Below, in pieces: positions 1-64,000 of a stretch of 64,000 nucleotides of DNA; positions within the stretch are counted from its first letter, which is position 1, and the number at the start of each line of letters is the position of its first letter. This stretch comes from Natrialba asiatica DSM 12278. GTDB lineage: Archaea; Halobacteriota; Halobacteria; Halobacteriales; Natrialbaceae. Location: NCBI RefSeq assembly GCF_000337555.1, contig NZ_AOIO01000003.1:133132-197131 (forward strand). Direction: 5' to 3'. The notes under the pieces are model-generated. The model saw nothing but the letters and a program-made list of their open reading frames with translations. It had not been told where the DNA came from and did not search any database. The translations under genes and the position numbers were made by a program.

Positions 1-735
1 TAGCAACAGTCGCTCCGGGCCGAACCATTCGAGAAGGTTCGTCACGTAGCCGTGTAGATCCTCGTAGGGCCACGGGCTAGCCGCAGACCGCGGGAGGGAA
101 CTTACCTTGACGTAGACGTTGTCGTGCGCCGCGAGCGTCTCGAACGCAGCCCAGGGGGCGACATCGGAGCCCGTGGTTTCATCCGGCCACGCCATGTGAT
201 CGACGACGAACGTCGTCTCCGGATGGCGACCGGCGAGCGTCTCGAGCCGGTCGAGTTGTTGCGCCTTCGGAAAGACGAAGATACTCGCGCCGCGATCACC
301 CGCCGCTCGCCAGACGGGGGCGAGACGATCGTCAAGGATCCAGTCGCCGTCGCGGTCGACCGTCGTCGGAACCGTTTCGTACTCGAAGGCTGCGTGCACG
401 CGGATGCCGAGCATCCGCGGATGGCCGGTAACCCGCTCGAGAGCCGGGACGGCGTCGCCCGCGTCCGACGGGAAGAACTCGAGCAATCCGACGCCGTAGA
501 GGCGGTCGGGGTGGGCCTCGATGCTCCGCATCGTGTACTCGTTCGCTCGCGGGCCGCGGCCGTAAAGCGGCGTCGTCACGACGACGGCCTGGGAGACGCC
601 CGCCGCGTCCATGTCCGAGACGAGATCGCGGTGGGTGTACGATCCCGACCAGCCTGGCGGTAACGCCTCCGCCTGCCACGGGAGTTCAGCCGTCGGTTCA
701 CCCCACGCATGCGTGTGCGTATCGATGACAGTCAT
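1..735 (-). CDS. Amidohydrolase-2 family metal-dependent hydrolase, probable sugar lactonase (C-terminus cut off)
   Basis: The 245 visible residues form the N-terminal part of a TIM-barrel amidohydrolase. A metal-binding HTH motif lies at H7/H9, with further likely ligands H114 (IRVHAAFE) and H180 (VVDHMAWPD). The reading frame leaves the window just before the place where the family usually has its GSDWP motif. This family includes L-fuconolactonase, L-rhamnonolactonase and related lactonases. The start at 735 is supported by a TATA-like box on the minus strand (758-765) about 26 nt upstream, fitting a leaderless transcript. Its neighbour is an alpha-L-fucosidase in the same direction, so a role in opening L-fuconolactone to L-fuconate is an attractive inference. 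The substrate cannot be proved from sequence, and other amidohydrolase substrates remain possible. Confidence 0.85.
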   Translation of the reverse strand, partial: MTVIDTHTHAWGEPTAELPWQAEALPPGWSGSYTHRDLVSDMDAAGVSQAVVVTTPLYGRGPRANEYTMRSIEAHPDRLYGVGLLEFFPSDAGDAVPALERVTGHPRMLGIRVHAAFEYETVPTTVDRDGDWILDDRLAPVWRAAGDRGASIFVFPKAQQLDRLETLAGRHPETTFVVDHMAWPDETTGSDVAPWAAFETLAAHDNVYVKVSSLPRSAASPWPYEDLHGYVTNLLEWFGPERLLL

Positions 736-737
736 AC

Positions 738-765
738 ATCGGATACGATAGGGTAGCTCATAAAC
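738..765 (-). promoter_or_regulatory. Promoter of the amidohydrolase gene with a motif shared with the fucosidase promoter
   Basis: Read on the minus strand, a TATA-like GTTTATGA (758-765) lies about 26 nt before the ATG at 735. Between the two sits the octamer ATCGGATA (plus strand 738-745). The same octamer is found on the minus strand at 2565-2572, just upstream of the fucosidase start. It is a possible shared operator; no regulator is assigned. Confidence 0.35.
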
Positions 766-802
766 GCTGGGTCGCCGATCGCGTTCCGGATTGTCAGCGA
801 CG

Positions 803-2560
803 TTACCGGTGGGCAGCAGACGACGGCTCGAGGGAGAACCCTTCCAGCGCGAAGGCGACGGCGACGTCGCTCGGGCGCTCCGAACCGGACAGTGCCGGAA
901 CGTCGATTACCGGGTGGTCGTTCGACGAAACGCAGTACGGGACCGAACCGTGCCCGAGCAATCGAATCGAGCCGGCCGCCGCTCCCGTCCGGTTTCCGGG
1001 CGGCCCGTCGTCGTGACCCGGTGGATCCTCCTCGCGTCCGGGTGGCGTCCCGCCGTGACCCGGCGGCGTCCCGGGAGCCGCGGACGGATCGTCGACGGTG
1101 AGCCCCTCCAAGACGAGTTCACCGCAACCGGGCCAGCCCATGACGATCGCGTACACCGCGGTCCCGTCTTTCGACCGCGTGTACCGCACGTCCGCGGGGC
1201 CGTACTCGACGTCCTCGACGAACTCGCCGCCCTCCTCGATACGCGTCGGCCCCTCTCCGAACGCCGCCCACGGCCGGGTCTCGTAGATCGCCTCTCCGTG
1301 AGCGTCGAGCCACGCGCCGATCGCGAGCAGTCGCTCGCGCTCGGCCTGTTCGATGGTGCCGTCGACCCTCGGACCGATGCTCAACAGCAACTGGCCGTTC
1401 TTGCTGACGATGTCGATCAAGACGTGAATCAGGTGCTCCGCGGAGTGGAACGTTCGATTCTCGACGTATCCCCATCCGCCCTCGTCGGCCACCTTGAACT
1501 CGGCGTTCCAGGCCTGATCCTGGACGTGGCGCGGCCGCCCGAGTTCGAAATCGGCGACGCTCGCATCCATCGGTACTACCTCGTCCTTGTTCGTCGTGAC
1601 GACCTCCGCATCCCGCGCAGCGGCCGCGTTGTGATAGTAGGCCAGAAACCGTTGCTGGTACGCCTCGGGAACGTCGGGTAGTCCCCAGTCGAACCAGACG
1701 AAATCCGGGTCGTAGTCCCGAACCACCTCGACGAGTTTCGCCAGCCAAGCGTCGAATCGAAGCGCCTCGGGGAGATTGCCGTACAGCACTTGCTCGGGGT
1801 ATTCTTCGGGAACCGAGGGGTAGTTCTCGTAGGCGAACGAGAAGTATCCGTCCGCGCCGATCACGTTGTACGAGTGGTGAAACGTTGTCACGAACCGCAT
1901 CTCTCGGCCTCGAATCGCGGTTTCGAGTTCGCCGACGAGATCCCGCTCGGGGCCGGTGTCGCCGGCGTTCCAGGGGCTAACGGTCGAATCCCAGAGCGAC
2001 CAGCCGTCGTGGTGTTCGACGACCAGTCCGGCGTACCGGGCGCCCGCTCGGTCGAAGAGGGCCGCCCACTCGTCGGCGTCGAACGACGCGGCGGTGAACT
2101 CGGAGATGAACTCCTGGTAGGGGAACTCGTCCGGTTCGCCGTACGTCTCGCGGTGGTGGGCATTGATCTCGTGATCGGTGTTGTATAGCTGGCGCGGATA
2201 CCACTCGTGCCCGAACGCCGGGACCGAGTAGGCTCCCCAGTGACAGAAAATGCCGAATTTGTCGTCCCTGAACCACTCGGGGACCTGCGTCACGTCGGCG
2301 AGGGAGTCCCACGACGGCTCGAACGGACCGGCATCGATAACCGATTGCGCATCGGTGACCGTCTCGTCGACCCTCGTCTCGAACGCGGCTAGCGTTTCCG
2401 GTGCCGGTCGGGCGGCCGTCGGATTCACTCCGAGCGTCGCCAACACCGCAATCGTCCCGCTGGACGCGAGAAACTGCCGTCGGAGTGCTGGCATCCCATC
2501 GTCCGCAGCGGGTCCCTCCGTCCCGTCGGCTGAGTCCACAGCCCGGTCGTTGTATGACAT
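803..2560 (-). CDS. Alpha-L-fucosidase, glycoside hydrolase family 29, Tat-exported
   Basis: This 585-residue enzyme should release L-fucose from glycans outside the cell. A twin-arginine signal (RRQFL, residues 27-31, then a hydrophobic stretch) points to Tat export. GH29 hallmarks follow: FGIFCHWGAYSVP at 102-114, HHDGWSLWDS at 183-192, the nucleophile region VWFDWG with D291, and KNGQLLLSIGP near 388-398. Residues 495-525 hold a Gly/Pro-rich insert with repeated PPG units, which may be a flexible linker within the C-terminal beta domain. It starts 286 nt from the divergent sugar ABC operon and runs towards the lactonase-like gene, which suggests one fucose-use locus. Confidence in the family is high; the exact natural substrate is not visible. 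Confidence 0.93.
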   Translation of the reverse strand: MSYNDRAVDSADGTEGPAADDGMPALRRQFLASSGTIAVLATLGVNPTAARPAPETLAAFETRVDETVTDAQSVIDAGPFEPSWDSLADVTQVPEWFRDDKFGIFCHWGAYSVPAFGHEWYPRQLYNTDHEINAHHRETYGEPDEFPYQEFISEFTAASFDADEWAALFDRAGARYAGLVVEHHDGWSLWDSTVSPWNAGDTGPERDLVGELETAIRGREMRFVTTFHHSYNVIGADGYFSFAYENYPSVPEEYPEQVLYGNLPEALRFDAWLAKLVEVVRDYDPDFVWFDWGLPDVPEAYQQRFLAYYHNAAAARDAEVVTTNKDEVVPMDASVADFELGRPRHVQDQAWNAEFKVADEGGWGYVENRTFHSAEHLIHVLIDIVSKNGQLLLSIGPRVDGTIEQAERERLLAIGAWLDAHGEAIYETRPWAAFGEGPTRIEEGGEFVEDVEYGPADVRYTRSKDGTAVYAIVMGWPGCGELVLEGLTVDDPSAAPGTPPGHGGTPPGREEDPPGHDDGPPGNRTGAAAGSIRLLGHGSVPYCVSSNDHPVIDVPALSGSERPSDVAVAFALEGFSLEPSSAAHR

Positions 2561-2806
2561 AGTCTATCCGATACATCCAGGTCAATACACCACCGCATAA
2601 ATCTTGCTCCGAGATCGAGACTGTCGAACGAACCGCCGCGACGTCATCGCCCAGCGCCTCGAACGCGTCGACCGGGCGCACTTCTAAACTCGTGAGAGGT
2701 GGTCGAGTGTGGACATCTCGTCCAGTGACCCGTCTTTGTCACGCTTCCGGTACGAATCGCTCGACCGTTGGCGGCCGGAGGTCTCCCTTCGGACTGAGTT
2801 AACTAC

Positions 2807-2839
2807 ATGAATATTCATTATAACGATAATCTTTATTTA
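2807..2839 (+). promoter_or_regulatory. Promoter of the CUT2 sugar ABC operon with a 12-bp palindrome
   Basis: A perfect palindrome ATGAATATTCAT (2807-2818) precedes two possible TATA elements, TTATAA (2818-2823, 26 nt before the ATG at 2847) and CTTTATTTA (2831-2839). The core GAATATTC occurs again upstream of the IclR gene at 57426. It is a plausible operator for a sugar regulator. Confidence 0.45.
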
Positions 2840-2846
2840 GGTTGGC

Positions 2847-3974
2847 ATGACTGTTTCGAGTAGCATGCCCATAACTAGCAGGCGACAGTATCTGGTAACC
2901 GCAAGCACCATCGGTGCACTCGGCGTTAGCGGGTGTACGAGCAACCAGGGAGATGGTTCGCTCCGAATCGGCGTTTCACAACACCTCGTCGGCGGGGACT
3001 GGGTGACCGCGTTCTACGAAGCGGGCGAACTGTACGCCGAACAGGAGGGCGTCGAGTACGATGTCGTCAGCCACGACCAGAATTCGGCAGAACAGGTGAC
3101 CGATATCCACCAGTTCGTCGCCGAGGGCTACGACGCGATCATCGCCGCGCCGTTCGACGAGGCGGTCGACGATGCGATCGACGAAGCCGATGCGGAGGGG
3201 ATACCCGTCTTTACGGTCAACGACCCGGGGACGACCGACTCGATCAAGACGTTCACCGCGTTCGGGAACGCCGAGGCCGGCGAACGGTGTGCGGAACTGC
3301 TAATCGAAAATCTCGAGGAGCAGTACCCCGAGCGGGACACGTACTCCGTGTTGCACGTTCGCGGCGATTTCAACCAGCAATCGAACGCGCGGACGGACGG
3401 CTTTAACGAGTTCATCGACGGTCGGGACGGCGTCGACGTGGTCGATACCATCCAGACCGACTGGAGCGTCGACGACTCTCAATCGACCACGGAGAGCTAT
3501 CTGAGCGCGAACGATCCGCCGGACGGAATTTACGCGACGAACATGACCTGTGGGATCGGGGTTCAGAACGCGCTCGAGCGGCTGGATCTCGCCCACCCCG
3601 CCGGTCACGACGAGCATATCGTCCACACCCAACCCGACGCCGGTCCGGACGTGAATCCGATGATCGCGGACGGGTATATCGACGCGACCGTCGATCAGCC
3701 GGTTCACTTTTACATTCCGCTTGCGATCAAGCAACTACTCGAGTACCTCGATGAGGGGGAGGAGGCGCTTCCGCAATCGGGATCGACCCTCGAAGCGGAC
3801 GACTACCCGTTCGAACCCGTCGAGCACAACGGCGTCGAACTCTGGGCGGATCCGATATGGGAACCCGCCGACGTGATCGAACGGGACGGGCACACGCACG
3901 TGCTAACCGCCGGCACGGTCGTCACCGAAGAAAACGTCGATCACCCGGGGCTCTGGGGGAACATCTGGGGATAA
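2847..3974 (+). CDS. CUT2-type sugar ABC transporter substrate-binding lipoprotein
   Basis: The protein (375 residues) is a periplasmic-binding-protein-like receptor of the ribose/LacI type (Peripla_BP_4). It carries a Tat-type signal with SRRQYL near residue 11 and a lipobox ending in GVSGC near residue 30, so it is probably a lipid-anchored receptor on the outer face of the membrane. The body shows the expected features: RIGVSQHLVGGDW at the start of lobe 1, YDAIIAAPFDEAVDDAI, and VFTVNDPG. A second in-frame ATG at 2865 is a possible alternative start, since one of the two TATA-like boxes fits it better. The gene leads an operon with a permease and an ATPase. The position next to alpha-L-fucosidase suggests a monosaccharide such as L-fucose, but this is inference. 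Confidence 0.9.
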   Translation: MTVSSSMPITSRRQYLVTASTIGALGVSGCTSNQGDGSLRIGVSQHLVGGDWVTAFYEAGELYAEQEGVEYDVVSHDQNSAEQVTDIHQFVAEGYDAIIAAPFDEAVDDAIDEADAEGIPVFTVNDPGTTDSIKTFTAFGNAEAGERCAELLIENLEEQYPERDTYSVLHVRGDFNQQSNARTDGFNEFIDGRDGVDVVDTIQTDWSVDDSQSTTESYLSANDPPDGIYATNMTCGIGVQNALERLDLAHPAGHDEHIVHTQPDAGPDVNPMIADGYIDATVDQPVHFYIPLAIKQLLEYLDEGEEALPQSGSTLEADDYPFEPVEHNGVELWADPIWEPADVIERDGHTHVLTAGTVVTEENVDHPGLWGNIWG

Positions 3975-3982
3975 CGCGTTCT

Positions 3983-4987
3983 ATGAGCACCACAAACATC
4001 GTCACGCGGCAACTCGAACGGATTTCCGAACGGGCAGTACTGGTACTTCTCGAGAACATGATTTGGCCGATTCTGGCCGTGATCTCGCTGCTGATACTCG
4101 TGACCGTCCCGCGAGTGTTTACGAACGCGGCGACCCTCGAACTGATGCTCTTTGCGGCGGTTCCCCTCGGACTGATCGTATTGGCGGAGAGCATCTGTCT
4201 GCTGTCGGGACACTTCGATCTCTCGGTCGGCGCCATCGCCGGCTTCTCCGCCGTATTCACCGCGATGGTACTCGCCGAGTGGAACCTCGTCTCGAACCCC
4301 GTCCTCGGCGTCCTGATCGTCCTCGCGGTCGGGTGTACGATCGGCGCGACGAACGGAATCATGATCGCAAAGTTGGGCATGAATCCGTTTTTGCAGACGC
4401 TCGCGTTCTTCATCATCTTCGGCGGCGGGAAACTCGCCTTGACGACCCAACCGATCTCGGGCCTGCCGGACGGGTACGTCGCGCCCGGAGACAGCGCACT
4501 CGTCGCTATCGGCATTCTGCTCGCCTCGTTCGCGTGTATGGTAGCGCTCTTCCGGTACACGGCGTTCGGGCAGGCGGTGTACGCGGTCGGCAGCGATGAG
4601 GACGCCGCCCGCGCCGTCGGGATCCGCACCGATCGAACGATCATCGCGGTCTACACGCTAAGTGGCTTCTTCTGTGCAATCGCGGGCTGGATGTTAACCG
4701 GCTACACGGGCCTCGTTTCTCCGGACATCGCCGACGACATGGTGTTTCCCGCGTTCGCCGCCGCCATCGTTGGTGGCATCAGCTTGCTCGGCGGCCGCGG
4801 AAAACTGCTCGGGGCGCTCGGCGGCGTGTTATTACTGAGTCTCATCGAAACCGCACTCAACGTAAGCGGCGTCGACCCGACGCTCATCGAAGTCGTCAAC
4901 GGAATCGTCCTTCTGATCGCCATTTTGCTGTACAACACCAAAGAAAGCGTTCGTGAGCGAGTGCTTTCGGCGGGGGTGCGGCGATGA
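3983..4987 (+). CDS. CUT2 sugar ABC transporter permease (RbsC-like)
   Basis: This 334-residue integral membrane protein has about eight to ten hydrophobic segments and matches the BPD_transp_2 family. The region LSGHFDLSVGAIAGFSAV is the typical permease signature of ribose-type importers, and FGQAVYAVGSDEDAARAVGI is the usual cytoplasmic coupling region. The start ATG at 3983 lies 8 nt after the stop of the binding-protein gene; the frame stays open further upstream but that part would overlap the binding-protein gene and has no membrane character. The last codons overlap the ATPase gene by 4 nt (ATGA), a sign of translational coupling. It should form the membrane channel of the importer. 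Confidence 0.93.
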   Translation: MSTTNIVTRQLERISERAVLVLLENMIWPILAVISLLILVTVPRVFTNAATLELMLFAAVPLGLIVLAESICLLSGHFDLSVGAIAGFSAVFTAMVLAEWNLVSNPVLGVLIVLAVGCTIGATNGIMIAKLGMNPFLQTLAFFIIFGGGKLALTTQPISGLPDGYVAPGDSALVAIGILLASFACMVALFRYTAFGQAVYAVGSDEDAARAVGIRTDRTIIAVYTLSGFFCAIAGWMLTGYTGLVSPDIADDMVFPAFAAAIVGGISLLGGRGKLLGALGGVLLLSLIETALNVSGVDPTLIEVVNGIVLLIAILLYNTKESVRERVLSAGVRR

Positions 4988-5778
4988 ACAGCGAAACGAC
5001 GGATATCGCCGACGACGCTCCCGCGTCCGGCAAGACCGAACCGAAGATCGCCGTCGACGACGTCCGAAAGGTGTTCGGACGAATCGTCGCGCTTGAGGAC
5101 GTCAATCTGACCGTTCGAGAGAACGAGATCTTCGCGGTCGTCGGCGACAACGGGGCCGGGAAATCGACGCTGATGAACGTCCTCTGTGGCATTCACGGAC
5201 CGACGACGGGGTCGTTGCGTCTCGACGGCCGACCGGTCGCATTCGAGAGCCCAGACGAAGCCAGAGCACGCGGCATCGAAACCGTCTATCAGGACCTGGC
5301 GCTGATGGACGATCTCGACGTGGCGACGAATATCTTCATGGGCAACTTCCCGGAACGCCGAATCGGCCCGGTCTCTCTCATCGACTGGGAAGAGACCTAC
5401 CGCCGAGCGGAACGGATCATCGAGACGCACCTCGAGCGGACCATCGATCCGCGCGCCGAAGTCGCCTTCCACTCCGGCGGCGAACGCCAACTCGTCGCCA
5501 TCGCTCGAGCGCTCGCGTTCGATCCAGATGTCGTGATCCTCGACGAACCGACGAGCGCGCTCTCGGTCGACGCGACTGAACTCGTCCAGGACACGGTCCG
5601 TACCCTGCAACGGAACGGCAAGACGATCGTCATCGTCAGCCACAGCCTCGACGAAATATTCGGTCTCGCCGATCGGGTCGGAGTGCTCTACCAGGGACGG
5701 ATGGCGGCGATCATGGACGCGGACGACGTCTCGAAAGCGGAGCTCAGTTCGCTGATGGTCTCCGGAGAGCGACCGTAG
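4984..5778 (+). CDS. CUT2 sugar ABC transporter ATPase, single nucleotide-binding domain
   Basis: The 264-residue protein has one complete ABC ATPase domain: Walker A GDNGAGKST at 54-62, Q-loop near Q103, signature HSGGERQ at 163-169, Walker B VVILDEP at 183-189 and a switch His in IVSHSLDE. Classical RbsA-type ATPases of CUT2 importers are tandem duplications of about 500 residues, so this one is about half size and probably works as a homodimer. The start overlaps the permease stop by 4 nt. It energises uptake of the sugar bound by the upstream receptor. The next gene is convergent, so it is the last gene of the operon. Confidence 0.93.
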   Translation: MNSETTDIADDAPASGKTEPKIAVDDVRKVFGRIVALEDVNLTVRENEIFAVVGDNGAGKSTLMNVLCGIHGPTTGSLRLDGRPVAFESPDEARARGIETVYQDLALMDDLDVATNIFMGNFPERRIGPVSLIDWEETYRRAERIIETHLERTIDPRAEVAFHSGGERQLVAIARALAFDPDVVILDEPTSALSVDATELVQDTVRTLQRNGKTIVIVSHSLDEIFGLADRVGVLYQGRMAAIMDADDVSKAELSSLMVSGERP

Positions 5779-5836
5779 CCAGTTTCAAGCTCAGACCCCG
5801 CACCGTTCCGGTCGGCGGAGCGTAGCGTCGGGGCGA

Positions 5837-6643
5837 TCATTGCAGGTTCCCGCCTCCACTCACTCGAAGGATCGTTCCCGTAACATAAGAGGCGGCATTG
5901 CTGCAGAGGAACAAAACCGCATCGGCGATGTCGTCCGGCTGACCGAGACGCCCGAGCGGGCGTTCGCGGCCCCACTCTTCGAGTACGTCACCGGTTGTCC
6001 GTTCGGGTTGCTCGGCTGCAACCTGGCTGGCCTCGTGTCGAAGCTGTCTCGAGTCGGTCACATCGGTCGAAACTGCGTTCATCCGGATCCCCTCTCGAGC
6101 GAGGTCGTGTGCCATCCGCCACGTGAGCCCGTTGACCGCAGTCTTCGAGACGCCGTACAGGCCACGGTTGCCGGTCCTCCGGTCGCCGGTTTGACTCGAG
6201 AGATTGACTATCGATCCCCGCATCCCCCGATCGGTCATGTGCTCGGCGACCAGCTTCGACGCGTAATACTGGGCACGGACGTTGACGTTCATCGTCGTCT
6301 CCCACTCTTCGAGCGACGCATCCACCATCGAGTCTTCGGCCGGCCAGACGGCGGCGTTATTGACCAGCGCATCGACCCTCCCGAACTCGTCGACCGCACG
6401 GTCGACCAACTGCTCGATCTCGTCACTCCGAGAGAGGTCCGCCGTCACGCCGAGAACCGACCCCTCGCCGACGTTGCTCAGTTCCGCTGCCGTCTCTTCG
6501 ACGGCCGACTCCGTTCTCGAATTGACAACCACATCGGCTCCCGTATCGGCGAATGCCTTCGCGATTCCGTACCCGATACCGGTCGTCGATCCGGTGACGA
6601 TGACGGTTTCACCGCCGAACTCGTACACTGTGTGTCCAACCAT
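5837..6643 (-). CDS. Short-chain dehydrogenase/reductase, candidate deoxy-sugar dehydrogenase
   Basis: This is a classical SDR of 268 residues. The cofactor motif TGSTTGIG lies at 17-24, NNAA at 95-98, a catalytic serine near 149-150, and YGVSK with Y163 and K167. SDRs of this kind oxidise sugars such as L-fucose or L-rhamnose to lactones, or reduce 3-oxoacyl groups; sequence alone does not separate these. The context (fucosidase, lactonase-like amidohydrolase, sugar importer, IclR regulator) favours sugar oxidation with NAD(P)+. A TATA-like GTATATAC at 6669-6676 lies about 28 nt before the ATG, in the divergent promoter region shared with the IclR gene. Confidence 0.88.
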   Translation of the reverse strand: MVGHTVYEFGGETVIVTGSTTGIGYGIAKAFADTGADVVVNSRTESAVEETAAELSNVGEGSVLGVTADLSRSDEIEQLVDRAVDEFGRVDALVNNAAVWPAEDSMVDASLEEWETTMNVNVRAQYYASKLVAEHMTDRGMRGSIVNLSSQTGDRRTGNRGLYGVSKTAVNGLTWRMAHDLAREGIRMNAVSTDVTDSRQLRHEASQVAAEQPERTTGDVLEEWGRERPLGRLGQPDDIADAVLFLCSNAASYVTGTILRVSGGGNLQ

Positions 6644-6823
6644 ACACCCGTTGGTACGACAATGAGCCGTATATACTTACGCGCGAAACAGTCGTGGAGA
6701 ACGATATCGAGTCCTGTCGAACCGATTTCGCGTCTCGAAGCAGGCTGGATCGCTATCAAGTGGTCGTCCACGTTTCCGCATTCGAACCAAGATTTTTATA
6801 CGAGAACAAGGTTTAGTGAGATA

Positions 6824-7588
6824 ATGTCACCCAAAGCGAAGAACCCCATTAAATCGACGAAGACATCGTTCAGAATACTCGAAGCACTGATGGAACTCGA
6901 CGGCGCGGGTGTGACAGCGGTCGCCGACCACGTCGGGCTCCCGAAGAGCAACGTACACAACTATCTCAGCACGCTCGAAGAGGAAGAATACGTGGTAAAA
7001 CAGGGAACGACGTTCCACGTCGGCATTCGGTTCCTCGAACTCGGCGCGTACTCCCGAAACCGGCGCGATTTGTACGAAATCGCGCGCCCCGAGATGGACA
7101 AAGTCGCCGAGGAAGACGGTGAACTCGTTAACCTCCTCGTCGAAGAACACGGACGCGGAACCTACATCTACCGGGTCGCCGGTGACGAGGCGGTCCAAGT
7201 AGACGCTCAGGTTGGTACTCGCGTGCACCTCCACTGTACGGCCCTCGGAAAGGCGATTCTAGCGCATCTCCCGCGGGAGCGCGTCGACGAAATCATCGCT
7301 CGGCATGGCCTCCCGGAAGTAACCACCAATACGATCACAGACCGGGAGAAGCTACACGAAGCATTGACTACCATTCGAGAACGAGGGATCGCGTTCGACC
7401 GAGAAGAACGCGTCGAGGGGCTTCGCTGTGCAGCGGCACCGATCTGCAGCAATACGGGTCGCGTTCTCGGTGCACTCTCCATTTCGGGGCCAACGACGCG
7501 AATCCAAGACGATCGGCTCGAGGAGGAGATCCCCTCGCTACTCGAACGAGCGACCAACGTGATTGAACTCAATATCACGTATTCGTAA
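6824..7588 (+). CDS. IclR family transcriptional regulator
   Basis: The protein (254 residues) has an N-terminal winged HTH (about 12-65, with the recognition segment LPKSNVHNYLSTLE) and a C-terminal IclR effector domain ending in LSISGPTTRIQDD. The frame remains open far upstream, but ATG 6824 is chosen because the IclR domain begins there and TTTTTATA (6793-6800) lies about 27 nt upstream. It is divergent from the SDR gene. Haloarchaeal IclR proteins such as XacR, RhcR and KdgR control sugar catabolic operons, so this one is likely the regulator of the fucose-type locus. It may bind the SDR/IclR intergenic region or the octamer and palindrome noted at the other promoters. Confidence 0.9.
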   Translation: MSPKAKNPIKSTKTSFRILEALMELDGAGVTAVADHVGLPKSNVHNYLSTLEEEEYVVKQGTTFHVGIRFLELGAYSRNRRDLYEIARPEMDKVAEEDGELVNLLVEEHGRGTYIYRVAGDEAVQVDAQVGTRVHLHCTALGKAILAHLPRERVDEIIARHGLPEVTTNTITDREKLHEALTTIRERGIAFDREERVEGLRCAAAPICSNTGRVLGALSISGPTTRIQDDRLEEEIPSLLERATNVIELNITYS

Positions 7589-7746
7589 TCCGACTGAAAC
7601 GCCTAGCTATATACCGTCTCAACGATTCTTTTTACCAAACTCACCGTTCGAGTTCAGCGTCGTCGATCGGACAAGCACGATGCACGGTAACCGCGCCGAT
7701 TGACCGTAATCACGGATACGCAAGCAGTTCCGTTCGAGAGGTGATA

Positions 7747-7767
7747 GGCCCGTCCGTGAAACGGGCC
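7747..7767. terminator. GC-rich hairpin, possible terminator or repeat
   Basis: GGCCCGT (7747-7753) pairs with ACGGGCC (7761-7767) around a loop of CCGTGAA. A hairpin with nearly the same loop lies at 15324-15344. Confidence 0.35.
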
Positions 7768-7801
7768 ACTGGAACGTTGCGTTACGGATCTCGTTCATCG
7801 C

Positions 7802-8205
7802 TCATCTACCGGGCACCGTCTGGTTCTGAATCGCCTCGACTGGCGTGTTTCCAGTGAGGGCTTGATACGGTCTGTGATGGACGTAGTAATGTGCGATCTG
7901 TTCAAGTTAGTTGCGGACGCTCACCCGACTGCCCGCCTACGAGTTATGAAAGCGGTCAACGCGCATTTTGAGGGTGTGAACCAGCTTCCGATGCGTTTTT
8001 CGGTTGGAGTAGTTGACCCGACCGTGCAGCCCGAAGCGAGAAAGGGCAGTCCGATAGGCAGATTGATCAACGAGAAACGAAGCGCCCGAGAGATCGTGTT
8101 TCTCGCGGACCTACGTAGAAACGTAGCCACCGTATCAGTTCCGGATCGACCAACCAACGCGACATCGAGAATCATCGCTATCCCGGCCTCTATTGTGTGT
8201 AACAA
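7802..8205 (-). pseudogene. Decayed DDE transposase fragment (haloarchaeal integrase-core type)
   Basis: Reading the minus strand and joining frames gives a recognisable transposase tail: MILDVALVGRSGTD, REKHDLSGASFLVD, LHTLKMRVDRFHNS and HYYVHHRPYQALTGNTPVEA. The catalytic core is damaged. One frameshift separates the TVATFLR segment from the REKHDLSG segment, at least two tryptophan positions have become stop codons (after RFHNS and after SVRN), and the usual catalytic Glu (IEKWF in relatives) reads HRKLV. The natural stop at 7802-7804 is kept, so this is the 3' third of a dead element. Family resemblance is to IS6-like haloarchaeal transposases as I recall them; no terminal repeats were found. 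Confidence 0.75.
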
Positions 8206-8248
8206 ACAACACTACTCGCCGTTGATTTTGGTGGCGGTTACGTCAACT

Positions 8249-8372
8249 GCGACCCGCGTCGGCTTCGCCGTCCGCAGAGCGCTCCGCGTTCTGCTGCGGG
8301 TCGAATCTTCGGTTCGCCGACCGTTGGAGCGCTTTGCGCTCCAAGAGGCCACACGAGAGCGTTGCTCTCGTG
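8249..8372. repeat. Cluster of consecutive short hairpins
   Basis: Four inverted repeats follow one another, each with a 3-nt loop: CGGC/GCCG (8260-8270), GCAGAGCGC/GCGTTCTGC (8274-8294, one G-T pair), TGGAGCGC/GCGCTCCA (8325-8343) and CACGAGAGC/GCTCTCGTG (8352-8372). The outer arms GCGACCCGC (8249-8257) and TGCGGGTCGA (8295-8304) enclose the first two. Purpose unknown; next to transposase debris. Confidence 0.55.
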
Positions 8373-8867
8373 GACGACGGCGGGTCTGGGACGCTATCAG
8401 CTACCGATGTGTCCAGTTACAGACCGTTCCGTGAGAGCGTTCTACGCCTCGTTCAGCGAAAATCGTTGTTGTCACTCAAACAGCCAGTCGCGTGGAGACG
8501 GACGGTAAATGCCCTGAGGGGCGTCCTCAGAACCCTGTGGATTCTGATGTGCTGCAGGAGAACGGAACTCTCCTGAACGTCGCCGTCCGCCCGTCCTCTC
8601 ACGATTCTCTCCATTCGCGTCGGAGTTCTCGCCGAGTAGGTCTGCGAGCAGTAGTCCAACTCAACTCAACGATCTGTTCGTTCCTCAAACTAGCTCAACT
8701 AGACAGCGCCGAAGATTATAACACATACCGTTCCCGGTCTGTTATCCATATTCAGTTAACTTTGAACCCTAGTTAAAGTCCCCAGAGGTATTTGTAACCA
8801 CTCCAGGTTATCATATACAGTAGTAGTCATATATCTTTATGTGCTGGGCGTTGATCGTTCGCATGGA

Positions 8868-10394
8868 ATGTCGACCGAATCTCAGCCAACCAGCGATCGA
8901 AGAGGCAACATCGAACAACGCCACCAGGAGACCGCAGCAAATGTCGTTCCACCGAATTTGAAGCTCTACATCGGTGGCGAATGGACAACGAGTTCGTCGG
9001 GAGAAACGTTCGAAACGCGAGATCCAACGACCGGCGACTCGCTCGCGACTATCCAAGCGGGGAATCACGAGGATATCGATCGGGCGGTGGAGGCGGCGTG
9101 GACCGCCTACGACGAAACGTGGTCGGACTACTCAGCAGCGGACCGGCAGCGTGTTCTCGAGGAAATCGCGGACCGAGTCGAGCAACAGAACGAGGAGTTT
9201 GCCCTGCTCGAAACGCTCGACAACGGGAAGCCGATCAGCGAGTCCAGAGTCGATATGGAGTTAGTCGCCGATCACTTCCGCTATTTCGCCGGCGCGGTCC
9301 GTGTCAACGGCGGTGAGACGATCCCAAGTGGCGGTGATAGCCAGCACGTCCAAACGATCGCTGAACCGTACGGCGTCGTCGGCCAAATTATACCGTGGAA
9401 CTTCCCGCTGTTGATGGCCGCTTGGAAGCTCGGTCCAGCACTCGCCGCAGGAAACTGTTCCGTGCTCAAGCCGGCCGAAGAGACACCGTTGACAATTCTC
9501 AAGCTCATGGGTGAAGTCGATGACGTGCTCCCCGACGGGGTCGTAAACGTCGTTACCGGATTCGGTCCCGAGGCTGGCGAACCGCTGGCTACGCATCCGG
9601 ATATTCGGAAGCTCGCGTTCACCGGATCGACCGAAATCGGCAAGCAAGTGATGGCACAGGCTGCCGAGAACGTCCACGACGTCACACTCGAACTCGGCGG
9701 GAAGAGCCCGTTGATCATCTATCCCGATGCGGACCTCGACAAGGCGGTCAGCACGACGATAACGGCCATCTTCTACAATACGGGTGAGTGCTGTTCCGCG
9801 GGTTCGCGGCTGTTCATCCACAGCGATATCAAAGACGAGTTCCTCGACGCCTTGGCGTCCACCGCGGAGGATCTCGTCATCGACGATCCGCTCCTCGAAG
9901 AGACGACCCTGGGACCGAAAGTGACCGAAGAACAAGCCCAAAACACGCTCGAGTATATCCAAGAAGCGCGTGACGCTGGTGCCGATTTCATCACCGGTGG
10001 AGACGTGCCGGACGACGAAGCACTCGAAGAGGGAAGCTTCGTTTCGCCGACGCTGATCGACAACATCGACCACGACAACCGTGCCGTCCAGGAGGAAATC
10101 TTCGGTCCAGTCCAAGAAGTCTTCGAGTGGACCGACTACGAGAAGATGATCGAACTGGCGAACGACGTCGACTACGGACTCGCAGCGGGCATCCTCACTA
10201 ACGACCTGACGAAAGCCTATCAGACGGCAAAAGACATCGAAGCCGGGACGGTATGGGTGAACCAGTACAACTCTTTCCCAGCCGGGCAACCCTTCGGCGG
10301 CTACAAGGAGTCCGGTATCGGTCGTGAGATCGGATACGAAGCGCTCGCCGACCACTATACACAGACGAAAACCATCAACGTCGCGTTGGAGTAG
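8868..10394 (+). CDS. NAD(P)+-dependent aldehyde dehydrogenase
   Basis: A complete ALDH of 508 residues. Motifs in order: IIPWNFPLLMAAWKLGPALA with the catalytic Asn N178, LKPAEETPL in the cofactor pocket, FTGSTEIGK near 251-259, LELGGKSP with general base E275, and NTGECCSAGSRL with nucleophile C309. It oxidises an aldehyde to the acid; close relatives act on glycolaldehyde, lactaldehyde, betaine aldehyde and others. ATG 8868 is preferred over the in-frame GTG at 8841, which lies within the expected TATA-to-start spacing. The next gene starts 3 nt after the stop, so they form one unit. A link to lactaldehyde from fucose breakdown is possible but unproven. Confidence 0.94.
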   Translation: MSTESQPTSDRRGNIEQRHQETAANVVPPNLKLYIGGEWTTSSSGETFETRDPTTGDSLATIQAGNHEDIDRAVEAAWTAYDETWSDYSAADRQRVLEEIADRVEQQNEEFALLETLDNGKPISESRVDMELVADHFRYFAGAVRVNGGETIPSGGDSQHVQTIAEPYGVVGQIIPWNFPLLMAAWKLGPALAAGNCSVLKPAEETPLTILKLMGEVDDVLPDGVVNVVTGFGPEAGEPLATHPDIRKLAFTGSTEIGKQVMAQAAENVHDVTLELGGKSPLIIYPDADLDKAVSTTITAIFYNTGECCSAGSRLFIHSDIKDEFLDALASTAEDLVIDDPLLEETTLGPKVTEEQAQNTLEYIQEARDAGADFITGGDVPDDEALEEGSFVSPTLIDNIDHDNRAVQEEIFGPVQEVFEWTDYEKMIELANDVDYGLAAGILTNDLTKAYQTAKDIEAGTVWVNQYNSFPAGQPFGGYKESGIGREIGYEALADHYTQTKTINVALE

Positions 10395-10397
10395 GCG

Positions 10398-10838
10398 ATG
10401 AGTGAGCCGGTCTCGATCCCGTTTCCCGAATGGGATGGCGAGCGCGTCCGCCATCTTACCGTCGCACCTAACGGCGGTGTTTACGTCGTCCCGTCGGGAG
10501 CCCACGAGCGCTTGCATCAAATCGTCGTTGGGAACTCGGCTATCGGAGCGCAGTTCGACGGGCCGACCGGAACGAAGGTCGAACTCGCGCTTGCGGGCTG
10601 GGTACAACTCCAGAGCGATCAGCTGACTGATCGAGTCAACGTTGACGCCCCCGACGGATTCGATGGGACTGAACTCGTCCGGACGTTCGCTCAAATGCAC
10701 GAGGCCGGATCGATCGCCGTCGCACTCCATCCGTCGGGGGAGGTACGTACGTGCACGATCCCCGAATTATCTCTTCCCGGTAACGGAGATCGCGTGCCGG
10801 TGTCAGTGGGAGGCGAGAACGCAGCAACAGAGGAGTGA
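10398..10838 (+). CDS. Hypothetical protein coupled to the aldehyde dehydrogenase
   Basis: This 146-residue soluble acidic protein begins 3 nt after the ALDH stop and is surely co-transcribed. I do not recognise a family. It has no membrane segment, signal peptide or cysteine cluster; one cysteine lies late, in VRTCTIPEL. The sequence is mostly predicted beta-strand (RHLTVAPNGGVYVVPSG, TKVELALAGWVQL), suggesting a small beta-rich domain. It is not the DUF779 protein often found next to acetaldehyde dehydrogenases, because the Cys-rich DUF779 pattern is missing. Base composition matches its neighbours, so it looks like a genuine gene. Confidence 0.75.
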   Translation: MSEPVSIPFPEWDGERVRHLTVAPNGGVYVVPSGAHERLHQIVVGNSAIGAQFDGPTGTKVELALAGWVQLQSDQLTDRVNVDAPDGFDGTELVRTFAQMHEAGSIAVALHPSGEVRTCTIPELSLPGNGDRVPVSVGGENAATEE

Positions 10839-11179
10839 CAAGGATCGAACCGAGCCGAAAACAAGTACCACCGGCAGTTCGACCAAGTGAAGGCGAATGC
10901 TCGCACGAACAGGGTACTTGCGTCGGATTTTTACACACCCACAGCCGGTGGATCAGTACGAGCGTGCTACCGCTGATAAAAATTTGCCCGAATCCGGGAA
11001 CGGCTGTCCTACTGGCGATCGTTTCGGGACGAACTGTGCGGTGTTCCCGCCAGCGATGACGGAGCGACAGTCTGCAGTGTCTTGAGCACCATCGGTTCGG
11101 CGCAGCAGCCGCGAGCTTCGTCGATAGAGTAATACCAACAGTTATATTATTAGATGGTATTATTACTCTAGTGAGTACA
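10839..11179. other. Intergenic stretch before the MetE-like gene
   Basis: No gene is convincing here. A 62-residue frame (10897-11085) has no family resemblance and no promoter evidence. The last 55 nt are AT-rich and hold the operator and promoter of the next gene. Confidence 0.5.
11126..11169 (+). promoter_or_regulatory. Promoter flanked by inverted-repeat arms
   Basis: AGAGTAATACCA (11126-11137) and TGGTATTATTACTCT (11155-11169) are inverted copies (3-nt indel in one arm) that bracket the AT-rich TATA region TTATATTATTA (11142-11152). A regulator bound to both arms would cover the promoter. Confidence 0.5.
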
Positions 11180-12334
11180 ATGACGAATACCACAGATCGA
11201 ATCCACACGACTCATATCGGTAGTCTCCCGCGACCGCCAGAACTGCTAGAACTGCTTAAAGCCCACCAGAACGGGGAAGACGTCGACGAAGGCGAGTGGA
11301 CCACAACCGTCGCAGACGCCACGAATGCTGTCCTCGAACGACAGGCCGAGGTCGGCCTCGATGTCGTCAATAACGGCGAACAGTCGCGAGTCTCGTTCAA
11401 CTGGTACGTCGCGGACCGACTCAGTGGCATTGGCGGCACGCGCGAGCAGGATCTCTGGGCCGACCTTCAAGCGTTTCCGGAGTACGCCGAGGAGACGTTC
11501 GAGACGGATATCATCGACCTCGCGATGCAGCCTGTTGTCACCGGTCCCGTCGAGTATACCGGCCACGAGGAGGCCGAAGCTGAACTCGGCGGATTCCGCG
11601 ACGCGATCGAAGCCGTTGACACCGACTTCGAGGGAACGTTCGTAACCTCGGCATCGCCGAGCGTCGTCGCAACCACGCACGTCGACGAGTATTACGACTC
11701 GTACGAGGAGTTCCTCTTTGCCGTCGCGGACGCGATGCAAGAGGAGTACGAACTGATTGCCGAGACCGGAATGACCCTTCAGCTCGACGCACCCGAACTG
11801 CTCACCATCGGCCAAACGGCGGCCTATGCGGACGAATCTCGTGGAGAAATCAGGGACGCTACTCGCCTTCACGTCGAAGCGCTCAACGAGGCGTTGAAGA
11901 ACGTCCCTGCCGAGCAGGTTCGCCTTCACACCTGCTGGGGAAGCTACGAGGGCCCACACCATCTCGATACGGACCTCGCTGACCTCCTTCCAGAAATCTA
12001 CGATGCCGATATCACGGGATTAAGTATCGAACAGGCAAACCCCCGCCACCAGCACGAGTACCGCGCGTTTTCGGAACACCCGCTTCCGGACGGCTGGACG
12101 TTACTACCTGGTGTTGTCGATGTGAAGACGAACATCATCGACCACCCGGAGACGATCGCAGACCGCCTCGAACGCGTCGCCGATGCGGTCGACGACGGGA
12201 CGCCGCTTGTCGCCGCGCCCGATTGCGGCTTTGGAACGCAGGCCGGCCTCGGCATGGTCCACCCCGAAATCGCGTGGGCGAAACTCGAGGCCCTCGTCGA
12301 AGGTGCGGAGATCGCAACCGAACGTATTTACTGA
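11180..12334 (+). CDS. Cobalamin-independent methionine synthase-like (MetE C-terminal domain) zinc methyltransferase
   Basis: The protein (384 residues) is a single UROD/MetE-like TIM barrel. The start THIGSLPRPPELLELL is the family signature. The zinc site is complete: VRLHTCWG (His and Cys), SIEQANPRH (Glu) and APDCGFG (second Cys). Short MetE-like proteins in archaea transfer methyl groups to homocysteine from a corrinoid protein or another donor, while some relatives are epoxyalkane:coenzyme M transferases; I cannot choose between them. GTG at 11171 is an alternative start. The gene stands alone behind a promoter with inverted-repeat arms, so it is probably tightly regulated. Confidence 0.85.
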   Translation: MTNTTDRIHTTHIGSLPRPPELLELLKAHQNGEDVDEGEWTTTVADATNAVLERQAEVGLDVVNNGEQSRVSFNWYVADRLSGIGGTREQDLWADLQAFPEYAEETFETDIIDLAMQPVVTGPVEYTGHEEAEAELGGFRDAIEAVDTDFEGTFVTSASPSVVATTHVDEYYDSYEEFLFAVADAMQEEYELIAETGMTLQLDAPELLTIGQTAAYADESRGEIRDATRLHVEALNEALKNVPAEQVRLHTCWGSYEGPHHLDTDLADLLPEIYDADITGLSIEQANPRHQHEYRAFSEHPLPDGWTLLPGVVDVKTNIIDHPETIADRLERVADAVDDGTPLVAAPDCGFGTQAGLGMVHPEIAWAKLEALVEGAEIATERIY

Positions 12335-12865
12335 TGAGTATCTATATCAGATAACATATGATATTCGTGATAGTTCAAATTGTATATAATACTACATGAA
12401 ATGAGATGTGTTCGGCTTTACTCGCATTCCTTGAGGGATACCGTTCTTGGCCGTTCACTTCGTCGATAGTCACTGAATCAGTGGAAGGCGTCCATAGTGG
12501 GAGTTTCGGCTACAGATTACCCACCCGCGATGCGAGTTCAGTTGGACGTCGGGGACGGTAGAACGAGTTACTCGTACTTATCGTATTTTCCCTCGCAAAC
12601 GAAAGTAGGATCTGAAATGCCAGATCACAAAGATACTAGACGGAAAGATAATCGTGATCGATACCGTCGGACAGACGAACCGATCGAAAATCGATGACGA
12701 CATCGAACGACGATCTCGAGATCGACGATATCTGGGGGAAACCAGGGCCGGCCGTGGGCAACTATGGTGCGTTCTTGAAGCGGTCACGGTCGCCGCTTCG
12801 GGCGAACTGTCAGAACGCTTTTCCTGTGTTACGCTGTACGTGTCCGTAATACGTATCGATCGACA
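12335..12865. other. Intergenic region, AT-rich at its left end
   Basis: About 530 nt with no convincing gene. The first 80 nt are AT-rich. A 51-codon frame (12694-12849) is listed separately as a weak candidate. Confidence 0.5.
12694..12849 (+). CDS. Possible small hypothetical protein
   Basis: A 51-codon frame begins with an acidic, haloarchaeal-looking stretch (SNDDLEIDDIWGKPGPA) and ends 16 nt before the HEAT-repeat gene. The C-terminal half is basic and holds three cysteines (CQ and CTCP). It could be a small gene or the relic of a longer one; no family is recognised and there is no clear promoter. Confidence 0.2.
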   Translation: MTTSNDDLEIDDIWGKPGPAVGNYGAFLKRSRSPLRANCQNAFPVLRCTCP

Positions 12866-13873
12866 ATGGACGACTCTCTTGACCTGCCACTAAGTGACGA
12901 ACTGATCGATCAACTTCGAAGTAGTAGCCGAGAGCAGACCTGTGAACGACTCGAGGGGTATCGCGAGGCAAACGCCGACGTACAGAAAGAACTCGTTCGA
13001 GCGTTGCAATCGATCGCAGTCGAGCAGCCGGCCGTACTCGCGCCGTTCGTTCCCGAACTGCTCCCGTTTCTCACCGCCGAAGAACGATCGGTTCGACTGA
13101 CGACCGCGAAGCTGTTCGTTTCCCTATCGAAGACGAGACCCGACGCGATGGTCGATACCGTCGACGCGATAGCTGCCCGACTCGCCGACAAGTCGGAGTT
13201 CTACTACGTCCGGGCGCGCTTGGCCGAGACGCTTGGGTACGTCGCAGTCGAGTATCCCGAGAAAGCCACGACACCCGACCTGCTCGCGGATCTCCGGACC
13301 GGCCTCTCGTTCGACGAACCGGAAGTGAAAGAAAAACTGGCGAAAGCACTCGCCTACGTCGCATTCGGCAACCCTCGTCGATTGCGCCACTGGATCTCGG
13401 ATCTCGCGGCCCATCTCGACGCCGAGAACGAACTCGTCCGCTATTACCTTAGCACGGCGATTGTGGCAGTCGGCTGTGAGCAACCGGCCGCACTGTCTGA
13501 CAGTGTCGGCGAACTCGGTTCCCGTCTCGACGACGAGTGTCCGTACGTCTGCGGACGTGCGGCCGAGGCACTCGGGTTGCTTGCGGGTGCTACTCCGGAC
13601 ACGTCGATAGTTCCCGAAAAACGGCTTGTCGCCGTCGGCTCGGCGAGTGACGAACCGTTTGTAACCGAACGCGTACGGTTTGCGCTTGCTCGTCTCGAGA
13701 GCGAGAGTTGGGTCGACTCCGATGACGAGATCGCCTCGCCCGAATCGATCCGCGATCGGGTGGACGAAATTGCCGACGCAATCGCGTCACCTGACGGCGA
13801 ATGTACTCAGTGTGGCGGGTCGCTTCCAGAGCGTGGACCGCCGATGTGCCCGCGCTGCGGGACGCCGTACTGA
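12866..13873 (+). CDS. HEAT-repeat protein with C-terminal zinc ribbon
   Basis: The first 270 residues of this 335-residue protein are made of roughly 35-40-residue helical repeats with the HEAT/armadillo look (for example VRLTTAKLFVSLSKTRPDAM, then YYVRARLAETLGYVAVEYPE, then VKEKLAKALAYVAFGNPR). A short acidic linker leads to a C-terminal zinc ribbon with Cys at 313, 316, 328 and 331 (CTQCGG and CPRCGTPY). HEAT arrays are protein-binding scaffolds, so it probably acts as an adaptor or assembly factor; the partner is unknown. The convergent or divergent neighbours do not point to a pathway. It ends 62 nt before an iron-regulated promoter, but is unlikely to be part of that unit. Confidence 0.85.
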   Translation: MDDSLDLPLSDELIDQLRSSSREQTCERLEGYREANADVQKELVRALQSIAVEQPAVLAPFVPELLPFLTAEERSVRLTTAKLFVSLSKTRPDAMVDTVDAIAARLADKSEFYYVRARLAETLGYVAVEYPEKATTPDLLADLRTGLSFDEPEVKEKLAKALAYVAFGNPRRLRHWISDLAAHLDAENELVRYYLSTAIVAVGCEQPAALSDSVGELGSRLDDECPYVCGRAAEALGLLAGATPDTSIVPEKRLVAVGSASDEPFVTERVRFALARLESESWVDSDDEIASPESIRDRVDEIADAIASPDGECTQCGGSLPERGPPMCPRCGTPY

Positions 13874-13881
13874 GCCGAATA

Positions 13882-13931
13882 TTTAGGTGGGCCAAAAACG
13901 AAGCAGTTATTATATTTTAGGTCAGCCTAAA
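13882..13931 (+). promoter_or_regulatory. Two DtxR/IdeR-like iron boxes around a TATA element
   Basis: A perfect inverted repeat TTTAGG-TCAG-CCTAAA (13916-13931) overlaps the TATA region TATATTTT (13911-13918). A second, imperfect copy TTTAGG-TGGG-CCAAAA lies at 13882-13897 with the same 4-nt spacer. The shape matches operators of DtxR-family iron repressors (SirR/Idr in haloarchaea), so the downstream genes should be induced when iron is low. Confidence 0.7.
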
Positions 13932-13935
13932 TAGT

Positions 13936-14145
13936 ATGTCAAGCATCGGCGCGGCACGTGAGGGACTGACGCGGCGGGCGTACGGGATAGACGATGAAAC
14001 AGTTGCAACCGGCGGGAACCCCGCCGACTGTATCGGCGGAACGGGAAGCGAGAAGGTCGGGTCGAGCGATTTCGGTGCCGTAACTGACGGGACAGAACTC
14101 TTCGACCGACGACGCGCATCGGCGAGCAGTAACGGGGAGTTCTAA
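13936..14145 (+). CDS. Small leader ORF upstream of the iron-type binding protein
   Basis: A 69-codon frame starts at the ATG about 21 nt after the TATA/iron-box element, the spacing expected for a leaderless start, and stops one nt before the GTG of the next gene. The product (many Gly, Ser, Asp; one Cys) resembles nothing I know. The DNA holds a strong hairpin CGGCGGG-AAC-CCCGCCG (14010-14026). It is either a short translated leader, which would couple translation to the next gene, or a structured 5' leader of about 210 nt. Haloarchaeal leaders of this length are uncommon. Confidence 0.35.
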   Translation: MSSIGAAREGLTRRAYGIDDETVATGGNPADCIGGTGSEKVGSSDFGAVTDGTELFDRRRASASSNGEF

Positions 14146-14146
14146 C

Positions 14147-15325
14147 GTGACGACCGGTAGTGATCCGGAGACGACGAGACAGTCGACGCGACGAGACGTC
14201 GTGAGATACGGCGGTGCAGTCGTTGGGGCCGGCGTCCTCGCCGGGTGCCTCAATAGCGGGCCGTCCGAATCGGAAGAGACGGGCGAGGGCGGCTATACCG
14301 TCGAAATATCGCCGGCGGGAGCGGTTACTTTCGACTCGCCGCCGGAAACCGTCTTCACGCGATTGACACACCACGCCGGAATGGCGTTCGCACTCGGGCG
14401 CGGTGATACCGTTAACGCGATGCACGCGCCAGAGTACTACGATGCACTGTGGAATCAATTCGTCGAGCGCCTTCCTGGTGTGTCGCTCGATTGGACGGGA
14501 CTGTACTCCTCGTGGGAGCCCGACAAGGAGATGTTATACGAACTGAACAGTGATATTCATCTCGCTGATGTTGCGGGGATCACACAACTCAATAGCTGGA
14601 CTCGTGACGACGTCGACGAGATTGCAACGAGCGTCGCGCCGTGGTTCGGAAATTCGCTTAGCGATCGTCATCGGGAACCGACCGGAGAGTGGGCGGACGG
14701 GTACCGGTATTACGGATTGTGGGAGCAGTTCGAAATCGTCGCCGAAGCTTTCCAGGAGCGAGAGCGGTATCGGGAACTGGCAACGATACGGAGGGGATTG
14801 TTCGACGCGATCGAGGCGGATCTCCCGTCGGATCAAGCCCGTCCGACCGTCGCGCTGATCGGACTGAGCGAAATCGAGAGTCCTTACGTCTACACTACCG
14901 ATGCGCCGGGGTTTCTAACCGCACATCTGCGGCCGTTCGACCCGCTCGATGCGTTCGATGCGTCCATCGCCTCGGGCGACCGGGTGGATATGGAGGCGAT
15001 GTTGGACGCTGACCCCGACGTGATCTTCGCGCTCGGCGGGATGGTCCCGGAGACGGATATGGCGACGTTACGAACCGAGCTGCGCGAGCACGCAGTCGGT
15101 CAAGAACTCGCTGCAGTCGAGAACGACCGCGTGTATGCACAGGGCGCACGCTACCAGGGGCCGATTCTGAATCTCTTTCAGATAGAGATGACCGCAAAAC
15201 AGCTGTATCCCGACCGATTCGGATCCTGGCCGACCTATGAAGCGGGAGCGTATCCCGAGATTCCTGCGGACGAACAGCTATTTGATCGACAGCAGGTTGC
15301 GGCCATCATCACCGGTGATCCATGA
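14147..15325 (+). CDS. Iron/siderophore-type ABC transporter substrate-binding lipoprotein
   Basis: This 392-residue receptor belongs to the FecB/BtuF-like Peripla_BP_2 group. It has a Tat motif (TRRDVVRYGG, RR at 15-16), a hydrophobic stretch and a lipobox LAGC with C34, so it should be a lipid-anchored receptor. The two-lobe fold is visible as VFTRLTHHAGMAFALG, the DADPDVIFALGG segment typical of the second lobe, and NDRVYAQGARYQGP near the end. GTG 14147 is taken as the start because the Tat signal begins there. The upstream iron boxes indicate Fe-dependent repression. No permease or ATPase is adjacent in the window, so it must share a transporter encoded elsewhere. Confidence 0.87.
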   Translation: MTTGSDPETTRQSTRRDVVRYGGAVVGAGVLAGCLNSGPSESEETGEGGYTVEISPAGAVTFDSPPETVFTRLTHHAGMAFALGRGDTVNAMHAPEYYDALWNQFVERLPGVSLDWTGLYSSWEPDKEMLYELNSDIHLADVAGITQLNSWTRDDVDEIATSVAPWFGNSLSDRHREPTGEWADGYRYYGLWEQFEIVAEAFQERERYRELATIRRGLFDAIEADLPSDQARPTVALIGLSEIESPYVYTTDAPGFLTAHLRPFDPLDAFDASIASGDRVDMEAMLDADPDVIFALGGMVPETDMATLRTELREHAVGQELAAVENDRVYAQGARYQGPILNLFQIEMTAKQLYPDRFGSWPTYEAGAYPEIPADEQLFDRQQVAAIITGDP

Positions 15326-15344
15326 CCGGTCCGTGAAAACGGTC
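15324..15344. terminator. Hairpin overlapping the stop of the iron-binding protein gene
   Basis: GACCG (15324-15328) pairs with CGGTC (15340-15344) around a loop GTCCGTGAAAA. The loop sequence TCCGTGAA is shared with the hairpin at 7747-7767. A terminator role is plausible. Confidence 0.35.
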
Positions 15345-15947
15345 GAGTGTAATCGCGATCGTTAGTGGGACTCCCTGTTATAGCCGGTCTAAGTGAGTTC
15401 TGCAACGCACTCGATTACACATGTACCACTGTAAATGCCGATACTAGTCGTTCGACGAGTTCAGTGCGTGTAATTGTCGGGTGGTGGAGCGAGTCAGTTC
15501 GTGGCCGCTGTCGTTCGAGAGTGATGGCTTTCGTCACGAACTGGTCTCCTGAGGGAAAGTCGATTGGAAAGAGTCCGTCAAAATTTCCTAGAAGAACTCG
15601 GCGCGATCCCGTAGTATGCGATGGTTGCCGTGACTACTTCGGAGACTAGCTCCCGTGTAGCCGTACTCGTATACCATTGGAGAATCAAGAATATAATTAA
15701 CGTACATTATAAATCTGGGCGTAAAACAACCGACACGGGGGCGATAAGATCGCCCGTCGAATTCGGGTCAGCAGAGCGAATGTCGAGAAAGGACCAGTAG
15801 TAAGAGCGATAGAGACGGGACGACAGCCGGTAGTTTCGGTGTTGGTTCGTCGGAACTCGTAGGCAACGCCTGCATCAGGGGAAGTCCCGGCGGTCCGACG
15901 GTGATAGGACGCTATTACCGGAGTGACGACCCATAAGTTTAGATAGG
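15345..15947. other. Intergenic region without recognised genes
   Basis: About 600 nt. Short frames here have no haloarchaeal composition or family match. An AT-rich patch at 15680-15715 is promoter-like but has no gene at the right distance. Confidence 0.5.
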
Positions 15948-16250
15948 ATGCGCTATCAGTGCGAAGTAACAGTGGCACGCCGTCGACTACAGTTCGTTCG
16001 CGGACAGCTCGCGTGGATGCTGGCAATCATCATCGTTCTGACGGCCGTTAGCCTGTTCTCGTACGAATTGTTCTTTGTCGGATCGCTACTCGGGCTTTTG
16101 CTCATCGTCGAACTGACTGCGCCGGTCACCGTCCGGCCCCGATGGAGGCGACGACTGACGTTGGTCGTTCTCGGCGGTTTCGTTGCCTTCATCCTCGCCG
16201 TAGGTCACCGGTTCGTCGAAGTTCTTCCGCCGGAGGTGATACCGTGGTGA
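15948..16250 (+). CDS. Small membrane protein at the head of the DUF4350-MoxR unit
   Basis: A 100-residue protein with three hydrophobic segments (about 22-40, 42-58 and 72-90) separated by Arg-rich turns (RPRWRRR). It overlaps the next gene by 4 nt (GTGA), a sign of translational coupling. A GTG at 15972 is an alternative start. I do not know the family by name, but a small membrane protein at this place fits the membrane complex suggested by the neighbouring DUF4350, MoxR and DUF58 genes. Confidence 0.7.
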   Translation: MRYQCEVTVARRRLQFVRGQLAWMLAIIIVLTAVSLFSYELFFVGSLLGLLLIVELTAPVTVRPRWRRRLTLVVLGGFVAFILAVGHRFVEVLPPEVIPW

Positions 16251-17419
16251 GCGATGCTGAGCGATCGAAGTCCGAGCCATCGGTATTCGATCGGCGGTTC
16301 GAGTGGCCGACGCTCCTTGCATGGGCCCTCGGAGTCGCGGTAGTTGGCACGCTGCTGCTAGCCGCTGTGACATCGACGGCGGCGTTCGATCCGTTCAACC
16401 CCTCGTGGAACGGGACGACAGACCTCCGAAACCACCTCGAATCCGATCCCGACGTGGAAAGCGAATTGGTTCGTGACACGACCTCCTACGAGACGGCCGA
16501 TCCGAACGAAACGGTTGCGATCGTCATCGCTCCTGACGAGCCGTACACCGGTGCGGACGCAAAGCGAGTTCGATCGTTCGTCGACGAAGGCGGAACGCTC
16601 GTCGTCTTCGAAAACGTCGGGGACGAGGGGAACACCCTGCTCGAAGCCGTCGACGCCGACGCTCGGGTCGACGGGCGACTGCTTCGCGACGAACAACACT
16701 ATTATCGCGGCCCGAAGATGCCGATCGCGACCGGCGTCACAAACCATTCGATAACCGCCGACGTCGAGCAGTTGACGCTGAACCACGGAACGGCAGTGAA
16801 TCCCGGATCAAACGAGACGACCGAACTCGTCACGACGAGCAATATCGCGTCTCTCGAGGGTGATGGTGGCGATACCGGAAACGGAACCCACATCGGAACG
16901 CATTCGGTTGCAACAACCGAATCCGTCGGAGACGGCCGCGTTATCGTCGTCGGCGATCCGAGCATTACGATCAACGCGATGCGCGAACGACCGGATAATT
17001 CCGCGTTCATCCGCGGGTTATACGAGGACGATGAGCGCGTTCTACTCGATATCTCTCACGTTGATGATCCGCCCGTGCTGGCGACGACGATAGAGAGGGT
17101 ACGTGCGACGCCGCTCGCGCAGACGCTGTCCGGGACCATCGGTATCGTACTCATCGCCGCACTGGCTGGTCACCGCATAACGCCGCTCTGGCGGCGGCTC
17201 ACGAGGCGGCAGTCCCACCGGTCCCGCCGTCGCGAACTCGAGGAAACGCTGACGGACGCCGGACGATTCTCTAAAGCGCAGCCAGACGATTCCCGACGGG
17301 AAAATCGACAGCACCGTTCGGACCGGATTCAGCGCGTGAGAGGTAACGATACCGATATCCATCCCCAGCGTGATACTCCGGCGTGGGACCGACGAGACGA
17401 GCGGACCGACGACGACTGA
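16247..17419 (+). CDS. DUF4350 domain membrane protein
   Basis: The 390-residue product has an N-terminal transmembrane helix (TLLAWALGVAVVGTLLLAAV), an extracellular DUF4350 domain (VAIVIAPDEPYTGADAKRV, then FVDEGGTLVVFENVG, a GATase-like fold without a catalytic nucleophile that I can see), and a second helix near 295-315 (LSGTIGIVLIAALAGH) followed by a basic, Arg-rich cytoplasmic tail. GTG 16247 is chosen because it overlaps the upstream stop by 4 nt; the longer open frame lies inside the previous gene. DUF4350 proteins are regularly found with MoxR ATPases and DUF58 proteins. Function is unknown; a role in a membrane-associated chaperone system is the usual proposal. Confidence 0.85.
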   Translation: MSDAERSKSEPSVFDRRFEWPTLLAWALGVAVVGTLLLAAVTSTAAFDPFNPSWNGTTDLRNHLESDPDVESELVRDTTSYETADPNETVAIVIAPDEPYTGADAKRVRSFVDEGGTLVVFENVGDEGNTLLEAVDADARVDGRLLRDEQHYYRGPKMPIATGVTNHSITADVEQLTLNHGTAVNPGSNETTELVTTSNIASLEGDGGDTGNGTHIGTHSVATTESVGDGRVIVVGDPSITINAMRERPDNSAFIRGLYEDDERVLLDISHVDDPPVLATTIERVRATPLAQTLSGTIGIVLIAALAGHRITPLWRRLTRRQSHRSRRRELEETLTDAGRFSKAQPDDSRRENRQHRSDRIQRVRGNDTDIHPQRDTPAWDRRDERTDDD

Positions 17420-17450
17420 GCCGACACCCGATCGATACGCATCCAGATCA

Positions 17451-18455
17451 ATGAGCGAGAACGAACCGATAGTCGACGACGCCAGTACGAACGCCTCCGC
17501 AACGATCTACGACGCATTGCAAACCGAGATCGACGACGTGCTCGTCGGCAATGACGACGCGATAGAACTACTCACGATCGCACTGCTAACGCGTGGTCAC
17601 TTGCTTCTCGAGGGCGTTCCCGGGGTCGGGAAGACGACGCTCGCGAATAGCTTTGCGAAAGCGAGCGGACTCGAGTACAACCGCATCCAGATGACCCCCG
17701 ACATCCTTCCTGCTGACATCACCGGGACGCAAATGTACCGCGAGCACGACGGTACGTTCGACCTGCAGCGCGGACCGGTGTTCGCAAACCTCGTCGTTGC
17801 GGATGAGATCAATCGTGCAACGCCGAAGACCCAAAGTGCCCTTCTCGAGGCGATGCAAGAACGTCGCGTTACGATCAGCGGAGACACCCTGGAGCTGCCG
17901 ATACCGTTTATGGTGATCGCGACGCAGAACCCGCTCGAGATGGAGGGCGTCTTCGAACTACCGGAGGCGCAACTCGATCGCTTCCAGTTCAAACACCGAA
18001 TCGACCTCCCCGACGAGGACGCTGAACGTGAACTCGTCGATCGCTTCGACGACAATCCGGCACTCGGTCCGGAAACGATCGATCGGGTCATGACGGACGA
18101 GCAGTTGCATCGTGCACGCGAGTATGCGTCGTCGGTTTACGTCGCCCCGCCGCTCAAGGAGTACCTGATTGATATCGTCACCGCTACACGAGAGCATCCA
18201 GATACGGTCCACGGCGCATCGCCACGAGCGACGCTCGTCTATCTCAACGGCATCAAAGCGAGCGCGGCGATCCACGGCCGCAATTACGCCATTCCGGACG
18301 ACGTGAAAGCGCTCGCCGAACCAACCCTCGTCCACCGGCTCGTGCTCGCCACCGACGCCGAACTGAGCGACGTGTCGCCGGACGATGTTGTCACGGACGT
18401 TGTCGAATCAGTGGCTGTGCCGAGCACTGACATCCTCACGCCGGACGAACAATGA
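17451..18455 (+). CDS. MoxR family AAA+ ATPase
   Basis: This 334-residue AAA+ protein carries Walker A GVPGVGKT at 55-62, Walker B LVVADE at 114-119, the MoxR hallmark NRATPKTQSALLEAMQERRV just after it, and sensor 1 ATQNPLEMEGVFELPEAQLDRF from 157. The C-terminal lid includes SPRATL and the sensor 2 region. ATG 17451 begins the conserved part; the longer frame overlaps the previous gene. MoxR ATPases remodel or activate partner proteins carrying a VWA-like or DUF58 domain. A DUF58 gene is present at 20010-21482, but on the opposite strand, converging on this gene with 45 nt between the first convergent stop codons. Confidence 0.93.
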   Translation: MSENEPIVDDASTNASATIYDALQTEIDDVLVGNDDAIELLTIALLTRGHLLLEGVPGVGKTTLANSFAKASGLEYNRIQMTPDILPADITGTQMYREHDGTFDLQRGPVFANLVVADEINRATPKTQSALLEAMQERRVTISGDTLELPIPFMVIATQNPLEMEGVFELPEAQLDRFQFKHRIDLPDEDAERELVDRFDDNPALGPETIDRVMTDEQLHRAREYASSVYVAPPLKEYLIDIVTATREHPDTVHGASPRATLVYLNGIKASAAIHGRNYAIPDDVKALAEPTLVHRLVLATDAELSDVSPDDVVTDVVESVAVPSTDILTPDEQ

Positions 18456-18499
18456 TGGGACACTGTGGTAGGAATACGTCGGAGGCCGATCGAAACCGG

Positions 18500-19381
18500 T
18501 CAGTGCGTCTCCCACCGATACGTGAGAAGCCATTCCGCGCTCTTTTCACCAGGATCGATCTCGAGTTCAACTGGACGATCGAGGCCCTCGGCGAAGCCGA
18601 TCGCGAAAAATGAGGCGATCGGGTGGTCGAATCGGTCGACATCGCCGAAAGCGTTCGATTCGATCGTAACAGTAGCACGCCCGTCATCGGGAGTAACAGA
18701 CGTTTCCACGCGGTCTGCAAGTGCTAGTTGTTCGGCGACGCCGTCGCCGAGTTCGGTCGCAATTTGTGTCGCCGCTGTCGGCAGCGACCCGTTGAGCGCG
18801 CGCTCGAACTCCGTAAAGAGGCCCGATCCGGTCGGTTCGAGGATGAGGCCCCGTTCTGCGGCGTGCGTTACGATCGGGCCCGATCGGTCGTCCGGAAGGT
18901 CGGAGTCCGTTTGCTGGGGAACGAACAGGCGCGGCGGTCTCGAGTCGCTACTCGGGAGGTAGTGGTACTCCTCTCGGAGCCCGAGTTCATCGGCGAGTGC
19001 CAGTAGGTTCGTTGCACCCGTCGCGTAGACGCGCTCGCCGATGTCGGCGGGGATGAATCGACTGGGGGTGAGATAATACGTGAGGACGCCGCCGAACAGG
19101 CCAGTCGCGCCGAGGGCGAACAGGACCTGCCGCGCATCGGGGAGCCACAGACCGCCGCCGACGGCGACGACTCCGATAGCGGCGATCCAAAACGCCGTCC
19201 GTCGATACGTTGTTCGCCTCGTGCGGGCGTACTCGGCGCGGAGACGACGATTCTCTTCGGCCAACAGTTCGACGGTGTCGTTCGCTTCCGCGCGATTCGA
19301 ATCGGATTGATCCTCACTGGGGGTTCGCTCTGTTGGTTGCGAGTCGCTGCGATCGATTCGGGGAGTCGTCTCTGTACTCAT
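18500..19381 (-). CDS. Conserved haloarchaeal membrane protein with coiled coil
   Basis: The 293-residue protein begins with an acidic, Ser/Glu-rich disordered stretch, then a coiled coil (about 36-58, ELLAEENRRLRAEYARTRR), two transmembrane helices (about 64-80 and 86-104) and a soluble C-terminal domain of about 190 residues with IGERVYATGATNLLALADELGL and a closing beta-rich segment. I cannot name a function. It is the last gene of a three-gene unit that starts with the DUF58 gene, with a 4-nt overlap to the gene before it. It probably belongs to the same membrane complex. Confidence 0.82.
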   Translation of the reverse strand: MSTETTPRIDRSDSQPTERTPSEDQSDSNRAEANDTVELLAEENRRLRAEYARTRRTTYRRTAFWIAAIGVVAVGGGLWLPDARQVLFALGATGLFGGVLTYYLTPSRFIPADIGERVYATGATNLLALADELGLREEYHYLPSSDSRPPRLFVPQQTDSDLPDDRSGPIVTHAAERGLILEPTGSGLFTEFERALNGSLPTAATQIATELGDGVAEQLALADRVETSVTPDDGRATVTIESNAFGDVDRFDHPIASFFAIGFAEGLDRPVELEIDPGEKSAEWLLTYRWETH

Positions 19382-20013
19382 GGTTCAGACTGGCTTTCCG
19401 GGGGAGAGTCGGGACGAGTTGGCGCTTCGCTGGGATCCGTCCCGAACTCGGTCGCATTTTGTCCACCCGCCTCTCGAACGACGACGAGTTCGTATCGGTG
19501 AAGAATGTACCCGCAGCAGGCGAGCACGGCGATCACTGCGCCCGTCGCGATCCAGAGAGGTTGTTCCAGCGGGAGCCACACGGTCCACGCCGTGGCGCCG
19601 AGTACGGCGATACCGCCGATCACGGCGGCGGCGTGTCGAACTCGATTTCCGGACGCGGTTCGCGGAACGGCCACCAGCAGGAGGAAGACGAACGCTGCTT
19701 CGATAACGACGAGCGATCGGGAGTGGGAGTCGATGCCGGCGGGAGCGAGGGCGAGGAGCGCGACGTGTCCGAGTGCGATGGCGTACGGCGTTCCGGCGGC
19801 GTACCAGACGGCTGCCGTTGCGAGCGCGCCGATCGTCCCTCGGAACCCGGCGAGAGCGGTAAACGCGACGACGAGTACGCCGAGCGAGAGCACGACGGCA
19901 GCGCGCGCATCGGGTTCGATCGTTTCGACTGCCGTCGGCTCGAGTGTAGCGTCTCCGTGGGCGGCCGTCTCGTCGGTCTCGTCCGCACCAGTCGGTTCGA
20001 GGCGTCCGGTCAT
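19378..20013 (-). CDS. Polytopic membrane protein of the DUF58 locus (DUF7519-like)
   Basis: A 211-residue protein with an acidic N-terminal tail (about 35 residues), five to six hydrophobic helices between residues 38 and 170, and a short polar C-terminal tail rich in Ser, Pro and Glu. It overlaps both neighbours by 4 nt, so the three genes are tightly coupled. Proteins of this size and position next to DUF58 genes in haloarchaea are annotated as DUF7519; this assignment is from memory of gene order. It is probably a membrane subunit. Confidence 0.8.
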   Translation of the reverse strand: MTGRLEPTGADETDETAAHGDATLEPTAVETIEPDARAAVVLSLGVLVVAFTALAGFRGTIGALATAAVWYAAGTPYAIALGHVALLALAPAGIDSHSRSLVVIEAAFVFLLLVAVPRTASGNRVRHAAAVIGGIAVLGATAWTVWLPLEQPLWIATGAVIAVLACCGYILHRYELVVVREAGGQNATEFGTDPSEAPTRPDSPPESQSEP

Positions 20014-21482
20014 TGGCGATCACCGTGGCGGCCGGCTTCGAGGACGGTCGAGAGCCGGTCACGCGGGCCGACTTCGAGCGCACGCACGCGATCCATGCCG
20101 GCGAGTTCGCGACGGAGCGTTTCGAACTCGAGATACCGGTTGCGCATCCGCGCTCGGTCGTCGCCGGCTCGCGGGTCATAGAGTACTGTCGGTGCGAGAA
20201 AAATCGTCACAGCGGCACCGTTTTGCCTGGCGAGCGAAACCGTTTCCCGAAGTTCAGCCGGATTCGAATCATCGGTGAAGATGGCCATCCAGACGGCTCC
20301 GGAATTCGATGCGAGGGCCGTTCGGACGGAATTGAAGAGCGGTTGCTCGCGGATTCGCCACCGGTAGGGCTGCTGATCGGCGTAGAAGGGGCGGAGCGTT
20401 CGGGCGAACGGGTCGGATGGAGTCTCGAACTCGTCGAGATCGCTGGCTGACCGTCGAACCGTCCGTAACGTCGGGGATTCGTGTGGCGACTGCATTACAG
20501 CGGCGTCCGGCCGGGACACACGAATGGTCTCGGGGTGTTCGGTATCAATCGAAGAGGGCTCTAGTTCGAGCAGTTCGCGGCGAATCGCCGTGTACGAGTC
20601 GAGCGCAGTCGCCGGCTCGAGATACGTTGTCGTGCCGTGATCGCCGATGCCGAGCAGTCCGATCGGATCGGTGAGATCGTGTGCGTTCCGTGCTGTCGCG
20701 AGCATAACGTTGCGGAGGTAGTCGAGTTTCGTTTCGTTCGGCGGACCGGTCGCCAGCGACGCTCGGTGGTCGACCACCAACAACGTTCGCTGGTCGGTGT
20801 CCGTCTCGTGTTCGCGAACGTGAGGTGTTCCGAGCCGCGCGGTCGCCTTCCAGTCGATCCGTCTGGTCGCATCGCCGGGCGTGTACTCCCGTATTTCGGC
20901 GAGTTCGATACCGCTCCCGTGCTGTTCCGAGTTGTGCTCTCCGTACGCGCTCGCAAGGTGGGTGCCGCCCTCGCCGACGTGAACCCGTCGCGGTCCGCCC
21001 GGTTCGACGGTGACCGTCGGTCGATCACCTGCGGGAAACGTTGCGACGAAGAGCCCGTCGGTCGCGGTTAGTTGTGGCGCGGAAAACTGCTGGCGGCCTG
21101 CAACGGGCCAGGTAACCGAGGCCGTTTGCTCGCTACTCGTCGTCCCGGGCGTGACCGCCACGTGGAGGGAATCGCCCGTTGTCGCCACCGGAAGCCCCGC
21201 CTCTATTCCGAGGTGGAGCGGTACCGGTTCCGCGAGCGTTACAGCGAGTGTCACCGCCATCGAAGAATCCGTTCGAACGGACGAGCGTGCCGGCGATTGG
21301 GTCACAGACATTGTCCGTGTCGTCCGCTCAAGAGCGGCGAGGAACGAATACTGGGCCGCGAGAATCCACGTCCCGATCAGAACCGAACCCGAAAGCAGTA
21401 CCGGCCGTTCGAGGATCGCCGCTAGTGCGGCGAGGAACCCCGACAGGGCGAGTGCTGCCCAGAACCGGCGTGTTACGCGCAT
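20010..21482 (-). CDS. DUF58 domain-containing protein, probable MoxR partner
   Basis: The 490-residue protein has two N-terminal transmembrane helices (about 8-25 and 30-47), then an extracellular-type beta domain (about 50-190) and a cytoplasmic DUF58 domain with the hallmark REYTPGDATRRIDWKATAR near 200-218, followed by a VWA-like region (TLLVVDHRASL). In bacteria and archaea DUF58 proteins pair with MoxR ATPases and are thought to act in protein maturation or cell-envelope stress, but no mechanism is settled. The gene leads a coupled unit of three that runs towards the MoxR gene. The start ATG gives the expected N-terminal helix. Confidence 0.9.
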   Translation of the reverse strand: MRVTRRFWAALALSGFLAALAAILERPVLLSGSVLIGTWILAAQYSFLAALERTTRTMSVTQSPARSSVRTDSSMAVTLAVTLAEPVPLHLGIEAGLPVATTGDSLHVAVTPGTTSSEQTASVTWPVAGRQQFSAPQLTATDGLFVATFPAGDRPTVTVEPGGPRRVHVGEGGTHLASAYGEHNSEQHGSGIELAEIREYTPGDATRRIDWKATARLGTPHVREHETDTDQRTLLVVDHRASLATGPPNETKLDYLRNVMLATARNAHDLTDPIGLLGIGDHGTTTYLEPATALDSYTAIRRELLELEPSSIDTEHPETIRVSRPDAAVMQSPHESPTLRTVRRSASDLDEFETPSDPFARTLRPFYADQQPYRWRIREQPLFNSVRTALASNSGAVWMAIFTDDSNPAELRETVSLARQNGAAVTIFLAPTVLYDPRAGDDRARMRNRYLEFETLRRELAGMDRVRALEVGPRDRLSTVLEAGRHGDRQ

Positions 21483-22001
21483 ATCGTACGGTTACGATCC
21501 ACCGCTGATGATGTTGAAGATTCCGGTCATTTACGGCTGGTGCAGCGGAGCACAATGTTGGACGGGACTAGCGAGGTCACGCCGACCGACGGATCGACGA
21601 GGGCCGGACGGCATCGAGCGCCGTGCAGACTTACTCTCGTCCAGTTGGTCGGTCGTCTCGCGCCTGTCGGGGCGTTCATCACTCCTCGTCGCGCACATCA
21701 TGAAGCCGGTCCCAGATTTCGACGCAGCCGGCACCGTCCGGAATCGTATCGGGTAACCATCCCTCTTGTTCTTCGCGCTGTTCGTCTGTCTCTTGGTCGT
21801 CGTCGGAGACGCAACGATCGTCCATTCGAAACCACATGGGGACACCATTGGTGATAAAGTTCACGTTTTAGCGGGGGTGATCACCTCGTTATGCTCTAGA
21901 AACGGCGAATAAATTCGAAGTAACTCACGCGTGCAAACCTGTTAATCGGGCCTACCAGGGGTACATTTTTCTTGGTGTCCGAATCAGTGTTGGACCACAG
22001 C
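21483..22001. other. Divergent intergenic region
   Basis: Apart from the small acidic ORF, this 519-nt stretch holds the promoters of the DUF58 unit and of the glycan locus (TATA-like TACATTTTT at 21962-21970) and two short palindromes, CACC-ATT-GGTG (21843-21853) and GGTGATCACC (21876-21885). Confidence 0.5.
21679..21825 (-). CDS. Small acidic hypothetical protein
   Basis: A 48-codon frame with strongly acidic, haloarchaeal composition (MDDRCVSDDDQETDEQREEQ, then GWLPDTIPDGAGCVEIWDRL). ATG 21825 is preferred over upstream in-frame starts because a TATA-like CTTTATCAC on the minus strand (21851-21859) lies about 30 nt upstream, fitting a leaderless transcript. Two cysteines; no family recognised. 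It sits alone between the DUF58 unit and the glycan locus. Confidence 0.45.
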   Translation of the reverse strand: MDDRCVSDDDQETDEQREEQEGWLPDTIPDGAGCVEIWDRLHDVRDEE

Positions 22002-23175
22002 ATGGGAATCCTATTGACTGGAGCGGACGGTTATATCGGATGGCCGACCGCCGTCCGGCTGGCGTCCCGAACGAATGAACGACTCATCCTCGTTGACAAC
22101 TTCGCTCGCCGAGACTGGGTCAAGAGCGTTGGGGCAACGAGCGCGACGCCGGTCGAACCGATGAGCGACCGACTCGCGGCGCTTCGCGACGAACTCGGCC
22201 GCTCGAAACGTCTCGTTCGTCGAAGGGGACCTCACGGAGAGTTCGTTCGTCGATCGACTCATCCGGATCCACGAACCGGAGACGATCGTCCACACTGCGG
22301 CCCAGCCGTCAGCGCCGTACTCGCAGGTGAGTCGCGAACAGGCGAATGATACCCAACACAACAATCTGCAAGCGACGCGGAACCTATTATGGTCGCTCGA
22401 GGAACACGGGCTCCAGGATACGCACTTCATCGAGACGACGACGACCGGGGTGTACGGAGCGCCCGAGTTCCCCATCCCCGAGGGTGGGGCAACGATGGAA
22501 CACGGCGGCGAGCGCGACGAGGTTCCCTTCCCCGCGATGGCAGGGTCGTGGTACCATCTGACGAAGGCTCACGACGCGGCGAACATGCGGTTGGCACACG
22601 AGCAGTTCGACATTCCCGTCTCGGACGTTCGAACCGCGATCACGTACGGCGTCGAAACGACGGAAACGGCCGCCGATCCGCGCTTGGCGACGCGGTTCGA
22701 CTTCGACTACTACTTCGGCGTCGTCGCCCATCGCTTCTGTGCGCAGGCCGTCGCGGGCTATCCGCTAACCGTCTACGGACGCGGCGAACAGCGCAAACCG
22801 TTCATCGCGCTCGAAGACGCCGTCGAGGGGCTCGCTCGGCTCGCACTCGCCGATCCGGCCGAACGGCCCGCCGATCACACGGTCTACAATCAGGTGACGC
22901 GCGCCATTAGCATCGTCGAGATGGCCGAAACGATCGCCGGCGTCGGCGCTGAACTGGGACTAGACATCGCCGTCGAACACGTTGAGAACCCTCGTTCGGA
23001 GGACGAAACGCACAAGATGGAGATCGAAAACGACCGATACGGGGCACTGATCGACGGGCAGTCGACGACGTTCGAAACGGGAGTTCGATCGATACTCGAG
23101 CGGCTGGTGGAGCACGACGAGGTCATCACGGCGAACGAAGATCGGTTCCTCCCGAGCGTCCTGAGCGAGGGCTGA
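22002..23175 (+). pseudogene. UDP-sulfoquinovose synthase-like epimerase (SQD1/Agl3 type) with a frameshift
   Basis: Two frames together encode one SQD1-like enzyme of about 390 residues. The first (from ATG 22002) gives GILLTGADGYIGWPTAVRL, the NAD-binding start, and VDNFARRDWVKSVG. Around 22191-22205 the frame must move by +1 nt; the second frame then reads FVEGDLTESSFVDRLIRIHE, IVHTAAQPSAPYSQVSREQ, NDTQHNN and the catalytic region WYHLTKAHDAANM. QxSAPYS and TQHNN are close to the SQD1 signatures. If intact, it would add sulfite to UDP-glucose-derived intermediates to give UDP-sulfoquinovose, for sulfolipids or sulfated glycans. The break may be real, a programmed shift, or a sequencing error; downstream genes are intact. 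Confidence 0.82.
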
Positions 23176-23178
23176 CTC

Positions 23179-24177
23179 GTGCGGGTACTCGTCACCGGCG
23201 GATGCGGTTACATCGGCAGTGTACTCGTCCGCCGCTTGGTTGAAAACGAGCGGGTCTCAGAAGTCGTCGTCCTCGATTCGTTGAGTGGCGGATCTCCGCG
23301 CGCACTACTCGGTGTCGCCGACGACGTCGAGTTCAAACGCGGAAGCGTTTGCGATGAAGCCGCTGTTGAAAGCGCGATGGAAAACGTGGACCGCGTCATC
23401 CACCTCGCGGCGATTACTGGCGCGGACAGCACGCACGACCGGCGACGGGAGACGCGAGCGGTTAACGTCGGCGGGACCGAGAACGTCGTAAAGGCGGCCG
23501 GTGTCGCCGGCGTCGAAACGGTCGTCTTTGCCTCCTCGTGTAACAGTTACGGACGGACGGAGCGGACGAACATCGACGAGACGGTGACGCCGAATCCGCT
23601 CAATCCGTACGCCGAATCCAAACTCGAAGCCGAGCGCCTCGTGGATGAAGCGGCAGCCGAACACGGCTTTTCCGCGACCTCGCTTCGGATGAGCACGAAC
23701 TACGGGTACGCGCCGGGCGTCCGATTCAACCTCGTCGTCAACCGCTTCGTGTTCCAGGGACTTACCGCGCAACCGTTGACGGTATACGGCGACGGCAAGA
23801 ACTGGCGGCCGTTCATTCACGTCCGCGATGCCGCCCGCTCGTACGAACATGCGGCCATGCATCCCGAACGATGGTCCGAAAGCCGCTACAACGTCGGTAG
23901 TACGCAGCAGAACTACCGCATCAAGGATATCGCCCGTATCATCGACCAGGAACTGGAGGTCGACCTCGAAATTACCTTCCTCGGCGACGAGCAGCCGGGT
24001 CCGTCCTATCACGTCTCGTTCGACCGACTCGATGAAACCGGGTACGAACCGGAGTGGACGCTCCGTGACGGCATCCAAGAGCTTTCGGAACGGTTTCGGA
24101 GCGATCCCAACCCCATCGCATCAACCGTCGTTTCGACGACCGCACCGTCTCAGGTGGTGAGTCACAATGACCCCTGA
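23179..24177 (+). CDS. NAD-dependent epimerase/dehydratase (nucleotide-sugar, extended SDR)
   Basis: A 332-residue extended SDR. The Rossmann motif TGGCGYIG lies at 6-13, the active-site serine in FASSCNSYG near 118-125 and YAESK with Y144 and K148. The body (TNYGYAPGVRFNLVVN, then NWRPFIHVRDAARS) matches GalE/RfbB-type enzymes. It should epimerise or dehydrate a UDP- or dTDP-sugar for glycan assembly. GTG 23179 lies 3 nt after the SQD1-like stop, so the genes are coupled; it overlaps the next gene by 11 nt. The exact sugar is not predictable. Confidence 0.9.
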   Translation: MRVLVTGGCGYIGSVLVRRLVENERVSEVVVLDSLSGGSPRALLGVADDVEFKRGSVCDEAAVESAMENVDRVIHLAAITGADSTHDRRRETRAVNVGGTENVVKAAGVAGVETVVFASSCNSYGRTERTNIDETVTPNPLNPYAESKLEAERLVDEAAAEHGFSATSLRMSTNYGYAPGVRFNLVVNRFVFQGLTAQPLTVYGDGKNWRPFIHVRDAARSYEHAAMHPERWSESRYNVGSTQQNYRIKDIARIIDQELEVDLEITFLGDEQPGPSYHVSFDRLDETGYEPEWTLRDGIQELSERFRSDPNPIASTVVSTTAPSQVVSHNDP

Positions 24178-25309
24178 TACTAGTGATCGCACGCCGACAA
24201 AGACGGAACCGATGACGGAAACGAAAACGGAGACAGAGACGGCCGCTGGGACGGGATCAGGGGCGGGGACAGAGCTAGAGTCGGGACTGGAATCAGAGAG
24301 AAAAACTGGAAGCGAAGCGGCGAGGAATACGAGTTCAGCGCAACCGGTGCGAGTCGCGATCACCGGCGCGGCTGGATACATCGGGAGCCGCATCGTCGCC
24401 CAACTGCAGTCCGAACGTCCCGACTGGGAGCTGACGGCGCTCGACAACTTCTATCGCGGCTCGCTTCGGGAGATCGGCTCCGTGACGGTCGAGCACGTCG
24501 ACGTTCGAAACCGCGACCGATTGTGGGACGCGCTGGAGGGTGCCGACATCGTGATGCACCTCGCCGCGATCAGCGGCATCGAGGACTGCACGGAGCATCC
24601 GGAACTCACCTACGACGTAAACGTAACCGGGACCGGGCACGTCGTTCGATTTTGCAGGCGGACGAACACCGGGTTGATCTTCCCGACGAGTATGGCCGTC
24701 GTCGGCGACCCCCAGGAGTTCCCGATCACGGCCGATCACCCGCGCGATCCCCTGAACTGGTACGGCCGAACGAAAGTCATCGGCGAGCGGCTGATCGATG
24801 AACTCGCGACCGATTCGTTCCCGGCGCACCACCTCCTCAAGTCGAACCTGTACGGTACGCACACCGTCGACGGACGGGTCGTCACGAAGGCGACCGTGCT
24901 CAACTTCTTCGCGGAACGGGCACTCGAAAACGAATCGCTGCCCGTCTACGAACCGGGGACTCAATCGCGCAATTTCGTCCACGTGAAAGATGTCGCTCGC
25001 GCGTACATTCACAGCGCCGATGTACTTCTCGAGGATCTCGCCGAGGGTTCGACCGGGATAGAGACGTTCACGATCGCCAGTGACGAGGATCCGAGCGTGC
25101 TCGATATCGCAGAAACCGTCCGCGAGAATGCGGCGGCGCAAGCGGGGTTCGACGCGTCAATCGAACTCACCGAAAACCCGCGCGGGAACGAAACGCTCGT
25201 CGACGACTTTCCGGTCGAGACGACTCGAGCTCACGAGGTCCTCGGCTGGGATCCGATCGAGACGGTCGACGAAACGATCCGCTCGCTGATCGAAACGAAC
25301 GCCCGCTAA
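24167..25309 (+). CDS. NAD-dependent epimerase/dehydratase with a repetitive N-terminal extension
   Basis: The catalytic part of this 380-residue extended SDR begins at about residue 62 (RVAITGAAGYIGSRI, with the glycine motif at 67-73) and has YGRTK with Y199 and K203. The first 60 residues are a low-complexity Thr/Glu/Gly/Ser tail encoded by purine-rich repeats (24211-24242); a start near the catalytic domain would remove it but no better start codon is evident, and the overlap with the preceding gene supports 24167. The enzyme should modify a nucleotide sugar. It overlaps the following GT2 gene by one nt. Confidence 0.88.
   Translation: MTPDTSDRTPTKTEPMTETKTETETAAGTGSGAGTELESGLESERKTGSEAARNTSSAQPVRVAITGAAGYIGSRIVAQLQSERPDWELTALDNFYRGSLREIGSVTVEHVDVRNRDRLWDALEGADIVMHLAAISGIEDCTEHPELTYDVNVTGTGHVVRFCRRTNTGLIFPTSMAVVGDPQEFPITADHPRDPLNWYGRTKVIGERLIDELATDSFPAHHLLKSNLYGTHTVDGRVVTKATVLNFFAERALENESLPVYEPGTQSRNFVHVKDVARAYIHSADVLLEDLAEGSTGIETFTIASDEDPSVLDIAETVRENAAAQAGFDASIELTENPRGNETLVDDFPVETTRAHEVLGWDPIETVDETIRSLIETNAR
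24211..24242 (+). repeat. Purine-rich imperfect ACGGAA/ACGGAG repeats
   Basis: Successive units of the type ACGGAAACGAAAACGGAGAC encode alternating Thr-Glu. A similar tract with the same protein output (TETETGAETGTE) lies on the minus strand at 28461-28507 in a glycosyltransferase gene. Confidence 0.6.
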
Positions 25310-26349
25310 TGCTTCCAGTTACGATCGACCCGTTGAGCACGCTGCTCGTCGCTCTTGCGATCGGAATCCTCATCTGGGGATTCGAACGATACCGACGCCG
25401 GTTCGAGCGAAGCGACCTTCTGATCGCAGGGATTCTCGCGAGCGGCCTGCTCTCGTTCGTGTTCATGCCGGGCGCGTTCGATTTCGTCGGCGTCGCACTC
25501 GACATCGAGCACCGCTACGTCGTGATCTCGCTGCTCGCAAACATCGTCTTCATCGGATTCCTGTGTTACGTGTTGACGCTCGTCCACGGTGTACACGACG
25601 AGGTGTCCGAGCTGACGCAGGCCCTCACCGTCGAGCGGGCACCGGCGACGGACGGCGGCACGGACGCGGAATGCATCTTCGTCGTTATCCCCGCCTACAA
25701 CGAGGGCGAGACGATCACCGACGTCGTCTCGTCGCTTCCCGAAACGATCCGCGGATACGAGGTCCAACCGCTCGTCGTCTCCGACGGCTCGACCGACGAC
25801 ACCGCTCGAAATGCCCGTGCGTGCGGCGCGATGGTCGTCGAACACCCCATCAATCAGGGCCAAGGAGGAGCCCTCAAAACCGGCTTCGATATCGCGCTCG
25901 AGAACGACGCTACGATCGTCATCACGATGGACGGTGACGGACAGCACCCGGCCGACGAACTCGACCGGCTCGTCGATCCGATCGTCACGAACGAGGCGGA
26001 TTACGTGATGGGATCGCGGTACCTCGGCGTCAACCGGTCCGGGAACGGACTCGTTCGACGCTCGGGGATTCGATTTTTCACGACGGTAATCAACGTGCTG
26101 ACGAACGCGAAGATCACCGACTGTACGAACGGCTACCGCGCGATTCGCGGCTCGATGCTCGAGCACCTCTCGCTCACGGAACGACGATTCAGCGCGCCCG
26201 AACTGATCATCGAAGCCCGAAAGAACGGCCTCCGGCTCGAGGAGATTCCGATCAGGATCGAGGACCGAAAGAAAGGCGACACGAAGAAACCAAAGCTGGG
26301 CTTCGCGGTCGGCCTGACGCGCATCATCGTGATCGCATGGCTGCGATGA
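25309..26349 (+). CDS. DUF2304-GT2 fusion glycosyltransferase
   Basis: The first 110 residues of this 346-residue protein form three hydrophobic helices with the DUF2304 pattern (about 10-24, 36-60 and 72-94), then an acidic linker leads to a GT2 (DPM1-like) domain from about 122: FVVIPAYNEGETI, the DGS at 159-161, and the metal-binding DGD at 208-210 (ITMDGDGQHP). DUF2304 and GT2 are usually encoded by neighbouring genes, so the fusion keeps the enzyme on the membrane beside its lipid acceptor. Such enzymes transfer a sugar to a polyprenol or dolichol phosphate. ATG 25309 overlaps the previous stop (TAATG). Confidence 0.92.
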   Translation: MLPVTIDPLSTLLVALAIGILIWGFERYRRRFERSDLLIAGILASGLLSFVFMPGAFDFVGVALDIEHRYVVISLLANIVFIGFLCYVLTLVHGVHDEVSELTQALTVERAPATDGGTDAECIFVVIPAYNEGETITDVVSSLPETIRGYEVQPLVVSDGSTDDTARNARACGAMVVEHPINQGQGGALKTGFDIALENDATIVITMDGDGQHPADELDRLVDPIVTNEADYVMGSRYLGVNRSGNGLVRRSGIRFFTTVINVLTNAKITDCTNGYRAIRGSMLEHLSLTERRFSAPELIIEARKNGLRLEEIPIRIEDRKKGDTKKPKLGFAVGLTRIIVIAWLR

Positions 26350-26479
26350 CGCCCGCCGCAATGCCGTCGCGTCGACCGGACGCGGCGGCCGTCGATCGGA
26401 GGGCCGCGACGGCCCGAGATTCGATACCGACATCCCCGAATAACGCTCACGAACGACTCCCTATCACCGCTTCCCATCC

Positions 26480-27136
26480 ATGAGAGCAAACGAAACACGC
26501 AAACGAAACGTATCGAAGACGTTCGAACGCTGCATCGAAGACCACGTCAGGAACGAGTCCGTCCTCGACATCGGCTGCGTCGCACACGATTCCGACAAGC
26601 GACACGACGAGGCGTGGTTGCACGAACTCGTCGTCCGGTCGGCCGACGACGCACTCGGTATCGACATCCTCGACAAGGAACTCGCGGCGCTCGCGGAGGA
26701 CGGTTACGACGTCACCTACGGCGACGCACAGGACCTCGCGCTCGAGGAGACGTTCGACGTGATCGTCATCGGCGAACTGATCGAGCACCTCGTCGACTTC
26801 GACGGACTGCTCCGCTCGATCGACGATCACCTCGCCGACGGCGGCAAGCTCGTCGTCACGACGCCGAACGCGATGGCGGTCCATTGGACCGGCCTTCGGC
26901 TGCTGGACCAGGAGTTCGTCAACACCGATCACACCTGCTGGTTTGACGTCACGACGCTGACCCAGCTGCTCGAGCGATACGGGTTCGAACCGCTCGAGGT
27001 CACGTACGTCGGGGACTGCAGCCCCACGCTCGAGGATCCGCTCCAGATCGGCGGGTGGCTGTGCGAACGCATCCTGCCGGACCGCATCGGTAAGAGCACG
27101 CTCGCCGTCGTCGCCGCCCGCAGCGACGATTCGTAA
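26480..27136 (+). CDS. Class I SAM-dependent methyltransferase
   Basis: A 218-residue methyltransferase. Motif I VLDIGCVAHD is near residue 27, followed by GIDILDKE (motif II), GDAQDLALEETFDVIVIGEL (motifs III-IV) and a TPNAMAVHW segment. It lies 131 nt after the GT2 gene in the same direction and is convergent with a GT4 gene. In such loci methyltransferases modify sugars of the glycan, for example hexuronate residues, though the substrate is not visible here. Confidence 0.88.
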   Translation: MRANETRKRNVSKTFERCIEDHVRNESVLDIGCVAHDSDKRHDEAWLHELVVRSADDALGIDILDKELAALAEDGYDVTYGDAQDLALEETFDVIVIGELIEHLVDFDGLLRSIDDHLADGGKLVVTTPNAMAVHWTGLRLLDQEFVNTDHTCWFDVTTLTQLLERYGFEPLEVTYVGDCSPTLEDPLQIGGWLCERILPDRIGKSTLAVVAARSDDS

Positions 27137-27193
27137 GACGCGCTCGACGATCGGCTATCCTCGTCGGACGAGACGGAGAAAATCGAGGTCGAG

Positions 27194-28564
27194 CTACGGG
27201 CGGGAGCCGACTGCCGCCGTGATTCGGGCGATCCGAGCGCGAAGCCCGGATTCGGCGGCGCGCTCGCGGTCTCGCGCGATGGCCGAGAAGAGGTCGCCGA
27301 CCCGGTCGCCGAGCTCGTCCCAGCGGTGGTGTCGGTCGACGAACGCGATTCCCCGCTCGCCCATCGCCCGCCGCCGGTCCGGATCGGACGCGAGGTCGCG
27401 AAGCGCCGCCGCGACGGCGTCCGGATCGTTCTCGACGGCGAGTCCGGCGTCGGTCGCCTCGGTGACGGACTCGATCTCCGCGACGGCGCTGGCGACGTAG
27501 GGCGTACCGAGGGCCATCGTCTCGAGGAACTTCGTCGGCCGCGCGTAATCGAGCGCGTGCTCCGTCTGCAGCGGCACCAGACTGATCGCCGACGACGCGA
27601 CCAGCGCCGGAATCTCCTCGCGAGGGATCGGCCCGTTGATCCGGACCCGGTCGTCGATACCGAGCCGCGACGCGAGCGCCTCGAGTTCGTCCCGGCGTTC
27701 ACCGAAGCCGTAGACGACGAGCTCGTGATCGATCTCGGCGCGCCGGAACCCGCGCAGGAACGGCTCGAAGGCCTGTCCCTCTCCGAGCTTGCCCGTGTAG
27801 ATGATCCGCGGCTCCTCGTCGGTCGCGACGGACGGATCGAAGAGGTCATCATCGACGCCGAACGGGACCGTCTCGATTCTGTCTTCGTCGATATCGTACT
27901 CCGCCACGTACTGTGACGCCATCGTCGGCGTGAGGGCGATGAGCCGGTCGCAGCGCTCGATCGCGATCCGCTCCATCCACCGCAGCAGTCGGTAGGCGAG
28001 CGACCGCTCGTCGGTGAACCCGAAATCGACCGCGTTCTCGAGCCAGCGGTCGTAGACGTCGACGACGAGCCCGCGCCCGGTCGCCAGCGCCGCGAGACCG
28101 GGCACGAGCGTCGTGTGCGGCCCGATCTGGACGACGACGCAGTCGTACTTCCGGCCGTGAACGAGCACGTATACGGTCGCGAGCACCGCGAAGATGACGT
28201 GGTTGAGGATCCGCTCGACGTTCGTCCGATCCTCGACGGGCTGGTAGGTGAACAGCCGCGTGACGGGAACATCGCCGACGCGCTCGTTCGACCAGAGGCT
28301 GTACCGCCGGTCGAATTCGCCGACGGGAACCGAGGGCTGGGGGCAGATGACGCGAGACTCGACGCTGTCGGGGACGTTCCGGAGAAGCATCTCCCATCGG
28401 TGCGCGCCGGCCATCGACTCCGGGGGGAACAGTTGCGAGATGACGAGGGCGGACGTCGATTCCGTCTCGGTCCCCGTTTCAGCCCCCGTCTCCGTTTCCG
28501 TTTTCGCGTCGCTCAGTTCGTCGTTCGTTTGAACTCGTCTCGACTGTGCAGTGGCTGTTGACAT
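27194..28564 (-). CDS. GT4-family glycosyltransferase with a TE-rich N-terminal tail
   Basis: A 456-residue glycosyltransferase of the GT-B fold. The start ATG 28564 gives a low-complexity tail (TETETGAETGTETESTS) before the catalytic part, which starts SALVISQLFPPESMAGAHR. The second Rossmann domain has IIYTGKLGEGQAFEPFLRG, VYGFGERRDELEALA and the UDP/GDP-sugar-binding PTKFLETMALGTP. The frame stays open upstream of 28564, but that part has no coding character. It ends just before the convergent methyltransferase gene. It should add a sugar to a lipid-linked glycan. Confidence 0.9.
   Translation of the reverse strand: MSTATAQSRRVQTNDELSDAKTETETGAETGTETESTSALVISQLFPPESMAGAHRWEMLLRNVPDSVESRVICPQPSVPVGEFDRRYSLWSNERVGDVPVTRLFTYQPVEDRTNVERILNHVIFAVLATVYVLVHGRKYDCVVVQIGPHTTLVPGLAALATGRGLVVDVYDRWLENAVDFGFTDERSLAYRLLRWMERIAIERCDRLIALTPTMASQYVAEYDIDEDRIETVPFGVDDDLFDPSVATDEEPRIIYTGKLGEGQAFEPFLRGFRRAEIDHELVVYGFGERRDELEALASRLGIDDRVRINGPIPREEIPALVASSAISLVPLQTEHALDYARPTKFLETMALGTPYVASAVAEIESVTEATDAGLAVENDPDAVAAALRDLASDPDRRRAMGERGIAFVDRHHRWDELGDRVGDLFSAIARDRERAAESGLRARIARITAAVGSRP
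28461..28507 (-). repeat. Pyrimidine/purine-asymmetric repeat coding for Thr-Glu
   Basis: Plus-strand TCCGTCTCGG and CCCCGTCTCC-type units encode the TETETGAETGTE tail of the GT4 gene on the minus strand. It resembles the tract at 24211-24242 in content and direction relative to its gene. Confidence 0.5.
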
Positions 28565-28575
28565 GCGTTGTCGGA

Positions 28576-29862
28576 TCAGGGTTCGATCGGGTTTTCGACG
28601 CCGAACTGGAGGACGTCGACGCCGGTATCGATCAGGCGCGCTCGCTCCGCTTCGAGAGCAGCGACCGTTTTCTCGTGCGGAACCAGTTGGACGACGACGT
28701 CGGGCGATTCGCGTTCGAGAACCGACGGGAGATCGTCGTAGGCGAGTTCGTCGACGTAGCGGTCGTAGTGGCGTACGCGGTAGCCGTCGCCGCGCAAGTC
28801 GGCGACGATCTGCATCGCGGGGCTGTTCCGACGGTCGTCGACGCTCGGCTTGTACGCCGCACCGAACGCGAGGACCGTCGGGTCTGCGTGGGACGCGAGC
28901 GCACGCCGAATCTTTCGGGTCGCAACGGCCGGCATCTTGTCGTTGATTCGTCGCGCGCTCGTGATGAGATTCGTGTGTTCCGGATCGACCTCGTTCAGGA
29001 ACCATGGATCGATCGGCAGGCAGTGACCACCGACGCCGATACCGGGCTGGAGAATGTCGACCCGCGGGTGTCGGTTCGCGAGTTCGATCACGTCGCTCAT
29101 GTCGATGTCGAGTTCTTCGCCGATCAGCGCGAACTCGTTTGCGAGCGCCACGTTGACGTCGCGAAACGTGTTCTCCATGAGCTTACAGAGTTCGGCGGAG
29201 AGCAGATCCGTGTAGTAGATCTCCCCCTCCAGGAAGGGTTCGTAAATCGACGCCGCCCGTCGGCGACTGGTCTCATCGATGCCGCCGATGACGCGATCGT
29301 TTCCGACGAGTTCATCGAACACGTTTCCGGGGAGTATCCGTTCGGGCGAGTGGGTGAGTTGGATGTCCGCACCCGGTTCGAACCCCGCCTCTTTGAGGAA
29401 AGGGACGATCGTTTCCTCGCAGGTCAGCGGCGGGATCGTCGATTCGACGTTGATTAGATCGCCCGGTTCGAGGTACGGCCGGATCGACTCGAGAGCGGCT
29501 TCGAGTGCGGAGAGGTCGGGACTCTTGTTCGGTTCGGTTAGCGGGGTCGGGACCGAGATGACGAACGCGTCGCCGTCGGTCGGTTCGGTTCGCGCTTCGA
29601 GGTTCCGTTCGACGGGACCCGTCGTCAGGAGGTCCTGGAGTTCGTCCTCGTCTAAGTTGAGCGTGCCGTCGTTGATCTCCCGGACGAGATGCTGATCGAT
29701 ATCGACGCCGACGACTCGCTTGCCGTGGTCGGCGAGTAACAACGCGAGCGGTAAGCCGATGAATCCGGTGCCGATGACGACGATGTCTTCGACCGGGTCG
29801 GGCGCTGGATCGTCCGGGCCTTCCGGACCGCTCAGGTCGCTCTCGTTCTCACTCGATGTCAT
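28576..29862 (-). CDS. UDP-sugar dehydrogenase, WecC/UDP-ManNAc dehydrogenase type
   Basis: The 428-residue protein is a UDP-glucose/GDP-mannose dehydrogenase family member: GTGFIGLPLA at 31-40, the helix SAELCKLMENTFRD with K227, and the active-site GVGGHCLPIDP with C281. It oxidises a UDP-HexNAc (probably UDP-ManNAc) twice with NAD+ to the uronic acid. ATG 29862 is chosen because the longer frame overlaps the epimerase gene completely. It overlaps that gene by 14 nt. With WecB two genes upstream, it supports UDP-ManNAcA synthesis for an acidic surface glycan. Confidence 0.9.
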   Translation of the reverse strand: MTSSENESDLSGPEGPDDPAPDPVEDIVVIGTGFIGLPLALLLADHGKRVVGVDIDQHLVREINDGTLNLDEDELQDLLTTGPVERNLEARTEPTDGDAFVISVPTPLTEPNKSPDLSALEAALESIRPYLEPGDLINVESTIPPLTCEETIVPFLKEAGFEPGADIQLTHSPERILPGNVFDELVGNDRVIGGIDETSRRRAASIYEPFLEGEIYYTDLLSAELCKLMENTFRDVNVALANEFALIGEELDIDMSDVIELANRHPRVDILQPGIGVGGHCLPIDPWFLNEVDPEHTNLITSARRINDKMPAVATRKIRRALASHADPTVLAFGAAYKPSVDDRRNSPAMQIVADLRGDGYRVRHYDRYVDELAYDDLPSVLERESPDVVVQLVPHEKTVAALEAERARLIDTGVDVLQFGVENPIEP

Positions 29863-30766
29863 AGTACTCACGCATCCAGTCGATCGTTCGGGGGACGCCC
29901 TCCTCGAGCGAGACGCGCTGTTCGTGGTCCAGATCGCGCACCGACTTCTCGATGCTCGCCTTCTTGTCCAGGGTGTTGTGGGTTTCCGTGCCGCGGTATT
30001 CGACCGCCTCGTCGTCCTTGCCGAGGTAGCCGAGCACCGCGTCCGAGAGTTCTTTGATGTCGTAGTACTCAGTGCCGGCGATGTTGTACACTTCGCCGGG
30101 ATGGAACGAATCGACGACGTTCGCAAGCGTTCGCACGGTGTCGTCGATGTAGGTAAACGACCGGTGGTGATTCTCGTAGACGTGGTACGGAAGGTCGTGT
30201 AACGCACGGTAGCAGAACTTGCAGACGACGCTTCGGTACTCGCTGTAGCGCTCGCCCGGGCCGTACGTGTTGAAAAATCGGACCCGAACCGACTCGGTAC
30301 CGTGTCGATCCGCGGCGTTCAGTATCTGCTGTTCGTTCACCCACTTCGAAATCGCGTAGTCGTTGAGCTGTCGGGGCCCCTCCTCGAGCGGGACCGACTC
30401 CTCCATCACGTCCGGGTAATCGCCGTAGACTTCGCTACTCGAGGAGAACACCAGCCGGAAATCGTGCTCGGCTTGCAGCCGAAGGACGTTCTTCGTTCCG
30501 ATCGCGTTCGAGGTCCACATCGTCTCGTAGAAGTCCTCTCCGTTCTTGCGACCGAACTCGGCGGCCAGGTGATAGACGTAATCGAACTCGCGGTCCTCGA
30601 AGATCCGTTCGAGCTGGCGGTATTCGCTCACGTCACACCGATAGTACCGTTCCCGTTCGCTCCACGGGAGGTCGGCGACCCAAACGTCGTGGCCGCGTCG
30701 TTCGAGTTCAGCTGTGAGCGGTGCGCCGACGGCTCCGAGTCCACCAGTAACGAGCACTGATGCCAT
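29849..30766 (-). CDS. NAD-dependent epimerase/dehydratase
   Basis: A 305-residue extended SDR with GGLGAVG at 8-14, FSSSSEVYG near 107-115 and YAISK with Y137 and K141. It resembles UDP-glucuronate/UDP-glucose 4-epimerase-like enzymes of archaeal glycan loci. ATG 30766 is chosen because it begins directly at the Rossmann motif (MASVLVTGG); the frame extends seven codons upstream. It lies between the WecB and WecC-like genes in the same direction, and overlaps the latter. The product sugar is unknown. Confidence 0.9.
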   Translation of the reverse strand: MASVLVTGGLGAVGAPLTAELERRGHDVWVADLPWSERERYYRCDVSEYRQLERIFEDREFDYVYHLAAEFGRKNGEDFYETMWTSNAIGTKNVLRLQAEHDFRLVFSSSSEVYGDYPDVMEESVPLEEGPRQLNDYAISKWVNEQQILNAADRHGTESVRVRFFNTYGPGERYSEYRSVVCKFCYRALHDLPYHVYENHHRSFTYIDDTVRTLANVVDSFHPGEVYNIAGTEYYDIKELSDAVLGYLGKDDEAVEYRGTETHNTLDKKASIEKSVRDLDHEQRVSLEEGVPRTIDWMREYYDIE

Positions 30767-30833
30767 ACACCGGGCCACGACGAACACCGATAATTAGTTT
30801 GTGCCGGTATCTGGAGCAAACCATCACGAAACG

Positions 30834-31913
30834 CTACAATAAACTGTCAACAATCTGTTCCGCGGCGGTGCCGTCGCCGAACGGATTCGACCACGAACCG
30901 TCGCGGGAGACCATCTCGTCGGCGCCGGCGAGGATCGTCGACGACTCGGTTCCGACGAGGCGGTTCGCACCAACATCGATCGTTTCGGGCCGTTCGGTGG
31001 TGTCGCGGACGGTGAGACACGGCGTCTGCAAGATGCACGTCTCCTCCTGGACGCCGCCCGAATCCGTGATGACGAGCCGCGCGCTGGATTCGAGGACGAG
31101 AAAATCGAGAAACCCCAGGGGATCAACGAGTCGAACGGACGGCGGAATCGAAAGGTCGAACGCTGCGAGGTTCTCTCGTGCGCGCGGGTGGATCGGATAG
31201 AGAACCGTGCGGTCGGTACGGCGCGCGAACTCGCCGACGCCGCCGAGGATACCGGCGAAGCGATCCGGATCGTCGACGTTCTCCTCGCGGTGGGCGGTAA
31301 GCAGATAGAACTCGGCGGGTTCGAGGTCGTACTCCTCGAGAATCGTGCTCTTTCGGGTCGCGAGTTCGAGGTTCTGCGAGACGGCGTCGACGATCGTGTT
31401 TCCGGTGACGGTGATGCGGTCCGCGTCGATCCCTTCCGCTTCGAGCAGGCGCGCGGCTTCGCCGGTCGGTGCGAACAGGGAATCGGCGGCGTGATCGGCC
31501 AGGATTCGATTGATCTCTTCGGGCATCTCCCGGTCGAAGCTCCGCAGTCCCGCTTCGACGTGTCCGAGCGCAGTGTTTCGTTTGCTCGCCGCGATCGCGC
31601 CAGCGAGCGCTGAGTTCGTGTCTCCCTGGACGATCACGTCGGTCGGTTGCTCGTCCGAAAGAACCTCCGCGATGCCGAGAATCATCTCGGCGGTCTGTTC
31701 GCTGTGGGTTCCGGAGCCGACGGCGAGGTTGTGGTCCGGAGCGGGCAGTTCGAGTTGGTCGAAGAAGACCGTATCGAGCGACTCCGAGTAGTGTTGGCCG
31801 GTGTGGACGACGGTGTGTTGAATCTCCCGTCTGTGACACGCTCGAATGAGCGGCGAGAGCTTGATGATCTCCGGCCGAGTTCCGAGGACGAACGCGACGC
31901 GTGGAGCGGGCAT
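30834..31913 (-). CDS. wecB: UDP-N-acetylglucosamine 2-epimerase
   Basis: This 359-residue protein converts UDP-GlcNAc to UDP-ManNAc. It shows the family features GTRPEIIKLSPLIRA near the start, HTGQHYS, the HVEAGLRSFD region with active-site Glu residues, and a conserved HREEN in TAHREENVDDPDR. ATG 31913 begins the conserved part; the upstream in-frame TTG at 31922 is less likely. It is followed by an epimerase and a UDP-ManNAc-dehydrogenase-type gene on the same strand, so the three probably supply UDP-ManNAcA for the surface glycan. Confidence 0.93.
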   Translation of the reverse strand: MPAPRVAFVLGTRPEIIKLSPLIRACHRREIQHTVVHTGQHYSESLDTVFFDQLELPAPDHNLAVGSGTHSEQTAEMILGIAEVLSDEQPTDVIVQGDTNSALAGAIAASKRNTALGHVEAGLRSFDREMPEEINRILADHAADSLFAPTGEAARLLEAEGIDADRITVTGNTIVDAVSQNLELATRKSTILEEYDLEPAEFYLLTAHREENVDDPDRFAGILGGVGEFARRTDRTVLYPIHPRARENLAAFDLSIPPSVRLVDPLGFLDFLVLESSARLVITDSGGVQEETCILQTPCLTVRDTTERPETIDVGANRLVGTESSTILAGADEMVSRDGSWSNPFGDGTAAEQIVDSLL

Positions 31914-31998
31914 TCTTGACAATCCCGTCTACGTACGAGATAAAGAATCCACGCACGTAGGGGCGGCTTTCGCCGCACTTTCGCGTCGCTCGCGGATG

Positions 31999-33183
31999 TT
32001 ATCGAGCGCGTACCGGCTCGGCCGAATGCGGTTCGAGTTCCGACCGCGCCGCCTCGTAGAACTCGCGGTGGCGGTCGACGGACCGCTCGACGGAGAACTG
32101 CGCCTCGGCGCGGGAGCGGGCGGCGGCCCCGCGTCGGCGGCGTTTCGCCGGCGACGCGAGCGCCTCGAGGATCGCTGTCGCGAGCGCGTCGGGGTCCTTC
32201 GGCGGGACGAGCCACCCGTGGGTGCCGTCGTCGAGCTGTTCCGGCACGCCGCCGACCCGGGTCGCGACGATTCCGGTCCGCATCGCCATCGCCTCGAGTA
32301 CCGAGATCGGACAGGCCTCCCGCACCGACGGCAGGACGAACACGTCGAACGCACCGAGCAGTCGCGGAACGTCCGACCGATGGCCGAGGAACCGAACGGT
32401 GTTTTCGAGTCCGAGTTGCGCCCGGAGCGAGCGCAGCCGATCGAAATACGCCTCGCGCGACTCGAGTCGTTTGCCGACGACCGGAACGACGACGGAGCCG
32501 ACTCGGTTGCGAACGCGAGCGATGGCGCGCAGCAGGTACTCGTAGCCCTTCACCGGATTGATGTTGGCGACGGTGCCGACGATCGGCACGTCATCCGCGA
32601 CGCCGAGTTCGTTGCGAACTGACCGGCCAGCGTTCGGTTCCGTTTCGGGATCGAACTCGGCCGTATCGACGGGCGGGTAGACCGTCCGCGTCGAAACCGA
32701 GCCGTCGAAGAAGTGATCCTGTACCGCGTCCGCGGCGAGCGCGAGTTCGTCCGCCGTCGCCCGGGCGAGGCGGGCGACCCCGCGGTTAAGTGGCCACGGG
32801 GTCCCCGTATCGTTGAAGAACCAGGCGAGGGGCGTCCCCGACCGTCGAGCGGCGAGCGCGGCCGGAACGGCGAGCGTCATCCCTGCGTGAACGACGTCGA
32901 TACTGTACCGGTCGATCGCCGACGCCACGCGGCGAACGGCCGGTCCCAATCCGGCGACGAACCGAGCGTTCGCGGCGACGCGTCGCGGGGGCTGTAATCG
33001 AGGCGGGCCGGGTCTGATAACGTCGAATCCCGCGTCAGTCGCCATCGCTTCGAACGCATCATCGCCGTCCGGAAGGTGAAAGACCGTTTCGATCCCGCGG
33101 TCGCGAAGCCCTTCGGCCACGGCCAACGACCGCAACTGCGGGCCGCCGACGCGCGGATCGGCGAGGCTGGTGAGAACACGCAT
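31999..33183 (-). CDS. GT4-family glycosyltransferase
   Basis: The 394-residue GT-B enzyme starts with MRVLTSLADPRVGGPQLRSL, the donor-side loop of GT4 proteins. Domain 2 shows VGTVANINPVKGYEYLLRAI, LGHRSDVPRLLGAFDVFVLP and the EX7E-type signature EACPISVLEAMAMRTGIVA. ATG 33183 is chosen because the upstream extension has no domain. The gene is read with wecB, the epimerase and the WecC-like gene. It should transfer a sugar from a nucleotide or dolichol donor during glycan assembly. It is divergent from the next GT4 gene. Confidence 0.92.
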   Translation of the reverse strand: MRVLTSLADPRVGGPQLRSLAVAEGLRDRGIETVFHLPDGDDAFEAMATDAGFDVIRPGPPRLQPPRRVAANARFVAGLGPAVRRVASAIDRYSIDVVHAGMTLAVPAALAARRSGTPLAWFFNDTGTPWPLNRGVARLARATADELALAADAVQDHFFDGSVSTRTVYPPVDTAEFDPETEPNAGRSVRNELGVADDVPIVGTVANINPVKGYEYLLRAIARVRNRVGSVVVPVVGKRLESREAYFDRLRSLRAQLGLENTVRFLGHRSDVPRLLGAFDVFVLPSVREACPISVLEAMAMRTGIVATRVGGVPEQLDDGTHGWLVPPKDPDALATAILEALASPAKRRRRGAAARSRAEAQFSVERSVDRHREFYEAARSELEPHSAEPVRAR

Positions 33184-33481
33184 TCGGAATCCGTGTTCGT
33201 CACCGAGCGCATAAAGTGTGGTGTCGTTGCGCGACTGAACTCGTCGCTTACACGCAGAGCGGGCGCGTAAAGACGATGCTAAGGAGTGGCTATCCACGAG
33301 GTGGCCGTCTACGCTATGAGTAACTCGTCTGCGGCCGGACTCATACCGTACCGGGAAGAACGTTCGCGGCCGAGCACGTATCCGTCTCTAGCAATTCCGT
33401 GTTCCGAAACCGTTCTACCGGACTGACAGTCACCGACTTGTCATCAAACACTAAGACGTATGCGATGGTACGCGCATTCAG

Positions 33482-34636
33482 ATGCCCTCGCGCTCAATAG
33501 CGCTCGTTCTTCTTGCCTCCGAACTGGACCGAACACACGCCGCCCACGAGGCCGTTCACAACTTCGTGGATATCTACGAACGCGAGGCCGATCGCATTGT
33601 GATCGTCGGGCCCGAAACCATCGATATCGATCGATCGGCCGTCGAGCCGGTTCCGGTCGAGCGCCCGACCTCAAGTGCGGTCCCATCACGCGTTCTCTCC
33701 TACGTTCGCTACCAGCTCCGGATCGCAGCAGCTCTGTGGCGAAGACGACACACAACGGAGACGGTTTTCTTTCACATCGGTGGCAGCATGCTCCTGCTGC
33801 CGCTTCTCGCGAATAAACTCGCCCGGCTCCAGACGCTCGTATTCGTTCTTGGCTCCATCGAAGACGGATTCTACGCACAACACGGAGAGACATTCCTCAC
33901 GAGACAGTTTGGGCGAGCAATCGCGCTCGTCGAGGGCGTTACGTGCACGCTGGCGGACGATGTTCTCTTACTCTCGAAGCGGATGAACACACCCGGTCTG
34001 CCCTGGCCGTTCTCGCCGACGACGCAGGCCGCAAATCTCAACTACATCGACTGTACGGCCTTCGCGAAGCGAACTCCAGTCGAGGAGCGATCGACCGACG
34101 TCGTGTTCGTCGGCCGGTTCGCGGCCGTCAAAGGCGTCGACCGTATCGTGCGCACGCTTCCGGAACTCGTCGAGTCGAACCCAGACATTCGGGTTACGCT
34201 GATCGGAGCGGGATCGCTGTTCCCGGAGGTCGAAGCGGTCGTCGAGCGCCACGACCTCTCGGACAACGTCACGCTCACCGGCTGGGTCGACCACGAGGAG
34301 CTACCGGCCTATCTCGACGACGCGAAAGTTCTGCTACTGCCGTCCGAGTCCGAAGGCGTTCCTAAAGCCCTCCTCGAAGCGATGGCCTGCGGGACCGTTC
34401 CGGTCGCCACGCCCGTCGGTGGCGTCCCCGATATCGTCACCGATGGCAAAGACGGCGTCCTCCTTCGCGAGACGAACTCGGCCGCCATCGATCGCACGAT
34501 TTCGCGCGTTCTCGAGCGCGACGATCTGGGTGATCTCAGCGACACCGCACGCGAAACGATCCGTCGAGAGCACGCTTATCCGGTCGTCAGGGACCGTTAC
34601 CATCGTATCCTGCACGACAGCACACGACAGAGGTAA
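33482..34636 (+). CDS. GT4-family glycosyltransferase
   Basis: This 384-residue protein starts 298 nt from the divergent GT4 gene. Its second domain reads VVFVGRFAAVKGVDRIVR, LTGWVDHEELPAYLDDAKV and LPSESEGVPKALLEAMACGT, the GT4 signature with the usual pair of Glu residues. The first domain has a hydrophobic stretch (SMLLLPLLANKLARL) that may bind the membrane. It is followed by a flippase gene. The sugar and acceptor are unknown. Confidence 0.9.
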   Translation: MPSRSIALVLLASELDRTHAAHEAVHNFVDIYEREADRIVIVGPETIDIDRSAVEPVPVERPTSSAVPSRVLSYVRYQLRIAAALWRRRHTTETVFFHIGGSMLLLPLLANKLARLQTLVFVLGSIEDGFYAQHGETFLTRQFGRAIALVEGVTCTLADDVLLLSKRMNTPGLPWPFSPTTQAANLNYIDCTAFAKRTPVEERSTDVVFVGRFAAVKGVDRIVRTLPELVESNPDIRVTLIGAGSLFPEVEAVVERHDLSDNVTLTGWVDHEELPAYLDDAKVLLLPSESEGVPKALLEAMACGTVPVATPVGGVPDIVTDGKDGVLLRETNSAAIDRTISRVLERDDLGDLSDTARETIRREHAYPVVRDRYHRILHDSTRQR

Positions 34637-34719
34637 GGATATATGATCGATAGGACGACTGACCCGAGGAAGTCGCCGAGTGACCGCCGAGGTCGAAATC
34701 AAGTTAGAGGTCGAATTCG

Positions 34720-36258
34720 ATGAGTCGGCGAATCGTCCGCAGCTTTAGCGCCGTTTTCGGCTCGCAACTCGGCGTGTTGATGCTCACCGTTACCATCACG
34801 CCGCTTCTCACACGACTTCTGGGCAGCGGCGGCTACGGCGATTACTCGTTCATGCTCTCGGCGCTCCAGTGGCTCCTCGTCTTCGTGTACGCCGGCGCGT
34901 TCAACGGAATCCGCAAGTACATCGCCGAAGACCGGGACGAGGACGGATGGACGGACCACGTTTTCGCGTTCTATTTCCGAATGGTCGCCGTCCTCGCCGC
35001 GGGGATGGTCGTCCTCGTCCTGCTCCTCTCTCGCTCTCCGTTCGTCTCGCCGCTCGGATCGGAGTTCACCATCTATTTTCTGCTGCTCGCCTGTATTATC
35101 CCGCTACGGGCCGCGCTCCGGATCGCACGAAGCGGACTCATGGGACTCGAACTCGAGTCCTACTCGGAGCCGTTAAAGATCGTCGACCGGCTATTTTTTG
35201 TAATCGTTATCGCGTTCCTCTCGGTCGTCGGGGGAAGCGTTGCAACCGTCCTGCTCGGTCGACTGCTCGGGACTGCCATCGCCGCCGGAGTCGCGCTCGC
35301 ACTCGTCTCGCGGCGGATCGACCTGTCGAAGATCGGACGCCGAACTCCCGAAACAGTTCCGCGCAAACGCCTCGCAACATACAGCGTCTCCACCATGACG
35401 CTAACGTTCCTCTTGCTTTCGCTCTATCACCTCGATATCATCCTGCTTCGCTTTCTGGCGGGGGATTCCGCAACCGGATTCTACCGCGCCGCCCTCGTCG
35501 TCGCCGAGTTCCTGTGGTTCGTGCCGATCGCGGTTCAGCTTACGCTTTTGCACTCGACCTCGAATCTGTGGATCGAGGAGCGATACGATCGGCTCAGCGA
35601 GATCGGAAGCCGCGCGGTTAGATATACGCTGCTTTGTACCGTGTTGCTCGTACTTGGCGTCGCCGGTCTCGCCGAACCGTTCCTTACGCTGTACTTCGGT
35701 CCCGAGTTCGACGCGGCCGTGATGCCGCTGTTGTTGTTGTTGCCGGGAGCGCTCGGATTCGCGGTCGCTCGCCCGGTACTCGCGATCAATCAGGGGCAGG
35801 ATAACCTCCGGCTGCTGGTCGCCGTCACGGCCGCGGCGGCCGCGATGAACGTCGCGTTGAACGTCGCGCTCATCCCCCGATTCGGAACGAGCGGCGCTGC
35901 GGTCGCGACCAGCGTCTCCTACGGCTCGATGTTCGGTCTTCACGTCTGGACAGCTCGACGGCTCGGGTTCGATCCCCTGATCGACATCCGGATCGGCCGC
36001 ACCGTCGCGACGACGCTGCTCGCGGCCGTCCCGATCATCGGCCTGCCGTACGTGCTCCAATCGGAGCTTCTGTCGCTCGCCGTCGTTCCGCCGATCGGCG
36101 CGCTGGCGTTCGTGTCGGCCGCGCTTGCGACCGGTGCCGTTCGCCGCGGCGAAGTGCAGCAACTCGCCTCACTAAGTCCGCTTCCGGCGGAATCGATCAT
36201 CGCCGTCCTCCCCGAGCGTGTGGCGGAGTCGCTTCGATCGACCGACCGGGACGGCTGA
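34720..36258 (+). CDS. Polysaccharide/oligosaccharide flippase (Wzx/AglR-like)
   Basis: The 512-residue protein has about 14 membrane helices and belongs to the MOP/polysaccharide biosynthesis family. The first helix begins SFSAVFGSQLGVLMLTVTIT and GSGGYGDYSFMLSALQW is typical of the family. A long cytoplasmic loop lies near 200-215 (RRIDLSKIGRRTPETVPRKR). Proteins of this type move lipid-linked oligosaccharides across the membrane, so it is the likely exporter of the glycan made by the surrounding glycosyltransferases. It lies 84 nt after the GT4 gene, in the same direction. Confidence 0.9.
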   Translation: MSRRIVRSFSAVFGSQLGVLMLTVTITPLLTRLLGSGGYGDYSFMLSALQWLLVFVYAGAFNGIRKYIAEDRDEDGWTDHVFAFYFRMVAVLAAGMVVLVLLLSRSPFVSPLGSEFTIYFLLLACIIPLRAALRIARSGLMGLELESYSEPLKIVDRLFFVIVIAFLSVVGGSVATVLLGRLLGTAIAAGVALALVSRRIDLSKIGRRTPETVPRKRLATYSVSTMTLTFLLLSLYHLDIILLRFLAGDSATGFYRAALVVAEFLWFVPIAVQLTLLHSTSNLWIEERYDRLSEIGSRAVRYTLLCTVLLVLGVAGLAEPFLTLYFGPEFDAAVMPLLLLLPGALGFAVARPVLAINQGQDNLRLLVAVTAAAAAMNVALNVALIPRFGTSGAAVATSVSYGSMFGLHVWTARRLGFDPLIDIRIGRTVATTLLAAVPIIGLPYVLQSELLSLAVVPPIGALAFVSAALATGAVRRGEVQQLASLSPLPAESIIAVLPERVAESLRSTDRDG

Positions 36259-36712
36259 ACCGGTCGGGTTGTGATCCCGGGTCCCGATACCGACAGTCGC
36301 TACGCCGGGCGACTCGCGATAGCCGTACGTCGAAACTACAGCTCGACTGTGTGTCTATAGTGCCTGTGAAAGCCTCCCGTGTGTCCGTAGCTTCTGTGGA
36401 CCGCAAATCCACGAACCACGGATACGAGATGTGCTGCGACGAACGCGAACCGTAGGCGAGACCCGCCGTTCCCGACGACCTCCACGACCGGCTGGACGAA
36501 TTCGACCGGCGACTGGCCGAAGAGCGCGGCGGCGGATCGGCGGCGCTCGAGCGCGATGCTGAACTGTCGGAAACCGTCACGGAGAATCTCGCCGAACTCG
36601 GCTATCTGGAGTGAGCCGTTTCATCGCGTGATATTTGCTGCACGGGTCGCAGTAGGCTGTGATTGTGGGGATACGTTTTTACCGGAGACGATAGTCACCG
36701 GACATAGTATCG
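36259..36712. other. Intergenic region with a sulfatase-like relic
   Basis: This 454-nt gap has no intact gene. It contains the fragment at 36381-36614 described separately. No promoter was picked out. Confidence 0.5.
36381..36614 (+). pseudogene. Likely 3' remnant of a sulfatase gene
   Basis: In the frame that ends at the TGA at 36612-36614 the DNA reads VDRKSTNHGYEMCCDEREP, a TAG stop, then RPAVPDDLHDRLDEFDRRLA and ending in SETVTENLAELGYLE. The last part strongly resembles the ends of haloarchaeal arylsulfatase-type proteins (a helix followed by LxxLGYLE and stop), and the first part looks like their VRT-type segment with a Tyr/Asp/Glu-rich tail. The in-frame stop and missing upstream part show it is decayed. 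Assignment rests on pattern only. Confidence 0.45.
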
Positions 36713-38554
36713 ATGGGCGATCGATGGTGGCTCGGTCCCGGTCTCGGCGTTCTCGGCGCGCTCGCGTTCATCGTCGGGGTAGTGGCGACACCGCCTGCGG
36801 CGGGGTACGAGGTGTCGGTCTACGACGCCTATCCCCTGTGGGCGTGGGCCGGATTTGCGCTGGCGCTGGTCGCCGGGCTCGGATCGCTGTTCCGGTCGGT
36901 CATCACCGGTGAACGCGGCTGGCAGCACGGACTCGCGATCGTCGCGAGCGCGTACGGCGTCTTCTTCGCGCTCCCGCTGTTTCGCGGGTACTACATCTAC
37001 GGAACGCCGATGTCCGACGCGCTGTATCACTTCGGAATCGTTCGGGACGTTCTCGAGAACGGGTTGCTTCCCGAAACGGGATACCCGGCGACACACCTCC
37101 TGTATACGGCCCTCGTAACCGTGACCGGTCTGCCGATGCGCGAACTCCAGCCGATCATTGCATTGGGGTTCTTCGCGTTGTTCGCCGGCGCGTGCTACCT
37201 CGCCGGGCGCGCGTTTTTCGGCCCTCGCGGTGGCCTCGCAACACTGGGGGCGGCGCTTCCGCTCGTGTTCGTCTTGAACCACCTCATGACCCTGCCGTGG
37301 TTGTTCGCCCTGCCGTTTCTTCCGCTCCTCCTGGCGCTTACGCATCGGTGGGCGCGGCGGCGGCGCTCCGGTCACGAGGGTATTTTCGGCTCGATACTGA
37401 TCTGTGGAACCGTGCTCGTGTTCTACCATCCGGTGACGGCCCTCGTGACCGCGCTTTCGCTCGCTCTCTACGCGCTGATCGTCGCCCCCTCGCTTCGGCG
37501 AGTGCTGCAGCGGCGTCGGAATCGGACCGGGAGACGAGACCGCGATCACGGCACCTACGCCGTCACGTACCGTCTTCCGTTCGTCATCTTGATCCCCGGC
37601 GTGTTTTGGTACCTTTCGATCGGTCACATAACCCGCTTCCTCGCTCGAGCGGTCACTCGTGATGTCGACGGGGGGGCTGTAGGATACGCGGGTGACGCAC
37701 AGCAGACCAGCTATTCGATTCAAGAACTGGTCTGGGAATTTCTCGTTCTCGAGTGGGGGACCGTCGTCCTGTACGCCGGCGTCAGTGCGATTATCGCCGC
37801 CGTGATCGCAATCCGCCGTCTCCGTCATCGCGGAAGCCCTCTCGAACTGCTCTTTGCCGCCCAGTTCAGTGCCGGCGTCGGCGTTGCACTGCTCCTGATC
37901 GTCTCGCAGGTCCTCTCGCGCAACATCGTCCGGCTCAACAATTACACCCTCGTCGGAGCGATCTTCCTGCTCGGACTCGCGATCGCCGGACTCGCCTCGC
38001 AGCGACCGAATACGGAAGGATGGAAACGTATCGGCGTGACTCTAGCACTCGGAGGGCTCTGCCTGACCGTTCTCGGAACCGCTCTGTTAGCCGGCGCAGT
38101 CACCTACGAGGACAACAGTCACGTCACGCACGCGACGATGGCGGGCGCGGAGTGGCAACACGATCACCACCAGACGGCACCGGAGACGCGAGCGTTCCGA
38201 ATGTCCGAAAACATCCAGCGGTACTTCGACGGTGTTTCTCGATCGACGCCCGAAGACCGACAGTTCCACCGATCGGTAGACGCCTACCAACTTCCGAACC
38301 GGTTGGGCTACGACGACGCCGACTCGATGGCGGCCGTCTACGAGAACGAAACGTACCTCGTCACCAAAACGGCGGATCTCGAGTGGGCAGCCTCCCAGCC
38401 TCCCGACAGACGAGACGAGATTCGGTCCTACTCGGCGTCGGATCTCGAGCAGTTGACGGACGACCCGGCGGTCAGTCGACTATACGACAACGGACGGTTC
38501 ACCGTCTGGCTCGTCGAGCCGAACTCGTCGGGAACGGGGTCGGTGTCGGACTGA
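36713..38554 (+). CDS. Polytopic membrane protein, GT-C-like
   Basis: A 613-residue protein with about 12 membrane helices in the first 450 residues and a soluble C-terminal domain of about 150 residues, which contains HDHHQTAPETRAF and GYDDADSMAAVYENETYLV. A loop with an acidic motif after the third helix (YIYGTPMSDALYHFGIVRD) is like the first extracellular loop of GT-C glycosyltransferases. In a glycan locus it may transfer sugars from dolichol-linked donors on the outer face. I cannot assign a named family; a DUF-type membrane protein without activity is possible. Confidence 0.8.
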   Translation: MGDRWWLGPGLGVLGALAFIVGVVATPPAAGYEVSVYDAYPLWAWAGFALALVAGLGSLFRSVITGERGWQHGLAIVASAYGVFFALPLFRGYYIYGTPMSDALYHFGIVRDVLENGLLPETGYPATHLLYTALVTVTGLPMRELQPIIALGFFALFAGACYLAGRAFFGPRGGLATLGAALPLVFVLNHLMTLPWLFALPFLPLLLALTHRWARRRRSGHEGIFGSILICGTVLVFYHPVTALVTALSLALYALIVAPSLRRVLQRRRNRTGRRDRDHGTYAVTYRLPFVILIPGVFWYLSIGHITRFLARAVTRDVDGGAVGYAGDAQQTSYSIQELVWEFLVLEWGTVVLYAGVSAIIAAVIAIRRLRHRGSPLELLFAAQFSAGVGVALLLIVSQVLSRNIVRLNNYTLVGAIFLLGLAIAGLASQRPNTEGWKRIGVTLALGGLCLTVLGTALLAGAVTYEDNSHVTHATMAGAEWQHDHHQTAPETRAFRMSENIQRYFDGVSRSTPEDRQFHRSVDAYQLPNRLGYDDADSMAAVYENETYLVTKTADLEWAASQPPDRRDEIRSYSASDLEQLTDDPAVSRLYDNGRFTVWLVEPNSSGTGSVSD

Positions 38555-38683
38555 CACTGGGTTCTAGATACTGGAGGGGGTACTGGAGACGGATACCGGT
38601 ACAACTGTCGAAGACGGATACCAGATACAGCTATCGGATACAGCCACCGAATACCGCGCCGATCGCCGACGTGAACCGCTACG
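38555..38683. repeat. Short imperfect direct repeats between convergent genes
   Basis: Two copies of TACTGGAG (38569-38576, 38581-38588) and two of AGACGGATACC (38587-38597, 38612-38622) are followed by looser GATACAG/ATACC units up to about 38660. They lie between the convergent genes at 36713-38554 and 38684-39793. Confidence 0.4.
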
Positions 38684-39793
38684 CTACCCGTCCTCATCCG
38701 CTTCCGTTCCCCCTCCGCCACCTTCCTCGGGTTCCTCCGGAGTCGACACCTCGATCCACCGATGAGTCGAATACTCGGCGTTCTCGAGCGATGGCGACTC
38801 TGGCACGTCTCCATCGAGATAGACGAGCCAGGCGAGACGAACGGTCTCCCCGGACACGGTCGGCTGTACGTCGTGAGTGTGGTTCCACGTCCGACCGTGT
38901 TCGAGTTCCGTTTCGAACCGATTCAGTTCACGCTGTTCGACGACCGAGTCGTTCTCGACGGCCTGTTCGACGACGACCACGGTGTAGCCGACGGTCCGTC
39001 GTTCCCGGTTCTCGACGGTAAATACGAGTTCGCGATTCTCTCCACCATCGAACGACGTCGGGTAGTTACCGGCGACGAGTTCGCCGTCGTTCGTCTCCGT
39101 GAGGATGGAGACTTCCGAGAACTGCTCGCCAGTTTGAGGACCCACGACGGCGTATCCGATGCTGCTTACGGCCAAGAGGAGGACGATCGCGACGGAGATG
39201 TGGATCGCCGCGGCGGGCCGCGATTCCACGGCGGACGCCGGGTCGCGAACGGCGTTGATCCACCGGTCGACGGGGGGCTGAAAACGCTCGGCAGGGGGGA
39301 GTGCATGCCGTCGCTTCGCCCCGATAAGCGTTGCGACGAGCGTAATCGCACTGAGCGCACCGACGAGCGGTCGGGCGGCTACCGTTCCCAAACCGAAGTA
39401 CAAGACCAGGCCGACCAGCGGCACGACCGACACGCTCAGCGCGAGCGAGAGGACGCAACGTTCACCGCCGGTAAGCGAGGTTTCCAGTGGCCGCGAGAAG
39501 AGCGAGTCGTCCGGATGCGGTTCCTCACCGTTATCCCTGGACCCGAATCCGAACCTGGATCCGGATCGCCGAGCGTCGCATCCGCGAGGAAACAACGCCG
39601 ACACCAGCGCGTACCCGGGTACGAACAGCACGAACGCAAGCCCCAGCGGAACTCTGACCGGCGTCTCCTCGAGTATCGGGAGAAACACCGCAAGGGTGGT
39701 CGCAACGACGATCATACAGGTTCCGACCAGATCCGCCGGTAGTTCGCGGATCGGGCGCGGAAGGATTCGCCACAACGTACCGACTCCGCTCAT
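38684..39793 (-). CDS. DUF1616 domain membrane protein
   Basis: This 369-residue protein has four membrane helices near its start (about 17-35, 38-60, 100-120 and 125-145), another helix near 200, and a long extracellular beta-rich domain (for example REVF-type strands around GENRELVFTVENRERRTVGY). It fits the DUF1616 family, found in archaeal surface-glycan and cell-envelope loci. ATG 39793 is chosen because the longer frame adds a non-hydrophobic segment with no domain. The C-terminus ends in a Glu/Gly-rich tail. Function is unknown; it may help to anchor or process surface polymers. Confidence 0.83.
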   Translation of the reverse strand: MSGVGTLWRILPRPIRELPADLVGTCMIVVATTLAVFLPILEETPVRVPLGLAFVLFVPGYALVSALFPRGCDARRSGSRFGFGSRDNGEEPHPDDSLFSRPLETSLTGGERCVLSLALSVSVVPLVGLVLYFGLGTVAARPLVGALSAITLVATLIGAKRRHALPPAERFQPPVDRWINAVRDPASAVESRPAAAIHISVAIVLLLAVSSIGYAVVGPQTGEQFSEVSILTETNDGELVAGNYPTSFDGGENRELVFTVENRERRTVGYTVVVVEQAVENDSVVEQRELNRFETELEHGRTWNHTHDVQPTVSGETVRLAWLVYLDGDVPESPSLENAEYSTHRWIEVSTPEEPEEGGGGGTEADEDG

Positions 39794-39885
39794 TCGTATC
39801 GAGCAACAACCAGCAATGGAGAAAGTTAGCCGGTGCGAACCACTACCGAGCCCCGGTACGAACGATCGTAAGAACCGGATACCGA

Positions 39886-42039
39886 CTACGCGTCCCCGCC
39901 CGTCCGTGTGGATTCGGTAGACGGCGACGATCCCATCTCGCACAATCGTGTCGCCGACTCGAGGACGACCTCCGCCTCCTCGCGAGACACGTCCGCCACG
40001 CCGAACGTCGTCTGTTCGTAGCGTTCGATCACGGTGCGAAGGAGCGCCGAATCGTCCTCGCCATCGACGGACGCCGCGTCTCGCCCGCGTTGCCAGTTCC
40101 GGTAAAACTCCCAGTGGGTCAGCGCTGAACTCGCGGTCTCGCGGCCGGAAAGGGCGTGCCGAACGGCTGCATAACCCATCTCAACGGCCTGTTCGGGCCG
40201 TCCGTCCGCGAGACACTCGCGACCGTGTTCGAGCAGCGAACGGGCAATCTCCACCCGCGAGCGATCGGCGACCGAGGGTGCGGCTCCGTCGTCCGACGTC
40301 GAGCGCTCTCGTGCCGCGGTATCCGCCGGGCCCGCAGGACGGAATCGCCGCCACCAGACGACGGCACAGAGCGTAGCGAGCACCCCGATACCGATGCCGA
40401 TCCGCGCCCACATCGGCAGTCGTCCCCACAGTCTCGCGACGGCCGTCGAGCCCGTCGTCGTTCTCGCGGTCGCGGACGCGACGTTCGATTCCGAGCCGTC
40501 GTATGTCGCAACGACCTCGACGTCCTCGCTTCCCGTCGGGAGCGTCGCCGTGAGCCCGAACGCTCCGTTCTCGTCCGTCGATACGGTCTCGACCGTCGTC
40601 CCGTCCACGTCGACTCGCACCGCCTCACCGGCAACGCCCTCGCCACCTCCCGTCTCCAGCGTTCCGTTGACGTCGACCATCCGTCCGTCGGCAGCCGTTC
40701 GCGTCGCCGTCACCGAAAGCTCACTGTCGGTTTCGCGAACGGTTACTTGATTCGTTACCGGTGTGGCGGCGAGGGCGCGATCCTCGTGTTCGAGGCGAAC
40801 GCCGAACTCGCGCTCGCCGGCGGGAACTCCCGCCGGAACGGTAACATCGACATCGAACGATCCGTTCGTCGTTTCGGTGGTTTCGATCCGCTCGCCACCG
40901 AACGTTACCGCGAGCGACGCGTTGTCTACGGGAACGTCGTCGACGACGAGCGTTCCGGAGACGGCCGCGGTGTCGTTATAGGTGACCGCAGCCGGCGTTT
41001 CGAGATCCGTAACGCTCGGGTCCGTCTGACTGATCGAAACCGGAACGCTCGTCGTGCTGCCGAGGTAGATCGATTCGTTGGCGGGCGCGTATTCGATTTC
41101 GAGTTCCTCGGTCGTCAGCGGTTCCTCGACCGGTCGGTATTCGAACTCGAACGCGCCATCGGCGTCCGTTTCGGTCCGCACGGAGCCGTTTCCGATCTCG
41201 AGTTCGATCGGTCGGTTTCCGACGGGCTCTCCCTCGGCCGTTCGCAACCGCCCCGTACCGGTGAGCGGTTCGAGGAACGAGATTTCCTCGCGGTCGGCGT
41301 CGACCGAGAGTCCGGTTGCGACGAACTGCTCTCCCCGAATCGTCTCCTGGGACGATCGAATGTCCTCGGTAACCGTCTCTATCGAGCGCTCTGACTCCGA
41401 GAGGTTCGCGTCGGTCGACTCCTCGAGTTCGTCGTACTGATCACGCAACTGCGTCCCCGTCTCGGTCGCAGTAGTCGCGACGCTGTCGAGTTCACGTGCG
41501 AGTTCGCGAGCGCGAGCCTCGTCACCGGCGTCTCGTGCTCGCTCGTACTCGTCTCTGAGTTCCTGATACCGTTGTGCCGCATCGGTTATCTGACTCTGGT
41601 CTTCGCGTATGGCCTCGAACAGTTCGGCGTGATCCTCGCCTTCCGTTTGGCCGGCAACGTCGAGGTACTGATCGAGGTACGCATCGTATTCGTCCCCGAC
41701 GTACCGACCGGCACGGTCGTAGTTTCCGTCCTCGAGTTGGACGGCGCTCTCGTCGATGTTTTCGACCATTCGGTCCATCAGCCACGTTTCGAGTTGCGCC
41801 GGATTTCCGGACTCCCTGTACTCGTTGGGATTTTCATGGCGGACCGTGTCGTTATCCGCACTGTCGGCTTCGTTCTGTGCAAACTGTGCCTGCGGGGTGG
41901 ATCCCATCAAGCCCGTCTGTGTGTCTGCGTGAGCGGCGATCGTTGCTCCAGCAAGGCCGGTAGAACCGATTGTGAACGCGATCACGAGAAAGCCACAGAG
42001 GAGAGTGCGTGTATCGAGACGACTCACGCCCGTGCCCAC
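39886..42039 (-). CDS. Large secreted/membrane protein with Ig-like domains and a DUF4129 tail
   Basis: A 717-residue protein with a signal helix (about 10-32, LLCGFLVIAFTIGSTGLAGA), then a long acidic coiled-coil-rich region to about residue 230, carboxypeptidase-regulatory-like and Ig-like beta domains (GTGRLRTAEGEPVGNRPIEL; NGTLETGGGEGVAGEAVRVD), a transmembrane helix near 560-580 (MWARIGIGIGVLATLCAVVW) and a C-terminal DUF4129 domain (QAVEMGYAAVRHALSG; LTHWEFYRNWQRG). DUF4129 proteins are often linked to MoxR/DUF58 systems, and such a system lies 18 kb upstream. It may be the envelope-spanning part of that system. Confidence 0.85.
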   Translation of the reverse strand: MGTGVSRLDTRTLLCGFLVIAFTIGSTGLAGATIAAHADTQTGLMGSTPQAQFAQNEADSADNDTVRHENPNEYRESGNPAQLETWLMDRMVENIDESAVQLEDGNYDRAGRYVGDEYDAYLDQYLDVAGQTEGEDHAELFEAIREDQSQITDAAQRYQELRDEYERARDAGDEARARELARELDSVATTATETGTQLRDQYDELEESTDANLSESERSIETVTEDIRSSQETIRGEQFVATGLSVDADREEISFLEPLTGTGRLRTAEGEPVGNRPIELEIGNGSVRTETDADGAFEFEYRPVEEPLTTEELEIEYAPANESIYLGSTTSVPVSISQTDPSVTDLETPAAVTYNDTAAVSGTLVVDDVPVDNASLAVTFGGERIETTETTNGSFDVDVTVPAGVPAGEREFGVRLEHEDRALAATPVTNQVTVRETDSELSVTATRTAADGRMVDVNGTLETGGGEGVAGEAVRVDVDGTTVETVSTDENGAFGLTATLPTGSEDVEVVATYDGSESNVASATARTTTGSTAVARLWGRLPMWARIGIGIGVLATLCAVVWWRRFRPAGPADTAARERSTSDDGAAPSVADRSRVEIARSLLEHGRECLADGRPEQAVEMGYAAVRHALSGRETASSALTHWEFYRNWQRGRDAASVDGEDDSALLRTVIERYEQTTFGVADVSREEAEVVLESATRLCEMGSSPSTESTRTGGDA

Positions 42040-42217
42040 TACGCTGATACCTAAAAGCTATTGTTTTCGTTTTCGATAGTGATTATCAGTGGGACGACGA
42101 AACAATCTCGTACAACGACAGGTGTGGATACTATGGTCTGAATACCGGCGGAGGATCGAGTCGGAAGTAAGCCATGCGCGTTATTTTCATGTTGTGGAAC
42201 AGTAGATAAAATATGAC

Positions 42218-42988
42218 TCAGACTGCTTCAACGCGTTCGAAGAGATACGTTCCGATGGCGACCATCAGCACCGACGAAACGACGAGTGCACCGAAATCGA
42301 GGAAAAGCGGATACGCTGCGGAGCCGACTAACACCGCTCGCAATCCGTCAACACCGTACGTCAGCGGATTCATGAACGCGAGTATCTGAACCGGGTCCGG
42401 AAGGCTCTCGACCGGGTAGAGCGCGCCCGAAAGGAAGAAGAGTGGAAAGATGACGAACTGGATGATCAGTCCGAATCCCTCACTATCGCTAAACTGCGAG
42501 GCGAGTGCTACCCCAAATCCGACGAACGTAACCGCGATGAGCACGAGAAAAACCGCCGCGAGCGGTAACAAGAGTAGACTGTCGAATCGAAATCCGAGCG
42601 GAACTGACAGGACGAGAATAAGCAACGCCTGCACGAGAGCCGTCGTGGATCCACCGGCGATCCGTCCGAGAACGATGGACGTGCGACTCACAGGGGCGAC
42701 CAGAATCTCCTTCAGGAAGCCGACGTCCTGATCGGAGAGGATCGAAAGCCCGGCAAACGACGAGCCAAACAGCATCGTAAACCCCACCATTCCGGGGACG
42801 AGATACTGGAGATAGTCGACATCCGCCGGCAACCCGGGAATAGCGGCATCGCTAAAGCCAAATCCCAAGAATACGAGGAACAAAAGCGGCATCGAGATGG
42901 ACCCGATGATTCGAGAGGGCGTCCGTACGAACCGCGTGACATCGCGCCGCCAGAGCGCATAAATGCTTCGCGGGTCGATGAAGTTCAT
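42218..42988 (-). CDS. ABC-2 type transporter permease
   Basis: The 256-residue protein has six membrane helices and belongs to the ABC-2 permease family (relatives include drug and O-antigen exporters). It contains the family marks FVRTPSRIIGSISMPLLFLV and PLTYGVDGLRAVLVG, the latter close to the C-terminal conserved box. ATGA overlap of 4 nt with the ATPase gene shows coupling. The substrate is unknown; export of a lipid or small molecule is likely. Confidence 0.92.
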   Translation of the reverse strand: MNFIDPRSIYALWRRDVTRFVRTPSRIIGSISMPLLFLVFLGFGFSDAAIPGLPADVDYLQYLVPGMVGFTMLFGSSFAGLSILSDQDVGFLKEILVAPVSRTSIVLGRIAGGSTTALVQALLILVLSVPLGFRFDSLLLLPLAAVFLVLIAVTFVGFGVALASQFSDSEGFGLIIQFVIFPLFFLSGALYPVESLPDPVQILAFMNPLTYGVDGLRAVLVGSAAYPLFLDFGALVVSSVLMVAIGTYLFERVEAV

Positions 42989-44028
42989 TCGTCATCCTCC
43001 ACGGATGTCGTCGATGCGCGTTGATCGGCCGTCTTCGACGATCGAGTACCCTCAAGAGCGCTATCGTTCGCATCGCTGGGCGTGTTCGACTCGCGTTCCG
43101 CAATCGTTGCGCCGGTCAGCGAAAGAAAGACGGTTTCGAGATTCGGTTTGTGAATATCGACGGACGCGATTGCAACGCCAGTCTCATCGGCTAGTCGAAC
43201 GAGATCGGCGATACGAGTCTCTCCGTGCTCTACCGTGATCCGTACCTGGGCTGGACTGGTGGCGTACTCCATGACCCACGGACAGGCATCCAATCGACTG
43301 CAGAACGATGACAGTGGCCCGTCGACCTCCAAGATCACGACATCACCACCGAGCGAGTCCTTGAGGGCGGAGGGCGTATCGATGGCCGCGATTTCACCGT
43401 CATCGACGACGGCGACGCGGTCACAGAGCTGTTCCGCTTCCTCGATATAGTGGGTCGTCAGAACGATGGAAACCCCGGCCTCGTCGTTCATTCGCTGGAT
43501 GTACTCCCACGTGTCTCTCCGCGTCCGTGCGTCAAGCCCGACCGTCGGCTCGTCGAGGAAGAGTACCGACGGTTCGTGCAACAGTCCACGGCCGATTTCG
43601 AGGCGGCGTTTCATCCCACCGGAGTAAGACCCGACGGGATCGTCGCGTTCCGCCTCCAGGCCGACGAGTTCGAACACCTCGTCGATGCGCTCTTCGCGGT
43701 CGGCTTTATGCTGTCCGTACAGTTGCGCGTGGAACGTCAGGTTCTCCTCACCGGTCAACTCCTCGTCCAGCGCCGGTTCCTGAAAGACGATCCCGAGGCT
43801 GTTGCGAACGGCCGCGGTTTCTTCGATGATATCGTGGCCGTTGACGGTTGCGGTCCCCGATGACGGACGAAGGAGGGTGACGAGCATGTTGATGAGCGTC
43901 GACTTCCCTGCGCCGTTTGGACCGAGCAACCCGAACAGTTCACCGTCATCGACGCGAAAGGAGAGGTCGTCGACTGCAGTCGTCTCCCCGAACGTCTTGG
44001 ACAAGCGCTCAACCTGTATCGCAACCAT
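42985..44028 (-). CDS. ABC-2 transporter ATPase (DrrA/CcmA-like)
   Basis: A 347-residue ATPase: Walker A GPNGAGKST at 36-44, SYSGGMKRRLEIGRGLL as the signature near 138, and VLFLDEPTVGLD as Walker B with the adjoining D-loop. The C-terminal 120 residues form a DUF4162-type extension with an acidic Ser-rich tail. It pairs with the permease gene whose start it overlaps. Together they make a two-component exporter of the daunorubicin-resistance type, but the substrate is not visible. Confidence 0.93.
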   Translation of the reverse strand: MVAIQVERLSKTFGETTAVDDLSFRVDDGELFGLLGPNGAGKSTLINMLVTLLRPSSGTATVNGHDIIEETAAVRNSLGIVFQEPALDEELTGEENLTFHAQLYGQHKADREERIDEVFELVGLEAERDDPVGSYSGGMKRRLEIGRGLLHEPSVLFLDEPTVGLDARTRRDTWEYIQRMNDEAGVSIVLTTHYIEEAEQLCDRVAVVDDGEIAAIDTPSALKDSLGGDVVILEVDGPLSSFCSRLDACPWVMEYATSPAQVRITVEHGETRIADLVRLADETGVAIASVDIHKPNLETVFLSLTGATIAERESNTPSDANDSALEGTRSSKTADQRASTTSVEDDE

Positions 44029-44343
44029 GATAGTATGTTGGTACTCCTAATTAGCTGTTCAATACATAAGTAGTCATTGGAGAGTTTATAGGAAAGTTGG
44101 CGACGTGGTGTGCAAAGAGAGATGAGAGACGCTACAGGGGTGCAAGCCAAGTGCCTCGAGGGTAAACTCCGTGGCATTCGCCTTATTTTCCCGTGAATAA
44201 TGGTGGAAAGGGCATCCTCCCAGTACACGGCGACAGGGGCGGATAGCGCGAAACCGAGTTCCGACGCGTTCGTCCGGAGTGAAAAGTGAAAGACTCGTTA
44301 GTGATTCGATCGTTTACCACGATTCAAACACATCACAGCGGGA
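44029..44343. other. Intergenic region
   Basis: About 315 nt between the ABC exporter and the dihydropteroate synthase genes, AT-rich at the left end (TATA-like motifs). No gene is recognised. Confidence 0.5.
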
Positions 44344-45186
44344 TCAGCGAGCGCCGGGTCGACGGTCCCACAGCGCTTCCGCCGTACGGAGGGCGGACAC
44401 CGTTTCCGCGACATCGTGAACGCGAACGATATCCGCGCCGCGTTCCGCGGCGACGAGGTGAGCAGCGAGACTCGGCGCAATCCGTTCCTGTGGCGGCTGC
44501 TCGACGATTTCGTTCGTGAACGACTTGCGTGACGCGCCAACGAGAACCGGATAGCCGAGCGCGCTGAACTCGTCGGTTCGAGCGATGAGTTCGAGATCGT
44601 CGCCCGGGCCCGTCGCGAATCCGACCCCGGGATCGAGAACCAGCTGATCGTCGGCAACACCCGCGCTTCGAGCTCGTTCGACGCGTTCCTCCAGACGCTC
44701 GCAAACCGCAGCAACGATATCGTCGGCGGCTGGGGTGAACTCGGGCTCGACGGGGATATTGACCGCATCCATGAGAACGACCGTACAATCTCGGGACGCG
44801 ACGAGCGATCGCATCTCGGGATCGTCGAGTCCGTTCTGGTCGTTGATGATGTCGGCACCGGCGTCGAGGGCCGCCTCGGCGACCGCCGGTTTGTACGTAT
44901 CGACGGAGATCGTCGCCTCGATATCGGGATCGTCGACAATCCGCTCGACGACGGGAGCGACGCGCGAGAGTTCCTCGTCAATCGAAACGGGATCGGCACC
45001 AGGACGAGTGCTTTCGCCACCGATGTCGATGATAGCCGCTCCCGCTTCGTCGATTTCTCGGGCGCGTGCGATCGCGTCCGAAACCGCAGTGTAGCTGCCT
45101 CCATCGGAGAACGAATCCGGCGTTACGTTCAGAATACCCATCACCTGCGTTTTGGGCGTCCGACCCACTGCCTGCGTCGAAGTCAT
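44344..45186 (-). CDS. folP: Dihydropteroate synthase
   Basis: The protein has 280 residues and joins pterin pyrophosphate with p-aminobenzoate in folate biosynthesis. The family signatures are complete: GILNVTPDSFSDGG at 17-30, IIDIGGESTRPGADPVS near 54-70 and the following SVDTYKP, DINDQNG-type segment and KSFTNEIV. A final part reads VHDVAETVSALR. It lies alone between the exporter and pectate lyase genes. Haloarchaea differ in how they carry folP (separate or fused to folC); here it is a separate gene of normal length. Confidence 0.93.
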   Translation of the reverse strand: MTSTQAVGRTPKTQVMGILNVTPDSFSDGGSYTAVSDAIARAREIDEAGAAIIDIGGESTRPGADPVSIDEELSRVAPVVERIVDDPDIEATISVDTYKPAVAEAALDAGADIINDQNGLDDPEMRSLVASRDCTVVLMDAVNIPVEPEFTPAADDIVAAVCERLEERVERARSAGVADDQLVLDPGVGFATGPGDDLELIARTDEFSALGYPVLVGASRKSFTNEIVEQPPQERIAPSLAAHLVAAERGADIVRVHDVAETVSALRTAEALWDRRPGAR

Positions 45187-45666
45187 GTCGATACTGTCCC
45201 TCGATGATTGACGAGGATAAGTGCGATGGATTCGCTCGCATCCGTCAAGGTAACGACCATATTGTCAGCTCTGTATTCATATCATTGGTAGTATTATTAT
45301 TGGGAAACGCGTTCAACCGACGGATCACTCGTGGCATTCCCCTCCTTCTCCAGTACGAGTTCAGTTGTCGGGGACCGCTTGCGCCGTGTGTCGGTCGTCG
45401 CTTCGCTGCGACGATCCGTCCCGTCACAGGCGATCGCTTCGAGAGCAGCGGCGTGAACTCGTCTCTATCTCGGCGTAGATACCGGTTGTCGAAAACGGTC
45501 TCGGTTCGGGATGACGAGTGACTTCGGTGTTCACAGTATACGAGAGGCGAAACGAATGGCCATATTCTCACCGGTGTGTCTTCTATACAAAATATATAAA
45601 TAACGTAAATATATCACTTTCAATGGAACGGAAACTATGAAGTTCGAGATTGTATTGCGATAATCC
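45187..45666. other. Intergenic region upstream of the pectate lyase
   Basis: About 480 nt with no gene. The right end is very AT-rich (TATA-like AATATATAAATA near 45592-45603 and AAATATATCAC near 45608-45618), forming the promoter of the pectate lyase gene, about 50-75 nt before its ATG. A small hairpin CGTCGC/GCGACG lies at 45396-45412. Confidence 0.5.
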
Positions 45667-47415
45667 ATGGCATCGGAAGACCGCCATCCCGAGAAGTCAG
45701 CCCGAAGTACCGTCTCGCGGCGTGGATACCTCCGCCTGGGTGCCGTTGCGACCGTTGGTGTCGGGACGCTCACAGCGGTAGACGAGTATACCCGGTCCGC
45801 TGGCGCGGTTTCGACGGCCGATCCATCACCAGCCGACTCGGAAATCGGCGGTGGGGCGGAGTACTCCACCGATGTTACCGAAAACGATGCGACGACGACG
45901 GTCAACACCGACTCCGGACTGAAAACCGCGTTGCAGAACGCGAGTTCAGGCGATGTGGTCTGGGTCGACAGCGGTGCGACCATCGATATGACCGGAGAAT
46001 CGAACATCGAGATTCCCTCGGGCGTGACCCTGGCGAGCGGGCGCGGAATCGACGGCTCACAGGGTGCGCTCTTGCACGTCGATAGCGGCATGAACGGCGA
46101 ATCGCTGTTCCGGAGTTCCTACGAGACCGGCGTTCGCGTCACGGGGATACAACTTCGCGGCCCGTTCCCCGGGGGGTACTTCGATCCGCCGGAAGATTCG
46201 GACGAACCGGGGTACACCGAGAAAGAGTCGGCCGGAATCTTCGTGTACAACACCGAATCGAGCAGGACCGTCGAGATCGACAACTGCCACCTCTGGGGGT
46301 GGACGAGCGGTGCGGTTCGTCTCGGGGCAAACGCAAACGGCGGCACGAGTTGCCCGACCGGGACGCACGTCCACCACTGTTCGATTCACACGAACGCGAT
46401 GGAACACCTCGGGTACGGTGTGGATCTGCTGAACGGCGACGAACACCTGATCGAGTACTGTTACTTCGACCTCAATCGCCACTGTATCGACGGCTTTGGG
46501 AACCCGGAAAACGGCTACGAGGCGCGATACAACATCGTCGATGATCGGACGGTGAGTCACGCCTTCGACATGCACAACTGGGCGAAGAATCGCGGCGACC
46601 GCGATGTGGCGGGGAGCACGATTCACATTCACCACAACACGTTCCGGTACGCGAACGAAGTGGAGGGCGAGCCGGACGAGTATCGCGATGGCGGCCCGCA
46701 GGAGTACATCAAGATACGAGAAGCGCCCGACGATCGGTGCGATATCGACAACAACTGGTTCCAACGCAAGGAGAAACCGCCGGCCGGAACCACCGGCGGC
46801 GATCAGTACGCGTACACCCAGACGGGCGTCTCCTCGTGGACGAACACGTACGAATCGAACAACGCGTTCGGTCCCGAGGAACCGGCCGCGGACATCGGCG
46901 CGCCGCGTACCGGGGACGGCGGTGGAGGTGGGACTCCGAACTTCGAGTACAACGGCGACGTGACCGCGATCAACGCGTCAGTTGACTCGCACAACAAACA
47001 GTCCGGGCTGCAACTCAGCGTCACGAACAACTTCGACTCGAAACTGAACATCACCGACGTGACGATCGAGCCGGCGAACGCAGCCATCGATGAACTCTCG
47101 GATCACTCGATGGAAGAGGGAACGTGGCAAAGCGAACTGTACGTCGACGCCGACATCCAGGACAGCGCCGCCGATATCAACAACGGCCTCTCGCTGCCTG
47201 GATCGATCGACCTGCGAAACGACGGTCACGACGACAGCGACCGCCGGTGGGCCGTGTTCTCGCCGGGATCGACGGGCGAACTGTTTCTCTACCAGTTCGA
47301 AGACGACGGTTCCGCCGTAGACATGGTCGGTGAAACCGTCGCGTTGACGATCGACTACTACCTGGACGACGGGAACTCCACAACCGGTTCGAAGACGCTT
47401 TCGCTCTCCCTCTGA
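45667..47415 (+). CDS. Pectate lyase (polysaccharide lyase family 1), Tat-exported
   Basis: This 582-residue secreted enzyme starts with a Tat signal (SRRGYLRLG near 17-26) and an Ala-rich stretch. The right-handed parallel beta-helix starts around residue 85. Typical PL1 features are WVDSGATIDMTGESN, DNCHLWGWTSGAVRL, CHIDGFG-type turns, the AFDMHNWAKNRGD segment and IHHNTFRYANEV. A Gly-rich linker near 415 precedes a C-terminal domain of about 160 residues with a carbohydrate-binding-like beta composition. It cleaves polygalacturonate by beta-elimination. It leads a region with a TRAP importer and uronate-type enzymes, so pectin use is likely. Confidence 0.88.
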   Translation: MASEDRHPEKSARSTVSRRGYLRLGAVATVGVGTLTAVDEYTRSAGAVSTADPSPADSEIGGGAEYSTDVTENDATTTVNTDSGLKTALQNASSGDVVWVDSGATIDMTGESNIEIPSGVTLASGRGIDGSQGALLHVDSGMNGESLFRSSYETGVRVTGIQLRGPFPGGYFDPPEDSDEPGYTEKESAGIFVYNTESSRTVEIDNCHLWGWTSGAVRLGANANGGTSCPTGTHVHHCSIHTNAMEHLGYGVDLLNGDEHLIEYCYFDLNRHCIDGFGNPENGYEARYNIVDDRTVSHAFDMHNWAKNRGDRDVAGSTIHIHHNTFRYANEVEGEPDEYRDGGPQEYIKIREAPDDRCDIDNNWFQRKEKPPAGTTGGDQYAYTQTGVSSWTNTYESNNAFGPEEPAADIGAPRTGDGGGGGTPNFEYNGDVTAINASVDSHNKQSGLQLSVTNNFDSKLNITDVTIEPANAAIDELSDHSMEEGTWQSELYVDADIQDSAADINNGLSLPGSIDLRNDGHDDSDRRWAVFSPGSTGELFLYQFEDDGSAVDMVGETVALTIDYYLDDGNSTTGSKTLSLSL

Positions 47416-47545
47416 GCCGGGCCACAACGGCTCCTGCGTTTCCACCCGATTCACGGGAGGAGGTCCCGGTAGTTTCCTCGGCCCGGCGATGACTCATACG
47501 GCAACTGGCAGTCAGTTCCGGCACACCCGCACCCCGCCCTGGATT

Positions 47546-47563
47546 GTGCCGGGAAATCGGCAC
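47546..47563. terminator. Hairpin between convergent genes
   Basis: GTGCCG (47546-47551) pairs with CGGCAC (47558-47563) around the loop GGAAAT, between the pectate lyase and isomerase-like genes. A terminator is plausible. Confidence 0.35.
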
Positions 47564-47574
47564 GGCAGACCGTA

Positions 47575-48327
47575 TCAGGGACGCAGCGATTCGAGCACCT
47601 CCGCACCGCGTTCGAGCGAGGCGGTGGGATCCGCGGGAGCGTCGTGTTCGTAGATTATCCATTCGGCCCCAGCGTCGCGGGCGGCCGTCACGCACGCTTC
47701 GAGGTCGACCTCCCCCTCGCCGAGTTCGACCGGCCGTCCGTCGGCAACGTCCTTGATATGAACGAGCGGAACGCGCCCCTCGAGTTGCTCGAGCAACACG
47801 ACCGGGTCGTGCCCCGCGGCGACCGCCCACCCCACGTCGAGTTCGATCGAGAGCGACTCGTCGGTGTCCTCGATCAAGCGTTCGAAGGCGCTTCGACCGT
47901 CGTCCGCGCGACCCTGCCCCTCGACCGTGACGAACTCGTGATCGTGATTGTGGTAGCCGAGTTCGAAGTCGCATTGTTCGAGCCGGTCGGCGAGCGTTTC
48001 GAGTCGGATCCCGGTCTCTCGAACCGCGTCCGCCGTCGAGAAGTTTTCCGCGTCCAGATACGGCACGGTGAGTCGCTCGCTCCCGAGCGCCGCGTAGTCC
48101 GAGACGACGGCGTCGAGGTCGCTCTCGAGCGACTCGATGCTGGCGTGAGCCCCGGCGGCGGTCAGTCCGACTTCCTCGAGGACCGCCGCCGTCGTTTCCG
48201 GTGAGGTTTCGTCCAAGCCGGCGAACTCGACGCCGTCGAAGCTCGTTTCACCGACGCGGCGCAACATCGACGGAAGCGGTTCGTCGAGTTCACGGAGCGT
48301 GTACAGCTGAATTGCAGTTTTGACCAT
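47575..48327 (-). CDS. Sugar phosphate isomerase/epimerase-like TIM-barrel protein
   Basis: This 250-residue protein of the AP-endonuclease-2/xylose-isomerase-like fold begins with QLYTLRELDEPL and shows the metal-site motifs VEFAGLDE, LGYHNHDHEFV, the IELDVGWAVAAGHDP segment and VHIKDVADGRPVELGEGEVD. The N-terminal Met chosen (48327) starts directly at the conserved part; the frame continues upstream without a domain. It may isomerise a ketose or act on keto-deoxy sugars. The gene converges with the pectate lyase gene. Confidence 0.85.
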   Translation of the reverse strand: MVKTAIQLYTLRELDEPLPSMLRRVGETSFDGVEFAGLDETSPETTAAVLEEVGLTAAGAHASIESLESDLDAVVSDYAALGSERLTVPYLDAENFSTADAVRETGIRLETLADRLEQCDFELGYHNHDHEFVTVEGQGRADDGRSAFERLIEDTDESLSIELDVGWAVAAGHDPVVLLEQLEGRVPLVHIKDVADGRPVELGEGEVDLEACVTAARDAGAEWIIYEHDAPADPTASLERGAEVLESLRP

Positions 48328-48502
48328 GGATCGTCTAATACGACAACGGTGATGAAAGTCGTTTCGTTCGGAACGACCGGTTTCCGATCGGCAGCTCGGT
48401 CCGGGAGCGAGATCGGCGTCTCGCACGGGTGACGTCAACGGTTCGGTGCCGGAAAGTACACCCGAGAAGGGTGGGAAGACGCGCGAAAAATACCGGAGAC
48501 CG

Positions 48503-49804
48503 CTACCCCATCACGGTATAGGGGACGTACGTGACGAGTTCAGGAACGAAGATCAGGATGACGAGCGCCAGCAGGATCGGGATGTAGAACGGGATCACGG
48601 AGCGGATGACCTGTTCGAGGGAAGCGTCGGTCACTTTCTCGAGGACGAACAGGAGTGCACCGAACGGCGGGGTGAGCGTGCCGACCATCAGCGCGAGGAT
48701 CATGACGATGCCGAAGTGGACGGGATCGATTCCGACGAGGTCGACGATGGGGATCAGAATCGGTGTCAGGATCGTAATCGACGCGGTGACGCTCATGAAC
48801 GTGCCGATGATGAGAAACATGAGGACGAACAGGACGAGGATCAGCGTCGGATTCTCGGTCAGTGCGGTGATCTCTTCGGCCATCAGCGTCGGGAGGCCGA
48901 GTTGCAAGGCGACGAGTCCGTAGACGGTTGCGGAGGCGATGATGAACGTCAGCGAGAAGGTTTCGACGGTTGCGTCCGAGATTTCGTCGACGAGGTTGCC
49001 GACGTTCAGCTGTCCGGAGAGGAAGCCGTAGGCGATAACGTACACGACGGCGACCGCGCCGGCCTCCGTCGCGGTAAACCAGCCGCCGAGGAGGCCGCCG
49101 ATAATGATAACGGGGATGAAGAGCGCGATGACGGAAGATTTGAGCGTTCGAACGAGATAGCGGAGGCTGAACGGCTCACCGCTGTCGTAGCCGCGTTTGC
49201 GGACGATGAGGAAGACGAACGCGAGCAGCATGAGTCCGAGGAGGATGCCGGGGAGGATGCCGCCGAGGAATAACTGGCCGATCGATTCCTCCGCGAGGAC
49301 GGCATAGAGGATGACCGGAACGCTCGGCGGGATGATCGGTCCGATAAGCGCCGAGGAGCCCGTGACGCCGAGCGAGATGTCCCGTTCGTAGCCGTAGTCG
49401 CGCATCGCGCTGTACTCGACGCGGCCGAGACCGGCTGCGTCCGCCAGTGCGAGCCCGGACATCCCCGAAAAGAGGATGCTCGCGACGACGTTTACGTACG
49501 CGATTCCGCCGCGGAACTGTCGAACCGCAGCGTTTGCGACGTCGAAGATATCTCTGGTCATGCCGGTTGCGTTCATCAGCCGCCCGAGCAACACGTAAAA
49601 CGGGATCGCAAGCAGGACGAAACTGTTGACGCCGTTGAAGAGGCGGCTGTTGATCAATCCCGGGTCGAATCCGGTTCCGACGCCGGGGACGAGCATGACG
49701 ACGATGCTCGTCGAGAGCATCGCGATGGCAACCGGAACGCCGAGGCCGTACAGGAGAAACAGCGGTCCCAGAAACAAGATTGCGAGGAGCAGAAGTTCGT
49801 TCAT
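48503..49804 (-). CDS. dctM: TRAP transporter large permease (DctM)
   Basis: The 433-residue protein has 11-13 helices and the TRAP-DctM pattern: FLGPLFLLYGLGVPVAIAM at the start, LFSGMSGLALADAAGLGRVE, LIGPIIPPSVPVILYAV (the conserved IPPS region), TATEAGAVAVVYV and a final LMVGTLTPPFGALLFVL. It lies next to a DctQ gene with a 4-nt overlap; the longer upstream frame belongs to that gene. Together with DctP and DctQ it imports an organic acid or sugar acid with sodium. The uronate-type genes nearby suggest hexuronates. Confidence 0.94.
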   Translation of the reverse strand: MNELLLLAILFLGPLFLLYGLGVPVAIAMLSTSIVVMLVPGVGTGFDPGLINSRLFNGVNSFVLLAIPFYVLLGRLMNATGMTRDIFDVANAAVRQFRGGIAYVNVVASILFSGMSGLALADAAGLGRVEYSAMRDYGYERDISLGVTGSSALIGPIIPPSVPVILYAVLAEESIGQLFLGGILPGILLGLMLLAFVFLIVRKRGYDSGEPFSLRYLVRTLKSSVIALFIPVIIIGGLLGGWFTATEAGAVAVVYVIAYGFLSGQLNVGNLVDEISDATVETFSLTFIIASATVYGLVALQLGLPTLMAEEITALTENPTLILVLFVLMFLIIGTFMSVTASITILTPILIPIVDLVGIDPVHFGIVMILALMVGTLTPPFGALLFVLEKVTDASLEQVIRSVIPFYIPILLALVILIFVPELVTYVPYTVMG

Positions 49805-50349
49805 TCCGATCGGACCTCCCGAAGGCGCTTCCAGAGGGTCGTCCCGCGGACCTCGTCGCTGACGAGGTGCCACAGTTTGATCGACTCGTTGACGAGCATC
49901 AGTCCGAGGCCGCCGGCGATCAGCAGGAACATCATACCGAGCGTTGCCCACGAGAGGCCGACGATTTGGGTATCCAGGTTGCTGATCCCGCCGAGGACGA
50001 GGTGGTAGACGACGACCGCGAGCGTCGACACGACGACGAGGAGGACGAACACGTCGACGGCGTACTTGACCCGCGGATACCGCTTCCCGACGCGATCGAG
50101 CAGGAACTCCAGTTTGATGTTTTCGTTGTTGCGAGAGGCGATCGCCGCGCCGAAGTACGTCCCGACGATCAACGCGAACCGGCCGACCGGTTCCGTCCAG
50201 TACCAATCCAGTGGCAGGTCAAGGAGGCGAATCGCGACCTGCAACGTCGCCATGAGGATGGTCGTCGCGAAGATGAGTCCACCCGCGTAGAGAACGAGTG
50301 TATCGTACAGCGTATCCTGTTTCAACCCGAGTCGCTGATCGATCTCCAT
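49801..50349 (-). CDS. dctQ: TRAP transporter small permease (DctQ)
   Basis: A 182-residue protein with four helices: about 14-34, 50-66, 82-108 and 128-152. The LPLDWYWTEPVGRFALIVGTY segment and the charged loop SRNNENIKLEFLLDRV match the DctQ family. It precedes dctM in the same direction with an overlap of 4 nt, and follows the dctP gene by 140 nt. Confidence 0.93.
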   Translation of the reverse strand: MEIDQRLGLKQDTLYDTLVLYAGGLIFATTILMATLQVAIRLLDLPLDWYWTEPVGRFALIVGTYFGAAIASRNNENIKLEFLLDRVGKRYPRVKYAVDVFVLLVVVSTLAVVVYHLVLGGISNLDTQIVGLSWATLGMMFLLIAGGLGLMLVNESIKLWHLVSDEVRGTTLWKRLREVRSE

Positions 50350-50489
50350 ACACTACGTGTTACCATACCATAGATTATGAAAGTACGGGGTCACGTCACG
50401 CACTGTATTGCCGGTCGAACCAGTGGCCGAGGCGCGGTTGCGGCGGTGGGAGGAGAGCCGCCACCGGATCTCTCACGGGAACCGAACCG

Positions 50490-51506
50490 TCAGATCTGCC
50501 GCCAATCATCCCACTCGCCGGCCCAATCGCCGAACATCTCCTCGACGACGGGCTCGGCGGCGTTCCGGAACGCATCCTGATCGACGTCCTCGACGATTTC
50601 CATGCCGGCGTCCTCGAGTTCCTGAAACAGGGTCTCCTCGTTTTCCCGCGCGTCGGCGGAAATCTGCTGTGTCGCCTCCACCGACGCCTCGTCGACGAGT
50701 TCTCGATGCGCGTCGTCGAGCCCCTGGTAGAACTCGTCGTTCATGTACAGGGCACCGACCTGGACGTGGTGGCCGGTGAGGCTGAGGTAGTCCTGGACCT
50801 CCTGGAGGTTGAACGAGTGGATCTGCGGAACGTCGCCCTCGGAGGCCTCGACGACGCCGGTCTGGAGGCCGCTGTACAGTTCGTCCAGCGAGACCGGCGT
50901 CGGGTTGGCACCGATTTCGCTCCAGATGTCGACCCACTCGTCGATTTCGGGGAGTCGCAACTCGATGCCGTCGACATCGCTCGGCTCGCGAACCGGCTCG
51001 TTCGACGTGAAGTGTCTGAGACCGCGGTAGATCCACTCGCCCATCATAAACTGGTTGCCGTCCGAGCGCATCTCCTCGTGAGCGGGTTGGAAGTCTTCGT
51101 GTTCGGTCACCCGCGTCAGATGCTCGTAATCCTCGAAGACGACGGGGATGTTAACGAACGAGTAGTCCTCGGCGTACATCATGTACGGCCACCGCGAGTC
51201 GGCGTGGGCCTCGACCGTCCCCTCCCGACAGAGGTCGGAAATTTCCTCCTCGCCGCCGTAGGCTCCGCCCTCGGAGACGGTAACTTCGAGTTCGTCGTCG
51301 CTTTCCTCCTCGACGATCGACTTGAACTCCTCGGCCGCGTCGACGACGACGTGACCGGGTTCGTAGGTGCTCGCGATCGTGATCTCGTTGCCCCCGCTGC
51401 CGCCGCCCAGACAGCCCGCGACCGCCGTCAGACCGACGCCGCTCGCGCTCACAGCAGCCTGTTTGAGGACGGTCCGCCTACTATGGTAATCACTCCCATG
51501 AGCCAT
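50490..51506 (-). CDS. dctP: TRAP transporter substrate-binding protein (DctP), lipoprotein with Tat signal
   Basis: The 338-residue receptor starts with a Tat motif (HSRRTVLKQAA) and a lipobox TAVAGC, so it is exported and lipid anchored. The body is the TRAP DctP fold: EPGHVVVDAAEEFKSIVEEE, then SVRDWD-like segments, RLPEIDEWVDIWSEIGANPTPVSLDELYSGL split over the conserved ligand-binding arginine, and DEFYQGLDDAHRELVDEA near the end. ATG 51506 is chosen because the upstream open frame lacks a signal peptide. It is the first gene of the dctPQM unit and is divergent from the hydroxyacid dehydrogenase gene. Confidence 0.93.
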   Translation of the reverse strand: MAHGSDYHSRRTVLKQAAVSASGVGLTAVAGCLGGGSGGNEITIASTYEPGHVVVDAAEEFKSIVEEESDDELEVTVSEGGAYGGEEEISDLCREGTVEAHADSRWPYMMYAEDYSFVNIPVVFEDYEHLTRVTEHEDFQPAHEEMRSDGNQFMMGEWIYRGLRHFTSNEPVREPSDVDGIELRLPEIDEWVDIWSEIGANPTPVSLDELYSGLQTGVVEASEGDVPQIHSFNLQEVQDYLSLTGHHVQVGALYMNDEFYQGLDDAHRELVDEASVEATQQISADARENEETLFQELEDAGMEIVEDVDQDAFRNAAEPVVEEMFGDWAGEWDDWRQI

Positions 51507-51814
51507 ACGTAGGTGGTCACGATCGGTCGTGTTAATACTTTGGTTGCTTCTCACGAGCGGCGACCAAGGGCGTCGAAAACCGTTTGTACCGGTCTCGTCG
51601 TACCAGTTCCTACGGATCACGCACTGGTCGTCGTCGCGGCCGAGTACGACTGCAAGCACGTCTTCATCGCGGGTGACAAGCGATCGCCGACCGGCAAGGC
51701 ACTCTTCGGTGACGAGGCACAGTCCGTCCTCCTGCACTTCGACGGCCCGGTGACGGCGCTCATCGGCTACTCCCCGCCGGCAGGTTTTTGCTGACCGGGA
51801 TCACAGCACACCGT
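51507..51814. other. Divergent intergenic region
   Basis: About 308 nt between dctP and the hydroxyacid dehydrogenase gene. No gene is convincing; it must hold both promoters. Confidence 0.5.
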
Positions 51815-52780
51815 ATGGCTGAGACAGCGACCGCCCTCGTGATGCACGAAGCCCCACACCAGGGATCCGTCGACGAACTCGCGGCCGCGGTCCGCGATCG
51901 AAATTCGGAGATTCCGCTCACGAAGGCCTACAGTTACGAGGACTCGAAACGAGCGCTGCAGGACGAAGGCACGGAAATCGTCATCACGCGGGCGCTTCCC
52001 GACGAACTCCTCGCGGAGGCACCCGCAGTGCGCTGGATCCAGGCGCTTAGCGCCGGCGTCGATCACTACGACATCGAACGGCTCCGCGACCGGGGCATTC
52101 GCCTGACGAACGCCTCCGGCGTCCACGCAAACCCCGCCGCGGAGCAAGTTCTCGGGTACATGCTGCAGTTCGAGCGAAATCTCCGGCGGGGCTTCCGTCA
52201 ACAGACACGACGGGAGTGGCGCCACTTCGGCGGCGGCGAACTCGCCGATGGAACGCTCGGCGTCATCGGCGTCGGCGAAATCGGCGGGCGCATCGCTGAA
52301 CTCGGGTCGGCGTTCGAGATGACGACGCTCGGCCTCCGGCAGTCACCGGATCGCGGTCACGACGCTATCGACGAGATGTTCGGGCCGGACGAGTTGCACG
52401 CGCTCCTCGCACGCTCCGATTACGTGGCGCTGGCCTGCCCGCTCACCGACGGGACCCACGGCTTACTGAGCGCTCGCGAGTTCGAGTCGATGCCCCAGCA
52501 CGGCGTGGTGCTAAACGTGGCCCGAGGCGAGATCATCGACGAACCGGCGCTCATCGCCGCGCTCCAGAAGGGGACGATCGGCGGTGCGGCACTCGACGTG
52601 CAGCGCCGGGAGCCGTTACCGGCAGACTCGCCGCTGTGGGATCTCTCGAACGTCATCATCACGCCGCACATGGCGGGGTCGACGCCGAACTATCTCGACC
52701 GCTGTGCGGATATCTTTGTGTCGAACTACGACCGGTACGTGCGTGGCGAGACCGACGAGTTCGAAAACCAAATCGTCTGA
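51815..52780 (+). CDS. D-2-hydroxyacid dehydrogenase
   Basis: The enzyme has 321 residues and belongs to the NAD-binding D-isomer-specific 2-hydroxyacid dehydrogenases. Motifs are GVGEIGGRIAELG for the cofactor, LNVARGEIIDEPALIAALQK with the catalytic Arg, RREPLPADSPLWDL with the Glu, and ITPHMAG with the catalytic His. ATG 51815 is taken because the conserved part begins there. It probably reduces or oxidises a sugar-derived 2-oxo acid. The neighbours (TRAP receptor, mannonate-dehydratase-like) suggest hexuronate metabolism. Confidence 0.9.
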   Translation: MAETATALVMHEAPHQGSVDELAAAVRDRNSEIPLTKAYSYEDSKRALQDEGTEIVITRALPDELLAEAPAVRWIQALSAGVDHYDIERLRDRGIRLTNASGVHANPAAEQVLGYMLQFERNLRRGFRQQTRREWRHFGGGELADGTLGVIGVGEIGGRIAELGSAFEMTTLGLRQSPDRGHDAIDEMFGPDELHALLARSDYVALACPLTDGTHGLLSAREFESMPQHGVVLNVARGEIIDEPALIAALQKGTIGGAALDVQRREPLPADSPLWDLSNVIITPHMAGSTPNYLDRCADIFVSNYDRYVRGETDEFENQIV

Positions 52781-52820
52781 GGACCGGCGCTCATCGGTCG
52801 GTCGTCGATCCGCAAGTCGC

Positions 52821-53891
52821 TTAGTCGGATCGAAGACACCGGTTGAGGCCGTTGAGGTACCCGACCGCTTGGGCGCGGCCTCGGTGGCCCCAGTCGGTGT
52901 CGCCGACCACATCGGGAACGTGGTCCGGAACGACGACGCCGCTGAAGCCGACGTCGTGGAGCGTCTGCATGACCGCTCGTTCGTCGAAATTGCTGTTCTC
53001 GTCGTCCAGGAACGTCTCTTTGAACGACGGCCAGGTTCCGACGACATCGCGGAAGTGGACAAAGACGATGTCGTCACGCTCGCCGAAGGTTCGGACGACC
53101 TCGTCGACAGCGACATCGGGCATCTCCGAAAAACACCCCAAACACAGCTTCAGGCCGTGGTTGTCGCTCGGAACGGCGTCCATCGCGCGCTCGAACGCCG
53201 ACACGTCGCGAAAGAGCCGCGGAATCCCGCCCAGCTGTTCGACCGTCGGCGGGTCGGCCGGGTGTAACGCCATCGTGACGCCGGCCTCCTCGGCTACCGG
53301 GAGGACTTCCGCGAGGAACCGTTCGTAATGCTCCCAGAGTTCGGCTTCGGTGAACTCCCGCTCGAGGTTCTCGACGGGTTCGTACGGATCGTCGAGCGAC
53401 TCGATATCGAACTCGCTCGAGGCCGCACCGCCGCGAACGGGCGTCGACTCGGACGTGCGCATCGGAACGACGCCGCGAGGGTTCCACTGGTAGCCGAGGA
53501 TCGGCACGTCGGCCTCGCCGAGATTCCGAACGAGTTCCGTAATCGTCTCGAGTTGGTCGTCCCTCCCCGCTTTGCCGAGCATAATCTTCCCGTAGACGTT
53601 GTAGTTCAGCGATTGGATGCCCATGAACCGAAGGCCGTGTTCGGCGGCTCGCTCGCGCGCCTCGACGAGTTCCGAGACAGACGGGACGACGCCCTCGTCG
53701 ATCGTGATCGTCGTCTCGTCGTCCGAGCCCTCGTCGGTGAAGATGTCGCCGCGGGGCAGCCGGTGGTCGACGAAGACGTCGTCGACGCCGATCTGTTTGC
53801 AGTACGCGAGCCGGTCGTCCGCGAGCGTCCGCGTCCGCACGCCGACGCGCATCGGCAGGTCGGCCGTCGTCGCAGGAGTGGGTCGTGTCAT
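52821..53891 (-). CDS. Mannonate dehydratase-like TIM-barrel enzyme (UxuA type)
   Basis: The 356-residue protein has the UxuA pattern: a short N-terminal TIM-barrel part, LGYQWNPRG near 156, the metal-site region TMALHPADPP, LKLCLGCFSEM (Cys ligand), FVHFRDVVG (His ligand) and VVPDHVPDVVGD (Asp/His). UxuA removes water from D-mannonate to give KDG in the glucuronate route. Some residues differ from bacterial UxuA, so a related aldonate is possible. The start is clear. It is transcribed alone after a 133-nt gap from the Ldh2-type gene. Confidence 0.85.
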   Translation of the reverse strand: MTRPTPATTADLPMRVGVRTRTLADDRLAYCKQIGVDDVFVDHRLPRGDIFTDEGSDDETTITIDEGVVPSVSELVEARERAAEHGLRFMGIQSLNYNVYGKIMLGKAGRDDQLETITELVRNLGEADVPILGYQWNPRGVVPMRTSESTPVRGGAASSEFDIESLDDPYEPVENLEREFTEAELWEHYERFLAEVLPVAEEAGVTMALHPADPPTVEQLGGIPRLFRDVSAFERAMDAVPSDNHGLKLCLGCFSEMPDVAVDEVVRTFGERDDIVFVHFRDVVGTWPSFKETFLDDENSNFDERAVMQTLHDVGFSGVVVPDHVPDVVGDTDWGHRGRAQAVGYLNGLNRCLRSD

Positions 53892-54024
53892 CTACGGTGA
53901 ACTCGTCCTCGTATCGGACCAAATAGCTTCCGACGAGTCGCAATCGACCTCGACAGCGGTACTCGCGTCGATGGCACGGCTCCAGGTGCCCGGCGCTGAC
54001 GATTACGTCCGGTCGCCGCCCGCA

Positions 54025-55107
54025 CTAGCCACCGTCCTCGACGGGTTGCCACGGCGGCTCGTCGACGCCGTGCGTTTCGGCGAGTTCGGAGAGCGTCGCT
54101 CGGACGCCGGTGCCGATCGGAACGCCGTCCCGTTCACGCCGTTCTTTCGTCCGTGCCTCCGGTTCGCCGGGAAGCAACACCTCGTCGAACTCGGTGCGGG
54201 GCGGCGTCGATTTGAGTTCCGTCGCCATGACGGACAAGCGCTCTTTGAACGCCTCGGGGTCGGTAAACGCGGAGACGTCGATCACCCCGATCATGTGTCC
54301 CAGGCCGGCCGGCGTCGTCATATCGTCGTACATCGTCGGCACGTCGTCGCCGAACGCCGTATCCAGGAGGAGGCCGCAGAACGCGTCGACCACCAGGCCG
54401 AGGCCGTAGCCCTTCGGCCCGGCCATCGGTCGGAGTGCGTGGAACTCCTCGGGGTCGGTAACGGGGTCGCCCGATCCGTCGACCGCCCACTCCGGCGGGA
54501 TCTCCTCGTCTTCTTCCGCCGCGAGGATGACGTTTCCCTTCGCGGTCACGCTCGTGGCCATATCGAGCGTGACCGGGTAGCCGAGGTTCGAAGGCAGTCC
54601 GACGGAGATCGGATTCGTCCCGAAGTACGGATCAGCGCCGCCGAACGGTGCGACGTTCGGGCCTGCGTGGGTCATCCCGATCCCGATGTAATCGTGGTCG
54701 GCGGCGACGTTCGTGTAGTACGAGGCGGTGCCGAAGTGGTTGCTATTGCGGACGCCGACGAAAGCACAGCCCGTTCCTGTCGCACGTTCCATCGCCGCTT
54801 CCATCGCTCGAGCGGTACCGACCTGTCCGGGACCCCCATCGGCGTTCAGAATTGCCGTTCCCGCCGCCGTCTCCTCGATCGTCATGTCGGGCTCCGTCTC
54901 GATCCCCCCTGATTCGATGCGTTCGACGTAGGGGTCCAGCCGAACGACGCCGTGCGTGTCGATGCCGCGAAGATTCGCGTCGACGAGCGTCTCGGCGACC
55001 GTGGCAGCGTGAGACGCGGAGAGACCGGCCGCTGCCAGCGTCCGCGCGGCGAACGTTTCGAGGGCGTCCGGATCGGCCCGGACGGCGACGGACGAGTTCA
55101 CCGTCAT
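54025..55107 (-). CDS. Ldh2-family malate/L-lactate/ureidoglycolate-type dehydrogenase
   Basis: A 360-residue NAD(P)-dependent oxidoreductase of the Ldh2 (LDH_2/YlbC) family. The recognisable regions are LRGIDTHGVVRLDPYVE (THGV box), VGVRNSNHFGTASYY with the catalytic His, THAGPNVAPFGG and PKGYGLGLVVDAFCGLL. It oxidises a 2-hydroxy acid to a 2-oxo acid; known substrates include malate, lactate, ureidoglycolate and 2,3-diketo-gulonate. Starts one nt after the aldolase gene stop, so it is in an operon with it. Here a uronate-derived hydroxyacid is likely. Confidence 0.9.
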   Translation of the reverse strand: MTVNSSVAVRADPDALETFAARTLAAAGLSASHAATVAETLVDANLRGIDTHGVVRLDPYVERIESGGIETEPDMTIEETAAGTAILNADGGPGQVGTARAMEAAMERATGTGCAFVGVRNSNHFGTASYYTNVAADHDYIGIGMTHAGPNVAPFGGADPYFGTNPISVGLPSNLGYPVTLDMATSVTAKGNVILAAEEDEEIPPEWAVDGSGDPVTDPEEFHALRPMAGPKGYGLGLVVDAFCGLLLDTAFGDDVPTMYDDMTTPAGLGHMIGVIDVSAFTDPEAFKERLSVMATELKSTPPRTEFDEVLLPGEPEARTKERRERDGVPIGTGVRATLSELAETHGVDEPPWQPVEDGG

Positions 55108-55108
55108 C

Positions 55109-56041
55109 TTACGCGTACCCGCTGTCGACGATTCGCGCGTAGTACGTTTCGGCCCGCTCCTTGTCCGAGTCGGAGAGATCGACGAGCGGTTCCCGAACCG
55201 GTCCGCCGACGAGGCCGGCGAGATCCATGCCGTACTTGACCGCGGGCACGTTGTTGGCGGCCGCGAACGGATTATTCGGGCCGGATTCCGCCCGCAGGTT
55301 CTCGTAGGGCCGGATGCGGTTTCGGATGCGTCGCGCCCGCTCGAAGTCCTCAGCCTCGATCGCCTCGTGCAGCGCCATCGAAGCGGCCGGCGCGAAGTTT
55401 CCGATGCCGGTCGTGAATCCCTCGGCCCCCTCGAGTGCGAACGACGGAGCGAATCGCTCCGCGATGCCGTTGATGCAGACGAACTCGTCGTCGACGCGAT
55501 CGACGAGGTGGGAAAACGCCTGGATGTCGTTAACGGCGTACTTGACGCCGACGATGTTCTCGACCGTCGAGAGGGATGCGATTGCGTCGTCGCTGAGTTC
55601 GGGGCCGCGTTTGTACATGACCACCCCGAGGTCGGTTCGCGCCGCGATATCGCGGTAGTACCGCCTGACCCCTTCCTCGTGGAGGTACGTGTGATCCGGG
55701 TGCATGATCATGATCCCGTCGACGCCGATCTCGTCGTAGGTGCGTGCCAGATCGACGACGTTTTTCGTGCTGCCGGCTGCACCGGCGACCACGGTGCTAT
55801 CGCCGGCGACGGCGTCGACCGTCGATTCGACGACGCCGATGCGTTCGTCGCGGGTTAGCGAGTAGTACTCGCCGGTGTTGCCACACGGGATAAACAGCGA
55901 GCCGTTCGCGGCTTCGATCGCCTCGAGATTGGTTTCGTACGCCTCGTACTGCACGTCTCGTCTATCGTCGCTGAACGGAACGGCTGTGGTAAATGCGACG
56001 CTCCGAAGCCCCGCTTTCAGGTCTTTGTAACTCATCCACAT
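55109..56041 (-). CDS. Dihydrodipicolinate synthase/KDG aldolase family protein
   Basis: The 310-residue DapA-family lyase shows FIPCGNTGEYYSLTRDER in place of the GGTTGE box, the VVMYKRGPELSD region where the catalytic Tyr normally lies and GVKYAVNDIQ with the Schiff-base Lys. Members include KDG aldolase, KdgD and N-acetylneuraminate lyase. ATG 56041 is preferred because TATA-like CATATTACG lies about 25-28 nt upstream; ATG 56035 would also fit. It is followed by the Ldh2-type gene. In context it probably cleaves or dehydrates a KDG-type acid. Confidence 0.88.
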   Translation of the reverse strand: MWMSYKDLKAGLRSVAFTTAVPFSDDRRDVQYEAYETNLEAIEAANGSLFIPCGNTGEYYSLTRDERIGVVESTVDAVAGDSTVVAGAAGSTKNVVDLARTYDEIGVDGIMIMHPDHTYLHEEGVRRYYRDIAARTDLGVVMYKRGPELSDDAIASLSTVENIVGVKYAVNDIQAFSHLVDRVDDEFVCINGIAERFAPSFALEGAEGFTTGIGNFAPAASMALHEAIEAEDFERARRIRNRIRPYENLRAESGPNNPFAAANNVPAVKYGMDLAGLVGGPVREPLVDLSDSDKERAETYYARIVDSGYA

Positions 56042-56172
56042 ACGACGTGTCACAACCAGCGTAATATGGCTTGTGGCTCAGGCAACCACGGGTCCGTCGC
56101 AGAGGATCTGTCGCATCGATTCACCGGAGTTGCCATCGAACAGGAAATCGATACTGTCGAACGCGATCGTAG

Positions 56173-56943
56173 CTACGAGTACTGCGTGTTGAGTTCGATG
56201 ACCCTCGCGACGTTCGTGACGAGCGTCGGGAGTTCCTTTTCGAAGTACTCGCCGCTGGCGCGCTTCGTCGGGACCGTCACGCTCAGACCGGCAATCGTCT
56301 CGGGGCCGCATTCGATCGGGGCGGCGACACAGCAGATGCCTTCGATCCGTTCCTCCCTGTCGTAGGCGTACCCGCGCTCGCGAATCGTCTCGATGCGCTC
56401 CCGGAGTTCACCTCGGTCGACGACGGTGTGTTCCGTTCGCGGTCGTAGCTCGCTGTTCGACAGGATCTCCTCGACGCGGTCGTCAGGGAGGACCGAGAGG
56501 ATGGTTTTTCCGACCGCCGTAGAGTGAAGCGACACGCTCGTCCCGAGTTGTGAGTCCGTCTGGACGTATCGGTGACCGCGCGATTGGTAGAAGTAGATGC
56601 CTTCGCCCTGGTACTCGACGACGACCTGGGCGCGTTCACCGGTTTGATCGACGATATCGTCGATTTCCGCCTTCGCCGCCCGGTACAGATTCTGGTACCG
56701 ATCGGTGCTTCGGGCTGCGCCACCGAGAGTCAGGAACGGCAGGCCGACGTGATACTCATCACCGATCCGAAATAGGTATCCCATTTCGGTGAGCGTCTGG
56801 AGGTGAGCGTGCACCGTACTCTTGGAGTGACCAAGCGTCTTCGCGAGTTCGGAGACGGTCGCACCGTCGGTCGACGAAATCCGTTCGATGATCGTGAACG
56901 CGGTGCGCGTCGACTTGATCTGTTTCCGTTCTGTCGATCCCAT
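56173..56943 (-). CDS. IclR family transcriptional regulator
   Basis: A 256-residue regulator with an N-terminal winged HTH (about 10-62, SKSTVHAHLQTLTEMGYL) and an IclR effector domain ending in GLSVTVPTKRASG. ATG 56943 is supported by TAATTATATTA about 27 nt upstream and by the start of the HTH domain. It lies 130 nt upstream of the aldolase gene in the same direction and is divergent from another IclR gene. It probably controls the uronate-type genes; an inverted repeat at its own start suggests autoregulation. Confidence 0.9.
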   Translation of the reverse strand: MGSTERKQIKSTRTAFTIIERISSTDGATVSELAKTLGHSKSTVHAHLQTLTEMGYLFRIGDEYHVGLPFLTLGGAARSTDRYQNLYRAAKAEIDDIVDQTGERAQVVVEYQGEGIYFYQSRGHRYVQTDSQLGTSVSLHSTAVGKTILSVLPDDRVEEILSNSELRPRTEHTVVDRGELRERIETIRERGYAYDREERIEGICCVAAPIECGPETIAGLSVTVPTKRASGEYFEKELPTLVTNVARVIELNTQYS

Positions 56944-56945
56944 GA

Positions 56946-56977
56946 GGGTGTCAATCACACCCGCGGTAATATAATTA
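56946..56977 (-). promoter_or_regulatory. Promoter and inverted repeat of the IclR gene
   Basis: On the minus strand TAATTATATTA (around 56966-56976) is the TATA element, and a perfect inverted repeat GGGTGT-CAATC-ACACCC (plus strand 56946-56962) lies between it and the start at 56943. A repressor bound here would block a leaderless transcript. Confidence 0.5.
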
Positions 56978-57374
56978 TCGCAGCAGTTCGACACTGTCGA
57001 ACGGGGTCGAGCGCGGAGACGGGAGCGCATCGCGAGTACCACGATGGATTACGAATGTACGGTTGTAAATATAGTGTCGGTTTCCCTTCGATCGTGATCG
57101 GCGTTCGCTCCATATATCATGGATCCATCCGTTGGCAGCCGAACGAGATGAGTTACGGCCACTACTGAATCCGTTCCGATTTGGAAATAGTTCCGCGAGT
57201 GCTCCTGTGAGCGCGGTATTACTGGCACTACGAACGATCGGTCCGCGATATACGGCCGTCCCGACTGCGAACGCCTCCGTCACTGGCGTTTCCTATTGGA
57301 TCGCCCATAGATAGACTGGTTCCGGTGAAATCTCCCTCGGCGACCACGCCCCCTCGATTAGACGTCGACCTTGG

Positions 57375-57400
57375 GAATATTCTATGATACGTGGATTTAT
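57375..57400 (+). promoter_or_regulatory. Promoter of the second IclR gene with a GAATATTC box
   Basis: GAATATTC (57375-57382) is followed by the TATA-like ATTTAT (57395-57400), which lies about 28 nt before the ATG at 57426. The same GAATATTC core is in the palindrome upstream of the sugar ABC operon (2809-2816). Confidence 0.45.
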
Positions 57401-57425
57401 CTGGTGGAGGGGAGAACAACGATCA

Positions 57426-58190
57426 ATGGCCGACAGTCAACTGCTGACGACGACCGAAACATCGCTGGCGGTAATCGAAACGATTCAAGAGCGAGACGGG
57501 GCGACGCCGGCGGAGTTGGCGGCAGCACTCGATCTCTCCGAGAGTACAGTGTACAAACACCTCTATACCCTCGGTAAACACGGCTACGTCGTCGCGACCG
57601 GCGATACGTACCGACTCGGCGGCCGGTTCTATCATTTCGGGATGTACGTTCGAAACCGCAGCAAGATCTACGAACTCGCGGGAAAGTACGTGATCGAACT
57701 CGCAGAGCAATCGAACGAGGAATCCGACTTCGGCATCGAAGAAAACGGCCGCATCGTCACGCTGTTCGACTCGGTCGGCAGCTCAGCGACTCCGAGTTCG
57801 CGACTCAACAACTACGAATACATGCACACGACGGCGATCGGAAAGGCGATCCTCGCTCGCCTTCCGCCGTCCCGCATCGACCAGATCATCGGCCGCTGGG
57901 GACTCCCCCGGCTCACCGACCAGACGATCACGTCCCGAGAAGCGCTGGACGACGAACTCGCACGGATTCGAGAGCGAGGCTACGCGATCAACGACCAGGA
58001 GTCGATCCCCGGAAAGCGCGTCGCCGGCGTCGTTGCCGAAGACCCGTCCGGAAACATCATCGGCGGCTTTACCGTCTCCGGACCGGCCTATCGGATCGAA
58101 GACGCCGATCTCTACCGAGAATTTCCCGACATCCTCCGGCGAGTCGTCCCCGAGTTCGAAACCGAACTCGATTCGCAGGGACTCGTCTGA
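57426..58190 (+). CDS. IclR family transcriptional regulator
   Basis: The third IclR protein of the window has 254 residues, with a winged HTH (about 15-65, SESTVYKHLYTLGKHGYV) and an effector domain reading LFDSVGSSATPSSRLNN and GIGKAIL-type helix HTTAIGKAILARL, ending GGFTVSGPAYRIED. ATG 57426 is preferred because of the TATA-like element 28 nt upstream; the longer frame reads through the promoter. It is divergent from the IclR gene at 56943 and precedes the NhaC gene by 142 nt. Confidence 0.9.
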   Translation: MADSQLLTTTETSLAVIETIQERDGATPAELAAALDLSESTVYKHLYTLGKHGYVVATGDTYRLGGRFYHFGMYVRNRSKIYELAGKYVIELAEQSNEESDFGIEENGRIVTLFDSVGSSATPSSRLNNYEYMHTTAIGKAILARLPPSRIDQIIGRWGLPRLTDQTITSREALDDELARIRERGYAINDQESIPGKRVAGVVAEDPSGNIIGGFTVSGPAYRIEDADLYREFPDILRRVVPEFETELDSQGLV

Positions 58191-58332
58191 GCGGTGGAAC
58201 CGGGCGCGTCATCGATTTCGGCTCGATCGACGAAGATATTCGAAGCGATACCCCACTGACCAATACGGATGACCGCTTTCTAGCCGGTTTTCAAAAGGTT
58301 AAAGTAGTATTGCCGATCTCGGTTGTGACTGT

Positions 58333-60102
58333 ATGTCATATGAGGCGTTGCCGTACGGAGCACTGTCACTAGTGCCGCCGCTGCTCGCGATTGCACTCGC
58401 GATGTACACGCGGCAGGTACTGGTTTCGCTGTTCGCCGGGGTCTGGGCCGGTGCGTTGCTGATCGCCGACTGGAACCCGATCGCCGCAACAGCGTTATCG
58501 ATGGACTGGATCGTCGAAGTGGTCAGATCGCCGTTCGATACGAAATTTCTCATCCTGATCATGTTCATGGGGGCGGGTGCCGCGTTCATCCACAAATCGG
58601 GCGGGATCATCGCGCTCCAGAACTGGATCGGCCACCGGGTAAACACCGCCCGCGATTCGCAAATCCTGACGTGGCTCATCGGCATCTTCATCTTCTTCGA
58701 TTCGTACACGAGCACGATCGTCACCGGAAACGCGACGCGAGAACTCTCCGAGGATAACCACACGTCCCGCGAGATGCACGCATACGTACTCGACTCGACG
58801 ACCTCGCCGGTGACGACCTTCGGCCCCGTTTCGAACTGGATCGGCTACCAGGTGTCGATGATCATCGTCGGCTTCGAGGCCGCCGAGTTCACGGCCGAAG
58901 AAGTCGGTCTCACCGCCTTCGGGCTCTTCCTGCAGAGCATTCCGTGGAACATCTACTGCTTTCTCGCGTTCTTCATGGTCGGCTTTATCTCGATCACCCA
59001 GCGGTTCTACGGCCCGATGTTGGACGCCGAATGGCGGTCGCGCAAGGAGAAAAAGACCAAGCGAGACGACGCGACCCCGCTCTCGGATATCGAAACCGAC
59101 GTCGGCGAGCCGAGCGAGAAGAACCCGACGCTGGTTAACTTCTTCGCGCCGATTCTGACGCTGCTGGTCGTCGGACTCGTCTCGATGTGGTGGCTCGGCG
59201 GCGGCCACCAACCCGGCGTCGACATCGCGACCGCATTCCAGGAGACCGACGTCGCACTCGGCCTGCTCTACGGGTCGTTCGCGTTCATGGCCGTCGGCAT
59301 GCTCGGTGCCGTCGGCTTCCGGACGATGGACCTCGACGAGGCGGGCGACACCATCATCAGCGGCTTCAAGACGATGATGATCGCCGCCGCGATCATCGTG
59401 CTCGCCTGGAGCATCGGCCACGCCGCCGAACAGGTCGGTACCGCCGAGTTCATCGTCGACGTCATGGTCGACAGCGGCGTGCCCGGTTCGTTCCTGCCGC
59501 TGCTCATCTTCGTCGCCGCGATGTTCATCGCGTTTACGACGGGGACCTCCTGGGGGACGATGGCGATCCTGACGCCGCTCGCGATCCCGCTCGGCTACGA
59601 ACTCGTCGGCGTGTCGATCCTGCCGGTGCTGATGGGCGTGCTGTTCGGCGGTGCGATCTGGGGCGACCACGTCTCGCCGATCAGCGATACCACCGTCATG
59701 TCGTCGATCTTCGCCGGCTCGGACCACATCGATCACGTGTCCACGCAGATTCCGTTCGCGATGACCGCGGCCGGCGTCACGGTGGTTGCGCTGTTGCTGT
59801 ACGCCGCCGGACTCACGTCGGCGCTCGTCTTGCTTCCGCTATCGGTCGTCCTCACCGCCGTCGTCGTCGTCGCGCTGAACAAACTGGACGCTCGCCGGAA
59901 GAACCTCCCCGAAATCATGCCGACCGCGAAGGCTATCGAGAACGGCACGATCGATACCGACGCGATCGAGAACGGAAATCGATCCGGTGCAACCCAGTTT
60001 AACGGAACCTACGACTACATCGCATCGATTCCGCTGACCGCGGTCGGTGTCGTCGCCGTCTATCTCGGCCTCGTCTTCGCGTTCGTCATGATCGGCCTCT
60101 GA
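58333..60102 (+). CDS. Na+/H+ antiporter family protein (NhaC type)
   Basis: The 589-residue protein has about 12-13 helices and the NhaC family pattern: LVPPLLAIALAMYTRQVLVS at the start, FMGAGAAFIHKSGG, GIFIFFDSYTSTIVTGNATR with acidic and polar residues inside a helix, FTTGTSWGTMAILTPLAIPL and GAIWGDHVSPISDTTVMSS. Members exchange Na+ for H+ or transport organic substrates such as malate/lactate. A TATA-like GTTAAAGTAG near 58300 suggests a leaderless start. It precedes an L-asparaginase gene by 138 nt. Confidence 0.92.
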   Translation: MSYEALPYGALSLVPPLLAIALAMYTRQVLVSLFAGVWAGALLIADWNPIAATALSMDWIVEVVRSPFDTKFLILIMFMGAGAAFIHKSGGIIALQNWIGHRVNTARDSQILTWLIGIFIFFDSYTSTIVTGNATRELSEDNHTSREMHAYVLDSTTSPVTTFGPVSNWIGYQVSMIIVGFEAAEFTAEEVGLTAFGLFLQSIPWNIYCFLAFFMVGFISITQRFYGPMLDAEWRSRKEKKTKRDDATPLSDIETDVGEPSEKNPTLVNFFAPILTLLVVGLVSMWWLGGGHQPGVDIATAFQETDVALGLLYGSFAFMAVGMLGAVGFRTMDLDEAGDTIISGFKTMMIAAAIIVLAWSIGHAAEQVGTAEFIVDVMVDSGVPGSFLPLLIFVAAMFIAFTTGTSWGTMAILTPLAIPLGYELVGVSILPVLMGVLFGGAIWGDHVSPISDTTVMSSIFAGSDHIDHVSTQIPFAMTAAGVTVVALLLYAAGLTSALVLLPLSVVLTAVVVVALNKLDARRKNLPEIMPTAKAIENGTIDTDAIENGNRSGATQFNGTYDYIASIPLTAVGVVAVYLGLVFAFVMIGL

Positions 60103-60240
60103 ACGCGACTCTCTCCCGGCCGTATCCAATCTGCTACGAGTTCAGTAGCCGACGGTAGACGATCCATCGGTATCGAACGCGAGGACTGGGACGAGCGACC
60201 GATCACAACTACTATACGGTCCGTTCGTCCAGTACGACGC

Positions 60241-61257
60241 ATGGCAACGGTCCACGTCATAGCGACCGGTGGGACGATTGCGGGCACGACGAGCGACACT
60301 GGTACGGTACCGACCGAATCCGGACGCGACCTGCTAGAGGCGTATCCCGAGAGCGTCGAGCACGTCGACATCGAACTCGAGCAACTCACGCAGACGCCGA
60401 GTTCGGAACTGGCACTCGACGACCTCGTCGACCTGGCCGCACGCGTTCGCGCCGTCGCCGCCGACGTCGACGGCGTGGTGGTCCTCCACGGAACCGATAC
60501 GATCGAAGAGACCGCCTATTATCTGGATCTCGTCCTCGATGTGAACTCGCCGGTCGTCTGTACCGGTGCACAGCGGCCACACGACGCGATCAGTCCCGAC
60601 GGGCCGGCGAACGTTCGCGGCGCGCTCGACGCGGCGAGCCACGAGCACGTCCGATCGGGAAGTTACGTGTTCTTTAACGATCGACTGCACGCGGCGCGGG
60701 CGGTGACCAAGCGCCACAGCAGCAATCTCGCGGCGTACGGCTCGGGTAACTACGGCCCGGTGGCCGAACGGACGCCGGAGGGACTCTGGTTCTATCGTCA
60801 TCCCGACAGCCTGTCGACGATGATTCCCGTCCGAGACGTGACGGCGACCGTCGAAATCGTCGCGACGTCGACGGACACGACCGGATCGCAGATCATTGAT
60901 GCCGTCGATCGCGGCGTCGACGGACTCGTCGTCGACGGACTCGGACTCGGAAACGTTCCCGGCGCTGTCGCCGACGCAATTCGTACTGCGGTCGGCGACG
61001 GGATTGACGTGGTTATCACGACACGCTGTCGAGATGGGGTCGTCTCGCCGGTGTACGGAGCCGACGGCGGCGCTGCGGTGCTCGAGGAGGCCGGTGCGAT
61101 GTTCGCGTCGAACCTCTCCGCGCAAAAGGCCCGAATCAAACTCCTCGCTGCGCTGTCGACCCGATCGGACCGACCGATCCGACCGCTGTTCGACGCCGCT
61201 CTATTCGACGGCCACGGATACGTCCGTTCGACCACTGGCTGGGAAGACGCCCACTGA
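60241..61257 (+). CDS. L-asparaginase
   Basis: A 338-residue type I/II asparaginase. The first catalytic Thr is in VIATGGTIAGTTSD (T12), and the second set is VVLHGTDTIEETAYYLDLV and PVVCTGAQRPHDAISPDG. A Lys/Ser motif RAVTKRHSSNLAAYGSG follows. It hydrolyses asparagine to aspartate and ammonia; the absence of a signal peptide indicates a cytoplasmic enzyme. Its relation to the antiporter gene is not obvious. The enzyme is complete. Confidence 0.92.
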   Translation: MATVHVIATGGTIAGTTSDTGTVPTESGRDLLEAYPESVEHVDIELEQLTQTPSSELALDDLVDLAARVRAVAADVDGVVVLHGTDTIEETAYYLDLVLDVNSPVVCTGAQRPHDAISPDGPANVRGALDAASHEHVRSGSYVFFNDRLHAARAVTKRHSSNLAAYGSGNYGPVAERTPEGLWFYRHPDSLSTMIPVRDVTATVEIVATSTDTTGSQIIDAVDRGVDGLVVDGLGLGNVPGAVADAIRTAVGDGIDVVITTRCRDGVVSPVYGADGGAAVLEEAGAMFASNLSAQKARIKLLAALSTRSDRPIRPLFDAALFDGHGYVRSTTGWEDAH

Positions 61258-61516
61258 TCCTGGTCGACCGACCGCCACGCTGAGACCGATTGCTGGAAGT
61301 CAATGCCGGCGCGAACGCTCGGTCGAGGCAAGTATTGGCGAGTTCGCAGCAGATAGGGCGGGAAGTCGGTATACCTCGGATAAGAGCTTCTGGTTCATAG
61401 TGATCGCAATACCGGTCCCGAGAACGTGTCGTATAGGGAATAATATCGGACTATCATGGCCCAAAACAAACACGTTCAGTACTACTTAGTTCCAATACGC
61501 GAGCACTTCTGATGGA

Positions 61517-62305
61517 ATGCGATCACTATCCGAGACACCCCTCGTTCGAGACGGTAAATCGATCATTCTTGCGCACGATCACGGGTTGGAACACGGGCCG
61601 ACCGCCTTCTCCGAGGTTCCGGAACGACTCGATCCGGAGACCGTCTTCGAGATGGCAACCCACGACGCCGTCACCGGGTTCGCGGTGCAGAAAGGGCTCG
61701 CAGAAACGTACTATCCCTCCTACGAAGACGACGTGAACCTGCTGGCGAAACTCAACGGCACCAGCAGCCTCTGGATGGGCGAACCGTACTCACCACAGAC
61801 CTGCTCGGTCGAGTACGCGCTCGAACTCGGCGCCGACGCCGTCGGCTACACGGTGTATCCCGGCACCAACCGCGAACCCGAGATGTTCGAGGAGTTCAGA
61901 AGCGTCCAGGAATCGGCCCGCGAGCACGACGTTCCGGTCGCAATGTGGTCGTATCCGCGCGGGCAGGCGTTGAAAGAACACCGCAAGCCCGACGTGATCT
62001 CGTACGCGACCCGTATCGCGCTCGAACTCGGTGCGGACGTTGCGAAGGTGAAGTATCCCCGCAGCGGCGACGCAATGGCCACGGCGGTGGACGCGGCGGG
62101 TGACGTAAACGTCGTGCTCAGCGGCGGCGCGAAAACCTCGGACGACGAGTTCCTCTCGCTGGTCGAGACGGCGATGAACGCCGGCGCGAGTGGGCTGGCC
62201 GTCGGTCGAAACGTCTGGCAACGCGACAATCCCGACCGGATCCTCGACGCGCTCGAAGCGGTCGTTTTCGACGGCGCAACCGCAGACGAAGCGCTCCCCG
62301 AGTAA
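61517..62305 (+). CDS. fba: Class I fructose-bisphosphate aldolase (DhnA/Fba archaeal type)
   Basis: This 262-residue enzyme of the DeoC/FbaB family cleaves fructose 1,6-bisphosphate to two trioses. It shows ILAHDHGLEHGPTAF at the start, the metal-free Schiff-base Lys in AKVKYPRSGD, LSGGAKTSDDEF (phosphate-binding loop) and GASGLAVGRNVWQR. ATG 61517 follows a TATA-like GTACTACTTA. The GlpR/DeoR regulator lies 162 nt downstream and a PfkB 1-phosphofructokinase follows, as in known haloarchaeal fructose loci. Confidence 0.92.
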   Translation: MRSLSETPLVRDGKSIILAHDHGLEHGPTAFSEVPERLDPETVFEMATHDAVTGFAVQKGLAETYYPSYEDDVNLLAKLNGTSSLWMGEPYSPQTCSVEYALELGADAVGYTVYPGTNREPEMFEEFRSVQESAREHDVPVAMWSYPRGQALKEHRKPDVISYATRIALELGADVAKVKYPRSGDAMATAVDAAGDVNVVLSGGAKTSDDEFLSLVETAMNAGASGLAVGRNVWQRDNPDRILDALEAVVFDGATADEALPE

Positions 62306-62467
62306 CGATCCTCGGGATCCGAATCTCGACGCGGTTGGCACGCGATAGCGACGTAGTGCGGTCGACCTGCCGGTTCCGCTGATTGGTACGCAGATAGCGG
62401 GCGGAAACAATCAAAACCAGATACAAATATGAACGTCACCGTGCAAGTATCCGACGAACGCACAGCT

Positions 62468-63235
62468 ATGTTACCGGCAATGCGAAAGCGCGAGATCGTC
62501 GAGGTGGTCTCCGAGCGCGGCGAGTGTTCCGTCGCCGAACTCGCCGAGGAGATGGACTGCTCGAAGGCGACGATCCGTCGCGATCTCAGCGATCTCGAGG
62601 AACGGCAGTTGATCGAGCGATCACACGGCGGTGCCGTCCCAGCGACGACCGTCGGAAGCGAACAGACCTACGGCCAAAAGGAGGTGCAAAATCTCGACAG
62701 CAAGCTGGTCATCGCCGAGCGAGCAGTCGAGGAAATCGCCGAGAATCAAGTCGTCTTCTTCGACTCGGGATCGACGACGATGCAAGTCGCCAAGAACGTC
62801 CCGACCGACCGATCGTTCCTGTCGGTGACGAACTCGCCGGTCTTAGCGATAGAACTCGGAGAGAAAGATAACGATGTGAAACTGACCGGCGGCACGCTTC
62901 GCCACGAGACGCGGGCGCTGACCGGGCCGAGCGCAGAGCGGTTCATGGAGCGAACGAACTTCGACTTGTTGTTTCTCGGGACGAACGCAGTTGATCCGTC
63001 CGAAGGACTCATGACACCGAACGAAGACGAAGCCCGCCTGAAATCACTCATGATCGAAAACGCAGCGCGCGTCGTCCTCGTTTCCGATGGTACCAAGCTA
63101 GACAAGCGGAGCTTCGTCAAATTCGCATCCGTTGAAGACGTGGACATGTTCATCACCGACGTAACGCTCTCTGAGTGTCAGCGCGAGCCGTTCGACGCCG
63201 CCGGCGTCGAACTTATCGAGGGGGTCGGCCAGTGA
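62468..63235 (+). CDS. glpR: DeoR-family transcriptional regulator (GlpR)
   Basis: A 255-residue DeoR/GlpR protein with an N-terminal HTH (MRKREIVEVVSERGECSVAE, then CSKATIRRDLSDLEE) and a C-terminal effector domain with FFDSGSTTMQVAKNVP, LTGGTLRHETRALTGPS and FLGTNAVDPSEGLMTPN. In Haloferax the GlpR protein represses fructose and glucose use genes and neighbours pfkB. ATG 62468 is chosen because an upstream ATG (62429) lies directly after a TATA-like box, too near for a start. It overlaps the pfkB gene by 4 nt (GTGA). Confidence 0.92.
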   Translation: MLPAMRKREIVEVVSERGECSVAELAEEMDCSKATIRRDLSDLEERQLIERSHGGAVPATTVGSEQTYGQKEVQNLDSKLVIAERAVEEIAENQVVFFDSGSTTMQVAKNVPTDRSFLSVTNSPVLAIELGEKDNDVKLTGGTLRHETRALTGPSAERFMERTNFDLLFLGTNAVDPSEGLMTPNEDEARLKSLMIENAARVVLVSDGTKLDKRSFVKFASVEDVDMFITDVTLSECQREPFDAAGVELIEGVGQ

Positions 63236-64000
63236 TCGTCACCGTCACGCTCAACCCGGCAGTCGACCACACGCTTGCGATTCCCGACCTTCCCGAGGAC
63301 GGCGAAATCGCACGCACCGACGACGCACGCGTCGACCCCGGCGGAAAGGGAATCAACGTCTCGAAGTATCTCGTCGAACTCGACACCGAAACGACCGCAA
63401 CCGGAATCACCGGTGACTTCCTCGGCCGGTTCGTTCGAGACAGTTTGACCGAACAGGGAATCGACAGCGATTTCGTCGACATCGAGGGCCGAACGCGGCT
63501 CAACACCACGATCCTGACCGACGATGCGGAATACAAGCTCAATCACGATGGCCCCACCGTCGACGGACGCGCGATCGAGACACTCCTCGAGACTATCGAG
63601 CACCACGACCCCGGCACTGTCGTGATCGGGGGCAGCCTTCCGCCCGGCCTCGGCCCTGGTTCCATCGACCGAATCGCTCGGGCGGGCAACTGGCGAACAG
63701 CGGTCGACGTCGGCGGAACCGTTCTCCGCGATCTCAACGCTTCCTACACGCTCTGCAAACCCAACCGAGAAGAACTCGCAGTAGCGACAGACCGCTCGAT
63801 CGACTCGCTCAAAGACTGTTACGACGCAGTCGAACAGTTGCAAGCGATGGGCTACGACCGCGTTGTTGCATCGCTTGGAGCCGACGGCGCAATCCTGGCA
63901 ACACCGGACGATCTGCTGCACGCAGCGGCGCTGGAGACGACTGTCGTCGACACGGTCGGAGCTGGCGACTCGTTACTCGCAGGGGTACTGGCCGCGCTGG
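63232..64000 (+). CDS. pfkB: 1-phosphofructokinase (PfkB family), cut by the window end
   Basis: The first 256 codons of a PfkB sugar kinase are visible: VTVTLNPAVDHTLAIPDLP, DPGGKGINVSKYLVEL, GGSLPPGLGPGSIDR, NREELA, LGADGAILATPDD and VDTVGAGDSLLAGVLAAL, which includes the catalytic Asp of the GAGD motif. It phosphorylates fructose 1-phosphate to fructose 1,6-bisphosphate. GTG 63232 overlaps the glpR stop codon, so the two genes are coupled. Only the last part is missing; a fructose PTS could follow outside the window. Confidence 0.92.
   Translation, partial: MIVTVTLNPAVDHTLAIPDLPEDGEIARTDDARVDPGGKGINVSKYLVELDTETTATGITGDFLGRFVRDSLTEQGIDSDFVDIEGRTRLNTTILTDDAEYKLNHDGPTVDGRAIETLLETIEHHDPGTVVIGGSLPPGLGPGSIDRIARAGNWRTAVDVGGTVLRDLNASYTLCKPNREELAVATDRSIDSLKDCYDAVEQLQAMGYDRVVASLGADGAILATPDDLLHAAALETTVVDTVGAGDSLLAGVLAAL

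Follow-up and report, generated by a model that had tools for sequence, protein, structure and literature searches.

A one-base break in an SQD1-like gene of Natrialba asiatica, and the absence of Agl3-essential residues from its haloarchaeal homologues

Agl3 of Sulfolobus acidocaldarius is a proven archaeal UDP-sulfoquinovose synthase, which makes the sugar for glycoprotein N-glycans and belongs to the same SDR superfamily as the haloarchaeal proteins discussed here. Its Arg101 and Met145 are essential, the alanine mutants being inactive, and replacement of Glu147 by alanine leaves 12% of the activity (PMC4388408). The mutagenic primers locate these residues in the motifs EQRSAP and GTMGEY (PMC4388408). 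According to a review, the fingerprint of UDP-sulfoquinovose synthases is [ST]MG...YxxxK (PMC8987622). In haloarchaea, the Haloquadratum walsbyi genome paper describes an operon made up of sqdB and two galE homologues (PMC1544339). Zolghadr et al. 2015 placed the halophile sequences in a separate, distant cluster (cluster IV) and did not assay them (PMC4388408), and we found no publication in which a haloarchaeal SqdB member was assayed. The S-layer of Haloferax volcanii is reported to carry a methyl-sulfoquinovose glycan (PMC8241124).

The window analysed here, a stretch of 64,000 nucleotides from Natrialba asiatica DSM 12278, carries an SQD1-like gene of this family on the plus strand. The gene starts at ATG 22002 and reaches its final stop at 23173-23175, with a protein of ~389 aa split over two frames. 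The 5' fragment (22002..22349) translates from its ATG as MGILLTGADGYIGW...RDELG and then runs off frame to a stop at 22347-22349. Its in-frame translation is MGILLTGADGYIGWPTAVRLASRTNERLILVDNFARRDWVKSVGATSATPVEPMSDRLAALRDELG; the fragment consists of 66 native residues, including the NAD-binding GADGYIGW, and ~49 out-of-frame residues. The 3' part (22201..23175) continues in the next frame, from ARNVSFVEGDL... (ARNVSFVEGDLTESSFVDRLIRIHEPETIVHTAAQPSAPYS...) to the stop at 23173-23175, and contains the catalytic T, YxxxK and the substrate domain, but not the Rossmann N-terminus. Each piece alone matches the NCBIfam model NF041015 (UDP-sulfoquinovose synthase), the 5' piece over positions 1-62 of the model (E 2e-15) and the 3' piece over 108-379 (E 2e-65).

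The closest intact gene, from N. aegyptia DSM 13077 (L031 = G005:C63; 392 aa as fetched, in a single continuous frame), served as the reference. Protein identity to it is 97-98% on both sides of the break, a match of both pieces that, judged by the alignment, far exceeds chance. In a DNA alignment over 13 kb, the CC at 22199-22200 holds one surplus C, and the rest of the gene is free of net frame-breaking indels, as are the neighbouring DUF4350, MoxR, DUF58 and epimerase genes. As it stands in the sequence record, the one-base break is confirmed. The surplus base falls inside the range, near 22191-22205, in which the preliminary description had placed a frameshift in an SQD1-type gene, and comparison with relatives bears this out: the N. 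aegyptia copy has a continuous frame, and all 80 haloarchaeal homologues compared read through the position without interruption. The same description had called the rest of the locus intact, and the cassette epimerases and surrounding glycan genes are indeed unbroken.

The nature of the site bears on how the break could have arisen. In bacteria, phase variation often targets surface-glycan genes, and it had been suggested for this gene as well; slippage would change the number of C residues and thereby switch the glycan. However, no homopolymer or short tandem repeat was found at 22150-22260, and with a tract of merely CC, slippage would have no substrate. As the shifted state also occurs in none of the 80 homologues, we rule phase variation out as very improbable. 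Programmed +1 frameshifting, which would yield the full-length protein, could draw on the persistence of conservation in the C-terminal frame, but the shift point has no stop codon and its codon context, GGC CGC, is not known to be a +1 shift site. Moreover, since all 80 homologues are uninterrupted, there is no conserved programmed shift site. Lacking both signal and conservation, this mechanism has next to no credibility.

The break could also be ancient, with the fragments kept as separate functional proteins, as a C-terminal ORF of 282 aa could begin at GTG 22327 within the 3' part. This ORF is devoid of the Rossmann NAD-binding half, and should be inactive for that reason. The out-of-frame tail of the N-terminal part matches nothing by homology, and the protein has diverged by just ~2% from the intact copy, so that an ancient origin is extremely unlikely. 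A spare copy that masks the loss was considered separately and rejected, because no second copy was found in the N. asiatica genome, which is 99.8% complete.

Nei-Gojobori comparisons gave dN/dS values of 0.031 (5' piece) and 0.066 (3' piece), compared to 0.146 for the downstream epimerase. As both halves are thus constrained, the break should be either very recent or a base-calling or assembly error; the SQD1-like gene appears to have remained constrained up to the very recent past, or to be so still. For the nine amino-acid differences, the direction of change was judged from 79 other haloarchaeal proteins, and a clear sign of relaxed selection was not seen. D27N is the only difference that puts a rare residue on the N. 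asiatica side at a near-invariant position.

We give slightly better than even chances to a recent one-base insertion that inactivated the SQD1-like gene, as a case of ordinary gene decay. One C would have been inserted recently in the CC at 22199-22200, inactivating the first gene of a cassette that probably makes a nucleotide sugar for a haloarchaeal surface glycan. The 5' product would end after 115 aa and be inactive, and the same would be true for any 3' product begun at GTG 22327 without the NAD-binding half, whereas the next gene of the cassette, epi1, could still be produced from its own GTG 23179. If neither fragment is active, the strain would be without whichever UDP-sugar the SQD1-like enzyme makes.

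Ordinary decay would be in keeping with the distribution of the gene, which is carried by just two of the seven genomes of the genus. In congener G004 (G004:C9 near 108170), the sequence passes directly from the equivalent of 16882, midway through the DUF4350 gene, to that of 38711, so that ~21.8 kb are absent. The junction, with DUF4350 cut mid-gene, is a deletion scar. The locus has thus been deleted in one congener and is dispensable within the genus. A second stretch, 39447-41383, is also absent from G004. What speaks against decay is that neither piece appears to carry any mark of relaxed constraint, which would fit a base-calling or assembly error equally well.

According to this alternative, the surplus C arose by mistake in the sequencing or assembly of the draft genome (49 contigs), and the gene is whole in the organism. 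Both halves evolve as a single constrained protein, the 80 homologues compared are unbroken without exception, and the contig holds at least one other frameshift that is clearly artefactual. The base rate of frameshifts was estimated from ~280 kb of the N. asiatica genome aligned to two congeners, and thus applies to sampled stretches only. Of ~215 conserved ORFs in the relatives, those cleanly broken in N. asiatica were the SQD1-like gene, one near 59634 of G000:C3, and a further, weak candidate. In the opposite direction (185 ORFs), a similar handful was obtained. In the sampled stretches, such breaks affect ~1% of conserved ORFs in N. asiatica and its relatives alike, as expected from normal pseudogene turnover. 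The break near 59634 (L113:19631-19636) lies on the same contig as the SQD1-like gene; with its N and its duplicated GATC, it is clearly an artefact of the assembly. The site in the SQD1-like gene is different, being CC versus C, with no long homopolymer and no N or other ambiguous base, and the rarity of clean frameshifts in the sampled assembly also argues against an error. The possibility of a sequencing error had been raised before, and the low dN/dS and the artefact elsewhere on the contig agree with it; we take it as a serious contender, with chances a little short of even.

The intact homologue belongs to the SQD1-type SDR fold family, both by sequence and by its modelled structure. In a phmmer search, its best PDB sequence match is SQD1 (E 4e-75), and the next match other than SQD1 has an E value of 4.5e-6. 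The predicted model (pLDDT 86.5, pTM 0.90) superimposes on Arabidopsis SQD1 (PDB 1QRR, 1I24) with a TM score of 0.90 at 34% identity, compared to ~0.64 for the next best, GalE. As in SQD1, the catalytic triad Thr / Tyr-xxx-Lys (T145, Y182, K186 equivalents) is kept, and it is invariant in the 80 haloarchaeal proteins. The intact homologue scores 341 bits against the curated cut-off of 575 bits for NF041015, a threshold that is also missed by proteins with both the Arg and the Met discussed below (507 bits for the archaeal protein L186 and 332 bits for the Sinorhizobium pSymB protein).

Despite the shared fold, the haloarchaeal clade has none of the three residues that Agl3 needs. At the positions of Arg101, Met145 and Glu147, all 80 proteins have Pro, Thr, and Val, Ile or Leu, respectively; in N. 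aegyptia numbering, the Pro and Thr are P104 and T150. They differ from Arabidopsis SQD1 in the same way, with Pro for the Arg of EQRSAPYS, Thr for the Met of GTMGEYG, and Val, Ile or Leu for the Glu of the latter motif. The [ST]MG fingerprint is consequently replaced by TTG throughout. The Glu147 position is the weaker evidence, because the Sinorhizobium and Palleronia homologues likewise have Val. At the Arg101 position, the Arg is kept in SQD1, L186, L190, L191 and L192, but not in the divergent L187, and the residue is Pro in all seven related archaeal proteins of families f21 and f41. Arg and Met are both kept in SQD1, in the archaeal relative L186 and in alphaproteobacterial plasmid homologues, and a Pseudonocardia homologue has kept the Arg and has Leu for Met. 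In a phylogenetic tree, the Pro/Thr type is split from the Arg/Met type with support of 100/100, although the branches are long and the placement of the divergent L187 is unsure.

The same Pro/Thr replacements are seen in non-haloarchaeal archaea of the same phylum (L179-L185, mostly of family f21), and the motif change may thus be older than the haloarchaea, or may have spread beyond them. The presence of a genuine Arg/Met enzyme of the SQD1 type elsewhere in haloarchaea was also considered. With L186 as the query, matches were obtained in 70 of 194 haloarchaeal genomes, and no protein in the 194 exceeded 41% identity. Ten of these loci were fetched, and all ten have the Pro/Thr motif; such an enzyme is thus unlikely in the genomes searched.

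In view of these replacements, the term 'UDP-sulfoquinovose synthase' is, for the haloarchaeal proteins, best regarded as a homology label, and it appears doubtful that haloarchaeal 'SqdB' synthesizes sulfoquinovose. The preliminary description had considered that sulfoquinovose is lost from the glycan. This does not follow from the frameshift, since the label rests on homology, and neither Arg101 nor Met145, on which the activity of Agl3 depends, is present in any of the 80 homologues. Tentatively, and as a possibility that we rate somewhat less likely than not, the 'SqdB' clade of haloarchaea and related archaea may be a distinct UDP-sugar enzyme with the SQD1 fold. It would make a different nucleotide sugar together with the two epimerases, sulfite addition or 5,6-dehydration having been lost with Arg101, Met145 and Glu147. 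In that case, misannotation would be a concern in roughly one haloarchaeal genome in three, and the origin of the methyl-sulfoquinovose of Haloferax volcanii would be in question as well.

A broken sugar-nucleotide gene in a single draft genome is ordinary. The more useful point is the invariant absence of the Agl3-essential residues throughout the haloarchaeal clade. Since amino acids on which Agl3 depends are missing from the clade, gene-based claims of haloarchaeal sulfoquinovose, in lipids or glycans, need a biochemical test. If the break is real, the intact gene of N. aegyptia and the broken gene of N. asiatica provide a natural comparison for the function of the enzyme.

The SQD1-like gene opens a three-gene cassette, which has the same order as the operon of H. 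walsbyi. In the 80 haloarchaeal loci, including that of H. walsbyi J07HQW1 (L098), epi1 is found alongside in 78 and epi2 in 74; the N. asiatica copy is frameshifted, and none of these 80 is. Both epimerase genes are intact on the plus strand. The first NAD-dependent epimerase/dehydratase, epi1 (23179..24177), encodes 332 aa, and the second NAD-dependent epimerase, epi2 (24167..25309), 380 aa. They are followed on the same strand by a DUF2304 and family 2 glycosyltransferase region (25309..26349), similar to AglJ/dolichyl-phosphate hexose transferases, and by a SAM-dependent methyltransferase (26480..27136), which is missing from the N. aegyptia locus and found in Natrinema at the same place. 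Within 27197..36258, the minus strand encodes two family 4 glycosyltransferases, a UDP-sugar dehydrogenase, an epimerase and a UDP-GlcNAc 2-epimerase, and the plus strand a glycosyltransferase and a flippase. Judged by this gene content, the locus is a surface-glycan locus. The same gene order, with DUF4350/MoxR/DUF58 upstream, is present on plasmid pNVE414 of Natrinema versiforme and in other Natrinema. A sigma-70 promoter scan of the region carries no weight for an archaeon. Compared to N. aegyptia, epi2 contains a 123-bp insertion (24194-24316), which gives the protein an extended, Thr/Glu-rich N-terminus of low complexity.
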